Source: Acidobacteriaceae bacterium (GTDB taxonomy: Bacteria; Acidobacteriota; Terriglobia; Terriglobales; Acidobacteriaceae). Taken from it: a stretch of DNA of 52,301 bases. This document shows positions 1 through 52,301 of this stretch, piece by piece; the first letter of the stretch is position 1, and the number at the start of each line of letters is the position of its first letter. Where the stretch lies: assembly GCA_027452245.1 (NCBI GenBank), contig DAIDGW010000002.1, forward strand, positions 1 through 52,301, read 5' to 3'. The notes beneath the pieces were generated by a model that saw only the letters and a list, made by a program, of their open reading frames with translations, was not told the DNA's origin and made no database searches. Position numbers and translations under genes: made by a program.

Positions 1-1157
1 TCGCCGGCGATTGGAGGATTGACGGAAAATTTGTAGACGGTTGTGTAAGTCCAACCGCCTTGGCCATCTGGCGTCAGTTCATGCACGGCACCTTTGTCGC
101 CGTCGCCCTCGAAGCCGCTCTGGCTGGTCCAATAGAGATTACCGGACTTGTCAAAGGTCACTGTGTCATAATCGCCCTGGTCGTTGGCATTACCCTGGTA
201 GAGGATGTCTTCCGCGTAGCTCTGCGACTTTACAAACTCGGCGATGTAGCCAGCGCTGCTCGCGGCGTAGAGATTTCCCTGGCTGTCGAGGATAACGCCA
301 GCATTGGGATTTTCGAATGGATCAAAACCTATTGGGGCGTAGAGGATGTTGTAGGTCCATTTTCCTTTTCCATTCGGTGAAAGCTCCCAGATCGTTCCTG
401 CATTCAGACAGCCGTCACCTCCCTGGGAAGTGGTTCCGTATACGTTACCGGCGGAATCCAGAACCAGCGTCGTGCGGTAAGGGTTCTCGCCATCGTAGAC
501 GACATTGCACTGGTACCCTGAAGGGACGCCGGTAAACGTGTGGAGGACTGTTTCATTCCAGGTGCCGTTCTTGCCCGGCGACAGCTCGAACACAACGCCA
601 CACCCGCTATAGCAGAGGCTTGTGTCCCCTCCGATATTGGTTGTGCCGTAAACATGCCCTTTGGCGTCGAGTGTCACTCCGCCGATAGGGCCACCACCGT
701 CCGTGCCGCCGGTGAATGAGTACAGAATGGTTTCCTTCCAAAATCCCGCCGCCGGAGTGAGCATAAACACCATGCCGTGACCATTGGAGCCGCCATTTGG
801 GGTGGTGCCATAGAGGCGGCCATGGCTATCGATGGCCAGCTTTGGCATCTGAGGATAGGCGCCGTCCGTGCCCGACGGACCAAACTGATACAGAATCCTC
901 TGCTGCGCTTTACCCCCATTTATTGCCATCTCATACACCACTCCACTTCCGTTGACACCTCCATTGATCGTGGCCCCGTAGAAGTGTCCTTTGGAGTCCT
1001 CAAGCAAACCGGTGTAAGCTCCGCTACCATTTGTGCCTGTGAACGTGAGCAGCGTCCGCTCAGTCTGAGCAGAGGCTGCCAACGCAGAATAAACGAAACA
1101 TGTGATTGTTATAGCCCGGATCAAGCCGAATCGGCGGCTCGTCTTGTCTGTTTGCAT
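1..1157 (-). CDS. GloVer-repeat exported protein (5' part, truncated by window edge)
   Basis: Reading the minus strand from the ATG at 1157-1155 gives an uninterrupted frame of about 385 codons that leaves the window without a stop. The start is preceded by AAGGAG with good spacing. The N-terminus has a basic stretch and a hydrophobic segment ending in ASAQ, a probable signal peptide. At least six repeats of roughly 55-65 residues follow, built on G-(N/H)-(L/V)-YGTT-x-x-GG ... G-x-V-(F/Y)-E-L, with typical blocks such as GRLYGTTPNGG and GNVYGTTSQGG. This is the hallmark of the choice-of-anchor tandem-repeat (GloVer) proteins common in Acidobacteria, probably beta-propeller-like and extracellular. 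No enzymatic function is known. The C-terminus, which would hold any anchor, is outside the window. Confidence 0.85.
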   Translation of the reverse strand, partial: MQTDKTSRRFGLIRAITITCFVYSALAASAQTERTLLTFTGTNGSGAYTGLLEDSKGHFYGATINGGVNGSGVVYEMAINGGKAQQRILYQFGPSGTDGAYPQMPKLAIDSHGRLYGTTPNGGSNGHGMVFMLTPAAGFWKETILYSFTGGTDGGGPIGGVTLDAKGHVYGTTNIGGDTSLCYSGCGVVFELSPGKNGTWNETVLHTFTGVPSGYQCNVVYDGENPYRTTLVLDSAGNVYGTTSQGGDGCLNAGTIWELSPNGKGKWTYNILYAPIGFDPFENPNAGVILDSQGNLYAASSAGYIAEFVKSQSYAEDILYQGNANDQGDYDTVTFDKSGNLYWTSQSGFEGDGDKGAVHELTPDGQGGWTYTTVYKFSVNPPIAG

Positions 1158-1546
1158 CGATGTTCTCCTTCCAATTCAATGGGATACACGACCTCAAGCG
1201 CTTTATCTCTTACCCTCGTAATCCGCACGACAAGCCTGGGCCGCTTTGCTATACTCATGCCCGTCGCCACGACACACTTCTGCCGGTGCGGTGGCTTATC
1301 CGTGGAAGCTTCTGCTCTTGGCGAGTACCTAACTCCCCCAGGATTGTTTGCCCGATGGCTCGGCACGGCCTAGTGCGCCTGCTAACCGGTGATGCGTAAA
1401 AACGGGGAAAACAGGATCAAAAAAGTTGCGCAATTGCGGGCAGGCTGGCCGATAGTGCATAAACCCGCTTAGAGGTCCGTGAGGCACTGCACGGTTCCGT
1501 GCACAAGCCGAAGGGTATTCTCGATTCAAAAACTGGGGTAGCTGGA
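1158..1546. other. Divergent intergenic region with inverted repeat
   Basis: This region lies between the leftward GloVer gene and the rightward sigma-factor gene. No convincing gene is visible: the reading frames crossing it lack family similarity and ribosome sites. It must carry both promoters, but no clear -35/-10 pair stands out. The one structure seen is the perfect inverted repeat at 1488-1503. Confidence 0.5.
1488..1503. promoter_or_regulatory. Perfect inverted repeat upstream of sigma-factor gene
   Basis: TGCACGG-TT-CCGTGCA is a 7-bp perfect dyad with a 2-bp centre, ending 43 bp before the preferred sigma-factor start. It could be an operator for a dimeric regulator or a short hairpin in the leader. 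No U-run follows, so a terminator is unlikely. Function is inferred from position only. Confidence 0.35.
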
Positions 1547-2182
1547 ATGACAGACGCACTCGAATATGACCCAGGGCAGGGGCATACCTTGCAACCCGAT
1601 TCCTCGGTGACGCAAATGCTCACTCGCTGGCGAGACGGAGACGGAAACGCGCTGCACTCATTGATCCCAGTCGTGTACCAGGAGTTACGAGCCGCAGCCC
1701 ACCGCTGCCTCCGTGCTGAGCGCCACGACCATACGCTGCAAAGCACGGCGCTAGTACACGAAGTTTACCTTCGTCTCGCCGGACAAGGCCCGTTGCCGAG
1801 CACGAACCGCGCGCATTTCGTGGCGGTGGCAGCGCGGCTCATGCGGCAAATTCTCGTAGACTATGCCCGGCGGCGGCGCGCAGCCAAACGCGGCCCTGAG
1901 TACAAAGTTGAACTCGAGGAAAATTTCTTCCTTCCTCAGAAATCTACGCTTGACATATTACTGCTCGATCAGGCCCTCGAACGATTATCGCAGCGGGATG
2001 AACAACAGGAACGTATCGTGGAAATGAGGTTCTTTGGTGGCCTGACTGTTGACGAGACGGCTGAGGCCCTGAGCATCTCCACTGCGACGGTGAAACGCGA
2101 CTGGAGCTTAGCCAAGGCATGGCTGACTCGTGAGGTAGGGAGACTCGCAGATGGAACCAACCGAAGCATGGGCGAAAGTTAA
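1547..2182 (+). CDS. ECF sigma factor (TIGR02999-like, kinase-linked)
   Basis: This 211-residue protein is an extracytoplasmic-function RNA polymerase sigma factor. The region-2 part contains the block TALVHEVYLRL and then MRQILVDYARRRRAAKRG, characteristic of the TIGR02999-type sigma factors frequent in Acidobacteria and Planctomycetes. Region 4 carries an HTH, VDETAEALSISTATVKRDW. The frame is open from a GTG at 1499, but the ATG at 1547 is preferred because it has an upstream GGGG, the extra 16 residues show no family character, and the GTG lies inside an inverted repeat. No anti-sigma factor gene is adjacent. Instead the 3' end overlaps a Ser/Thr kinase gene by 32 bp in another frame, suggesting translational coupling and perhaps control by phosphorylation rather than by a membrane anti-sigma factor. 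That regulation is inference. Confidence 0.88.
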   Translation: MTDALEYDPGQGHTLQPDSSVTQMLTRWRDGDGNALHSLIPVVYQELRAAAHRCLRAERHDHTLQSTALVHEVYLRLAGQGPLPSTNRAHFVAVAARLMRQILVDYARRRRAAKRGPEYKVELEENFFLPQKSTLDILLLDQALERLSQRDEQQERIVEMRFFGGLTVDETAEALSISTATVKRDWSLAKAWLTREVGRLADGTNRSMGES

Positions 2183-4709
2183 AGACCTGTTCGATGCCGC
2201 CTTGCAGCACGACCCAGCCAACCGAGGCGACTTCCTGCGAGAAGCTTGTGCCGGCGAGGATTCCCTGCGCGCAGAAGTTGAGTCTCTGCTGTCAGCCTAC
2301 GGACGCTCTGACGAATTTACTCGTCACGAGGATTTTGAGCGCTCTTCTGAAACACAGAAAACTCGCGACATTGGTCCGTACCGGCTGATCCGGAAAATCG
2401 GCGAAGGAGGCATGGGGCTAGTCTGGCTGGCACAGCAGAGCGAGCCGCTTCGGCGGCAGGTCGCGCTCAAATTGATTCGTGCTGGACTCTACGATACTTC
2501 GCTGCTGCGGCGATTCCGCGCAGAGCGGGAGTCGCTGGCGCGTATGGAACATCCAGCCATCGCCAAAGTCTTTGATGCTGGTGTCACGCCGGAAGGCCAG
2601 CCGTTCCTGGTGATGGAATACGTCCCGGGCAACCCGATTACTGAATATTGCGATGAGAAGAAGCTTACGCTCCGGGAAAGGCTGGAATTATTTGCAGAAG
2701 TTTGCGATGCGGTCCAGCATGCCCACCAAAAAGCCGTCATTCACCGCGATCTGAAGCCGGGGAACATCCTGGTTGTTGACGTGGACGGCAAGCCAATGCC
2801 GCGAATCATTGACTTTGGGCTTGCCAAAGCTCTGACCGAGCAATCATTGGGCGAAAGTCTGGTCACCGGGCTAGGCGGAATTATTGGAACACCGGGCTAT
2901 ATGAGCCCGGAGCAATGCGGTTCAACCCGAGGTGACGTGGATACGCGCACCGACGTTTATGCGCTCGGGATCGTGCTCTATGAATTACTTACTGGAGAGT
3001 TGCCGATTGATCGGCGACGTTGGCATGAGCAGCCTTTGCACGAAAGCATACGACAGTTGCAAGAAGAAGACCCAATCCTGCCAAGCACTAAGGTGCTCAC
3101 CAGTGAGCAGGGGCCTTCTGTGGCGGAACGACGGGCACTTCAAGCCAAAGAATTAGTCAGCCAACTGCGTGGAGACCTCGATTGGATCACCATGAAGGCG
3201 ATCGATCGAGACCCGAATCGCCGGTATGGTACACCTTCAGAATTGGCTGCGGATCTCCACCGATATTTGCGATATGACCCAGTGTTAGCCCGTCCTGCAA
3301 GCCTGAGTTATCGCTTTGAGAAGTACGTGCGCCGTCATCGGATGGGGGTAACCGCAGCTGCTGCCTTGCTATTTTTACTTGCGGCTTTTGCCGCAACCGA
3401 AGCTGCGCAGCTTCACCGCACTACATTGGAACGGGATCGCGCGGCGCGAGAAAGGGATCGCGCCAACCGAGTCACGGATTTTATGACGGGGATGTTCAAG
3501 GTTTCCGATCCCAGTGAGGCACGCGGTAACAGCATCACCGCTCGTGAGATTCTGGATAAAGCCTCCAAAAACATAGACACCGGATTGGCGCAGGATCCCG
3601 AGTTGCAGGCGCAGATGGCCGCCACCATGGGAAAGGTCTATGGCAGCCTCGGACTTTACTCTCAATCACGGTCGTTGCTCGAGCAGAGCGTAAGCGCACG
3701 CTCGCGTACCCTTGGCCCTGACGCTCCAGACACTTTGCGGACCCAAGTTGAATTGGCATGGATCCTACGGCTCGAAGGCTACTACAGCAATGCGGAATCC
3801 ATGCTTCGCCAGACATTGGCTGCAGAGCAGCAGACTCTTGGTCCCGACTCGCCGGACACAATAAAATGTACGAGCAATTTAGCTGTCGTACTCAGTGATG
3901 AGGGTCGGTTTGACGATGCCGAATCTATGTTTCGCGCCGTTCTGGAAAGCCGGATTCGCACCCTTGGGCCGGACAGCCCGGCCACAATCATTGCAAGAAA
4001 CAATCTGGCAACGATTCTCTTCAATGAACACAAATTTCCTGAGGCAGAGAAGCTTTATCGTGAGGTGCTTGATATCCGCGAGCGCACTCTCGGACCCGAC
4101 CACCCCTACACACTGCTCTCGATGAACAATCTCGCTGTCACCCTGCACAGCGAAGGGAACTATGTTGAGGCCGCGAAATTAAAACGTAAGACGCTCGATA
4201 TTCGCCGCCGGGTTTTGGGACCGGAGCATCCCGATACTCTGGTCGCGATGAGCAATCTGGCTGACACCTTGATGAAGATGAACGAGTATTCCCAGGCTGA
4301 GTCTCTCTTGCGTCAGGCTTTAGCCGTTCAACAGCGCGTACTTGGGCCGGAGAATCCTGAGACCATCATCTCCATGACGAATCTCGCCGACGCTTTAACA
4401 AAAGAACGGTACTATGCCGAGGCAGAAAAATTGCTGAGTTCTGCATTGCAACTCCAGCGCAAAGTACTTGGTCCGGACCATCCCAATACGGCAATGTCTA
4501 TCTATTCTCTTGCATGCATTCAAGCCCTCGAAGGGCAGCATAGCGCGTCACTGGGATCGCTGCGGGATGCTCTCAGTCATGGGCTGCCATCCTGGGCTAT
4601 CAAAGAACTGGCAAGGGACCAGGAACTGGACTCGCTTCATGGCGATCCGCGTTTTACCGCGTTGCTTAACTCAGCCACTAAGCAGTCTGCAATTAGGAAT
4701 GGGCGGTGA
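2151..4709 (+). CDS. Membrane Ser/Thr protein kinase with kinesin-light-chain-type TPRs
   Basis: An 852-residue PknB-type kinase. Residues 1-60 form the short N-terminal segment (W-x-K-V-K-x-LF ... EVESLL) usual in acidobacterial kinases paired with ECF sigma factors. The kinase domain spans about 76-385: glycine loop GEGGMG at 84-89, VALK lysine 107, HRDLKPGN with Asp200, DFG at 221-223 and GTPGYMSPEQ. All catalytic residues are present, so it should be active. A hydrophobic helix at about 398-417 would place the kinase in the cytoplasm and the C-terminal TPRs outside. The C-terminal half has about eight 42-residue repeats with the TPR_10/12 signature LGPDHP-x-T. It starts inside the sigma-factor gene (32-bp overlap), so the two are almost certainly cotranscribed. 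The sigma factor is a plausible substrate, by analogy with kinase-linked ECF43 systems. Confidence 0.9.
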   Translation: MEPTEAWAKVKDLFDAALQHDPANRGDFLREACAGEDSLRAEVESLLSAYGRSDEFTRHEDFERSSETQKTRDIGPYRLIRKIGEGGMGLVWLAQQSEPLRRQVALKLIRAGLYDTSLLRRFRAERESLARMEHPAIAKVFDAGVTPEGQPFLVMEYVPGNPITEYCDEKKLTLRERLELFAEVCDAVQHAHQKAVIHRDLKPGNILVVDVDGKPMPRIIDFGLAKALTEQSLGESLVTGLGGIIGTPGYMSPEQCGSTRGDVDTRTDVYALGIVLYELLTGELPIDRRRWHEQPLHESIRQLQEEDPILPSTKVLTSEQGPSVAERRALQAKELVSQLRGDLDWITMKAIDRDPNRRYGTPSELAADLHRYLRYDPVLARPASLSYRFEKYVRRHRMGVTAAAALLFLLAAFAATEAAQLHRTTLERDRAARERDRANRVTDFMTGMFKVSDPSEARGNSITAREILDKASKNIDTGLAQDPELQAQMAATMGKVYGSLGLYSQSRSLLEQSVSARSRTLGPDAPDTLRTQVELAWILRLEGYYSNAESMLRQTLAAEQQTLGPDSPDTIKCTSNLAVVLSDEGRFDDAESMFRAVLESRIRTLGPDSPATIIARNNLATILFNEHKFPEAEKLYREVLDIRERTLGPDHPYTLLSMNNLAVTLHSEGNYVEAAKLKRKTLDIRRRVLGPEHPDTLVAMSNLADTLMKMNEYSQAESLLRQALAVQQRVLGPENPETIISMTNLADALTKERYYAEAEKLLSSALQLQRKVLGPDHPNTAMSIYSLACIQALEGQHSASLGSLRDALSHGLPSWAIKELARDQELDSLHGDPRFTALLNSATKQSAIRNGR

Positions 4710-5025
4710 TGTTAGATGCTTCGTACTTCGGTCAAGCCTGCTTGAGTCCCCGCATTACCTGTGATCATCGGTTCATTCGGTTCCGCAGGTGGATCGGTGA
4801 CGATGGCTCAAATGCTGGGCCACACAACTTGCCTTTGGTTCTCGCGGGTCTCTGTCGCGACCCCGCGTAGTCGTAGACCCCAGGCACGCTGAGAAACTAC
4901 ATGCCCGAGAACCGGGAGACCTCCACAATGCCGACTTCAATATAAAGACAGGACGGCTCGGGAATGCCAAGCGCCGCACGCCGAGCGCGAACGTTGCGGA
5001 GGAGTCGGACCTTGGCATAGTACCG

Positions 5026-6478
5026 ATGAACCAACCGAACAAGGTCGAGTTGCAAGCGACGGCTGAGTTTGGGGAGGGAAGGCCAAGGGCCGAGGAGAAC
5101 TCTTCATTGTCCAACATGTCCCCGCCACAGAGCGGGCCCAGCATGCCCCAGGAGCCATGGAGAGTACGAGAAGCGGCGAAACGGAACAAGAAAATCCGCT
5201 TCAATGCTCTGCTTCACCACGTCAGAACTTCATTTCTTCGGGACTGCTTCAACGCGCTGAAGCGACAGGCAGCACCGGGAGTGGATGGAGTGACATGGCA
5301 AGAGTATGAGCAAGACGTGGAGAACCGGCTCACTGGACTCCAGAACCGCATTCATCGAGGAACGTACCGAGCCCAACCTTCGCGACGAGTGTACATTCCA
5401 AAAGCCGACGGACGGCAACGTCCGCTGGGCATCGCTGCTCTGGAAGACAAGATCGTCCAACAGGCAGTGGTGATTCTTCTCGAACAGATCTACGAGGAGG
5501 AGTTTTTGGGATTCTCGTACGGGTTTCGGCCCGGGCGTGGACCACATGCAGCGCTGGACGCGCTGACTGTGTCCATCGAGCGGATGCCGGTGAAGTGGAT
5601 TTTGGATGCAGACATTCGTGGTTTCTTCGACAATGTGGACCACGAATGGGTCATGAGGTTCGTCCAGCATCGGGTGGCCGATCGACGCATCCTGCGACTG
5701 ATCCAGAAATGGCTTAAGGCAGGAGTGTCGGAGAACGGTCAGTGGTCGGAAACGAAGATGGGAATGCCACAGGAGCGGTGGTCTCACCCCTGATTGCGAA
5801 CATCTATCTTCATTATGTATACGACCTGTGGGTCCACGCCTGGCGACGGAAAGTGGCACGCGGTGCAGTCGTGACCGTGCGCTACGCCGACGACCTCGTC
5901 GTGGGGTTTCAGTACCGAGAAGACGCTGAGCGATTCCAGAAGGAACTTCAGGAGCGCATGGCGAAATTGGGGGTGGAGCTAAATGCGGAGAAGACGCGTC
6001 TGATCGAGTTCGGTCGTCGTACCGAACGAGACCGGAAGCGACGGGGAGAAGGGAAGCCGGAGACGTTCAACTTCCTGGGCTTTACACATCGTGTGGACGG
6101 CACAGGAAGGGCTTCTTTAGCCTCTGGCGAAAAACGACTCGTAAGCGGATGGTGGCTAAGCTGAAGCAGATTAAGCAACAGCTTCAGCAACGATGCCACG
6201 AGCCGATTCCTGTTGTGGGTAAGTGTTTGCAGCAGGTCGTCACTGGCTACTACAACTACCACACCGTTCCCGGGAACCTCACCAGCCTTTAGCTGTTTCG
6301 CGCGCGGCTCAGCCGCATCTGGCGTCATCAACTGCGGCAACGCGGCGACCAGCGGAAGATTGCATGAGCGAAGTTCGCTCGCATCTGCAACCGTTACCTG
6401 CCCCCACCGCGGACTCTTCATCCCCACCCGTATCAACGCTTCAACGTCACTCATCCAAGGTGGGAGCCGTATGCGTGA
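5026..6478 (+). pseudogene. ltrA: Group II intron reverse transcriptase/maturase, frameshifted
   Basis: The first frame (5026-5793) holds RT motifs 0-4: APGVDGVTW, YIPKADGRQRPLGIAALEDK, GFSYGFRPGRGPHAAL and DADIRGFFDNVDH. One G is missing near 5772 (GMPQ-G-AVVSPLIANIYLHY is split between frames). The second frame continues with the catalytic VRYADD at about 5878-5895 and NFLGFTH. Another single-base loss near 6095-6110 moves to a third frame with the thumb/maturase part (KQIKQQLQQ, VVTGYYNYH). That frame has in-frame stops TAG 6290-6292 and TGA 6365-6367, then HPRWEPYA and TGA 6476-6478. Two frameshifts plus at least two premature stops make this a pseudogene. Both frameshifts being single-base deletions leaves sequencing error possible for those, but not for the stops. 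Confidence 0.9.
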
Positions 6479-6497
6479 AATACGCTCGTACGGTTCT
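6464..6497 (+). ncRNA. Group II intron domain V
   Basis: The 34-nt hairpin begins GAGCCGUA and ends UACGGUUC-U; these arms pair over 8 bp (one G-U). It carries the catalytic AGC triad at 6465-6467, a CG bulge on the 3' side near 6487-6488 and a GAAA-containing apical loop at about 6477-6480. This matches the canonical domain V closely. A domain VI-like stem (GGGCGAUU ... AGUCGUCCC) follows at about 6503-6527. The catalytic core hairpin therefore looks preserved while the protein frame has decayed. Confidence 0.8.
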
Positions 6498-6595
6498 GTG
6501 CGGGGGCGATTCGTGAGAGTCGTCCCGACCGCGACCAGATTTCTCATGACAGAGTCGGAGGTCTAGCTTAAAGCCGATTATCCGGACAAGACGAG

Positions 6596-6625
6596 TTGCG
6601 GCAATGTAGCCAAGTGGCGTATTAT
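6596..6625 (+). promoter_or_regulatory. Possible promoter of toxin-antitoxin operon
   Basis: TTGCGG at 6596-6601 and TATTAT at 6620-6625 are separated by 18 bp, a reasonable housekeeping sigma-70-type match, about 20 bp upstream of the antitoxin start. A strong ribosome site AGGAGG follows at 6634-6639. Assigned by eye only. Confidence 0.35.
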
Positions 6626-6644
6626 AAAAGGCCAGGAGGCCAAT

Positions 6645-7079
6645 ATGGAAACTGAAATCATTGCGGAAGTATTGGGCGGTCGGAAGGTGCTCCGCAAAGT
6701 GGTCAAGAAACCTGACGATCTGGCACAGCTCGTCCGTAAGGGTTTGCCAGCAACATCCGTCACTGTACTTGCCGAAAAGCTCGATCTGGGCAGCACGGTC
6801 CTCTCGCAGAAACTCGGCATCCCTTTGCGCACGCTGACTCGCCGTCTAAGCCAAGGTTCGCGGTTGACCGCCGCCGAGTCGGATCGCACGGTTCGGCTGG
6901 CGCGAGTGTACGCCGGTGCCGTCGAGATGATCGGAGACGAAGAGAAAGCTGCGGAATGGCTTCAAACACCAAACCGAGCGTTGGGTGGGAAACGCCCTCT
7001 TGATCAGCTCGATACTGATGTGGGTGCTCGGACGGTCGAGGACATCCTGGGCCGCATTGCCTATGGTGTCTACAGCTGA
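6645..7079 (+). CDS. Xre/MbcA/ParS-type antitoxin (DUF2384)
   Basis: This 144-residue protein is the antitoxin partner of a RES-domain toxin. The N-terminal half contains a degenerate HTH (LSQKLGIPLRTLTRRL) typical of the Xre-like antitoxins that bind their own promoter. The C-terminal half has the toxin-binding DUF2384 signature: W-L-x-x-P-N-x-A-L-GG-x-x-P-L-D, then GARTVEDILGRIAYGVYS. Length matches the family. The start has AGGAGG five bases upstream. The stop codon shares one base with the toxin ATG, the usual antitoxin-first coupled arrangement. It neutralises the RES toxin and probably autoregulates the operon (family knowledge). Confidence 0.92.
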   Translation: METEIIAEVLGGRKVLRKVVKKPDDLAQLVRKGLPATSVTVLAEKLDLGSTVLSQKLGIPLRTLTRRLSQGSRLTAAESDRTVRLARVYAGAVEMIGDEEKAAEWLQTPNRALGGKRPLDQLDTDVGARTVEDILGRIAYGVYS

Positions 7080-7537
7080 TGCTGTTCTGGAGGATATGTC
7101 GGCGACGTTACGCCTTCGAGGCTGCAACGGGCGAGGGCGCTCGTCTCTATGGCGGCCGCTGGAACAGCCGTGGCATACGGGTTGTCTACGCCTCGACTTC
7201 CCTGGCCCTAGCAGCTGTTGAAACATTTGTGAATCTCGAGCCGAATCTCCGCCCAGCGGACCTAGTATCAATCGAGGGTGAGATTCCGGAAACACTTGAG
7301 ATCGCCAGCCTCGATTCGACGATTCTGCCAGAGACTTGGTACGCGACAAGGGATGAATCCCTGCGTCGGTTTGGAGATGAATGGGTCAAGGCCGGAAAGA
7401 CAGTCGCTTTGATCGTGCCCTCGGCAGCTATTCGCGGCGAACGGAATCTCCTGTTGAACCCTGCCCACGCGGATTTCTCGAAGGTCAGATTTCAGGAACC
7501 GCGAATGTTCGAATTCGACGTTCGGATGTTTCCTTAG
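7079..7537 (+). CDS. RES-domain toxin (NAD+-depleting family)
   Basis: A 152-residue RES-family protein. Characterised RES toxins (MbcT and relatives) degrade intracellular NAD+ by hydrolysis or phosphorolysis. Residues seen here agree with the active site: GARLYGGRWN with Arg27, VVYAS with Tyr37, and AAVETF with Glu48. The C-terminal part has NLLLNPAHADF, the block that usually carries the conserved Asn. It appears full length and intact. It overlaps the antitoxin stop by one base (TGATG), implying coupled translation. The pair lies directly behind a group II intron remnant, consistent with an accessory insertion site. Confidence 0.92.
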   Translation: MLFWRICRRRYAFEAATGEGARLYGGRWNSRGIRVVYASTSLALAAVETFVNLEPNLRPADLVSIEGEIPETLEIASLDSTILPETWYATRDESLRRFGDEWVKAGKTVALIVPSAAIRGERNLLLNPAHADFSKVRFQEPRMFEFDVRMFP

Positions 7538-7832
7538 ATTCGTTTCTTCCTTCTGGAGCACAGACTCCAATACTGTCGCGCTCGATTTGTCTGCCGGTCG
7601 TGTGCCAGATTTGTCCGGAACAGAGTAGAATGCGCGCGGCGCGGAGCAGTGAGGTCGAGTTCTCGCCGAATGAAGTCGAGGCCGTTGCAATGTCTGATCC
7701 GGAGCGTGCGTGATTCAGCGCATAAATGGGCGTCGTTGTTTCCCCCCGGAAGTGGCGGTAGCCACGTGCGGCACGCTGCAGGAGACTACGCTCATCGGCT
7801 GAATAGCAATCGATGCAATGGTTGCTCTATGG
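7538..7832. other. Convergent intergenic region, no gene seen
   Basis: Between the rightward toxin gene and the leftward exported-protein gene. Frames crossing it show no recognisable product. A small stem (GTGGC-GGTA-GCCAC, near 7750) is present, but no convincing terminator with a U-run was seen. Confidence 0.4.
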
Positions 7833-8615
7833 CTAATGGTGGATAGATTCACGTATCTCATCGCTGATAACCGCGCGGCCTTCGGTCCTGAAGTTTACCT
7901 TCATATCTGCAAGCAGTTTCCATTGGTTATCGTGCTGCAGCCTTTTTCGGACTTCCGCAACAGTTGTTTCTCGTCTTCCTAATGCGGCGTCGTCGGGATA
8001 CTCCAGAATCAGCATCGAAGACCAGGAACGATCCGGTGGGAAATCGGCCCAGCAAAGACTGTAATTTGCCAGATCGCTTTCTTCCTCCCAGCCGCGAATC
8101 TGTGGCAGAACGTACGAATCGACATAGGTCAGGTAGTCTGACTTCGAGATGGTCACTTTGTAAGGGATCATCAGGAATACAGGGTCTTGGTTTTGTGAGG
8201 CTTCGGCAAGAGTACCGAAATAAGTGACAGGTGTCGTGGTTATCGATTGAACATGCTGCAGTGCTTCTCTCGACAAACCAGCCGGATTCTGAGACTCGAC
8301 ATCCCGCCAATGAGTGCGGTCCTTATCCTTCGCAAAAAGAACGAAGATCATCATGTCCCAGCTGTCGCTGTCGACGTAGCGGCTGAAAAACACATGGTAA
8401 TGGCTCAGGCTCCCAGTTCGTTGCAATTGAGCGAGATAAGGAAGTCCTTCTGAGAGCATGTAACGGCGAAGATCGAGCCTTTGGGCCGGCGTGCATTTGT
8501 AAGTAATGATCAGCCCGGGAAGAGATAGATCGTTGGCAGCGGGCCTTGATGTCGCACACATCATGGATGTGGCGATCAGAAGGAAAGCTAACTGATGGGG
8601 CAAATAAAGTTTCAT
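7833..8615 (-). CDS. Exported protein of unknown function
   Basis: A 260-residue protein with an N-terminal signal-like segment (LAFLLIATSMMCATSRPAA). I do not recognise a named family with certainty. The mature part seems to contain two similar halves, each with a beta strand, a long helix and an aromatic-rich stretch (LIITYKCTPAQRLDLRRYM ... YHVFFSRYVDSDSWDMMIF, and VFLMIPYKVTISKSDYLTY ... YSLCWADFPPDRSWSSML). This resembles a tandem NIPSNAP/dimeric alpha-beta-barrel layout, which is only a suggestion. It starts 17 bases after the stop of the alpha/beta hydrolase gene on the same strand, so the two are probably cotranscribed. Confidence 0.7.
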   Translation of the reverse strand: MKLYLPHQLAFLLIATSMMCATSRPAANDLSLPGLIITYKCTPAQRLDLRRYMLSEGLPYLAQLQRTGSLSHYHVFFSRYVDSDSWDMMIFVLFAKDKDRTHWRDVESQNPAGLSREALQHVQSITTTPVTYFGTLAEASQNQDPVFLMIPYKVTISKSDYLTYVDSYVLPQIRGWEEESDLANYSLCWADFPPDRSWSSMLILEYPDDAALGRRETTVAEVRKRLQHDNQWKLLADMKVNFRTEGRAVISDEIRESIHH

Positions 8616-8632
8616 TCAGAGCTATTCGTGGG

Positions 8633-9652
8633 TTATTGCTTCAGATATTTGTCCAACCATGCCAGCGTCCGCCGGAAAACGTCATGTCCTTGTTCCGTAT
8701 CGGCGAAGGGAAACATGTGCCCTCCTGGGGCGTCGGTGTAGACGTGTTCTTCAAAGACCTTTCCATCAGCTTTGAGAAGATCAATGAGGCGCCCTGAGTG
8801 CAGTTGAAAGGGAACTGTCTGGTCAAACGTGTTTGCAAGGACCAAGAGAGGAGTCTGGATCTGATTTACGTAGTTGATAGGGGAGACTTTCATATACGCG
8901 GAAAGATTCTTGCCGGGCAGTTCTCCTCCGAATTCGGGCTCTCTTGCCACTTCTGCGCGCCTGAAATCGGGTTTGTAGCTCATGTAGGCGAGAAAATCGA
9001 CAAGGGCAGCGATCTCCACCGCTACTTTGAATTTTTTCGGCTGCTGCTCTATCGCAAGCAAGGTCACCATTCCGCCTCGGCTGTGACCTACAATACCGAT
9101 CCGATTCGAATCTACCTCCGGCTGGGTGGCGAGAAAATCTGCACTAGAAAGGACATCCGCCACGTCGGTGGTGCCATAAGAATTTTGATAGTGGACTTCT
9201 CCGTATCCGGAACTGCCGCGGTAATCAGGGAACATAACGACGTATCCGTGTTCTACGAGGCTGACGATGAGCGTGAACATGTAGCTGTCGAAATGGTCAT
9301 GGAAACCACCATGCACCAAAACGACTCCCGGGTACTTCATGCCCGGTTTCATATCCGTAGGGGTGAACATGTAGCCAGGAATCACTGAGAGATTCGTCGA
9401 GGGGAACATTACGGGCCTAAGGTGCACCCTGGAACCGTACTGCAATTGAAAGTCAACGATGTCGGTTTCGACTTCCTCCTGGTAGAGTTCCTGCAGCACT
9501 CGGGTCAGTTGACCGGACGTTTCTTTCGTGTCCATGTTGCTGAATTGCGTCAGTTGATCAGAAGGCGGCTGGGGTGGAGTGTTCTGGGCGGCGGATGGGA
9601 GCCAAATCGTGATCAAAGCTAATAGCCACGAGTACCGACAGATTGCATTCAC
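8633..9652 (-). CDS. Exported alpha/beta hydrolase (S9/dienelactone-hydrolase type)
   Basis: The frame is open from an ATG at 9763, but the GTG at 9652-9650 is preferred: GAGGGA lies just upstream, and the resulting 339-residue protein begins directly with a signal peptide (SWLLALITIWLPSAAQ). The hydrolase core runs from about 70 to 339. It has an oxyanion-loop HGG at 114-116, the nucleophile elbow GHSRGG with Ser191, Asp277 in NTFDQTVPF and His312 in APGGHMFPF, a complete triad. PDYRGSSGYG resembles prolyl-oligopeptidase-like esterases and peptidases. Likely a periplasmic esterase or peptidase; substrate unknown. First gene of a two-gene leftward unit. Confidence 0.87.
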   Translation of the reverse strand: MNAICRYSWLLALITIWLPSAAQNTPPQPPSDQLTQFSNMDTKETSGQLTRVLQELYQEEVETDIVDFQLQYGSRVHLRPVMFPSTNLSVIPGYMFTPTDMKPGMKYPGVVLVHGGFHDHFDSYMFTLIVSLVEHGYVVMFPDYRGSSGYGEVHYQNSYGTTDVADVLSSADFLATQPEVDSNRIGIVGHSRGGMVTLLAIEQQPKKFKVAVEIAALVDFLAYMSYKPDFRRAEVAREPEFGGELPGKNLSAYMKVSPINYVNQIQTPLLVLANTFDQTVPFQLHSGRLIDLLKADGKVFEEHVYTDAPGGHMFPFADTEQGHDVFRRTLAWLDKYLKQ

Positions 9653-9825
9653 GGTAATCCCTCGTCTGTTTTCCTTCGGGTCAGGACTCTGGCATTGGTG
9701 AACGGGTGGATGTACACACCTGTCCTTCCAATTCAGATCCGGCCGTGTTCGAGACGTTATCACTGGGGCGCATGAATTTCCTATTACATTTTGTTCATCT
9801 TTCCACCGGAGGAACCACTCCCCCC

Positions 9826-11589
9826 TTAGGATCGCGTTCGAGCCGCCTTATCATTCAGAGAAGCGCTGGTTTCTTCTCTTATTGTGATGATCTGGTTGGC
9901 CGGTATTCCCTTCGCGGTTTGGCATGAACCACTTGGCCAATAAATCTCCAAATCTGCAGATTTTGCCCTCCCCAGCCCAAAATGCAATCTCGGATCATTG
10001 GCAGAGAAAAAGCTGGACTGGCTCAATACCTCTTGAGCCTGAATTTTCCCGTCGTATTTTGCCAAAATCCGTGCTCCGATGGCGCTGCGATTCGACTTTG
10101 TGCCTTGCAGCTTGACTTTCAGCCAATGATTATTTCCGCTTACGTCATTGCGCAGAAGAGAAGGAGGCTCATTGAGGTTGATGATCAGGATATCCAGATC
10201 CCCGTCATTGTCGAAGTCTCCAAAAGCGCACCCGCGGCTGCAGTGCGCGGCTGCAATCCCGGAACCAGCTTCTTCGATCAGTTCTTCAAACGTGCCGTTT
10301 CCCAGATTTCGGAAAATGATCCGAGGATTCTTCAGGGGATATTGCGGCAGTGCCCTTTCCACCTCTGGATAAACGCTGCCAGCGGTCATGAACAAGTCAG
10401 GGAACCCGTCATTGTCGAGGTCAATGATGCCAGCTCCCCAGCAGGTATAACGATTCTCTGTTCCGACACGTGCGGCGATGGTTGTGTTGTCAAAGTTCCC
10501 TTTTCCATCGTTGCGGTAGAGGCCCGGGGTGTCGTCAGCAAAATGCGTCTTGAATATATCGAGATGGCCATCGAGAGAGTAATCACCGATACCCACCCCC
10601 ATTCCTGCTTGTTCCATTCCATCATCGCTCAGGGCTACTCCGCGGACCAGTCCATCTTCCTGGAAGGTGCCATTACGCTGATTCATGAGAAGGAGGCTTG
10701 GGGTGGAGTCGCACGCGACGAAGAGATCAGGCCACCCGTCCTCGTCGAAGTCCGCAGCAACCGCAGTCATACCATACGAACCTCTCAGCTTAGCAATCCC
10801 AGCTTGAACACTGACGTCGGTGAAGGTTCCGTCGCCATTATTGTGATAAAGGGAGTGACAACCCGGCGGCAGGCCTCGGGGGCCGCAATTTACGGGCACC
10901 CCCTTCCAGTTACAGTAGGCATTGTCGCCCGGCCGGGGTACTTGTGCCGGATCAAAATCAACGTAATTTGAAACGAAGAGATCTAAATGACCGTCGCGGT
11001 CGTAATCGAAGAACGTGCACCCGGCGCCCCATCGTGCTTTTGGACTTTCTAGGCCCGCCTGTTTCGTAACGTCTGTAAACGTACCGTCGCGGTTATTGCG
11101 ATAAAGTTTATTCTGTCCGTAGAAGGTGCAGAACAAGTCCTCCCATCCATCGTTGTTGTAGTCGCCAACGCAGACGCCGCAGCCCCATTCAAGGGAATGT
11201 AAACCAGCTTTTTCGGTAACTTCAACAAAGGTCCCATCTCGGTTGTTCCTGTAGAGACGATTAGTAGCTCCCAAGGGGGGATTCTGCAACCGTGTACCGG
11301 ACAGGAGAAAGATGTCCATCCAGCCATCATTGTCGTAATCGAAAAATGCGCAACCACACCCGACAGTTTCCAGTATGTAGTCTTTGTGATCCAAGGCGCC
11401 GTAAATCACGGGGGCAACAAGACCGGCCGCTTTGGCCACATCTGTGAATCGAGCATTGAATGGTCTACCTGAGGGAGGCATTCTGGGCAGCGCCTTCGAT
11501 TTGCGGGGAGCCACTCCCTGCGCAAGGGCATTGCTGGCCGCTAACGCGGCTAGGGAGTAATGGAGAAAGGAGCGCCGAGTCAAATTCAT
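9826..11589 (-). CDS. CRTAC1-family protein (FG-GAP/VCBS repeats, ASPIC/UnbV domain)
   Basis: A 587-residue exported protein. The N-terminus LTRRSFLHYSLAALAASNALA looks like a twin-arginine signal. The body contains many FG-GAP/VCBS blades with calcium-binding D-x-D-x-D-G loops, for example DYDNDGWMDIFL, DYNNDGWEDLF, DYDRDGHLDLFVSNY, DFDEDGWPDLF and DFDNDGDLDILI, predicting a seven-bladed propeller. The C-terminus (NHWLKVKLQG ... SNRSAIGARI ... EVLSQSSFFSANDPRLHFGLG) is the ASPIC/UnbV domain. Such proteins are very common in Acidobacteria; no catalytic role is established. It follows the MFS gene by 57 bases on the same strand, so joint transcription is likely. Confidence 0.92.
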   Translation of the reverse strand: MNLTRRSFLHYSLAALAASNALAQGVAPRKSKALPRMPPSGRPFNARFTDVAKAAGLVAPVIYGALDHKDYILETVGCGCAFFDYDNDGWMDIFLLSGTRLQNPPLGATNRLYRNNRDGTFVEVTEKAGLHSLEWGCGVCVGDYNNDGWEDLFCTFYGQNKLYRNNRDGTFTDVTKQAGLESPKARWGAGCTFFDYDRDGHLDLFVSNYVDFDPAQVPRPGDNAYCNWKGVPVNCGPRGLPPGCHSLYHNNGDGTFTDVSVQAGIAKLRGSYGMTAVAADFDEDGWPDLFVACDSTPSLLLMNQRNGTFQEDGLVRGVALSDDGMEQAGMGVGIGDYSLDGHLDIFKTHFADDTPGLYRNDGKGNFDNTTIAARVGTENRYTCWGAGIIDLDNDGFPDLFMTAGSVYPEVERALPQYPLKNPRIIFRNLGNGTFEELIEEAGSGIAAAHCSRGCAFGDFDNDGDLDILIINLNEPPSLLRNDVSGNNHWLKVKLQGTKSNRSAIGARILAKYDGKIQAQEVLSQSSFFSANDPRLHFGLGRAKSADLEIYWPSGSCQTAKGIPANQIITIREETSASLNDKAARTRS

Positions 11590-11646
11590 AGCGTACTTCG
11601 GTGTGAATCTAAAACCTCGATAGTCTCAAGTCTCTTGCGCGTGCAT

Positions 11647-13005
11647 CTAGAGTGCTGGGACAGCTCGCGATCGTGCAGGTTCTCTAGTGGAAGGAGCCTG
11701 CGGATCGAGGCTGCGGTCGGCTTTGACCAGTAGAAACAACAAACCGGAGACGATCGAAACGATGGAAGCGCAATCCAGCGCGCTGTTCCAGCTGATGCGA
11801 GTTGCGATGTAAGCCGTCAACACTGGGGAAAGCCAACCTCCAAGGTTGCCGAACGTGTTCATCAATCCCGAAAGTGAGCCTGTGTATTCTTGAGTCAAGT
11901 CAATGCACGTTGCCCAGAATGTTGCGGTGGCAAACATGTTAAAACCGGCAGCGGCCGCAAGTAACAGGATTGCACCGGTACTGCTGCTCATCGCGCTGCC
12001 TATCCAAAGCAGAATCCCCGATGCGAACATTCCGCAGCAAGCCGAGATTCTCCGCCCTGCCCTCTTTCCGATCTTACGAACAGCAAAATCCGAGAACAAT
12101 CCGCCGAGCGGCGCGAGAACAGTAATTGCAATATAAGGTGCAGCGCCCCAGAAGCCTCCTTGCCCGATGCTCAAATGACGGACCCGGATCAGATAAATAA
12201 AAAACCATGTATGGAAAAAATAGATGGGATAGCCTTGACAAAAATATCCCAGCACCAAGCCCCAGACCGAAACGCTGGAAATCATTTTATGCCAGGGTGG
12301 CCCTGCGCCCCCCCCGGCCTTTGGTCTGGGTTGCCGTCCTTCCTGTATCAGCTTTAACTCTTGTGAATTGACATTCGTGTGCTCCTCGGGGCTGTTTGTA
12401 ACGTAACCTTCCCACAACAGCACCACGAACAGACCCAACAGACCGGAGAGATAGAACGATGAGCGCCATTGAAAGTGAAGCATGACCCAGGCGATTAAGG
12501 GAGGAGTAATAGCGCCGCCCAGCCCAATCCCCAAGGTTGTAAAACTGCTTCCGATGCCACGATGTTCGGCGCCCATCCAGTTCGAAACGATCTTGGCTGC
12601 ATTGGGAGAATTGGCTGCCTCACCCACTCCAACCATAAATCGAACTACCAGGAACGCCGTTACCACTCCGAACCAGCGACCAAACGCCAGATCCGGAGCA
12701 AGCCCAGTTAGTGCGGTAAAAAGCGACCAAAGCAAGATCGCGATGGTCAAAACGTTCTTGGCCCCATATCGGTCCCCGGCCCAACCTCCAGGCACTTGGA
12801 AAAGCGCGTAGCCAACCACGAACGCGCTAAAGATCCAGCCCATCGTCTGAGTGCTCAACGCGAGCTCGTCCTGGATGTATTTTCCGGCGATTCCCAGGTT
12901 TAGCCGGTCCAGGTAGGTGAGCATGGTCACGAGAGTGATGCAAAACATAATGGCCCATCGCACTCGCGTCGGTTTCTCAGGAATTAGGTTTGATGATTTG
13001 CTCAT
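11647..13005 (-). CDS. MFS transporter, anion:cation symporter (ACS) type
   Basis: A 452-residue integral membrane protein with about 12 predicted helices. TYLDRLNLGIAGKYIQDELALS near the N-terminus and GWAGDRYGAKNVL after helix 2 (the MFS A-motif region) are typical of the ACS family, which moves hexuronates, galactonate, glucarate, tartrate and similar organic anions in symport with protons. The substrate cannot be told from sequence. It is divergent from the response regulator gene. The short intervening region holds AT-rich tandem repeats and, on the minus strand, a possible -10 (TACAAA, plus-strand 13041-13046) 12 bases beyond them, so it may belong to the regulon of the neighbouring two-component system. 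Confidence 0.9.
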   Translation of the reverse strand: MSKSSNLIPEKPTRVRWAIMFCITLVTMLTYLDRLNLGIAGKYIQDELALSTQTMGWIFSAFVVGYALFQVPGGWAGDRYGAKNVLTIAILLWSLFTALTGLAPDLAFGRWFGVVTAFLVVRFMVGVGEAANSPNAAKIVSNWMGAEHRGIGSSFTTLGIGLGGAITPPLIAWVMLHFQWRSSFYLSGLLGLFVVLLWEGYVTNSPEEHTNVNSQELKLIQEGRQPRPKAGGGAGPPWHKMISSVSVWGLVLGYFCQGYPIYFFHTWFFIYLIRVRHLSIGQGGFWGAAPYIAITVLAPLGGLFSDFAVRKIGKRAGRRISACCGMFASGILLWIGSAMSSSTGAILLLAAAAGFNMFATATFWATCIDLTQEYTGSLSGLMNTFGNLGGWLSPVLTAYIATRISWNSALDCASIVSIVSGLLFLLVKADRSLDPQAPSTREPARSRAVPAL

Positions 13006-13058
13006 GCTTTGGTCACAAAGGTGGTGAGAGCCCGAATCATTTTGTAAATGAGGAGGTG

Positions 13059-13090
13059 ATTAATTGCGGATTAATTTCCATTTATTTTCC
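13059..13090. promoter_or_regulatory. Tandem 10-11-bp repeats, likely OmpR-type regulator site
   Basis: Three AT-rich units lie head to tail: ATTAATTGCGG (13059), ATTAATTTCC (13070) and ATTTATTTTCC (13080). GATTAATT is repeated exactly at 13058 and 13069, an 11-bp period, which is the spacing used by OmpR/PhoB winged-helix regulators. The same motif recurs at 15355. The site lies between the MFS gene and the regulator ATG and could serve both. An AGGAGG at 13051-13056 adjoins it. Confidence 0.5.
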
Positions 13091-13127
13091 GGGGCGGAAA
13101 AAACTGCTGCAAAGCCAGAAGTGCTTC

Positions 13128-13157
13128 TTGACAGCAACTCCGGCGGGAATGCAACAT
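13128..13157 (+). promoter_or_regulatory. Possible promoter of response regulator gene
   Basis: A perfect TTGACA at 13128-13133 is followed after 18 bp by a weak CAACAT at 13152-13157. Transcription would start within a few bases of the ATG at 13166, so the mRNA would be leaderless or nearly so. This fits the absence of a ribosome site before that ATG. Low confidence. Confidence 0.25.
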
Positions 13158-13165
13158 TGTGCACC

Positions 13166-13840
13166 ATGCGCGTGCTGGTTGTGGAAGATGAGCGGAAAGT
13201 TGCTTCCTTCGTTGCTCGTTCCTTGCGCGAATGCGGTTACCAGGTTGATATTGCCGAAAGCGGCGAAAAAGCGCTTACGATGACGCGGGAAGCTACCTAC
13301 CAGGCAGTTTTGCTGGATTTGAGGCTTCCCGGAATGCAGGGAGTTCAAGTCTGCAGAGAGTTGCGGCAGTCGGGGCTCGAAGCAGGAATCTTGATGCTGA
13401 CGGCACGCAGTCTGGTTGAGCACAGGGTAGAGGGATTGGATGCAGGAGCGGATGATTATCTGACGAAACCGTTCGCCCTCTCAGAATTGCACGCCCGCGT
13501 GCGTGCACTGACCAGGAGGGGTTTGCACAATCGCAGCGCCACTTTGCATTTCGGCGACTTGGTAATGGACCGGCATCGTCGCAGGGTTACCCAAGCAGGA
13601 GTAGAGATTCCTCTGACCGCCAAGGAATTCAGCTTGCTCGAACTCCTGATGCTGCGCGCACCGGAGCCAGTGGGACGATCCGAAATTATCGAATACGTAT
13701 GGTCTTACGGGTTCGATACGGAGACGAATCTGGTAGAAGTTTACGTCAACCGGCTCCGGCAGAAGTGCTGGCAGAATCGGGGAGACAATTTGATTCACAC
13801 GGTTCGGGGCGTTGGTTACCGTTTGGGGCCACCAGAATGA
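13166..13840 (+). CDS. OmpR/PhoB-family response regulator
   Basis: From the ATG at 13166 the protein is 224 residues, the family's normal length. The receiver domain has the acidic pair in VVEDE, the phosphoacceptor Asp51 in LLDLRLPG, a conserved Thr in MLTARS and Lys in LTKPF. The C-terminal winged helix (LTAKEFSLLELLM ... VEVYVNRLRQK ... HTVRGVGYRL) is typical for DNA-binding OmpR members. The frame is open upstream to a TTG at 13064 with a near-perfect ribosome site (AGGAGGTGA), which would add 34 residues lacking family similarity; the ATG is preferred but the signal is noted. The stop overlaps the histidine kinase start (ATGA), so the two are coupled. Likely targets are its own region and the operon at 15409. 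Confidence 0.92.
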   Translation: MRVLVVEDERKVASFVARSLRECGYQVDIAESGEKALTMTREATYQAVLLDLRLPGMQGVQVCRELRQSGLEAGILMLTARSLVEHRVEGLDAGADDYLTKPFALSELHARVRALTRRGLHNRSATLHFGDLVMDRHRRRVTQAGVEIPLTAKEFSLLELLMLRAPEPVGRSEIIEYVWSYGFDTETNLVEVYVNRLRQKCWQNRGDNLIHTVRGVGYRLGPPE

Positions 13841-15258
13841 TGCTCGGACCCACATTACGCTTCCGGATGATCTTCCTGTTCTGCGCAGTCATTGGGGCTT
13901 TTCTTGCCGGTACATATTGCGTCGTTGGCGCGATTCTCACAAAGGACGTTCGGGCAAGCTTCGATAATAATTTGCGTGACATCGCAACCCTTGTCGCGGC
14001 CCAGGTTGACTCGCGATCGGGAGGTCGGACCATCTCCGGTTTGCGGTTAGCGCATCAATTCATCGAGCGAGTGGATGAACATGGGAACGTTCTCGAACAG
14101 TCCGCCCCTCTACGCAACTTAAACCTCAGCGTCGGGCCATTATCTAGCGTTCGCTTACCCGAGTTGCGCACTTTACAGTGCAAGATCGGCGAGGTGCGGG
14201 TCGCCATTCAGCCGATTACCCTCAAGGAGTTACCAGAGTGGGTGATCGTGGCAGAGCCGATCACCCACGTGGACGAGTTCAAAGCGGACCTGCGGGAAAA
14301 AGCATTTGGACTCTGGACCATCAGCCTGCTGCTCACAACCATGATCGCTGCATGGTACGTGGGTAGAAGTCTGGCTCCGATCGTCAGTCTGAACAAGCAT
14401 GCCGCTCTTTTGACGCAGAGGATCACGGGAACCCATGCGGAAAATCTCGAGATGCGGCTGCCGGTGCATAACCCGAACGACGAACTGGGGCAACTCGCGA
14501 CCAATTTTAATGCTCTGTTTTCCCGGCTGGATGCTGTGGTGTGCCAGTTGCGTCAGTTTGTTTCTGATGCAGCCCATGAGTTGAGGACTCCACTCTCGGT
14601 TCTTCGCGGCGAAGCTCAATTCCTGTTATCTCAGCGGCGCTCCGTGGAAGAGTACCAAGATACTTTGAAGACAATTGATGGTGAACTGATGGTCATGGTC
14701 CAAATCATTGAAGGCCTCTTCACCTTGTCTATGGCTGACGCAGGGCAGTTGAAGCTGATGCAGGAGAATTTACAGCTCGATGAGGTCCTAGAAGAAGCTT
14801 GCGGCATCGCGACGCCCCTCGCGCGAAGGAAGGGAATTCATCTGGAACGAACAGATTGGGTGGAGATTCTCCTCCGTGGCGATCAGGTTCTCCTGCGTCA
14901 AGTTTTTCTCATTCTGTTGGAGAATGCGATTAAGTACTCGGTTTCGGGAACCCGAATTAAGGTCGGTATCGCAATGAAGAATGGATGTCCTGAAGTTTCC
15001 GTCCAGGATGAGGGTAGTGGAATCTCTCCCGAGCACCTTCCGAATATCTTTCGACGATTCTACCGGGCGGCGCCTCAGACCGGGGACGAACCGCGCAGCG
15101 GCGGGCTGGGACTGGCGATCGCTGAGGCGATCATGCATGCTCACGGGGGAAAGGTGAGTTGCGTTAGTGAACTCTCCAAGGGCTCCACGTTCGTCTTGGT
15201 TTTTCCTGAAGATCGTGTCCAAGTGTTCGAAGACAGCCCAACTCTGGCTGAGGCATAA
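13837..15258 (+). CDS. Membrane sensor histidine kinase with HAMP
   Basis: A 473-residue sensor. The frame is open further upstream, but the ATG at 13837 overlaps the regulator stop as ATGA and puts the first membrane helix (MIFLFCAVIGAFLAGTYCVVGAIL) at the N-terminus. A periplasmic domain of about 120 residues follows, then a second helix (LWTISLLLTTMIAAWYVG), HAMP, and a HisKA domain with phosphoacceptor His247 in DAAHELRTPL. The HATPase domain has the N box (LLENAIKYS), G1 (DEGSGI) and G2 (GGLGLAIAEAI). All key residues are present. The signal is unknown. Its partner is the preceding regulator. The gene lies 150 bp upstream of the TPR-TonB operon. Confidence 0.93.
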   Translation: MMLGPTLRFRMIFLFCAVIGAFLAGTYCVVGAILTKDVRASFDNNLRDIATLVAAQVDSRSGGRTISGLRLAHQFIERVDEHGNVLEQSAPLRNLNLSVGPLSSVRLPELRTLQCKIGEVRVAIQPITLKELPEWVIVAEPITHVDEFKADLREKAFGLWTISLLLTTMIAAWYVGRSLAPIVSLNKHAALLTQRITGTHAENLEMRLPVHNPNDELGQLATNFNALFSRLDAVVCQLRQFVSDAAHELRTPLSVLRGEAQFLLSQRRSVEEYQDTLKTIDGELMVMVQIIEGLFTLSMADAGQLKLMQENLQLDEVLEEACGIATPLARRKGIHLERTDWVEILLRGDQVLLRQVFLILLENAIKYSVSGTRIKVGIAMKNGCPEVSVQDEGSGISPEHLPNIFRRFYRAAPQTGDEPRSGGLGLAIAEAIMHAHGGKVSCVSELSKGSTFVLVFPEDRVQVFEDSPTLAEA

Positions 15259-15350
15259 ACTCTTTCCATCCGGGGAATGTCAAAATCCCCTAATCACAAA
15301 TCGATAATGTAGAATCCCCTGCACTCCACCCGTCCCCGCAAATCCTAAAC

Positions 15351-15364
15351 AGAAATTAATTTCT
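15351..15364. repeat. Perfect 14-bp palindrome AGAAATTAATTTCT
   Basis: The sequence is a full dyad without a spacer and overlaps the first unit of the tandem repeats starting at 15355. It may be accidental in AT-rich operator DNA, or a separate site for a dimeric regulator. Confidence 0.4.
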
Positions 15365-15389
15365 GATTTATTCGCTATTTGGCTAGACT
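15355..15389 (+). promoter_or_regulatory. OmpR-type tandem repeats abutting a -10 for the TPR-TonB operon
   Basis: ATTAATTTCTG (15355), ATTTATTCGCT (15366) and ATTTGGCTAGA (15377) begin at exact 11-bp steps. The first two match the repeats at 13070-13090 (ATTAATTTC then ATTTATT). A -10-like TAGACT lies at 15384-15389, placing the repeats where a -35 element would be. This is the layout of PhoB/OmpR-activated promoters. The start codon at 15409 would follow a leader of about 13 bases containing GGAG. Confidence 0.5.
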
Positions 15390-15408
15390 CCCCACCTGGA
15401 GTTAGCCA

Positions 15409-16926
15409 ATGGACTGGGGCTGGCATCTCAAAATATTTAACAGCGTAGCTTGGGGCTTGATTGCTGCGATGGCCTCATCCGCAGGAGCGCAGGAAATCCG
15501 CGCGCTGGATGAGGCTGATCAGCATTTTCAGAAGGCTGTGCTGCTCAAGCAGGAGTCACAGTTTGCACAGTCCGAGGCAGAATTTCGGGTCAGCATCCGA
15601 CTTAACCCGCAGGCACCAGAAGCCTACAACGATCTTGGCGCCGTGCTTCGACTCGAAGGTCGAACGGACGAAGCTATCTCAAATTTTGAGCATGCAATTC
15701 AGCTTCGAGCCAGTTTCAGTGGTGCCCGTTTCAACTTGGCGCTTGCGTTCGCGGCGAGGCATCGGCTTTCCGAGGCGGAAGCGGAGTTGCGCCGCGCGCT
15801 GGAGTATGACGCAAGCTGCGGCGAATGCTGGTATGAACTCGGGATCCTGGCTGATCTGCAGAAGAAGCCTCAGTTGGCGGTCGAGCGGCTGAGCGATGCT
15901 ATTGCAGTTAATCCTAACTCCGCTGATTCCTACTATGCACTCTCACATGCGTTGCTGGAGGTAAACCAACCGACAGGATCGGAAAGGGCGCTTCTGCAGG
16001 CCATCCAGTTGCGCCCCGGCTTTGCCGCAGCGCACCAGGAACTAGCGCTCGCTCTGGAACGACAGCAGAAATTCTCTGACGCTCTGAAAGAATTTCAGTC
16101 GGCAGCGATTTCGAAGCCAGAACTCACGCAAGCGCTATTGGGGCAGGCACGAATGAAGGCCGCGCTCGGAGATATCACTGGTGCGCGGGTACTGTTTGCT
16201 AATTGTCTTGCGAAGCATCCTCATGACGCGATGGCACGTGTCCAATTTGCCGCCTTTCTTCGTCAACAAGGCCAGACGCAAGCGGCCATTATGCAAGCGC
16301 AAAAGGCCGCGCATCTCACGCCGAACCTGGCCTCTGCCTATTACGAGCTGGGAATGGCATTGAAGGAAGCGGGTGCGCGACCTGCGGCGGAAAGCGCTTT
16401 GCGGCACGCACTCAGAATCGATCCGTCCGATGAACAGTCACACGCCGCACTTGCTGCGTTGCTCAGGGTAGATGGTGAAACGGCTGCGGCCCGTGCTGAA
16501 TTCGCTTCAGCGCGAGGCATCTTGCAGCGCCAGTCGGATCGCGACCAGGCAGCCCTGGCGAATAAGCTCGGGGTCAGTCTGGCACAGGGGCAAAATTGGA
16601 AAGATGCAATCGCCCAGTTCCGGCGAGCCCTCGCGTTGAAGCCGGATCTCGCCGCAGCCCGATTCAATTTGGCTGGTGCATTACGAGAGAGCGGAGAGCT
16701 TGAAACCGCCATCGACGAATTCAAGCAGATCCTTCGGGAGCACCCGGACTGGATCCAGGCGCGATTTGAATTCGGTAGAACGCTTCAACTTCGTGGGTTG
16801 ATAGCAGAAGCAGGGAATCAGTACCGCCGCATAGTTCGGGACGATCCTGATTTTACCCCTGCGCAGGAAGCCCTCGCGATGCTGGGCGTGCGTTCGTCTA
16901 TGGCCACTGCAGGGAATACGCATTGA
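15409..16926 (+). CDS. Exported TPR-repeat protein
   Basis: A 505-residue protein with an N-terminal hydrophobic segment ending SAGAQ, a probable signal peptide. It is followed almost entirely by tetratricopeptide repeats of 34 residues (about twelve), with consensus blocks such as PEAYNDLGAVLRLEGRTDEAI, CWYELGILADLQKKPQLAVE and AARFNLAGALRESGELETAI. Such proteins are frequent partners of large TonB receptors in Acidobacteria and probably scaffold periplasmic complexes; no enzyme motif is visible. It opens an operon whose next gene, a TonB receptor, starts 38 bases later. The start ATG has GGAG eight bases upstream. The promoter region carries the putative response-regulator repeats. Confidence 0.88.
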   Translation: MDWGWHLKIFNSVAWGLIAAMASSAGAQEIRALDEADQHFQKAVLLKQESQFAQSEAEFRVSIRLNPQAPEAYNDLGAVLRLEGRTDEAISNFEHAIQLRASFSGARFNLALAFAARHRLSEAEAELRRALEYDASCGECWYELGILADLQKKPQLAVERLSDAIAVNPNSADSYYALSHALLEVNQPTGSERALLQAIQLRPGFAAAHQELALALERQQKFSDALKEFQSAAISKPELTQALLGQARMKAALGDITGARVLFANCLAKHPHDAMARVQFAAFLRQQGQTQAAIMQAQKAAHLTPNLASAYYELGMALKEAGARPAAESALRHALRIDPSDEQSHAALAALLRVDGETAAARAEFASARGILQRQSDRDQAALANKLGVSLAQGQNWKDAIAQFRRALALKPDLAAARFNLAGALRESGELETAIDEFKQILREHPDWIQARFEFGRTLQLRGLIAEAGNQYRRIVRDDPDFTPAQEALAMLGVRSSMATAGNTH

Positions 16927-16964
16927 AGAAGACTACAGAGAAACGTGTCGAAACGGGAGGCTTT

Positions 16965-19900
16965 ATGATCAGCCGAAAAGTACTGTGGGCACTGGTCGTT
17001 TTGTTAGCCGGATTTAGTTCAGCTGGTATAGCGTACGGTCAGGCTGTGGGCAGTATTTTGGGATCGGTTACTGACTCATCCGGTGCGGTCATTCCCTCCG
17101 CCAAAATTGTGGCGGTGCAGTCGGAAACAGGTCTGGAGCGTTCTACCATCAGCAGCAGTTCGGGTACATATACGCTGCCGAATCTCCCTGTTGGTACTTA
17201 TCGTGTGACTGCGAGTGCCCCAGGATTCAACACCGTTACGAATACTTCAGTCTCTCTCGACGTGACCCAGCAGCGCCGGATTGATTTCAGCCTTGGCGTC
17301 TCTGCAACCAACGCCCGCATTGAGGTATCCGCTACCGCAGCGGCTCTCCCCACATCTAGTTCTTCACTAGACGGTCTTGTCAATGGTAAACAGGTAGCGG
17401 AGCTGCCCTTAAACGGGCGAGACATCTTGAATCTGGTCTTGCTCCAACCAGGCATGAATTATGAGACTGGTTCAACCTTCAACTACTACCAGCCGATGTA
17501 TGCGAGTAATGGAAATCGCGGGCAAACCACCGTCAGTTCATTGGATGGAATCGATTCGAGCGACAGTGAGTTTGGCACCCTGGCGTTCTCGAATTTCAAC
17601 CCGGATGCGATTGACGAGTTCAAAATCCTTACGAACAACTACTCAGCGGAGTATGGACAGGGAGGCGGAACCGTCGTGCAGATAGTCAGCAAATCCGGGA
17701 CCAACTCCGTTCACGGAAGTGCGTTTGAATTCCTGAGAAACAGCGTCTTCGATGCGCGGAACTACTTCTCAACCACCGTTCCACCACTGCAGCGCAATGA
17801 ATTTGGCGGGACGATCGGGGGGCCAATTGTCATTCCTCACGTTTATGATGGCAAAGATCACAGCTTCTTCTTCTTTGAATATGCGGGTTTCCGCCAAAGG
17901 CTCGGCGAACCTGTCATTATCAAAGTGCCTACTGCGAATGAGCGGAAGGGTGTTGTGCCCATTGTTAGTTCTAACGGGTCCCCTGACAATTTATTGGTGC
18001 CTCTTACGCCGGCTGCGAGTCAGGCATTGAGCCTGTATCCAATGCCGAACGATCCCTCAGGGCCGTATGGCATCAATACCTTCAACGATCAATACAAAAT
18101 CCCTGAAAATCACGACCAATATTCTGGCCGGTTCGATCAACATTTTTCAGATTTTGATTCCATGTTCGTACGTTTTACCTATATCAACGACGCCAATCTC
18201 GTTGCCGACCCGTTTGCTGCAGTCTTGAATCCCCAGTACTCGGCCCAGCTTCATACCGATTCCCGGAACTTCGGCTTGTCGGAAACTCATATCTTTTCGC
18301 CGACGCTGATGAATACTGCCAAATTCGGTATCACCCGTATGATTGTCACCAACCAGCCGCAGATTTTGAATGTTACGCAGGCACAATTCAATGACGGGAG
18401 CCTTGGTCAGTTTGGCCCCGACACGTCGGTCCGCGACTGGCGATACACGACTTTCAGTCTGCACGACGCCATCAACTGGGTGAAGGGGCGTCAGTCATTG
18501 TCGATTGGATTCGAAGCCCGCAGAGGATGGGACAACGGGTTTGGCGCCTCAAGCAGTGGGCCGGCCGGGTTCTATACCTTCGGACCAGGGTTACCGGTCA
18601 ATGTCAACATTCCGTCTCAGAGCGGAACAAACGATATTGCCAAGGGTGCTCCGAGCCCCAGCGGCCTTGTCAGTTTCATGCTCGGCCAGTCTCTCTCCTA
18701 CGGTCGTGCGATAGCTCTTCCGGGATTCAGCAATCCCCCCGGGAGCCTCAGTTCTTGGGGGGTGCGACGTTACTACCTTGATGGCTGGGTTCAAGATGAC
18801 GTTCAGCTTACTCGTTCTTTGACGCTGAATCTGGGGCTGCGCTATGAATTCAATTCTGTGCCCAACGATGTAGCCAATCATCTTTCCGCCGTGGTGAATG
18901 ATCCTCATTATGGCAGCGGCAATCTCTATGGGCGTTTCATCTTGAATCCTACTCCTCTTTACAAGCCCGACTACACTGGCTTCGGCCCTCGATTTGGGTT
19001 CGCGTATAAAGTGGATCCGAAAACCGTAGTCCGGGGCGGGTTCAGCATATTTACGAATGTTCCTCCCACTACTTACGCTGATCAGGCCGCAGCAAACTTT
19101 CCCTTTGCTTCCTTCGTGACCACCCTTAATCCCACATATTCGTTAACGCCACCCCCAGTTACCGGCGTTCCCGCGCTTACCAGCATTGGAGGAACTGTGA
19201 TGCCTCCGAACGGTAATACACATCTGATTCCGGCCAACACTCCAGTTTCCTTGGCTCCCATCGCGGCGTACTTTGGTGGTCCCATATTGACGGACTTAAC
19301 GTCGGTTGACTTCCGAAATGGCTACACCATGGCTGGAAATCTCACCATCTCGCGGGAACTTCCCGGCCAGATGCTTCTGCAAACATCGTATGTGATGAAC
19401 AACGCCGTTCACCTCTACTCAACGTCGATTCCGAACGGCTACACAGGAGCTCAACCGCAATACACTCCTTTCTCGAATGTCACACCGGGCCTGGGCGAAA
19501 CGGAACTGTTCGATAATCACGCGCATTCGACGTACAACGCTTTGCAGGCCAGTCTCAGAAAGACCTCCAATAGAACGGGACTGCAATTCCAAGTCTCATA
19601 CACCTATTCGAAAGCAATCGACAATGCTTCTACAGGTTTTTACAGCACATCTGTTCCCAATTCGGCGGAGTTGCTGAACAACCCTCTGTGTACTTCGTGT
19701 GAAAGAGCGGTCTCGTCATTCGATTTCACCCACCGGCTTGTCACAAATGTTGAGTATTCAGTTGGAGCTGAGCGTTGGGGTGCCCTCCACAAAGTGCCCG
19801 GTAGGTTAAAAAAAGGCTGGCAGTTGAATACCATCATTTCAGCGCAATCAGGATTCCCGTTCACTGTGAATTCTCCGTATGGAACGGATCAGTTTGGAAC

Positions 19901-20303
19901 GGACACCTTCTATGGCTTCCAACCCACACGGCCCGATTTGATTCAGACACCGACGCTGGCATCGGGCAATACGCCACAATTCTTTTCTGACGCTGTGATA
20001 AACAACTCCCAACAGTACTTTGCCACTCCAGTAGATCCGAAGACGGGTCTTCAGACACATCCGGGGGATCTGGGGCGCAACACGTTTCGCACGCATCCCT
20101 TCTCGAACGTCGATTTCTCACTGCTCAAAGACACGGATTTAACTGAACGAACGAAGTTGCAGTTCCGAGCTGAATTTTTCAATTTGTTCAATCAACATGC
20201 CTTTGCCATTCCCAATGGGGTATTGGGGAACGGGTTTGGCGTGTCGACGTCTACAGTTCTGCCTGAAAGGCAAATCCAGTTTGCATTGAGGTTAATTTTC
20301 TGA
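16965..20303 (+). CDS. Oar-like TonB-dependent receptor with carboxypeptidase-regulatory domain
   Basis: The start ATG at 16965 is preferred over the in-frame TTG at 16923 because GGGAGG precedes it and it begins the signal peptide (VLWALVVLLAGFSSAGIAYGQ). The 1112-residue protein has a CarboxypepD_reg-like domain at about 28-110 (GSVTDSSGAVIPSAKI ... GTYTLPNLPVGTYRVTASAPGF). A plug follows (ELPLNGRDILNLVLLQPG, DEFKILTNNYSAEYGQGGG), then a large outer-membrane beta-barrel with many aromatic strand ends, finishing in ...FALRLIF with the C-terminal Phe needed for barrel assembly. Likely imports a large substrate (oligosaccharide, peptide or chelate) using TonB energy. It overlaps the next gene by one base. 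Confidence 0.93.
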   Translation: MISRKVLWALVVLLAGFSSAGIAYGQAVGSILGSVTDSSGAVIPSAKIVAVQSETGLERSTISSSSGTYTLPNLPVGTYRVTASAPGFNTVTNTSVSLDVTQQRRIDFSLGVSATNARIEVSATAAALPTSSSSLDGLVNGKQVAELPLNGRDILNLVLLQPGMNYETGSTFNYYQPMYASNGNRGQTTVSSLDGIDSSDSEFGTLAFSNFNPDAIDEFKILTNNYSAEYGQGGGTVVQIVSKSGTNSVHGSAFEFLRNSVFDARNYFSTTVPPLQRNEFGGTIGGPIVIPHVYDGKDHSFFFFEYAGFRQRLGEPVIIKVPTANERKGVVPIVSSNGSPDNLLVPLTPAASQALSLYPMPNDPSGPYGINTFNDQYKIPENHDQYSGRFDQHFSDFDSMFVRFTYINDANLVADPFAAVLNPQYSAQLHTDSRNFGLSETHIFSPTLMNTAKFGITRMIVTNQPQILNVTQAQFNDGSLGQFGPDTSVRDWRYTTFSLHDAINWVKGRQSLSIGFEARRGWDNGFGASSSGPAGFYTFGPGLPVNVNIPSQSGTNDIAKGAPSPSGLVSFMLGQSLSYGRAIALPGFSNPPGSLSSWGVRRYYLDGWVQDDVQLTRSLTLNLGLRYEFNSVPNDVANHLSAVVNDPHYGSGNLYGRFILNPTPLYKPDYTGFGPRFGFAYKVDPKTVVRGGFSIFTNVPPTTYADQAAANFPFASFVTTLNPTYSLTPPPVTGVPALTSIGGTVMPPNGNTHLIPANTPVSLAPIAAYFGGPILTDLTSVDFRNGYTMAGNLTISRELPGQMLLQTSYVMNNAVHLYSTSIPNGYTGAQPQYTPFSNVTPGLGETELFDNHAHSTYNALQASLRKTSNRTGLQFQVSYTYSKAIDNASTGFYSTSVPNSAELLNNPLCTSCERAVSSFDFTHRLVTNVEYSVGAERWGALHKVPGRLKKGWQLNTIISAQSGFPFTVNSPYGTDQFGTDTFYGFQPTRPDLIQTPTLASGNTPQFFSDAVINNSQQYFATPVDPKTGLQTHPGDLGRNTFRTHPFSNVDFSLLKDTDLTERTKLQFRAEFFNLFNQHAFAIPNGVLGNGFGVSTSTVLPERQIQFALRLIF

Positions 20304-21316
20304 TGGCGCGGATAGGGTGCATACTCATTGTTTCGCTGCTTCTAGTGAGCAGTATCGTCGCGAGTACGAATCATACCTATGTCGTTTCTCGGACTTTCAA
20401 AATTGGTGGACAGGCCGATTGGGACTATGCTGTCCTCGATACGGACCGGCATCATCTTTTCGTTTCGCACGAAACTGCGGTGGACGTGATAGACATCCGC
20501 ACCGGTAGGGTGGTTGGACATGCACCGGAAATGCAAGGAGCGAGAGGAATTGCGCTCGCTACAGATCTCAGAAAAGGATTTGCTGCAAGCAGCCGCGACG
20601 GCGTGATTCGTTGCTTTGACCTCGTAGACTTTCATCAGCTGGGAAAAGTGCAGGTCGGGGCTAAGCCGGACGCAGTTTTGTACGACAGAGCGCGGCGGCA
20701 ACTCGTGGCATTCACTCACGATTCAAACGCTATCCTAATTAATCCGCAAACGCTCGCCATCGAAGCGCATATATTCCTGAATGGAAGTCCAGAGTTTGCC
20801 AGGGCGGACAAGACAGGACATGTGTACGTCAATCTGCAGGCGCAGAACGAAGTTCTGGCCTTGAACCTCACTACGGGTGCTGTGGAACACCGCTGGCCAG
20901 CAAAACCCTGCTTCGAACCAACAGCGATGGCTATCGACACTGCGTCGCACCGATTGTTCGTTGGCTGTCACAATCGGATGCTGACGGTCATGAACTATGA
21001 AAACGGAAAGATAGTGGCCAACCTCCCCATAGGTCTGGGCGTGGATGCAGCCGTGTTCGACCCAAAAACTCGAACCGTTTTCGCCTCCTGCGGTGGGGAT
21101 GGAACTCTGTCCTTAATCCATGAAGATTCCCCCGACTCCTTCACACTGATTCGATCCGTGGCCACCCGCAGAAGCGCCCGAACCATGGCTCTGGATCCGA
21201 CAACTGGGCGTATCTACTTGCCGTTCGCGCAGGTCGGACCTGACCCGAAGATGAACAACAAAGTACGCGAACTGGATGGCACATTCGCGGTTCTGGAAAT
21301 GAGCCCCAGCAACTAA
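20303..21316 (+). CDS. Exported YVTN/YncE-like beta-propeller protein
   Basis: A 337-residue protein with an N-terminal signal segment (CILIVSLLLVSSIVAS). Repeats of about 40 residues follow, of the YVTN/YncE type: HHLFVSHETAVDVIDIRTGRVVG, GFAASSRDGVIRCFDLVDF, HVYVNLQAQNEVLALNLTTG and RTVFASCGGDGTLSLIHED. These predict a seven-bladed periplasmic or surface propeller. No catalytic function is known for the family; binding or sensing is likely. The ATG shares one base with the TonB receptor stop codon (TGATG), so the receptor and this protein are translationally coupled and probably act together. Confidence 0.87.
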   Translation: MARIGCILIVSLLLVSSIVASTNHTYVVSRTFKIGGQADWDYAVLDTDRHHLFVSHETAVDVIDIRTGRVVGHAPEMQGARGIALATDLRKGFAASSRDGVIRCFDLVDFHQLGKVQVGAKPDAVLYDRARRQLVAFTHDSNAILINPQTLAIEAHIFLNGSPEFARADKTGHVYVNLQAQNEVLALNLTTGAVEHRWPAKPCFEPTAMAIDTASHRLFVGCHNRMLTVMNYENGKIVANLPIGLGVDAAVFDPKTRTVFASCGGDGTLSLIHEDSPDSFTLIRSVATRRSARTMALDPTTGRIYLPFAQVGPDPKMNNKVRELDGTFAVLEMSPSN

Positions 21317-21332
21317 CGTCGGAGGTGTGTTT

Positions 21333-21791
21333 GTGACGATGCGTCGACTAGCAGTTTTTCTCTTAATTGCATCTTCGGCTGCGCTTGCGCAACCGGTCAA
21401 CAGCAACTCAGCGGAAGCGAACCAGTTGATTCAGCTAGAAGAGCGTTGGAATCGAGCATCTCAGAGAAAAGATGCCAATACGATCGCGGGCATGATCACG
21501 AGCGACTATTTCTATACCGGCACAGAAGGCGAAGTGGGAAACGGAGCTCTGCTACTGAAACACGCTCGCGAGGGAGAAGCCGACGAGCCGAGATACCAAT
21601 CCTACAAGATTGATGATGTTCGCGTGCGGATCTACGGAAATACGGCGGTGGTGACAGGCAGGTGGACCGGTTCTGGAACAACCCAAAACAAGAATGCCAT
21701 CGCCCAGGAGAGGTGGACTGATGTGTGGATTCGACACGATGATTCATGGAAATGCGTTTGCAGCCAAAGCACCAAGATTGAACGTCGGTGA
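21333..21791 (+). CDS. Exported DUF4440/SnoaL-like protein
   Basis: A 152-residue protein with a signal peptide (RRLAVFLLIASSAALAQ) followed by an NTF2-like fold: LEERWNRASQRKDANTIAGM, then a strand-rich part ending WTDVWIRHDDSWKCVCSQST, the usual DUF4440 finish. The frame also offers GTG at 21327 and ATG at 21339, but the GTG at 21333 lies seven bases after GGAGG and is preferred. It follows the propeller gene by 16 bases and closes the operon. Function in this family is varied (small-molecule binding or isomerase-like), so none is assigned. Confidence 0.85.
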   Translation: MTMRRLAVFLLIASSAALAQPVNSNSAEANQLIQLEERWNRASQRKDANTIAGMITSDYFYTGTEGEVGNGALLLKHAREGEADEPRYQSYKIDDVRVRIYGNTAVVTGRWTGSGTTQNKNAIAQERWTDVWIRHDDSWKCVCSQSTKIERR

Positions 21792-21815
21792 TTCTTTGCC
21801 ACTGATCCTGATGCA

Positions 21816-21986
21816 CGCATAGCCTTGTTCGGGAGAAACTGAACCCAGCCCTTTCCCGAACTTTTTCACGTCGTCGGTAACTATCAGTCGGTTCAGGAAT
21901 TTCACACTCTTGTAGCCAAGCTGCCGCGGCAGTCGGATGCGAATCGGTCCTCCGTTACCCACTGGGAGATCCTGGCTGCGAAGCTC
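21816..21986 (-). pseudogene. C-terminal scrap of a molybdopterin-binding oxidoreductase
   Basis: The minus strand encodes, without its upstream part, residues resembling the end of the sulfite-oxidase/MsrP-type molybdopterin domain: LPVGNGGPIRIRLPRQLGYK, then SVKFLNRLIVTDD and PEQGYA. Intact relatives continue G-Y-x-W-Y-A-G-I and stop; here the frame runs into unrelated residues after GYA. The 5' side is cut where the PTS gene ends. The Cys that ligates molybdenum would lie in the missing part. This is a leftover of a gene deleted or displaced during a rearrangement. Confidence 0.65.
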
Positions 21987-24564
21987 AGGAAAGCTGGGGC
22001 GGAGCCGTGATACTGAGGCTTCCTCGTTCGGAGGGAATGCCGAGTTGCTCACTGAGATATTGAATAATTTGTTGAACAGTCTGGATGGTTTGCAGATATT
22101 GGCGAAAATCGTTGTTCATCAGCTTTCGTGCTAATACAGAAAATACCTGCATGTGGGTATTGACCTTGTCGGACTCGCGCAAGGCCAGCAGCACCACGGT
22201 GCTGACTTGTTCCCCCTGGGCGGCGTCCCATTCGATGGGCGACTTCATCCGTAACACGCAAATTGAGTTTGCCGTAATCACATCTGTTTTGCAGTGGGGA
22301 ATGGCGAACCCGTAGCCAAAGCCGGTAGAACCCATTGCTTCTCTTGCCCAGATGGCATCTTCCAACTGCTGGCGATTCTCAGTTCGCCCGCAAATGAAGA
22401 AGGTATTCACCATTTCCTGAATCACTTCTTCTTTTGAATGACTTTCATTGTCGAGCAGAATCAGGTGGTCGCTCAGCAACGGCTGGGTCGGCGACTGTAA
22501 GCTCTGTGAAGCGAGCAACTCGTCGACTTCGCGAACGCAGGTGCATGCAAGCGCATGATCAAGAATTTTGACGCAGGATTCAGAATCCAGTTTCGCAATC
22601 GCCTGCTTGAAACTGGGAATCTCAGCTGCCGGAACACTGATCTCATCCAATCCCAAGCCAAGCAGAAGTGGAAGATTGAACAGTTCCCCAGCCATCTCGC
22701 CGCACATCCCAACCCACTTCCCGCTCAAGTGAATCTGCTCCACAATCTGATCGAGAAAGCGCAGGAATGCCGGATGCCGGACACCGAACCGACTTGAAAC
22801 TTTGGGATTGCCGCGATCGGCCGCAAAAAAATACTGCACAAGATCATTCGTGCCAATACTGAAGAAATCCACTTCGCGGCAAAGTTGTTCTACCGCAAAA
22901 GCGACGGACGGCACCTCCACCATGATTCCAATCTTGATATTTGCTTGAAAGCTTGTCCCTCGTTCCCGAAGGCGCTGTTGAGCTTCTGCCAAAGCGGCCT
23001 TGAACTGCAGGATTTCGTCCACAGAGGCCACCATGGGAACCATGATTTGTATGTTGCCTTCGGCGGATGCGCGCAGTAGTGCCTGCAATTGTTGCTGCAA
23101 AAACTCTTGATGATCACTGTAAAGGCGCACTCCGCGCCACCCCAGAAACGGGTTCTCCTCCTTAGCGAGATTCAGATACGGAACCTTCTTGTCACCTCCA
23201 ATGTCGAAGGTGCGAATGATTGCAGGACGGTTACCGGACCTGCGTGCGGCTTCCGAGTAAATGGCATACTGTTCTTCCTCAGAAGGCGCTTGTTCGCGGC
23301 TCAGGAAAATCATTTCGGTCCGAAACAGTCCAATACCGTCAGCACCATTTTCAAATGCCGGGATCAATTCATCGCCAGATAGAACATTCGCTGCCACTTC
23401 GATTCGCTGGCCATCTGTAGTTGTTGCAGCCTTGCCCGACTGGAGGGACCAGAGTTGCTTCCGCCGCCGGAAGGCTCCCTGCTCTCGCTCGTAGAAACGG
23501 CGTACACCGGGAGTGATTCCTGCAATCGCGAAGCCGCGATTTGCATCGACCAGAGCTTCTTGTCCGGGAGTCAGGAACAGCCGGGCGTTACGCACTCCGG
23601 CCAAAGTTGGAATCCCAAGTGAACGGGCAAGGATAGCGGCGTGTGAAGTTGTGCCCGAATGTTCCAGGACCAGTCCCTTCAAAAACCGGCGGTCGAGATC
23701 CAACAGTTGCTGGGGGGCAATTGCTTCGGCAACCAGCACACAAGGTTCGCTGAGTTTAATTGAGGCTGCGGGATTGCGTCCGCCGATTTCGTCCAGCAAT
23801 TGCAGGCAAATTTCCTCAATATCAGCCGATCGCTGACGCACGTATTCGTTATCGGAGTTTCCCAGTAGATTAATAAAGAACTGGCCGGTTTCCACAATGG
23901 CCTGTGCGGCTGATTTTCCCATGGAAACCTCAGAGGCGAGTTTCTCCATAAGCGCGACATCGCCGGCCATGGCGAGGTCGGCCTGCAAAATGTCGGTTCC
24001 CACGGGAGTGCCAGCATATTTCAACCGATCGCTGATTCTATGTCGCACCCCTGCCACCGCAGCCTTGATCTTGTCTAATTCGTGGTGGGGATGAGTCGCC
24101 CTAAGTGAATCGGACGCAGGGGGCAGTGTCATTCTGCTCAGAATTACAACCTTGCCCATCCCGATGCCACGACTTACCTGAGATCCCCACGAAACCACCG
24201 GATTTGCCTTCTGTAACGACCTTGGAAGAGCCTTCTTGGAACCGCCTTGAGAGACAGATGCGAGCGGGACATCACAATGCGGGAGAGTTTGTTCTACAAA
24301 CTTCTGCAACGCTGCGAGAGCGGACTCACAATCTGGGCCATCCACGATCAGAATGCAAGGGTCATGGTGGCGGATGTCGGCTGCAATGATTCCGAGTACG
24401 CTTTTTGCGTTCGCCGCAAGATTGTTGCGCAGATTCGATAGCGAACATTCAGACGCAAACCGTCTCGCAATCTCTGAGAGTTGGCTGGCCGGACGGGCAT
24501 GCAAGCCGTTGGGCAGAGGACAATCGAACGCAAACTGCAGCGAACTATTCGGAGTCTGTGACAT
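21985..24564 (-). CDS. PTS multiphosphoryl transfer protein HPr-EI-EIIA(Fru)
   Basis: An 859-residue cytoplasmic fusion that carries the phosphoryl group from PEP to the sugar-specific IIB. An HPr domain at about 9-95 has His22 in NGLHARPAS. Enzyme I at about 125-690 has the phosphorylated His308 in SGTTSHAAILARSLGIPTL, the PEP-binding RTFDIGGDK and GTNDL. An EIIA domain of the fructose/mannitol family at about 710-845 has His757 in YGFAIPHCKTD. The domain order HPr-EI-IIA differs from the IIA-first order of Enterobacteria FruB and Xanthomonas FruB. All three phosphorylation sites are intact, so this one protein plus IIB and IIC forms a self-sufficient PTS. The ATG directly follows the IIB stop. 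Confidence 0.93.
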   Translation of the reverse strand: MSQTPNSSLQFAFDCPLPNGLHARPASQLSEIARRFASECSLSNLRNNLAANAKSVLGIIAADIRHHDPCILIVDGPDCESALAALQKFVEQTLPHCDVPLASVSQGGSKKALPRSLQKANPVVSWGSQVSRGIGMGKVVILSRMTLPPASDSLRATHPHHELDKIKAAVAGVRHRISDRLKYAGTPVGTDILQADLAMAGDVALMEKLASEVSMGKSAAQAIVETGQFFINLLGNSDNEYVRQRSADIEEICLQLLDEIGGRNPAASIKLSEPCVLVAEAIAPQQLLDLDRRFLKGLVLEHSGTTSHAAILARSLGIPTLAGVRNARLFLTPGQEALVDANRGFAIAGITPGVRRFYEREQGAFRRRKQLWSLQSGKAATTTDGQRIEVAANVLSGDELIPAFENGADGIGLFRTEMIFLSREQAPSEEEQYAIYSEAARRSGNRPAIIRTFDIGGDKKVPYLNLAKEENPFLGWRGVRLYSDHQEFLQQQLQALLRASAEGNIQIMVPMVASVDEILQFKAALAEAQQRLRERGTSFQANIKIGIMVEVPSVAFAVEQLCREVDFFSIGTNDLVQYFFAADRGNPKVSSRFGVRHPAFLRFLDQIVEQIHLSGKWVGMCGEMAGELFNLPLLLGLGLDEISVPAAEIPSFKQAIAKLDSESCVKILDHALACTCVREVDELLASQSLQSPTQPLLSDHLILLDNESHSKEEVIQEMVNTFFICGRTENRQQLEDAIWAREAMGSTGFGYGFAIPHCKTDVITANSICVLRMKSPIEWDAAQGEQVSTVVLLALRESDKVNTHMQVFSVLARKLMNNDFRQYLQTIQTVQQIIQYLSEQLGIPSERGSLSITAPPQLS

Positions 24565-24864
24565 TCAGCGTTGAATCTTGGAAAAAATATTCTCAGGACT
24601 CTTCAGTGCTTCCTGTAACGGCACTTGAATCACCTTGACGCCATTGAATCGTTCCCGGCCCTCGACTTCGATATCGACGGCAAAAATAGCAATCTGCGCC
24701 TGACGAATATCGCTTTCTGTAAGTTTGTTTTCGATTCCCATGGCTCCCTGGGTCTCCACCTTGATTTCATGGCCGAAGTTTTTAGCGACTTTTTCTAATC
24801 GGGCAGCCGCCATATACGTATGCGCGATGCCGGTAGGGCAAGCAGTCACGGCAACGATCTTCAT
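24565..24864 (-). CDS. PTS fructose-family EIIB
   Basis: A 99-residue IIB domain of the fructose family. The phosphorylated Cys9 sits in VTACPTGIAHTYMAAARLE. VETQGAMG and IFAVDIEVEGRERF are also typical. It accepts phosphate from the IIA domain of the next protein and passes it to the sugar bound by IIC. In many bacteria IIB and IIC are fused; here they are separate. It overlaps the IIC gene by 4 bases and adjoins the fusion gene, so the three are translated as one unit. Confidence 0.95.
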   Translation of the reverse strand: MKIVAVTACPTGIAHTYMAAARLEKVAKNFGHEIKVETQGAMGIENKLTESDIRQAQIAIFAVDIEVEGRERFNGVKVIQVPLQEALKSPENIFSKIQR

Positions 24865-25937
24865 ACGACCTCCTGTTTCACTGTTTCGAATGTGTCGGCA
24901 TCTTTCACAACCTCTTTAGGCTTCGGCTGGTCGCGCAATTTCAAGAAGTTGATCAAGGCCGCAGTCAGCAAACTTCCGGAAGTAATAGCGACAACAAATG
25001 CCCCGCGGTGATCGACGACCGGAAGAACAATTGGGCCACCGTGGGGTGCGTGATCTCCTACCCGGCCGACAAACGCAACGACAGAAGCTAGTGCAGAACC
25101 CGCCATGATGCTGGGAATTACCCGGAGCGGATCGGACGCTGCGAATGGGATTGCACCTTCGGTGATTCCAATTAATCCCATAGCAATAGCCGCCAAGCCG
25201 GCTTCTCTTTCTTCCATGGTCCAGAATCTTTTTCGCATCAGCGTTGCCAATCCCATACCCAGCGGAGGGGTGCAGATGGCGGCCGCGCACGCTCCCATGA
25301 TTTGATAGTTGCCTTCCCGGATCATAGCTGCTCCGAAAAAGAATGCCGTCTTGTTAATTGGGCCGCCCATATCGAACGCGATCATCACACCTAAAATCAA
25401 AGCGAGTATCACGCCATTGCCAGTACTCATCGACATGAGCGCATGATCTGCATGCGTCATAAATGAGGCAATGGGCGTTCCCAGCACCTTAATCATTAGC
25501 AAACCGACCAGGCCGCCGGAAATGATTGGGATCACCAGGATGGGCATAATCGGCCGCAGATACTTGGATACGGGTACCTTCTTGAGGATTTCGACCACGT
25601 ATCCTGCGAACAAACCGGCCAAAATCGCTCCCAGGAATCCGGCTTTGATCTGGCCTGAAAGGTAGCCGCCGAGGAAACCTGGAAGAAGACCTGGTTTGCC
25701 CGCGATCGAATAAGAGATGTACCCGGAGAGAACAGGCAGCATCAGGGCGAATGCGGCGGAGCCGATATCGAAGACGAGTTTGAGATGCGGCGAGCCTGAA
25801 AAATCGGGTCCCCTTGGCGTCATGGGAGCAAAGGCAATGGCGCCAGCGATCAGGATGCCGCCGCATGCAATGAAGGGAATTGCATAGGAGACTCCCGTCA
25901 ACAGGTGCTGCCTCAGCTTTTGCATGGATTCAAGCAT
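24861..25937 (-). CDS. PTS fructose-family EIIC permease
   Basis: A 358-residue membrane protein with about nine hydrophobic segments, starting LLTGVSYAIPFIACGGILIAGA. The family loop GLIGITEGAIPFAASDP carries the conserved Glu involved in sugar binding. NKTAFFFG and GDHAPHGGPIV are also typical of fructose-type IIC. It transports and phosphorylates the sugar together with IIB. A GGGAG ribosome site precedes the ATG. It heads the PTS operon, 257 bases downstream of the AraC regulator gene on the same strand. No 1-phosphofructokinase gene lies nearby, so fructose itself is not certain as substrate. Confidence 0.93.
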   Translation of the reverse strand: MLESMQKLRQHLLTGVSYAIPFIACGGILIAGAIAFAPMTPRGPDFSGSPHLKLVFDIGSAAFALMLPVLSGYISYSIAGKPGLLPGFLGGYLSGQIKAGFLGAILAGLFAGYVVEILKKVPVSKYLRPIMPILVIPIISGGLVGLLMIKVLGTPIASFMTHADHALMSMSTGNGVILALILGVMIAFDMGGPINKTAFFFGAAMIREGNYQIMGACAAAICTPPLGMGLATLMRKRFWTMEEREAGLAAIAMGLIGITEGAIPFAASDPLRVIPSIMAGSALASVVAFVGRVGDHAPHGGPIVLPVVDHRGAFVVAITSGSLLTAALINFLKLRDQPKPKEVVKDADTFETVKQEVV

Positions 25938-26194
25938 TTGAACTCCCTGCTAGCTATCTATTGCCCTCTGACTACAACTCGATGTTCCATATCTTTCAGA
26001 AAAAGAACGGATTCCGGTCATCTCGCAGGCCTGTACATCGTGGCGCCCCTTCAGGGAGCGCGTGAGTGCTCAGTACCTTTCTTTCTCAAATGAGCAGTTC
26101 TGTAGTATGTGTGATCTGTCCTAGCCTGCAAACAGTAGAGATGGAACGTTTATTGTACTCAAGTAACATTTACGGAAGGCCTCTTTCGCGACAG

Positions 26195-27082
26195 CTAAAG
26201 TTGAACTCCAGCAGTATTGGTCGATCGATATTCCGTGGGGGTCACCTTACAGATTTTCTTGAAAATACGGCAGAAATACGCAGGATCACTATAGCCGCAA
26301 CTGGCGGCAATTTCTTTCAATGTCATCTTGTAATTCTGCAGCATGAATTTCGCCCGGTTTACCCGCACCAGGTTCAGATAATCGTTGAAACGCATAAATC
26401 CTTCTTTGCGGAAGAGCCGGGAGACATGGTTGGGAGCGAGCCGGAAATGATCCGCAATAGTCTCTCGACTGACAGAAGTATGAAAATGTTCCTGCACATA
26501 CAAGCAGATGGATTCGTAGGTGCGAACTGCTTTGCGCGGACTCTGATTATGCGGTGACTTCAGCAATCGCAGGCAGGCGTGCAGCAGCGATTCGGTCAAA
26601 AGCCGCGCCAGAGGCCCTTTCGGGCTGTCGGTTGCCAGCAGTCTAAGCACAGCAAGGATGCTGTGCGTAGGTACGTCATAGCCGCCGTGGACGCTCGCCT
26701 TGACCGCGTTCGAGGGGACCTGCGTGCCTCCCTTGTGCCGCACCAGGCTGATTCCGATCTGCTTTACACCAAAAAGGAATGTCAGTACATCGACATGACC
26801 CGACCAATCTGGTTTGTTCCAGGCATGGTCCGGAACGAACACCGCGTGTCCGCGCACAGGCTTGATCGTTTCCACGCGCCCGTTATGGGCCAGCTCCATC
26901 GTGTGAGAGCCCGCGAGCGGAAGCGATAAACGAGGAAAATTTGTTACGTAAGCAAGCGGCGGAGGGACTGTGGTTCCGTCGGCGAAGTGGACCCGGCGAA
27001 TCCGCGTCTTCCGGAGATAAGTTTCGAGTTCGTGCACAATCAACCGTGCCCCCGGTGCTGGCCCCGAAACGGAGAAGTTCAC
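26195..27082 (-). CDS. AraC-family transcriptional regulator
   Basis: A 295-residue regulator. The N-terminal half is a cupin-like sugar-sensing domain (ARLIVHELETYL ... MELAHNGRVETIKPVRGHAVFVPDHAWNKP). The C-terminal half is a double HTH: VSRETIADHFRLAPNHVSRLFRKEG, then MTLKEIAASCGYSDPAYFCRIFKKICKVTPTEYR, a full match to the AraC/XylS signature. It lies directly upstream of the PTS genes and reads the same way, so it is a good candidate to control them. The 257-base gap allows a separate PTS promoter. Confidence 0.92.
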   Translation of the reverse strand: MNFSVSGPAPGARLIVHELETYLRKTRIRRVHFADGTTVPPPLAYVTNFPRLSLPLAGSHTMELAHNGRVETIKPVRGHAVFVPDHAWNKPDWSGHVDVLTFLFGVKQIGISLVRHKGGTQVPSNAVKASVHGGYDVPTHSILAVLRLLATDSPKGPLARLLTESLLHACLRLLKSPHNQSPRKAVRTYESICLYVQEHFHTSVSRETIADHFRLAPNHVSRLFRKEGFMRFNDYLNLVRVNRAKFMLQNYKMTLKEIAASCGYSDPAYFCRIFKKICKVTPTEYRSTNTAGVQL

Positions 27083-27488
27083 GGAAGGTTACGTTAGTGC
27101 AATTAATGTTAAATGTCTACTATTTCTTTTGAGCAGCACACCGTCCATACTTGCCAGCCGAATCAGGATCATCTGAATGCGAAATCACTGCATGCGTCGT
27201 GGCAGTGAACGCTGTACATATTGCAGGAAAGGGCAAGAAGAGCCGCTGTTTCAGCTAATGCAGATCCTGAATTCGGTTTTGGGAAATGGCAAGCCAGAAG
27301 TAAGCGGGAGAACGCAATGAGTCGTTAGTCCTGCGTCCTGGGCATGCGCGAAGTGCTGATTGCTCAGAGAACGGCGGTTGTTGTTGCCTTTTTCTTAAGC
27401 GTGTTGTCATCCGCGGGTTCGGTTTGGCAGGTTCAATATGGCCTGCATGCTCTAGCGGAAGGTATTCCACTTCTCCATGAGGTGCACA
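27083..27488. other. Divergent intergenic region, no gene seen
   Basis: Separates the leftward AraC gene from the rightward lipoprotein gene. The AraC-proximal 60 bases are AT-rich and could hold its promoter; on the minus strand TAGACA lies 17 bases ahead of a poor -10. Frames crossing the region have no ribosome sites or family similarity. Confidence 0.4.
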
Positions 27489-29510
27489 ATGAGCCGGAGA
27501 ATTCTGGTGTTGTTCGGGTTGTCGCTTGGACTGGCGATCCTGTCCGGGTGCAATGGTATCGACAAACTGCCGGGTTCCAGTAGCGGTTCTCTTTCCGTAC
27601 AAATGGTGCAGGCTCCGCCGGGAGGACTCATGGAGGGGCAAACGGCAGGTATCGTTGCCAATGTCCTGAACGATACTGCAAACGAAGGGGTGACTTGGAG
27701 TTGCGCGCCGGCTGCAGCATGCGGAACGTTTAATCCCACCACGACCGGCTATCAGGTCGGAACCGTCTATACCGCGCCGAAGTCGGGACCAGCCGGCAGT
27801 TTATATCTTCCGGTCACGATCACCGCGACTTCGGTTTCTGACAAGAGCCAGTCCGCCAGTGCAACTACGCTGGTCGGTGTCGCAACCCCGGCTCTGCTGC
27901 AAGGCCAGTATGCTTTCGTGCTCGAAGGGTTCGCGTCCTTCGGAATGGTGGGAAGCATTACCTTGGACGGGAAGGGAAACGTCGTCAGCGGGGAAGGAGA
28001 CGCATCGGCCAATGGTTTCTATAGCACAATTCCTTCGATTACCGGGACCTATACCCTCGACCCCACGGGGCATGGGACGTTAGCACTTAGCCTCAACAAT
28101 ACAGGCTGCTGCGGGACGCTGGCGCAGACTCACTCGATCACGTGTACCTCCGTCTCAAAGAACGCGGTGTGTACACATCTGCTGATCTCGGAGGCCGACC
28201 AATTTAATGGACTAACCATCGGCGGTATCGGCAGCATGGATCTCCAATCAGCTGGTCCGAACTTTACCGCCGCTCAAGTTTCCGGAGGGTACTCATTCAC
28301 GCTGATAGGGTTCAGTTCTGCCGCCGTTAAGTCGTCCGGAGGCTCAGGTTTGAATGGGAGTTGGGGAGGAGTGTTTAGCGCCGACGGCGTGGGCACGATC
28401 ACTAACGGTACCTTTGACACCAGCACCGCAGGCGGGGCCCCCAATTACAGTTCCATTCCATTTACCGGATCCTTCACTCCGCCAGACGCAAATGGCCGCG
28501 GAGTTCTCTCTTTCACCACGAACGGTGGAACCGACTACGCCTATTACATCGTGACACCAGAGGTGTTGCGCATCACCTCTATTTCCAATACGAGCTATGC
28601 AGGCAATACAGGCAGCGCTTACGGTCAAGGTTCGGTAGGTACCACCAATGCCGCCCTAAATGGCAGCTATGTCTTCGGCGATCTCGGCTTCGATGGGAGC
28701 GGTAACGCCATGGGGGCCGCCGGGCAATTCACGGCAGACGGTACAGGCAGCGTAAGCGCAGGGATCATGGATTTGAATGACTCGGGAAATTCCGGGGCAC
28801 TAAGTCTCGGTCTTTCCTGGGAGGGGTCGACCTATTCGATATCAGGAAGTGCGCGCGGCACCATCACTGGACCTTCGGGGCAGACCTATAACATCTATCT
28901 TACCGATCCTAACCTCAACCTTTTCGATCCTAACAGCAGCACCGGAGGCGGCGGAGCGCTGTTCCTTGAGACTGACAACACGTACAGCACAATCGGAATG
29001 CTGGTGCCTCAACCCAAGCCTTCCTCGGCAGCCTTGCAAGGAGCTTATGGATTGATGTTGTCGGATCAGAACAATCCACCGCACTCTGACGGTGGCTTTG
29101 TCGGCGATTTCGTCGTAACTCCTGGCAGCAATTCCTTTGCCGGTGAAGGAGCTTTCCAGGGTCAGGGACAGAACTCGGCCACCTTAGTCGTAGGACCTGT
29201 CGCAGGAACTTTTATCGCTGACAGCAAGAACCCGGGCCGCTTTAGTGGCAATATTTCGACGACCCCCGCTTTCCCGAATGGATCTCTCGCCGGTAACACG
29301 GCGGGTTCGGAGGCAGTGTCCTGTTACCTCGCCAGCCCGAACGAAGGATTCATAGTCGAGACCGATACCGTTGCTCCGGTAACTGGAACTCTAATCGTGC
29401 AAGATCCTCCAACCGGAACGAAGGGAGCGGCGATGCCAGTCCGTACTTCCGCACAGTTCACCGCCGCGCCTGTGGGCTCTGAGCATGGGCATCCCAGGAG
29501 TTCACGATGA
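27489..29510 (+). CDS. Repeat-containing lipoprotein
   Basis: From the ATG at 27489 (GAGGTG just upstream; ATG 27477 is an alternative) the protein is 673 residues. It has a lipoprotein signal (ILVLFGLSLGLAILSGC) with the lipobox Cys in LSGC. An N-terminal Ig-like domain (about 30-125) is followed by four repeats of about 125 residues. Each opens with L-x-G-x-Y-x-F/L and contains G-x-F-x-x-D-G-x-G-x-(V/I), starting near residues 135, 262, 390 and 515. I recognise this as an acidobacterial surface-protein pattern but know no function. It heads a run of five exported-protein genes and is followed 47 bases later by a TonB receptor. Confidence 0.83.
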   Translation: MSRRILVLFGLSLGLAILSGCNGIDKLPGSSSGSLSVQMVQAPPGGLMEGQTAGIVANVLNDTANEGVTWSCAPAAACGTFNPTTTGYQVGTVYTAPKSGPAGSLYLPVTITATSVSDKSQSASATTLVGVATPALLQGQYAFVLEGFASFGMVGSITLDGKGNVVSGEGDASANGFYSTIPSITGTYTLDPTGHGTLALSLNNTGCCGTLAQTHSITCTSVSKNAVCTHLLISEADQFNGLTIGGIGSMDLQSAGPNFTAAQVSGGYSFTLIGFSSAAVKSSGGSGLNGSWGGVFSADGVGTITNGTFDTSTAGGAPNYSSIPFTGSFTPPDANGRGVLSFTTNGGTDYAYYIVTPEVLRITSISNTSYAGNTGSAYGQGSVGTTNAALNGSYVFGDLGFDGSGNAMGAAGQFTADGTGSVSAGIMDLNDSGNSGALSLGLSWEGSTYSISGSARGTITGPSGQTYNIYLTDPNLNLFDPNSSTGGGGALFLETDNTYSTIGMLVPQPKPSSAALQGAYGLMLSDQNNPPHSDGGFVGDFVVTPGSNSFAGEGAFQGQGQNSATLVVGPVAGTFIADSKNPGRFSGNISTTPAFPNGSLAGNTAGSEAVSCYLASPNEGFIVETDTVAPVTGTLIVQDPPTGTKGAAMPVRTSAQFTAAPVGSEHGHPRSSR

Positions 29511-29557
29511 CGGCCGTTCGCATCGCCCGCGTTAGCCAAAATCTCAGGAGGACGTCA

Positions 29558-32500
29558 ATGACAGCTTCGTCAAGCTTCAGAACAGATGACCGTCTCGTAA
29601 GCAGCCGAGTTCTGGTCGTTTTTGCATTGGCTGCGTGCCTCCTGCTGCTCATGTTCCCGGTGGGTGCAAGCGCGCAGGAATTCCGCGCTACCCTGACGGG
29701 TCAGGTGACCGACCCATCAGGCGCGGTCATTCCCAACGCGACGGTTACCGCGACCAACACGCAGACTGGTTCGCTATACACAGCCAAGACAAGCAATGCT
29801 GGCGTCTACTACATCCCGTATGTCATTCCCGGTGTTTATCGCGTGGAAGCGAGCGCAGACGGTTTTAAGACACTGGTTCAGGAAGCCGTGACGCTGCTCG
29901 CCGGAAAATATTTCGGCCAGAACTTTACTCTGCAGATTGGAACCACGTCCGAGAAGATTGAAGTCACCGCCGCACCTCCTACGATCGAAACCGCTAATGG
30001 ATCGGGAGGCACGATTCTCGATCAGAAGACGATCGAGAACGTTCCAGTTCTGGGAAACCAGGTGTACAACCTGATCGCCACTACTCCTGGCAGCCAGTTC
30101 ACTGGAAGTTCTCAGGGGAGAAGTTGGGACAACGACAATGCCTACATTATAGGCGGGGGTGTCGATCCTACTGGACAAGACAATACAGGGAATTCGGGCG
30201 GATTCAACCAATTCACTCTCAACGGTACCAACATCACCCAGCAAATCAGTTACGGCAATCAAGGTGCGGGCACTTGGGACGTTTCGCCTACGCTGGACTC
30301 TATCCAGGAAGTTAACGTGATGACCAATACCTATGATGCGCGCTATGGACGCACCACGGGCGGCACGGTCAATGTGGTCACCAAGAATGGGACCAATGAT
30401 TTTCACGGAGAGGCATTCGAATTCTATAAAGATGGCGGTCTGTTCGATGCCAACACGATGGATAACGTCTTTATTTCTGGTCTGCCGACGCAGCAACAGG
30501 TCGAAAATCAGTTTGGGGGAAACTTTGGCGGCCCGATCATCAAAAACAAAGTCTGGTTTTTCTACAGCTTTGAAGGTTACCGGCAATCCATCTATGGGAC
30601 CTTGACAGGCAATCTGCCTCCCGCATACTTACGTCCTGGGTATAACGGGAATTCCGGAGTTGATTTCGGCCTCATTAAGAAGTTGGATCCCGGCGGCGCT
30701 AATGACCCTTATGTCAAATATGGCCTCACCCTCTTTCAACCCGGGGACAGTACGAACACCAGTAATCCGAACAATGCTGTGTGCGGCCAGTTCTCATCGA
30801 GTCCAGGTGCCCCGGCCAGTGTCTGCGGGGATGGCACAAACATCATCAACAATGTAAACGCTTTCAGCGGGGGAACTAACGGCGGTGCCCTGATTCCAGG
30901 CTCCCGGATCAACAACACCGCCATGCTCATGTTGAAGTCCGGCTACATTCCTCTGCCGAACGTGGGCGGAGCTCAGAATTATGTTGGCGGCTTCGGCGAG
31001 CCTGCCAATTATTTCGCGGTGACGCCCGACTATACCAATTACGACCAGCACATGTTTCGGGTGGACTACAACACAAGCGATAAGACGAAGTGGTACAGCT
31101 TCTTCGGAATGCAGCGCGGACATGAAAACCGAAACCAGAACGGTTTACCGGGGCTTCTCGCGCATGGAGTGTTTTTCAGCCGCGAAAGTTACACGGCAAC
31201 CCAGGACATGACGCATACGTTTTCACCAACTTTCCTGGGTGATTTCAAACTGTCGATGAGCCGTCTCCAAAACTCGAATCAGGATGGCATCCTTTCCGCA
31301 GGCAAGCCCGGGAGTACGATCGGAATCCACATTACACCTCCTCCGGTGACCAGCCTCAACACAGTGCCTGAAGTCTGGGTCAATGGTTTTCCAGATCCGA
31401 ACAGTAGCGGTGACGGGCCAATCTTCGGCAATTCGGATGATCTGGAGGCCTCGACTAATATCGAGTTCGATACGGATTTCACCAAGGAGAAAGGGGCTCA
31501 CGATCTTCACTTCGGCGGCGGCATCTTTTACTACACGTACGGAAACCCTATCAACGGCACGGTCACCAATAATGCCAATGGCTCATTCACCTTCAGTGGG
31601 CAGTGGACGCAGTTCGATCCGCTCAATTCGAACTGTTACATGCCAAGCAGTCAAGGTCTGACGCCCAATGCGGGTTGCAGTGGAACCTATGCGCCGAATG
31701 GTTCCGGTTGGGCGGACTTCCTGCTCGGGTTGCCGAGCAGCGGCAACGTGAATTGGAATGACTCGCTATTCGACTATCAACCGGTGTGGAATCTTTATTT
31801 CCAGGATGACTGGAGAATTACTCATCACCTTACGATAAACCTCGGACTGCGTTATGACGTGCAGATGGGCCTGAAGGAGCGCTACAACGAGTTACCTCGA
31901 GGTTTCTGCGAAACTTGCGTTAATCCCATCACTTATGACGGCTCTTACCAGGCAAATATAGCGAATGCTGCCAATGTTGCGGCATGGAAGGCGGCCGGGG
32001 TCAACACAGCCGCTATGTCGCACGTCTTAGGTACAATCGCGCCGGCCGGAATTAATGGTGCGCCCCGCAACGCCTATAACACCGATTGGAGCAACATCGC
32101 TCCCCGCATAGGTTTTGCCTGGGCGCTTAATCCGAATACCGTAATTCGCGGCGGATGGGGCTTCTTCTATGGCGGTGGCCTGGAGGGTGGGTCGCCCATC
32201 GGGTACCAGCAACAGACAAATTATTTGGCTTCGACCGATGGCAGCGCTGACCCGAATCAGGGCGGAGCAACCCCAGGGACGCTTGCGGCGGGGCCGTACG
32301 GCAAAGGCGTTCCGTTCCCGGCGAGTGCCGAATATCCCCTAGGGCTACTGCCTCCTGTGGGATCCCAAGGTCTTCCGCTGGCTGGCGTGGGTACCGGCGG
32401 GTTACAGGTAGACAGCCCGCAGCGGAAGATTCCCCGCACACAAATGGTGTCGGCTGGCGTGCAGCACGCACTCCCTGGAGACACCGCGCTCGACATACAT

Positions 32501-33526
32501 TTCGCCGGTAACTATACTGACCGGCTTCGTGCGACGCTGTGGAATAACGGAATTATCAATTACGCGCAGTTGCAATACGCGCTGGCTCCCGGAAGCAGCG
32601 TCTATAGCCAATTGTTGCCGAATCCGTACTATGGCGTCTTTTCCATGTCGTTCCCCGGTGGTTGCGGGCAGTCGCCTACGATTCCTGCGCTCGCGCTATT
32701 ACTGCCATGGTCACAGTATTGCGGATTCAACCATGCGCCTCCGGTGGGCATTTACAACGCACCCATCGGCAAGAATTGGTACAACGCGTTGGAGGCCAAA
32801 CTTACCAAACGCACTTCTCATGGGTTGACCATGAATTTGGCCTACACGTGGTCGAAGAATATGGACGGCAGTGGATACCAGAATGGATATCCCTATCAGG
32901 ATGCAAACGAAGTCCACTGGATTTCAGCTTTCGACCGCACTAGCGTTTTCGCTTTCACAGGGGTGTACGACGTACCCGTCGGGAAGGGGCGAACCTTCCT
33001 CCCTGCTCCACCAAAAGTCGTCGATTATGCAATTGGAGGATGGTCGCTGGGATGGTCGTTCGGTGCGCAGAGTGGCACGCCGCTTAGTGTCAATAATGGA
33101 TTCAACTACAGTTGCCCGTTCACATCGCCGACCGGTACCTCTGTCAGGCAGTGGCTGAATCCACAGCTGACGTCTTCGAGTTGCTTCAGCAGCGTACCGC
33201 ATATCGGCGGCTCGCCCTATACCTACAACACGACCCCGGGCTACATCGCGGCGGTGCGGACCTACACCGTGCCGGATCTCGATCTGTCACTGCAGAAGAC
33301 CTTCAAAATTACAGAGCGATTCAACTTCTCTCTGCGTGGAGAAGCATTCAATGCGTTGAACTCGGTGTTGCTCGGTGGCCCGGACAACACTCCCACCGAC
33401 GGACCAGCGAGTCTGTTCTATAACACCACCACGAAGAAATCCTACTGGACAGGATTTGGCACGGTTGGACCGAACCAGCAGAACTTCCCCAGGAGCCTGC
33501 GGGTTTCAGGAAAGATCACTTTCTGA
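29558..33526 (+). CDS. Oar-like TonB-dependent receptor, large
   Basis: The ATG at 29558 has AGGAGG six bases upstream and is preferred to the in-frame ATG at 29507, which overlaps the preceding stop. The 1322-residue protein has a signal segment (VLVVFALAACLLLLMFPVGASAQ) and a carboxypeptidase-regulatory-like domain (LTGQVTDPSGAVIPNATVTA ... GVYRVEASADGFK). A plug region (VPVLGNQVYNLIATTPG, IQEVNVMTNTYDARYGRTTG) precedes a barrel ending ...FPRSLRVSGKITF with a terminal Phe. Many Asn/Gly-rich extracellular loops account for the length. It is a second receptor of the same class as the one at 16965 but clearly divergent, set among exported hydrolases, so its cargo may be their products. Confidence 0.92.
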   Translation: MTASSSFRTDDRLVSSRVLVVFALAACLLLLMFPVGASAQEFRATLTGQVTDPSGAVIPNATVTATNTQTGSLYTAKTSNAGVYYIPYVIPGVYRVEASADGFKTLVQEAVTLLAGKYFGQNFTLQIGTTSEKIEVTAAPPTIETANGSGGTILDQKTIENVPVLGNQVYNLIATTPGSQFTGSSQGRSWDNDNAYIIGGGVDPTGQDNTGNSGGFNQFTLNGTNITQQISYGNQGAGTWDVSPTLDSIQEVNVMTNTYDARYGRTTGGTVNVVTKNGTNDFHGEAFEFYKDGGLFDANTMDNVFISGLPTQQQVENQFGGNFGGPIIKNKVWFFYSFEGYRQSIYGTLTGNLPPAYLRPGYNGNSGVDFGLIKKLDPGGANDPYVKYGLTLFQPGDSTNTSNPNNAVCGQFSSSPGAPASVCGDGTNIINNVNAFSGGTNGGALIPGSRINNTAMLMLKSGYIPLPNVGGAQNYVGGFGEPANYFAVTPDYTNYDQHMFRVDYNTSDKTKWYSFFGMQRGHENRNQNGLPGLLAHGVFFSRESYTATQDMTHTFSPTFLGDFKLSMSRLQNSNQDGILSAGKPGSTIGIHITPPPVTSLNTVPEVWVNGFPDPNSSGDGPIFGNSDDLEASTNIEFDTDFTKEKGAHDLHFGGGIFYYTYGNPINGTVTNNANGSFTFSGQWTQFDPLNSNCYMPSSQGLTPNAGCSGTYAPNGSGWADFLLGLPSSGNVNWNDSLFDYQPVWNLYFQDDWRITHHLTINLGLRYDVQMGLKERYNELPRGFCETCVNPITYDGSYQANIANAANVAAWKAAGVNTAAMSHVLGTIAPAGINGAPRNAYNTDWSNIAPRIGFAWALNPNTVIRGGWGFFYGGGLEGGSPIGYQQQTNYLASTDGSADPNQGGATPGTLAAGPYGKGVPFPASAEYPLGLLPPVGSQGLPLAGVGTGGLQVDSPQRKIPRTQMVSAGVQHALPGDTALDIHFAGNYTDRLRATLWNNGIINYAQLQYALAPGSSVYSQLLPNPYYGVFSMSFPGGCGQSPTIPALALLLPWSQYCGFNHAPPVGIYNAPIGKNWYNALEAKLTKRTSHGLTMNLAYTWSKNMDGSGYQNGYPYQDANEVHWISAFDRTSVFAFTGVYDVPVGKGRTFLPAPPKVVDYAIGGWSLGWSFGAQSGTPLSVNNGFNYSCPFTSPTGTSVRQWLNPQLTSSSCFSSVPHIGGSPYTYNTTPGYIAAVRTYTVPDLDLSLQKTFKITERFNFSLRGEAFNALNSVLLGGPDNTPTDGPASLFYNTTTKKSYWTGFGTVGPNQQNFPRSLRVSGKITF

Positions 33527-33604
33527 TGCGAGCTGCGGATCGCGGAACGGAGCGCCAGTATGTGTGACGTGCAACTTCGAGTTGGAAGCAAAACAGGAGG
33601 AACA

Positions 33605-34951
33605 ATGACAATACAAAAATCCTGGCTGGTGGTCGCAGCGTCATACATGGCCATGCTTGTAGCCCTCCTATTTCTGGCAATACCTTCGCGTGCGCAAAAT
33701 TTGCAGCTCGATCTTTCCTCGAAATCAGGTCTCTGTGGCGGCCAGCAGTGCTTCAACGTGGCTGGCCTGTTCACCACGGGGACGAAGTTCCTGGGCACAA
33801 CCGGTATGGACAATGGCAATAACTGCACGCCGACCGCGCCCTATACGAATTGTCCGGATGCATACTCTTCCACTCAGTTGGGATTGTCTTCGACGAATCC
33901 GCCGACGCTGACTCCGGCGTCACTCGGCCTCCCATTTACTTTCGGAACTGTAAATACGACGAGCTGTGGTCCTTCGACGAGTAGTGTGTGTATTCAGGAT
34001 GTGGTGAACTACACGACCAGTGGAGTTGTAATTACGCTCGCCCCCGCCGATCAGACGATTTATTCCACAATGATCCTTCTCGGTACGGCTGTGAATGGAA
34101 GCCATTCCGCAAGTATTACTGCTACTTACACCGACAGTACAACCAACGTTTTTACCCAGACATTAAGTGATTGGTGTGGATTCGGAGGTAATTCCCACGA
34201 ATCGATCGCGGTTGGCGGAATCAACCGCATCAACGCGGACGGCACCCTGAACGGCGCAAACTGCAATTTGTATGCATATACCCTCCCCCTTGACTACACA
34301 AGAAACCTGCAAAGCATCACTCTGACCGACCTCGATGGTTCAGGCGATTCCTTTGCCACCGCAGTTACACTGAAACCGCCGAGCTACACCATTGATGGTG
34401 GTACAGCACATCCAACCTCCGTTGCTCCGGGCGCGAGCGCAACCGCAACGGTTACGGTCAACCCGCAACCTGGTTATAGCGGAACAATTGCCCTAACCTG
34501 CACCATCAGTCCGTCGATCGGAACCACGTTCGCAACAACTGCGCCGACCTGCACTCTGAACCCCAATTCAGTCACGGTGACCACAACAGAGAGTTCGGCC
34601 CCGACCACGAGTCTGACGTTTACAGCCTCGACCCCGGCTCAATCGCAGTTGCATCAGCGCCGCAACATCTTCTACTACGCGTTCTGGCTGGTCCCGGGCC
34701 TAGCGTTGACCGGGCTTCCTTTCGGTTCTCGGAAGGTGCGACGGAAATGGCTGCCGGGCCTGCTGCTTGCAGTGCTTTTCTATGCGATCCTGTCTTCCTC
34801 GGGCTGCGTCAGTTCCAAACAGTTGGGCAACGTCGGGACTCCGCCAGGACAATACACGGTGACTATTACCGGCATGGATGAGAAAGGTCTAACACAAGCC
34901 AGCAATCCGAGTGGCACCTCGAACACCGTCGTTTTGACAGTTACCCAGTAA
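33605..34951 (+). CDS. Exported protein with shared SDW module and C-terminal TM-Cys tail
   Basis: The ATG at 33605 lies five bases after AGGAGG; the resulting 448-residue protein starts with a signal peptide ending SRAQ. Residues about 30-255 contain a beta-rich module with TYTDSTTNVFTQTLSDW, ESIAVGG and LYAYTLPLDYTRNLQSI, resembling parts of the protease at 35096 and the mannosidase at 39106. An Ig-like stretch (about 260-350) rich in Thr and Ser follows. The C-terminus has two hydrophobic segments (357-376 and about 383-400), a Cys at 401 and a tail GTPPGQYTVTITGMDEKG, like that of the protease. No enzymatic motif is seen; function unknown. Confidence 0.82.
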   Translation: MTIQKSWLVVAASYMAMLVALLFLAIPSRAQNLQLDLSSKSGLCGGQQCFNVAGLFTTGTKFLGTTGMDNGNNCTPTAPYTNCPDAYSSTQLGLSSTNPPTLTPASLGLPFTFGTVNTTSCGPSTSSVCIQDVVNYTTSGVVITLAPADQTIYSTMILLGTAVNGSHSASITATYTDSTTNVFTQTLSDWCGFGGNSHESIAVGGINRINADGTLNGANCNLYAYTLPLDYTRNLQSITLTDLDGSGDSFATAVTLKPPSYTIDGGTAHPTSVAPGASATATVTVNPQPGYSGTIALTCTISPSIGTTFATTAPTCTLNPNSVTVTTTESSAPTTSLTFTASTPAQSQLHQRRNIFYYAFWLVPGLALTGLPFGSRKVRRKWLPGLLLAVLFYAILSSSGCVSSKQLGNVGTPPGQYTVTITGMDEKGLTQASNPSGTSNTVVLTVTQ

Positions 34952-34969
34952 TGTCGCTGATCACTTAGA

Positions 34970-34997
34970 GGATGGCGACGCGGAAGCTTCGCCATCC
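34970..34997 (+). terminator. Stem-loop after the gene at 33605
   Basis: GGATGGCGA and TCGCCATCC pair perfectly over 9 bp with a 10-base loop, 18 bases after the stop codon. No U-run follows, so it may be a weak or factor-assisted terminator or an mRNA-stabilising hairpin within the operon. Confidence 0.45.
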
Positions 34998-35095
34998 AAC
35001 CTTGACTTCGGCGAGTGAGCCCTATGGGTTCCTGGCCCGGGACGCGTTCGTCCGCCTGTAGACCGTGATTCACAGAATCCATCGAGCACTCGACC

Positions 35096-38000
35096 ATGAA
35101 CAAGCTCTCAGCTTATTTCTTCCCGTTGATTGCCGCTCTCGTATTTGTTCTGCTTCCCGAATCGGCGACAGCGCAGCAGAGGCAAGTGCTGGCAACGCAG
35201 GTTGCGGCCCCGGCAGGTGCGCAAATGCTTGGGAGAGTTCCGCGATCGCAACAGTTGAAGTTGGCGATTTCCTTGCCGCTGCGCAACCCAGAACAACTCG
35301 ATAGATTGCTGCAGCAGCTTTACGATCCTAGCAGCCCCAGCTACCGCCATTTCCTGACCGTCGAACAATTCCAGGAGCAATTTTCGCCCAGTGTTGAGGA
35401 CTATCAAAGCGTCATCAGCTTTGCGCATTCGAGCGGCCTCAACGTGACGCACACGTTCGCCAATCGCCTTGTTCTGGACGTCACGGGCAGTGTTGGCGCG
35501 ATTGAGCAGGCATTTCAGATTCGGATGTTTACGTACCAACATCCGGCCGAAAAGCGAACTTATTACGCGCCCGATGTTGAGCCCACAGTCGAGCAAGGCG
35601 TTCGCATCCTAAGTGTCGATGGTTTGAACAACTTCAGCCTTCCCCATCCTATGCTGAAGAAAGCACCGAACTCCGCCGTTCACACCAACACGACCGGATC
35701 GGGTGCTGGAGGAGAGTTTCTTGGCAGCGATATGCGGGCGGCCTATGGTGGCGGAACGACACTAGACGGAAGTGGTCAGGTGGTCGGGCTTATCGAACTT
35801 GGACCGTACCGCTTGAGCGATGTGCTGAACTACTTCAGCACTCTCAATCAGTCGCTCAATGTGCCCATCGTCAACGTCCTTATTGGAGTTGACGGCGTCT
35901 GCGGAGTTGGTTGTGATGATGGCGAGGAGGCAATCGACATTCAGCAGGCGATTGCCATGGCTCCGAACCTCTCCGCCTTGATCGTTTATGAGGCCTATAG
36001 CGCCAGCACGGACGCGCTCAGCGCTTACACGCAAGCCGCCAGTGACAATATTGCCAAACAACTGAGCATTTCCTTTGGATGGGGAGGTACTCCTGGTTCC
36101 GAGCCCGGCTACGAACAGATTTTCAAGGAACTTGCTGTCCAGGGGCAGAGTTCGTTTGTTGCCTCGGGCGACTCCGGCGGAAACTCGGGTGGTGGCGGGT
36201 ATCCTGGCAATAGCCCCAATATCACCGATGCAGGTGGAACTGATCTAACAACCGCGAGTCCGGGAGGTTCGTGGTCATCGGAAACTGGCTGGGTCGGTAG
36301 TGGAGGCGGTTGGAACACGTCATCTCCAATTCCTTCGGGTTTACCGAACTTCCTGTGGAATCAGACTACGGCGATCAATTCCAGCAACGGCGGTGATTCC
36401 AGTTTCCGCAACATTCCGGATGTTTCGGCGGAGGCGAATACAGATAATTATTTCTGCTCGAACGGTTCCTGCCAGGGAGGAATCGGAGGGACGAGCCTGG
36501 CGGCCCCGCGCTGGGCGGCCTTCGTAGCCTTGATCAATCAGCAGGCTGCTGCTAATGCCAATGCGACGGGTGGCAATCCGAGTCTTGGCCTTTTAAATCC
36601 GACCATCTATCCCGTTGGATTGGGGCAGAACAGCAATGCTCCCTATAGTTCGGTGTTCCACGACATTATGTCGGGCAGCGACCCCAGCAGCAGTACTCCC
36701 CCGCTCACCTGCACGATTGGCAGTCTTGGATGCCTGGATGTGAATGGCGAAGGGCTAGAGGGTTTCAACTCCGAAACCGGCTTTGACCTGGTGACAGGAT
36801 GGGGCAGCCCCAACGGGCCAACCATCTTCAATGCTCTTTTTCCGGCGACCTCAAATGCGAACTTTTCGATGGCAGCATCGCCCTCAACCCTGATGCTGGC
36901 CCCCGGAGGCTCACAGCAAGCCTCCATCTCTGTTTCGCCAGTTCATGGCTTCAACGCGACTACAAATCTGGTTGTGGTAATTCCAGGCACAGGTAATCCC
37001 GGTTATGCGCCGACCGGTCTTTCAGCGACGCTAAGTTCCTCAGCCATTCCCGCCGGCGGCAGCCCGGTGACACTTACAGTTCAGACTACAAGTGCCACCC
37101 CTGGAGGGACCTATGTCATCGCGGTTGTGGGTACCAGCGGAAGTCTCACCCAGACTGCATATGTAGCTGTCGAACTGCCGGCATTCGTGGGAGTCACCAC
37201 CGCACAGTCGGGAATCTCTGCTAGGCAAGGCGGTACGACGACAGCCACTATCGCCGCGACTACAATTAACGGATTCAATGGCGCGATCACTTTCAACGCT
37301 AGTGGCTTGCCGAGCGGTGTAACTGCCAGTTTTACGTCGGTGAATTCCAATACCGCAACCCTGACATTTGTGGCGGCGGCGAATGCGACCCTGACCGGAG
37401 CCGGCAACCCCGCGGCCATCATTGTCACCGGTACCGCGGCAGGTTTTGCCGCGCAATCCACTCAACTCAATCTATTCGTGAACCCTGCTGCTAGCGGCGG
37501 CACTGGCAGTCCGGTTGATCTCAGCAGCGGCTATAACGTATACGCGTTTTATAACGACGCCAACGAATCTTCCATCACCGCCAGCAATAGCTTGGATGGC
37601 GTGGGTTACGTGTATTCGGCGAATCTGTTGGGTTCGGGAGTGGATTTCAACGGGACGCAATTTGCTCTCGGACCGCCCAATCAAGCTGATTCCCTATCTG
37701 ACTTCGCTGGCTCAATCCCGCTTCCGTCCGGATACTACACTTCTCTGGAACTGCTTGCGACCGGAATTGAGGGTAATCAGGCATCCCAGCCGATTGCCGT
37801 TACCTATGCTGATGGATCCAGCGGACACTTTAGCCAGAGCTTCAGCGACTGGTGCAGCGCACTGAACGGCAACGGTTGCGTCAGCACAGGAAGTAACTCC
37901 GGCGAGTCGGTAGCAATGGCCATGCCTTATCGTGACAGTGCCGGTGGGCCAGACAATCGTGTCTTTTATCTATATCACTATTCCTTGCCCCTCAACACCG

Positions 38001-38923
38001 ACTTGAGTGTCCAGAGCGTCTCCTTGCCCAGCAATCGTGATGTAGTGGTGCTCGCTGCGACGCTGAGCGGCCCAGTCACAACCGGATTTGTAGTCGCAGC
38101 ATCTGGCAACCCCATTAGTTTGGCCCAGGGCGGAAAGAGTACAACCACAATCACGGTTACGCCCACTGGGGGATTTACAGGAGCCGTCAGTTTGTCGGTT
38201 TCAGGACTTCCCACAGGCGTCTCCGGGTCGTTCAGTCCCACGAGCACGAGCACGACGAGTGTGCTCACAATTACGGCCAATTCTTCGGCCACGATCGGAC
38301 CGGCTTCGGTCACTGTCACTGGCACCTCCGGGCAGTTCACGAAATTGATGACGCTCGATCTGACCGTCACTGCTCCGGCCACATACAGCCTCTCTACGAG
38401 CGCGCCGACGCAAGGAACCATCAGCCCCGGAGGATCATCGCAAGCCACGGTCACAATTGTCTCCACCAACGGCTACACGGGAAGCGTTACCCTTAATTGC
38501 AGTATTTCTCCGGCAGTTACTCCCGCCCCATCCTGCTCTTTCGGAAGTACTAACCCAGTGAGTGTAACTGCAAGCGGTGGTACTGCCATGCTGACCTTCA
38601 CTTCGGTGGGACCAGTTGCAATGACAATTCGGCCTCAGATCTGGCTGGCCTTGATGCTCCCCATTCCAGGATTGGCGCTCTTTGGCGGATTTGGTCGTCG
38701 TGGCTTTCAGCGCAACAGGAAAATCCTGGGTTGCATTGTGCTCTGGTTCATTCTCTCAACACTGTTGATCCTTCCCGCGTGTGGCGGGAGTAGCGGAGGA
38801 GGTGGTGGCGGCGGAAGCAGCGGGACACCTGCCGGCGCTTACACAATTTCGATTACAGGGAAGGACGCACAAGGGATAACTCAGTCCAACACCGCGGCAA
38901 CCGTAACTATCAGAGTCAACTAA
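35096..38923 (+). CDS. S53 (sedolisin/kumamolisin) protease with Ig-like and SDW modules
   Basis: A 1275-residue exported protein. A signal peptide (FFPLIAALVFVLLPESATA) and a pro-kumamolisin activation domain at about 50-190 (LPLRNPEQLDRLLQQLYDPS, YRHFLTVEQF) precede a sedolisin catalytic domain at about 205-585. Its catalytic Glu277 and Asp281 are in GEEAIDIQQA, the oxyanion Asp359 in SGDSGG and the nucleophile Ser467 in GGTSLAAP; TGWGSPNG suggests the calcium site. The family consists of acid-active serine-carboxyl endopeptidases. C-terminal modules are Ig-like domains, the SDW module at about 806-992 (YADGSSGHFSQSFSDW, GESVA, LPSNRDVVVLAATL), two more Ig-like domains, two hydrophobic segments from about 1183, Cys near 1228, a Gly-rich run and GTPAGAYTISITGKDAQG. 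Probably displayed on or released from the cell surface. Confidence 0.92.
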   Translation: MNKLSAYFFPLIAALVFVLLPESATAQQRQVLATQVAAPAGAQMLGRVPRSQQLKLAISLPLRNPEQLDRLLQQLYDPSSPSYRHFLTVEQFQEQFSPSVEDYQSVISFAHSSGLNVTHTFANRLVLDVTGSVGAIEQAFQIRMFTYQHPAEKRTYYAPDVEPTVEQGVRILSVDGLNNFSLPHPMLKKAPNSAVHTNTTGSGAGGEFLGSDMRAAYGGGTTLDGSGQVVGLIELGPYRLSDVLNYFSTLNQSLNVPIVNVLIGVDGVCGVGCDDGEEAIDIQQAIAMAPNLSALIVYEAYSASTDALSAYTQAASDNIAKQLSISFGWGGTPGSEPGYEQIFKELAVQGQSSFVASGDSGGNSGGGGYPGNSPNITDAGGTDLTTASPGGSWSSETGWVGSGGGWNTSSPIPSGLPNFLWNQTTAINSSNGGDSSFRNIPDVSAEANTDNYFCSNGSCQGGIGGTSLAAPRWAAFVALINQQAAANANATGGNPSLGLLNPTIYPVGLGQNSNAPYSSVFHDIMSGSDPSSSTPPLTCTIGSLGCLDVNGEGLEGFNSETGFDLVTGWGSPNGPTIFNALFPATSNANFSMAASPSTLMLAPGGSQQASISVSPVHGFNATTNLVVVIPGTGNPGYAPTGLSATLSSSAIPAGGSPVTLTVQTTSATPGGTYVIAVVGTSGSLTQTAYVAVELPAFVGVTTAQSGISARQGGTTTATIAATTINGFNGAITFNASGLPSGVTASFTSVNSNTATLTFVAAANATLTGAGNPAAIIVTGTAAGFAAQSTQLNLFVNPAASGGTGSPVDLSSGYNVYAFYNDANESSITASNSLDGVGYVYSANLLGSGVDFNGTQFALGPPNQADSLSDFAGSIPLPSGYYTSLELLATGIEGNQASQPIAVTYADGSSGHFSQSFSDWCSALNGNGCVSTGSNSGESVAMAMPYRDSAGGPDNRVFYLYHYSLPLNTDLSVQSVSLPSNRDVVVLAATLSGPVTTGFVVAASGNPISLAQGGKSTTTITVTPTGGFTGAVSLSVSGLPTGVSGSFSPTSTSTTSVLTITANSSATIGPASVTVTGTSGQFTKLMTLDLTVTAPATYSLSTSAPTQGTISPGGSSQATVTIVSTNGYTGSVTLNCSISPAVTPAPSCSFGSTNPVSVTASGGTAMLTFTSVGPVAMTIRPQIWLALMLPIPGLALFGGFGRRGFQRNRKILGCIVLWFILSTLLILPACGGSSGGGGGGGSSGTPAGAYTISITGKDAQGITQSNTAATVTIRVN

Positions 38924-39105
38924 TGCGGAATCAGATGACGGATATGCCTCGAGGATAGACTGCCAGTGCCGAGCATATGTGACCAGCTGCGGGATCGCCG
39001 TCGCGTGAATTGTACCCAGACGTTCGTCTTCAGCTGAACCGGGCCGGTCTCAGTAGTGAGTAAGACAGCGTCCGGCAAGTGTTATAGGTGATTGAAGGAA
39101 CAAAT

Positions 39106-42100
39106 ATGAAAACGATTGTCAGGATGTCTTTCGCTGTTCTCATCCTTTTTAATGTCGTTGCAGCGCAAATTGCCAACCAGCAAAAATCAACTCCAAACGA
39201 GCGGGACTCTAGTCAGACTGCAGCGCAACCCGATCTCACCAAGCAGCCTACTCTCTATGTGGTTGGTTATGCCCACCTGGACACGGAATGGCGCTGGGAA
39301 TATCCGCAGGTCATTGACGAATATATCCGCAAGACCATGGAGGACAATTTCAAGCTGTTCGACAAATATCCTCATTATGTGTTCAATTTCAGCGGCGCCA
39401 ATCGCTACCGTTTCATGAAGGAGTACTATCCTGCCGATTTTGCCCTGGTTAAAAAGTACGTGGCCGAAGGGCGCTGGTATCCAGCTGGTTCTTCCATGGA
39501 AGAGGGCGATGTCAATGCTCCCAGTGCCGAGGCGATTATCCGGCAGGTCCTTTACGGCAACGAGTGGTTCCGCAGGGAATTCGGCAAATCCAGTGCGGAA
39601 TTTATGCTGCCCGATTGCTTCGGATTCCCCGCCTCTCTGCCAACGATTCTGGCGCACGCAGGAGTGAAAGGATTTTCGACTCAGAAGCTGGTTTGGGGAT
39701 CCTCGGCTCCGGGCGGCGGGCCACAATCTCTCGAGAAAACTCCAGAAGGCACTCCCTTCAACGTTGGCGTTTGGGTCGGGCCAGATGGCGAAAGCGTTCT
39801 GGCAGGTCTCAATCCGGGGAGCTATAGTGGCGGCATTGAGACTGACCTCAGCAAGCCATTGCCTCCCGAACCACCCAGTGCAGCTTTGAGCGACCTGCAG
39901 AAGCAAATCGGAGAGCTGCAAAGCAAGCTGCAGAAGGTCCGGCAGAATGGCCAGCAAATAAGCGAAAAAGACATTCAGCAATTCATCTCTATGCGTCGCG
40001 AACAGGGCGCGTTAGCCGATGCGCAGCGTGAGCGCCAGTTCAACCGCTATCAGAATGATTGGGCGGCACGGGTCGAGCAGAACGGCAAAATCAGCGGGGT
40101 TTTCACCGACTATCACTACTATGGCACCGGCGATATTGGAGGAACTCCGGATGAAGAATCAGTAAAACGGCTGGAAGCGATCGTGACCAGAGGGACAGTC
40201 GATCTGCCGCCGGTTGGGGAATTCTTCTATCGTGGGGAACAGCATCCCGCATGGCCTGAAGTAAAAGTGGGCGACGGGCCGATTCACGTCATCTCGTCGG
40301 CTGCTGATCAGATGTTTCTCGACATCACTCCAGCAGAAGAATCGGGCCTCCCGCGTTACACGGGGGAAATGGAATTAACCAACCATTCCGCCGGGTCGCT
40401 CACCTCGCAGGCTTATCAAAAACGGTGGATCCGGAAAGAAGAGTTGCTCGCCGATGCCGCTGAGAAGGCATCGGTTGCAGCCCAGTGGTTGGGTGCACGG
40501 CCGTATCCTCTTGAGCGACTGAATAACGCATGGACTCTGGCCATGGGCGCACACTTCCACGACATCGCGGCTGGAACAGCTACTCCCCGAGCTTACGAAT
40601 TTGCCTGGAACGACGATGTCATAGCGATGAATCAATTTGCCGGAGTTCTAGCTAATGCAACTGAAGCAATCGCGGCCGGTCTGGACACCGAGGGCAACGG
40701 TGTACCTATCGTCGTCTATAACCCACTCAACGTCGCGCGGGAAGATGTTGTTGAAGCGAAGGTTGATTTTTCTGGCAGACTGCCGAACTCGGCGTACGTC
40801 ACTGCTCCCGATGGAAAGGACCTGCCGGCGCAGGTTGCCGGCGACAAAATCCTGTTTGTGGCCAGGGTGCCATCGGTTGGCTATGCTGTCTATGAAGTCC
40901 ATGCAGGAACAGTTCCAGCAGGGAAGTCGGCACTGCACGTTTCAAATAACGAACTGGAGAATTCTTATTACCGGGTCATACTGAACTCCGACGGAGATGT
41001 TGCCAGCATCTTCGATAAGGAAATCGGCAAAGAACTGCTCTCCGCTCCAGTTCGTCTCGCGATCTCTTACGATAATCCGCAGCAATGGCCAGCCTGGAAC
41101 ATGGATTGGGACCAGGAGCAGGCTGCACCCAAAGCTTATGTCTCTGGGCCAGTTCAGATTCGAGTCGTAGAGAGCGGTCCCGTGCGCGTGGCCATCGAGG
41201 TTTCCCGCGAAACTGCTGGCTCCCGCTTTGTACAGACCATTAGCCTCTCCGCAGGAGACGCAGGCAAGCGAGTCGAATTCGGCAACATCGTCGACTGGAA
41301 CACTCGCCAATCGAATCTGAAAGCGACGTTCCCGCTAACGGCTTCGAACCGCGTAGCGACATACAACTTGGATATCGGCACCATTCAACGCCCAACGGCC
41401 CAGCCCAGAAAGTTTGAAGTCGGGACCCATCAATGGATCGATCTCACGGATATGAGTGGCACTTTCGGCGCCACCGTGCTGACCGATTGCAAGAATGGCT
41501 CCGATAAGCCGAACGATAACACCATCCGCCTCACATTGATCCGCACTCCAGGGACGGCCGGCGGTTATTCTGACCAGGGAACGCAGGACATAGGACATCA
41601 CGAGTTTACCTACGGAATTGCCGGACATGTTTTGGGATGGCGCGATGCACAAACCGACTGGCAAGCGGAGCGATTGAATGCTCCCTTGGTTGCATTTCAG
41701 ACTTTGCGACACGCGGGGACACTCGGACGTAATTTCTCTCTGCTGAAGGTCAGCAATCCGCGAATTCGAGTTCTCGCAGTGAAGAAGGCTGAGGATAGCG
41801 ACGAGACCATTGTGCGGCTGGTCGAACTGGACGGAAAACCTGCAAATGATGTGAAAGTAAGTTTCGCCGCGCCCATTACCGCGGCGCGCGAAGTAAATGG
41901 ACAGGAGCAGCCCGTGGGCCCAGCGACGGTTAAGAATGGCGGATTAGTCACGTCGTTCAGTGCGTACCAGCCCCGCACTTTTGCGATTCGGTTGGGAGTT
42001 CCGGCAACCAAAGTGGCCGCCGTGCATTCGGCTGATGTCCCGCTCCATTATGACCTCGCCACTGCCAGCAATGACGGCGATCGCTCCCAAGCCGGATTCG

Positions 42101-43524
42101 ACCGCAAGGGCAATTCCTATCCTGCCGAGATGCTTCCTTCGCATATCACATTCAACGATGTGCAATTCAATCTGGCTCCGGCAAAAACCGGCTCTGCCAA
42201 TGCACTCGTAGCCCATGGACAGAACATCGTTCTCCCGCAAGGCCCGTACAATCGCGTATATGTACTGGCGGCCTCCGCCGATGGTGACCAGCAGGCGACA
42301 TTCCAGGTCGCCAACAAGAATGTCGAACTTAATATTCAAAACTGGGACGGGTTCATTGGACAGTGGGATGTCCGCGAGTGGGGTTCACATGATACAGAGC
42401 ACGACAACTACGGGGATATGATTGGCCTGAAACCGGGATATATCAAGCGAGCTGACCTGGCTTGGTACTGCAACCATCATCACAATGCCGCCGGTCAAAA
42501 TGTGGCATACGCCTATTCCTATCTGTTTGCTTATGCGATTGACTTACCCGCTGGCGCCCGAAACATCAAGTTGCCAGACAATGACAAGATTCGCATCCTC
42601 GCCGTCTCGGTGGCGAACGAGAATCCAGAGATCAAACCCGTGCAGCCACTTTATGACGTTCTGGCTTCCTCAAATGAGGGAGCTGCCGATTTCACCGTAT
42701 CATCCTCATCCACAACCCTCGCCGTTCCGGAAGGCAAAAGCGTGGCCAGCCGAGTTCTCGTAATGCCTCGAGGGAGATTTGCCGGCGATGTTGAATTAAG
42801 CGCTACTGGATTGCCGCAAGGAGTTACGGCCACGTTTGACCCGCCGAGCACCAGCGGTGCCAGTGTGCTGACCCTAACGACTCAGCGAGGCACATCTGCC
42901 GGCACAACCGACGTGGTGATTCATGCGAAATCGGGTAGGTTATCGCATACTGCTACGGTCACGCTAACGGTCACTCCCATTATTTCTGGTACCGTTCCGA
43001 TTGACCTGCGTTCCTCATACAACGTCACCGGCATCTATAAAGAGGACTCGAAGTTTACACCACAAGAGAGCCTTGACGGCGATGGTTTTGCCTTTTCCGA
43101 ACAGGTGACCGGCACGGAGCAAGTAGGAGACGGAGTGGTGTTCAGTTTGGGTCCCGCTAATGCACCCGATATGGTTGCGGACAAAACGGTTTCGCTTCCA
43201 GCGGGCAGATTCAAAGGCGTTGCAATCCTTGCGTTGGCAGTGAATGGCGATCAGGAAATGCAAACTTTCACTGTCACGTATTCCGATGGATCGGCCTCTT
43301 CGTTCACGCAGAACATGAGTGACTGGGCGGCCCCTGGAAATTTTCCTGGAGAGTCTGTCGCCTTCACTGTCCCTTATCGAATTGACAGCACGGGGGCAAA
43401 AGACAGCCGCACCTTTTACAGCTACGCTTATCGTTTCAATCTCGACAGCAGCAAGACGGTACAGAGCATCAGTTTCCCAAGTAATCGCGAAGTGTTGATC
43501 CTGGGGGCGGCGCTTATTCCGTGA
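39106..43524 (+). CDS. Exported GH38 alpha-mannosidase with two C-terminal SDW-like modules
   Basis: The ATG at 39106 with GAAGGA upstream is preferred to the GTG at 39088. The 1472-residue protein has a signal peptide ([13 protein letters not shown]) and a glycoside hydrolase 38 catalytic part. Zinc ligands His57 and Asp59 are in [10 protein letters not shown], Asp170 in LPDCFGFP is the expected nucleophile and zinc ligand, and His485 is in [10 protein letters not shown] charged, coiled-coil-like insert lies at about 265-325. GH38 middle and beta domains run to about 980. A divergent SDW-like module follows at about 996-1180, an Ig-like domain at about 1195-1290 and a clear SDW module at 1296-1472 ([34 protein letters not shown]). 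Likely trims alpha-mannosides from extracellular glycans or glycoproteins. Confidence 0.92.
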
Positions 43525-43532
43525 GATCGGAA

Positions 43533-43709
43533 CTGCTCGAAACGACGTAGCCGCTCTGGATCGTTCGCGAACGATTCGGTCAGGACCTTGATGGCCACAT
43601 CGCGCCCCAATCGGGTGTCGCGAGCGCGGTACACTTCGCCCATTCCGCCAGCACCGAGCGGAGACTGGATCTCATAAGGACCTAACTTGGTTCCAGAAGC
43701 AAGAGGCAT
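43533..43709 (-). pseudogene. N-terminal fragment of a Ser/Thr protein kinase
   Basis: Minus-strand residues 1-59 from the ATG at 43709 form a clean kinase start: [20 protein letters not shown], then [22 protein letters not shown]. Kinase similarity stops abruptly at FEQ (43533), nine bases from the mannosidase stop codon on the other strand, and the frame then runs antisense through that gene to 43428. The HRD and DFG regions are absent, so it cannot be an active kinase. It marks an old junction where the rest of a kinase gene was replaced. Confidence 0.85.
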
Positions 43710-43911
43710 CAGTGCGCGCCATTATAGCCTGAACATCAGTTTGAAACGGATGCGACGGTTCTGGTTGAATATTTGGCAACTGAGGGGTTGAGGCCCGGTC
43801 GCCCGTCATGCGCTCCCCGGGGGAAATTGCGGAGCTGTTCTCTCCGACATAACAGCGAGCTGCTCTTCGGGAAATCAGATTACTTCCGTGTCCCTTAATC
43901 GGACCAGGGGT

Positions 43912-46900
43912 TCAGGTCGGAAGATTGACCATCTTGGCGATTTTCGGCCAGCGATGGCTGGCTCGCAGCCCTTTGCAGATCACAAAGCCGAGATAGAACC
44001 TCATCGAGGAATCGCGTTGTTCCAACGCCTTTTCGACATAATCGGATCCCTTGTCGATTTCACCGCAGATAAGATGAAAAAGCGCACGGGCGCGGGCATC
44101 GCCAAGCGCCTCTCCGGAACCAAGCTCCTTTGCGATCGATCTTGACTCCTCTTCTTCCCCGTTGCGCCGCAGGAGTGCGGCGAGCAGGCCAACAGTATCA
44201 GGAAACCAGCGTCCAACCGCATAGGCGCGCCGCGCGATCTTCAATGCCTCAGCGATCTCACCCTTATCGGCATGGATCATCACCATCGAAGCGAGGGCGA
44301 CAACCTGGTTCGGGTCGAGTTCCACTACTTTCTTTAATTGCTCGAGCGCCTCGTCGACGCGCCCCGCGGGCTGAAGATAGGCATGCAGGTTCATGTGGGC
44401 CCACACGTCGAGGGGGTCTTGTTCAATGGCACGCTCGGCCAACCTGATTGCCTCATCCGTATTTCCGTGCAAATACAGAAAACCGCCGTACATGGGTTTG
44501 ACCAGCTCAAAACTTGCTTGTTTCGCCATCGGAAATTCAAAGTACTTCTCGGCTGTGGCCCAATCCGAGTCAAACAGGGCGGCCAGATAACCCAAGAGCG
44601 CATGCCCGTCCGCATGGGAAGGATCAATGTCTAATGCTCGCTGAACTTCGGCTCGCGCTGCGCACACGCCCTCGTGGACAGAATGCTGGCCGAAGTGCGC
44701 TAAGGTCATCCAGTAAAATGCCAGTCCGATGTGCGCCATGCCAAAAGCCGGGTCGAGCTCAATGGCTTGTTCATAGTACCGGCGGGCCAATTCGAGCGAC
44801 TCTGGTGTGACTTTGACCTGTTGCTGCCTGCCCTTCAGATAGGCGTCATAGGCCTCGATCTTCGGCGTATAGCGCTGAGGCGCAGCTTCGGGAGAAAGCT
44901 TCACTCGCAGCGCTCTGGCAATCGCCACTGAGATCTCATCCTGCACCGCAAAGATGTCGCTCAGTTCCCGGTCGTATCGTTCCGACCAGAGATGTGATCC
45001 GTCGGCGGCATTGATCAGCTGCGCGGTGACGCGAATGCGGCTTCCCGAGCGGCGCACGCTACCTTCAAGAACCGTGCTGACACCGAGTGTTTCCGCAATG
45101 CCGCGGATGTCCTGCTCTTTGCCGCGAAAGGCGAAAGCCGAAGTACGGGCGATAACTTTCAGCGCTGGAATCTGCGCCAGATGGTTGATGATCTCTTCGG
45201 CGAGCCCATCGCTGAAATAGTCCTGCTCCTTGTCGTCGCTCATGTTGGCGAAGGGCAGAACGGCGATGGAGGGAGCGACTGTAACCGGGCCGCTGGGAGC
45301 CGGTTTACGATTTTCCGAAATCTCCAGGCCGGCTTTGCCCAATCCGTCCATGAAGTGATCGACCAATTCCGGCTCGAACCATTTCTGGAGTTCATGGCCC
45401 GCACGGGTCGCAAAATCGGGCTTACAAACAAGCAACTCCTTTAGCGCCCTATGGGCCGCCTCATGCTCTCTGAGCTGCCCGTGGGCTGCGGCCAAGACGA
45501 TGGGAGTCCAGAAGTACCCGGGCATTTGGATACGCAGGGCAGTATCAACGGCAGCGTGGTAGTCGCGAGTACGATAGGCGTTGAATACTTTCGGCAGCCA
45601 ATACCAGCCGGGGAAGTTCGGATGGAGCCTCATGGCGGAGTCGGCCACGTCACAGCCTCTCTGCCATTCTCCCGAGCATGCCAACAGAATTCCAATCAAA
45701 GCAACAGTGGCGCCATCCATAGGATTGAGGGCGATCGTACGCTCGGCGACCGGCCGAAGGGCTTGCCACTCATGATTCTGAAATAGGCTCTGCGCAAGCG
45801 CCTGCAGGGCGAGCGCGCTGGCGGGCGCAAGTTCTGCCGACCGCTGCGCTGCGGTAGTTGCACGGCCCAGCGCGTCGGGCCGCACGTTGAACCCGAACCA
45901 TTCCTCGTCTGCGTAAAGCGTGGCCAGCATTGCCCAACAATCACCTGCGTCCGGCACCTCGCGCACGACTCGTTCCAGAAGGTCGCGGCAGGCGGCGTGC
46001 CCCGGCGCATTCATATTTTCGTGCAAACTAAAAACGCGGAACACGGCTTCGTAGGGGGTGAGTTGATCGTCATTCTTTTTCCGGATTGCCGCGCTGATAC
46101 TGCGCTGCAGAATGCCGTGCTGGTCGGCGATGGTCGAGACGATGCGCGGGACAAGCTGATCCTCCAAGGCGAAAATCTGATCCGGCTGGAAGGGGAGACC
46201 GAAGGTTTCCGCCCATAAGTGAGTGCCAGTACTGGCATCGACCAGCTGCACCGCCAAGCGAATAGCAGAGCCGGCTTGGCGCAAGCTGCCTTCCATCACG
46301 TACCGCGCTCCGAGCTCTTTGCCAATCGCGCGGACGTCGCCGGATTCGCTCGAGTATTTCGCAGTTGAGCCACGCGCGATCACTCGCAGATAGGAGAAGC
46401 GCGAAAGCCCGGTAACGACTTCCTCGGATAATCCTTCAGTGAGAGCCTTTAGGTCCTGATTACTGCCTGAGTACTTGAAGGGCAGCACGGCGACCCAGAA
46501 ACCTTCATCGGCACGGGTTGCGCCGGATGCCATCCTCGCCTGCACCACGCCAGATGAAACCGCCGGAGTCGCATGGGAGTTCGGAATCACTAGTCCGGCG
46601 AGGCGCAAATCGCCGAGCATCTTTTCCACCATCTCTGGCAACCACCACTTCTCGAGTTCTTGCTGCGCGATTGTGGCGAAATCGTGACGAAGAGCCAGCA
46701 GGTCGCGCATTGCACCGCGTGCTAGATCGGCATGGCCCAGTTGGCTGTGGATGACGCAGAGGGCCACTTGCGCTGTCCAGAGATCGGACATGTTGACCCT
46801 GAGGGCATATTGCAGGGCGCGTTCGCCGTCGTTCTGGCGATAAGCATTGATGGCGAGTGGTAGCCAATACCATCCGGGATGGTTGGGATTCAGTTGCGTG

Positions 46901-48726
46901 GCTTGTTCGCACAGAGCGCAGCCACGGTCCCAGTCGCCAGAGTAGGCGAAGTGCAAGCCCATAAACGCGGTTGTGTATCCCTGCATGCGATTGAGCGCAA
47001 TCGCTCGCTCGGCAGCGACGCGAAATGATCCAACTTCATGTCGAAAAAAGTGGGCTGAGGCCAGCGCAGCGTGCGCCAGTTGACTCGAGGGTTCAAGGTT
47101 CACGGCTCGCCGGGCCGCCTCCAGCGAGCGGTTCATGGCCTCCGGTCGCGCATTGTATCCGTGGGTGTATTCGGCGCGATAGAGCCAGGAGAGCATCGCC
47201 CAACAGTCCGCACGTGCCGGATCCTGTTTGACCGCTCTTTCCAGCGCTGTAATTCCCGCCAGGTGTTCGGAGGCGCTGACGTGCTGATGAAACCCGAAGC
47301 TACGCAGTAGTGCTTCATACGGCGTGAGCGACTCCGGATCACGATTGCGCAAGGATTCGGTCATGCTGCGCGGCAGGATGCCTTGCGCGTCGCTTACCGT
47401 GGCGACAATGCGGGGAGTGACATCGTCGAGAATATCGAGCGCGGCCTCGGGATTGTAGGGGCGGTCATAGGTTTCCGCCCACAATCCTGCACCAGTGCTG
47501 GCGTCGACAAGTTGCGCGGCGATCCGAATTTTCCCGCCAGCCCGGCGGATGCTGCCTTCCATCACAAACCGGGCACCGAGTTCCTTGGCTGCTGTGCGCA
47601 CATCTACCGTTCTCTGCGCGTATTGTGCTGTGGACCCGCGCGCGATGACGCGCAGGTAGGAGAAGCGTGAGAGACCGGTAATGACTTCCTCCGATAATCC
47701 CTCAGACAGAGCCTTCAGGTCGGGGCTACCGCCGGTGTACCTAAAAGGCAGCACCGCGACCCAGAAGCCTTCGTTTTCCGGGGTGGCGGCACGAGAGGCG
47801 CTCGAATCTGCGGTCACAGCCGTGCGGGTATGCGGCGTCGAGAGCGGCGTGTTACGCGTTGTGGGCCGCGCCAGGTCGCGAAACTCGTTGCTTACGTCGC
47901 GTGCCGTCTGCACCCGGTGCCGGGGATCCTTCTCAAGGCAGCGGCGAATCACGCGGCTAATGTCGGACGGTAAATCCGGCCGGACCTCGGTTACCGAAGC
48001 AGGACTGTCGCGCAGGATGGAGGAAACCAGTTCGGCCGACGAGGTTCCCACAAACGGGCGATGCCCCGTGGTCATTTCATACAGCATCACTCCCAGGGAA
48101 AAAATATCGGTGCGGTGGTCGAGTGTTCGTCCCGAGACTTGTTCTGGAGACATGTAGGCCGGAGTTCCCATCACGATACCAGCTTGCGTGTGCCCGGCCG
48201 AAGTCAGCGTGGCGTCGGTGGAACTTTCCGCGCTGACATCTTTCGCCAGTCCGAAATCCAGTACCTTCACGCGACCCTCGCTCGTCACCATCACATTGGC
48301 GGGTTTCAGATCGCGATGCAGGATGCCTTTCTCATGCGCCGCAGCCAGCGCTTCGGCCAGCGCAGTGGCGATCTCGATGATGCGATCAACCGGGAGTCCG
48401 TCGGCGGAGATCAGACGATCGAGCGGCTGCCCCTCGATCAATTCCATGGTGATGAAGTGGACGTTGTCGGCTTCCTCGACCGAATAGACGGTCACCACAT
48501 TCGGATGATTCAGTGCCGCAACCGCGCGAGCCTCACGCTGGAAGCGGGCCAACCGGTCCGGATCGCCCGCCATATCGGACGGCAAGACCTTCAGAGCAAC
48601 ATCACGCCCGAGCTTGGTGTCACTTGCGCGGTACACTTCGCCCATACCGCCCGCGCCGATTACGTTGCTGATCCTGTAGTGGGCGATTTGGCGACCGACC
48701 AGACTAGTGTTCCCCACGTCGTCCAC
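43912..48726 (-). CDS. Ser/Thr kinase with three TolB-like/TPR units
   Basis: A 1604-residue, apparently cytoplasmic protein. The kinase domain at about 15-285 is complete: GAGGMGEVY, Lys46 in VALK, HRDLKPAN with Asp139, DFG at 157-159 and GTPAYMSPEQ. It is followed by three TolB-N-like/adenylate-cyclase-associated units, each continuing into TPRs. Unit 1 starts near residue 318 (FWVAVLPFRYTGG, DLKALSEGLSEEVITGLSRF), unit 2 near 741 (FWVAVLPFKYSGSNQDLKAL) and unit 3 near 1150 (SIAVLPFANMSDDKEQDYFS). Units 1 and 2 are close copies, even at DNA level; unit 3 is the canonical divergent form. The usual protein has one unit. The gene is divergent from another TolB/TPR kinase; the shared 170-bp region must hold both promoters. 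Confidence 0.92.
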   Translation of the reverse strand: MDDVGNTSLVGRQIAHYRISNVIGAGGMGEVYRASDTKLGRDVALKVLPSDMAGDPDRLARFQREARAVAALNHPNVVTVYSVEEADNVHFITMELIEGQPLDRLISADGLPVDRIIEIATALAEALAAAHEKGILHRDLKPANVMVTSEGRVKVLDFGLAKDVSAESSTDATLTSAGHTQAGIVMGTPAYMSPEQVSGRTLDHRTDIFSLGVMLYEMTTGHRPFVGTSSAELVSSILRDSPASVTEVRPDLPSDISRVIRRCLEKDPRHRVQTARDVSNEFRDLARPTTRNTPLSTPHTRTAVTADSSASRAATPENEGFWVAVLPFRYTGGSPDLKALSEGLSEEVITGLSRFSYLRVIARGSTAQYAQRTVDVRTAAKELGARFVMEGSIRRAGGKIRIAAQLVDASTGAGLWAETYDRPYNPEAALDILDDVTPRIVATVSDAQGILPRSMTESLRNRDPESLTPYEALLRSFGFHQHVSASEHLAGITALERAVKQDPARADCWAMLSWLYRAEYTHGYNARPEAMNRSLEAARRAVNLEPSSQLAHAALASAHFFRHEVGSFRVAAERAIALNRMQGYTTAFMGLHFAYSGDWDRGCALCEQATQLNPNHPGWYWLPLAINAYRQNDGERALQYALRVNMSDLWTAQVALCVIHSQLGHADLARGAMRDLLALRHDFATIAQQELEKWWLPEMVEKMLGDLRLAGLVIPNSHATPAVSSGVVQARMASGATRADEGFWVAVLPFKYSGSNQDLKALTEGLSEEVVTGLSRFSYLRVIARGSTAKYSSESGDVRAIGKELGARYVMEGSLRQAGSAIRLAVQLVDASTGTHLWAETFGLPFQPDQIFALEDQLVPRIVSTIADQHGILQRSISAAIRKKNDDQLTPYEAVFRVFSLHENMNAPGHAACRDLLERVVREVPDAGDCWAMLATLYADEEWFGFNVRPDALGRATTAAQRSAELAPASALALQALAQSLFQNHEWQALRPVAERTIALNPMDGATVALIGILLACSGEWQRGCDVADSAMRLHPNFPGWYWLPKVFNAYRTRDYHAAVDTALRIQMPGYFWTPIVLAAAHGQLREHEAAHRALKELLVCKPDFATRAGHELQKWFEPELVDHFMDGLGKAGLEISENRKPAPSGPVTVAPSIAVLPFANMSDDKEQDYFSDGLAEEIINHLAQIPALKVIARTSAFAFRGKEQDIRGIAETLGVSTVLEGSVRRSGSRIRVTAQLINAADGSHLWSERYDRELSDIFAVQDEISVAIARALRVKLSPEAAPQRYTPKIEAYDAYLKGRQQQVKVTPESLELARRYYEQAIELDPAFGMAHIGLAFYWMTLAHFGQHSVHEGVCAARAEVQRALDIDPSHADGHALLGYLAALFDSDWATAEKYFEFPMAKQASFELVKPMYGGFLYLHGNTDEAIRLAERAIEQDPLDVWAHMNLHAYLQPAGRVDEALEQLKKVVELDPNQVVALASMVMIHADKGEIAEALKIARRAYAVGRWFPDTVGLLAALLRRNGEEEESRSIAKELGSGEALGDARARALFHLICGEIDKGSDYVEKALEQRDSSMRFYLGFVICKGLRASHRWPKIAKMVNLPT

Positions 48727-48896
48727 GTGTCAAGTCTCCCGCGCCTGAGGCAATGCACGCTGATTCTACACCAGCTAGACCCCTGGTACCCGTCACGCGC
48801 TCTCGCGGTAACTGATCTGAATTAGCTAAATTGGATCAGTACCGCCGTCGCGGCTCCATTGACTTACCGTGCGCTAGCACCTAACATTTCAGCCCG

Positions 48897-51215
48897 ATGA
48901 TTGGCCAGGCGATTTCGCACTACCACGTCCTCGAGAAACTGGGCGGAGGGGGAATGGGGGTGGTGTACAAGGCTGAAGATATCCGCCTGAAACGCTTCGT
49001 CGCTCTGAAATTTCTACCCGACGAAGTGGCTCGTGATCCCCAAGCCCTGAGCCGTTTTCAGCGCGAAGCGCAAGCCGCTTCCGCACTCAACCATCCCAAC
49101 ATATGCACTATCTACGACATCGGGGAGAATGGCGGCCGGGCATTCATTGCCATGGAATTTCTCGAGGGAGTTACATTACGGCATCGCATCGAATCCGTGC
49201 CGTTCGAACTTGAAGAGTTGATCGATCTCGCCATCCAGTTATCCGACGCACTAAGTGCCGCTCATGCCCGCGGCATCGTTCATCGCGACATCAAGCCGGC
49301 CAACATATTTTTGACCTCCCGTGGCGCCAAGATTCTCGACTTCGGCCTGGCCAAGCTCGCCCCCCTCCCAGGCGAATCGCTCGATACACTGACGGTCGAC
49401 GTGGAGCATCTCACCAGTCCCGGAATCGCGATCGGCACCGTCGCGTATATGTCGCCGGAGCAAGCCCGGGGCCAGGACCTCGACGTCCGCAGCGATCTCT
49501 TCAGCCTTGGCGCCGTCCTCTATGAAATGGCAACACAGCAGCCCGCCTTCGGAGGCGACACTACTGCGGTGATCTTTGATGCGCTGCTCAATCATCCGCC
49601 GCCCAGCAACCGCAAGCTCCATCCCAAGCTGAACGAAATCATTGGGAAGCTCCTTGAAAAAGATCGCGATCTGCGTTACCAGAGCGCGCCCGAACTGCGC
49701 GCTGATCTCAAGCGGCTCAGGCGTGACGTTGGTTCGGACCTCGTCTCTGCAGCCGAAGCTACCCGCGATTCGGGCAAAACGCGCAAACCGAAGATGACCA
49801 AGACGATCGATTCCCTCGCTGTGCTGCCCTTCGAAAACGCGAGTGGCGATCCTGCCAACGACTACCTTAGCGACGGCATTACCGAGACCGTTATTAACAA
49901 TCTGTCTCGCCTGCCCAAAGTGCGCGTCGTTCCGCGTGGCGTCATATTCCGCTACAAAGGAAAGAATGTGGACGCTTTCACCGCTGCCACTGAACTCGGG
50001 GTCCGCGCCGTCGTCAGCGGCCGCGTTCTGCAGCACAAAGACATGCTGATCGTAAAAGCGGAATTGGTCGACGTCGCTCTTCAGAACCAGCTCTGGGGAG
50101 ATTCCTACAATCGCAAAATGACCGACCTCTTCGAGGTGCAGGAGGAGATTGCTCACGAAATTGGATCACGCCTAGTCGAACGCTTGAGTAGCGACTCGCC
50201 CGCAGCCCGGCGCTCCTCCTCAGCATCCACTCGCGCCGCCAGTGAGTCAACAACGGCCGATCCTGAGGCCTACCGCCTCTACCTGAAAGGCTCGCATCAA
50301 GCCAGAACATGGTCGGAGCAAGGTTTTCGTAACGCTCTAGAACTTTTTCAGCATTCCGTAGCCATTGATCCGGCCTATGCTCGCAGTCATGCCGGCCTCG
50401 CATATGCCCTTGTGCTCATGGGATTCTATGCCTTCATTCCTGGCCCCGAAGTGTTTCCCAAAGCCAAAGCAGCCGCAAAGAAAGCCATCGAGCTCGATCC
50501 TTCCAACGCAGAGGCGTACGCGGCGCTTTCGCTCCACGCCATGCAGGCCGAGCACGATTTCCCACTCGGCATCCGTCTGGCCGAGCAGTCAACCCGGCTT
50601 GATCCCAATGCCGGCATCGCCTATCACACCTTGTCAATCGCTCACGCTTGCGTGCGCAACTTCGCGCCTGCAATTGCCGCCATTCGCAAAGCTGCCGAGG
50701 TCGATCCGCTCGGTCCGTTATTCCAGGCGCACGTAGCCTGGATTCTCAACTGTGCCGGCAAGAGCGAAGAAGCCTGGAATCAGCTTCAGTCGGCCCTGGA
50801 ACTTCATCCCAGCGATTACTACACAAACCGCATTCTCATGTATGTTGCCAAAACACCCGAGCGCTGTCGTAGCGCTGTTGAAAAAATCCAAAGGGTTGCC
50901 GGCCTCACGCGCAGCGGCCAACATGCGAGCGTGGGCGTCCTGGGAGTGCTTTATGCACGATTGGGAGAGCGGGAAAAGGCTCTGGAGATTGCGGCCCGGC
51001 TGGAAGACGTCGTCTCGGCCGAACACGCCGCTGCCTATATTCTGGCACTGATCCATTGCGTCCTCGGCAATCTGGAAGTCGCGGTCGACTGGCTGGAGCG
51101 GGCCGAGCAAGGCGGAGCCGGCCTTTTGATTATTTTGGGCTGCGAACCTACGTTGACCCCCCTTCGCGCCCTGCCACGCTTTCAGGCTCTCCTGAAGAGA
51201 CTGGGGCTTTCGTAA
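48897..51215 (+). CDS. Ser/Thr kinase with one TolB-like/TPR unit
   Basis: A 772-residue kinase. The domain at about 8-275 has GGGGMGVVY, Lys38 in [12 protein letters not shown] with Asp131, DFG at 148-150 and [14 protein letters not shown], so it is intact. A TolB-like domain at about 300-430 ([40 protein letters not shown]) and TPRs follow to the C-terminus ([31 protein letters not shown]). No transmembrane helix is evident, unlike the kinase at 2151. It is the single-unit counterpart of the triplicated kinase encoded divergently 170 bp away. The ATG has no strong ribosome site. Confidence 0.92.
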
Positions 51216-51746
51216 ACTCCTCAGAAGTGTCACTCTTTCCGCTCGCGGTGCCTCGGTCTGTGAGCCCACAGTCTGTCGCCCTACTGCTTCCCCAGTAGTC
51301 GCTAGCCTTGATCGGAAACGCCTCGGGCAGGACATTTCGGGTTGGAAAGAATGCTGATCCGAGGCGTTTTCGATAAGGAGACTAGGAGGAAGCCGCTGGC
51401 GTTTGCGGCGGACGCGGTGCGCTATGGGATTTGAATGGCAGTTTGGGTCAGCAGGTACAGGGAAAGCAGGTTGGGATCGTGTCCCGTGCTGGAGAGAGAT
51501 GCCCGAGAGGTGGAAGAGAGTCGTGAGAGAAGTGGTGCCCTTCCAACAGGAAGAATTTCGCCGGCCGAAAGACAACGTGGGGAGATCGCGAGCAAAACTG
51601 AATCGAAATGATGTAGAGTTCGCTGCACTGTCGATTTTCCCTCCGCTCGAACGACTGTATGATGAACGGGCGAAACGATGGGAACCAGCGTGCGCAAGGC
51701 CGCAAACCCGTAAGAGGTGGTACATAAAAGGGGATCAGCATAATCA
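51216..51746. other. Intergenic region with long inverted repeat, no gene seen
   Basis: Between the kinase and the RibD-like gene. A 115-codon frame crosses it from a TTG near 51403 but shows no family similarity, ribosome site or conserved pattern. The one clear structure is the inverted repeat at 51306-51378. Confidence 0.45.
51306..51378. repeat. Near-perfect 20-bp inverted repeat
   Basis: The left arm (51306-51326, containing GGAAACGCCTCGG) and right arm (51359-51378, containing CCGAGGCGTTTTCG) are complementary over about 20 bp with one mismatch and one bulged base. A 32-base spacer lies between. It sits 91 bases after the kinase stop. It could be a large transcription terminator or a small palindromic repeat element. 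Confidence 0.55.
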
Positions 51747-52301
51747 ATGAGAAAACTAATCTACGCAATCAACATTAGCCTGGACGGCTGCTGCGACCAC
51801 ACCAAAATGAGCGGCAGTGAGGAAATCCTGCAACACTACACGCAGCTGCTGCAAGAGGTGGACACGTTCCTCTATGGGCGAAAAACCTATCAGTTGATGG
51901 TTCCGTATTGGCCGAATGTCGCAAAAGACCCCTCGGAGAACAAGGCGTCCATCGACTATGCCCGAGCGTTTTGCTCGAAAGACATGGCAGTTTTCTCGCG
52001 ATCCTTAAACAGCGCAGAAGACAAAAATACGCGAATTATTCATGGGAACCTTCGCGACGAAATCCTGAAATTGAAACAGGAAAGCGGCAAACCGATTTTG
52101 GCGGGCGGCGTCGATATCCCCTCTCAACTGATCCAGCTTGGTCTCGTGGATGAATACCGTATTGTCGTTCTGCCCTTTATCGTCGGAGCAGGAAGACGAT
52201 TGATGGAAGATCTCAGCCTGCCCGAGAAATTGCAATTGAAGCTGGTTGAGTCGAAGCAACTTAAATCAGGAGCCATTGCACTTCGTTACTTGAAACAGTG
52301 A
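51747..52301 (+). CDS. Dihydrofolate reductase family protein (RibD C-terminal-like)
   Basis: A 184-residue complete protein ending exactly at the window edge. It begins RKLIYAINISLDGCCD, the first strand of RibD_C/DHFR-like proteins. It also has DTFLYGRKTYQLMVPYWP, DMAVFSRSLN, KPILAGGVDIPSQLIQLGLVDEYR and VLPFIVGAGRRLME, the family's characteristic NADPH-binding GG loop and final strands. Length fits the stand-alone family, which is generally of unknown substrate and often plasmid- or island-borne. No membrane segment or signal is present, so it is cytoplasmic. The ribosome site is weak. Confidence 0.9.
   Translation: MRKLIYAINISLDGCCDHTKMSGSEEILQHYTQLLQEVDTFLYGRKTYQLMVPYWPNVAKDPSENKASIDYARAFCSKDMAVFSRSLNSAEDKNTRIIHGNLRDEILKLKQESGKPILAGGVDIPSQLIQLGLVDEYRIVVLPFIVGAGRRLMEDLSLPEKLQLKLVESKQLKSGAIALRYLKQ

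Follow-up and report, generated by a model that had tools for sequence, protein, structure and literature searches.

Why would three neighbouring genes for an Ig-like protein, a peptidase and an alpha-mannosidase share one beta-rich block, and what might such a block do? The window studied here is the whole stretch of DNA analysed, 52,301 nt from an Acidobacteriaceae bacterium (GCA_027452245.1, contig DAIDGW010000002.1, positions 1 to 52,301). A preliminary description of it had proposed that the three proteins carry an unnamed module, here called the SDW module, acting as a common targeting, binding or surface-attachment unit. The three genes close a same-strand run in which they follow a lipoprotein-like gene and an outer-membrane barrel gene, and its features are as follows.

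27477-29510, + strand: lipoprotein-like gene, head of the barrel/Ig/S53/GH38 run
29507..33526, + strand: CarboxypepD_reg and outer-membrane beta-barrel protein, a TonB-type transporter of Acidobacteria (PF25183, PF13620)
33605..34951, + strand: Ig protein with a leader-like start, a divergent SDW module and a split Ig-like invert_tail anchor (from the ORF list)
33749..34333, + strand: SDW module, divergent Ig-protein subtype (49-row profile, E 1.5e-34)
34607..34876, + strand: NF058595 invert_tail region of the Ig protein, residues 335-424 (49.9 bits)
35096..38923, + strand: S53 (kumamolisin-type) peptidase with Ig-like domains, an SDW module and an invert_tail anchor (PF09286, E 4.6e-28)
37511..38071, + strand: SDW module of the S53 protein, residues 806-992 (Smith-Waterman, profiles, own-genome search)
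38585..38911, + strand: NF058595 invert_tail region of the S53 protein, residues 1164-1272 (53.5 bits)
39088..43524, + strand: GH38 alpha-mannosidase with two module copies (PF01074, PF07748, PF17677, PF09261)
42043..42618, + strand: GHm1, internal divergent copy, GH38 residues 986-1177 (3-row profile, hhalign)
42997..43521, + strand: C-terminal SDW module of the GH38 protein, residues 1304-1478 (Smith-Waterman, profiles, own-genome search; AlphaFold2 model)

The four Pfam models above cut-off in the GH38 protein represent its N-terminal catalytic, middle and C-terminal domains, and its residue numbers count from the GTG at 39088. Read by eye, the Ig, S53 and GH38 proteins all have leader-like starts. 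An AraC-type gene (26195-27082, - strand), divergent from the lipoprotein-like gene, is a possible regulator of the cluster. Elsewhere in the window, within 21985-25937 (- strand), an HPr-enzyme I-EIIA fusion (PTS) adjoins a polytopic protein that we read as a fructose-type EIIC and that has no Pfam match at 0.001. A divergent pair lies at 43912-48726 (- strand) and 48897-51215 (+ strand); the plus-strand gene encodes a Ser/Thr kinase with TPR, and the minus-strand gene, similar to it by eye, has three 'VLPF' blocks.

The shared block is a complete domain in all three proteins

The block common to the Ig, S53 and GH38 proteins is real. The S53 copy aligns to the C-terminal GH38 copy with a Smith-Waterman score of 351, against a mean of 34.8 (sd 5.8, maximum 56) for 300 shuffles (z 54), and the two find each other at E 1.7e-35 in a search of their own genome, which holds a further copy at G000:C217 (L002). 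Aligned to the other two, the Ig copy reaches scores of 138 and 140 (z 15 and 19). It had been described as matching only partly, which proved too weak, because it occupies positions 10-168 of the 180 in the 49-row profile and reaches up to 54% identity over 170 columns with its nearest relatives, the second copies of the S53 proteins L009 and L011. A tree groups it with these same second copies (support 100/100) and places the window's S53 copy as sister to that of L026 (100/99).

The range first given for the S53 copy, about residues 806-992, agrees with ours, and that given for the GH38 copy, 1296-1472, was right to about eight residues; six of these reflect the choice of start codon, the earlier range fitting a start six codons later, as in P0011 (1472 aa). 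Among 49 aligned copies the letters SDW are present in 48; Y1398, S1411, E1422 and G1436 (GH38 numbering) are invariant, and G1387, Q1408, D1412, W1413 and Y1448 are kept in 48.

A second, divergent copy inside the alpha-mannosidase

The GH38 protein contains another copy, GHm1, directly behind Glyco_hydro38C2, which the preliminary description had missed. A 3-row SDW profile found it at E 5e-11, and in Smith-Waterman shuffles it reached z 13.8 against the S53 copy and 11.4 against the C-terminal GH38 copy, with no match to the Ig copy when the two were compared directly (z 0.9). Our first set of proteins (120 listed relatives from a GH38-based search and four local ones) carries the module in all 124, and 91 of them passed a filter for the two-copy spacing of the window's GH38 protein. 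The GHm1 profile made from these 91 matched SDW, from which the GH38 rows had been removed, at 99.3% in hhalign (E 2.4e-20, 165 columns); controls against SDW gave 0.8% for reversed columns, 0.1-0.9% for five column shuffles, 3.7% for the Ig spacer and 0.2% for the Glyco_hydro38C2 region. We do not count as evidence of homology the 97% obtained between GHm1 and either the Ig spacer or the Glyco_hydro38C2 region, which involves 18-19 end columns where the cut stretches overlap.

Homologous to SDW over those 165 columns, GHm1 differs from it in sequence (27% identity), in a large insert with W-x-GFIGQW-D, and in its company: strong matches occurred only in GH38 frames in the sample, in that all 19 open frames with a GHm1 match below 1e-15 in 199 genomes also carry the GH38 catalytic domain, as matched by contig and frame length. 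Origin of the C-terminal copy by local duplication of GHm1 was rejected because 12 C-terminal GH38 copies group within the SDW side of the tree and 10 GHm1 copies group apart (both 100/100); the tree, rooted at its midpoint, gives no direction between GHm1 and SDW.

The modelled SDW fold is that of AziU2

The SDW block is a single all-beta domain of about 175 residues, a beta-sandwich. The one copy modelled with confidence, the C-terminal GH38 copy, has an AlphaFold2 model (m021bdae02188) with a pLDDT of 97.5, and the S53 and Ig copies are predicted, from sequence homology, to share its fold. Over the full domain this is the fold of AziU2/Azi28 from the azinomycin aziridine synthase complex (PDB 7wuw, 7wux, 8gs1), at 17% identity to SDW. 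Profile similarity connects SDW, GHm1 and AziU2 over most of the domain, the match between GHm1 and AziU2 being limited to positions 30-95 of 213. By computed homology and fold the three form one superfamily, for which the libraries searched contain no separate name. Whereas the SDW module is an appendage of exported enzymes, AziU2 is a stand-alone chain, little more than the module itself, that is complexed with AziU3 in an antibiotic pathway and has F in place of the W of SDW. The AlphaFold 3 paper, in the passage that concerns it, calls the AziU3/U2 complex 'a novel fold', chain unspecified (PMC11168924).

The SDW fold is also of the broad beta-sandwich type seen in carbohydrate-binding modules, its close match being AziU2; CBM29, CBM8, CBM35 and CBM6 show similarity to it far below that of AziU2, and a Pfam scan of the module segments, with E values up to 10 allowed, turned up no carbohydrate-binding module. 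Several other matches were dismissed as chance: CsgC (E 0.012) and ferritin (E 0.25), which the 3-row profile drew from PDB sequences and the 49-row profile did not, PF10610 Tafi-CsgC on the GH38 module (E 0.071), and NF009890 on GHm1 (E 0.24).

No existing name describes the domain

The claim that the module has no established name holds: Pfam and NCBIfam contain no model that names the window copies, which draw only chance-level matches, and we found no published name in the open-licence literature. 'Unnamed' is true of the SDW domain as a whole and not of every strand. In some relatives Pfam's Rib model (PF08428) touches about 20-55 of the 175 residues, around the V-T-Y-x-D-G-T strand and its hairpin, mostly below its cut-off of 27 bits. 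Its score is 28.6 bits for the four copies of P0003 taken together and 27.1 bits in a two-copy stretch of L009; it is 23.6-26.3 bits, below cut-off, in P0126, P0132, P0135, P0139 and the whole of L009, and lower still in L031 and L027. The matches span at most model positions 17-69 of 76, covering the last part on one hairpin; no single stretch passes the cut-off alone in the whole relatives scored, and the window copies have no Rib match. The cut-off is just reached in P0003 and L009 only when hairpin fragments of tandem SDW modules add up, and such sums are a likely source of wrong 'Rib' labels in tandem SDW proteins.

These hairpin scores, together with a Rib-type structure (6s5y) that was a weak third match of our profile (E 0.097), are what might be expected if the block were a low-complexity beta-strand resemblance or a named domain that had been overlooked. 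We consider this the least probable of the readings weighed here, and a very improbable one. A z of 54 against 300 shuffles, the presence of the module in 124 of 124 proteins and in the 143 and 1628 relatives described below, and an hhalign value of 99.3% where columns that were reversed or shuffled give 0.1-0.9% all speak against chance resemblance, and Rib was rejected as a name for the module since it accounts for one hairpin while the full 175-residue length matches AziU2. In streptomycetes, which belong to a different phylum from the window proteins, the C-terminal domain of a GH92 'lectin' (L105) and of a GDSL protein (L106) is an SDW module (102 and 90 bits, letters SDW kept). The label 'lectin_1' is no description of it because NF035929 covers residues 153-927 only and stops before the module, at 1031-1212.

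Spread, partners and anchors

The GH38-based search yielded 143 relatives among 1109 candidates, and a search based on L002 yielded 1628 among 5979 candidates, these being proteins of similar length only. A scan of a collection of 84,980 species gave 34 loci, in Acidobacteria, Massilia, Nevskia, Rhodanobacter, Verrucomicrobia, Planctomycetes and one unassigned bin; a plasmid scan (8 records) added Streptomyces, Embleya and Arthrobacter, and a second (11 records: Streptomyces 9, Burkholderia 2) added Burkholderia. At least 52 of 396 genomes of the window's phylum have an SDW match at 1e-6, with no more than 8 candidates scored in each genome. Among these 396, matches below 1e-50 occur only in the window's own family, where the module has a scattered distribution (16 of 120 genomes at 1e-20). 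Most of the weaker matches lie in frames of 1084-1826 aa and, like GHm1, span roughly profile positions 5-115; G048, matched at positions 3-179, and short frames of G229 and G330 are exceptions.

Thirty loci were fetched, five of which were set aside as second copies in the same frame, and the other 25 were read within the fetched flanks. Their partners are an L002-type catalytic region (7), S53 (4), GH38 (4), GH92 (2), GH76 (1) and GH18 (1, marginal at 29.7 bits against a cut-off of 29.6); six have no partner assignment, four of the nine loci left over after the first partner scan having been tested further. The L002-type catalytic-looking region (L002 115-2040) gave no significant match in Pfam or among PDB sequences, and it contains a D-x-D-D-E stretch that we take to be reminiscent of chitinase-type barrels. 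Among the 120 listed relatives of the L002-based search this region is found in 38 and GH76, by hand count, in 25. The module is C-terminal in 106 of 120 listed relatives, N-terminal in the Ig protein and mid-chain in the S53 protein, with tandem copies of two to four in relatives and an Ig/NEW3-like spacer ahead of it in the cases examined closely. In L012, L017 and L023 it is internal to an ABC-2-permease-like protein, after the first hydrophobic segment and before the second (the Pfam matches of L012 are below cut-off), directly behind half a BamE-like motif (Pfam E 0.0007-0.002, below cut-off). We also note a cluster at L103 (G418:C85) that encodes GH76 and GH31 together with two module carriers, a GH18-type protein that has two copies and an F5/8C protein that has one.

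The window Ig and S53 proteins have, C-terminal to SDW and as a separate region, the named putative anchor NF058595 invert_tail ('lipo-invert'), above its curated cut-off of 37 bits; the GH38 protein falls below that cut-off (21.5 bits). Both regions (34607-34876 and 38585-38911) look by eye like an Ig-like end domain split by a Cys-bearing hydrophobic hairpin, and on this reading the anchor would therefore lie inside the Ig fold. Could SDW itself be a surface-attachment or secretion-sorting domain? Its mostly C-terminal position (the 106 of 120 above) and the leader-like starts of the three window proteins would suit such a role, which we nevertheless regard as very unlikely. Attachment is disfavoured as the main role because two of the three proteins have separate NF058595 anchors, and the module's N-terminal, mid-chain and permease-internal positions, its occurrence in actinobacteria, which are without an outer membrane of this kind, and its homology to AziU2, whose chain consists of little else, all point the same way. 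Of the original proposal, a shared, mobile, beta-rich accessory unit is supported, and surface attachment as its main role is not supported.

Mannan-degrading neighbours

When bacteria degrade fungal alpha-mannan, enzymes of GH92, GH76 and GH38 are involved (PMC9213526). We compared seven SDW-GH38 loci (the window, L029, L033, L099, L100, L101 and L102). Four of them, L033, L099, L100 and L101, have an adjoining GH92 and a GH76 within about 10 kb; the window, L029 and L102 are without a GH92 neighbour and a nearby GH76. Neither GH92 nor GH76 was found in the window's genome (97.6% complete), and the window does not hold the full set of an alpha-mannan utilisation locus (GH38, GH92, GH76 and a TonB-type transporter). 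A barrel 44-48% identical to that of the window lies directly upstream of SDW-GH38 in five of the six comparator loci, and the sixth, L029, has a partial match of 29% (352 residues). The window's own barrel is separated from its GH38 gene by the Ig and S53 genes. In the seven genomes that have both SDW and GH92, and among the GH92 places listed, 5 of 15 SDW loci have a separate GH92 gene no more than 10 kb away against an expected 0.37, with loci and GH92 genes counted by hand and one of the five GH92 genes having two internal stop codons. A genome-wide link of SDW with GH92 or GH76 was not significant across 120 genomes (P 0.30 and 0.14); only the neighbourhood is enriched.

What the module may do

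We favour, at a probability of about one in two, the reading that SDW serves exported proteins as a reusable accessory domain, often tandem-duplicated and often C-terminal, that would hold an enzyme on a glycan or glycoprotein target or orient it there. Carbohydrate binding is a plausible, putative function of the domain, and the target would most likely be rich in alpha-mannose, for example fungal mannan or mannoprotein. The window encodes side by side a barrel of transporter type, an Ig protein and a peptidase that both carry the putative anchor, and an alpha-mannosidase; by sharing the module, the last three might gather on the same target.

The main rival is that SDW is a structural or protein-protein interface domain, which would pack on a catalytic domain or a partner and stabilise or position it with no sugar binding. 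It owes this standing to the only solved relative found, which is a chain of an enzyme complex (AziU2 was crystallised, by the entry titles, as one chain of AziU3/U2), and to work on NnGH92, a multidomain GH92 of Neobacillus novalis: in the passages concerned, deletion of the C-terminal CBM32 abolished activity, which the authors ascribed to loss of integrity, and the accessory domains contributed more to keeping the enzyme intact than to its affinity for mannan (PMC10167667). That all 19 frames with strong GHm1 matches are GH38 frames is likewise as expected of an integral part. A partner-specific interface is nonetheless ill-suited to a module that occurs on many unrelated catalytic domains, in tandems of two to four and inside a permease-like protein, and we hold it to be a possible but clearly less probable account than glycan or glycoprotein holding.

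More speculatively still, and in a scenario that we think rather unlikely, the superfamily may go back to a domain integral to an alpha-mannosidase, or to an ancestor common to both. The domain would later have become a free glycan-holding module that reached five or more phyla, found its way into permease-like proteins and, in a single lineage of actinobacteria, been turned into half of the aziridine-forming enzyme; the tree gives no root for the order of these events. If that were so, SDW would represent a new family of carbohydrate-binding modules with alpha-mannan or mannoprotein as its target, and the AziU2 half would have well over a thousand relatives, many of them in soil bacteria.

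The domain is present on well over 1,600 database proteins and is practically unlabelled, many of the listed ones being called 'hypothetical protein', and naming it would aid the annotation of its carriers. If binding to alpha-mannan were true, work on fungal walls and high-mannose glycoproteins would gain a ready-made tool in the module. Kinship with AziU2 provides a solved structure on which its residues can be mapped, and provides an unusual biosynthetic enzyme subunit with an evolutionary source.
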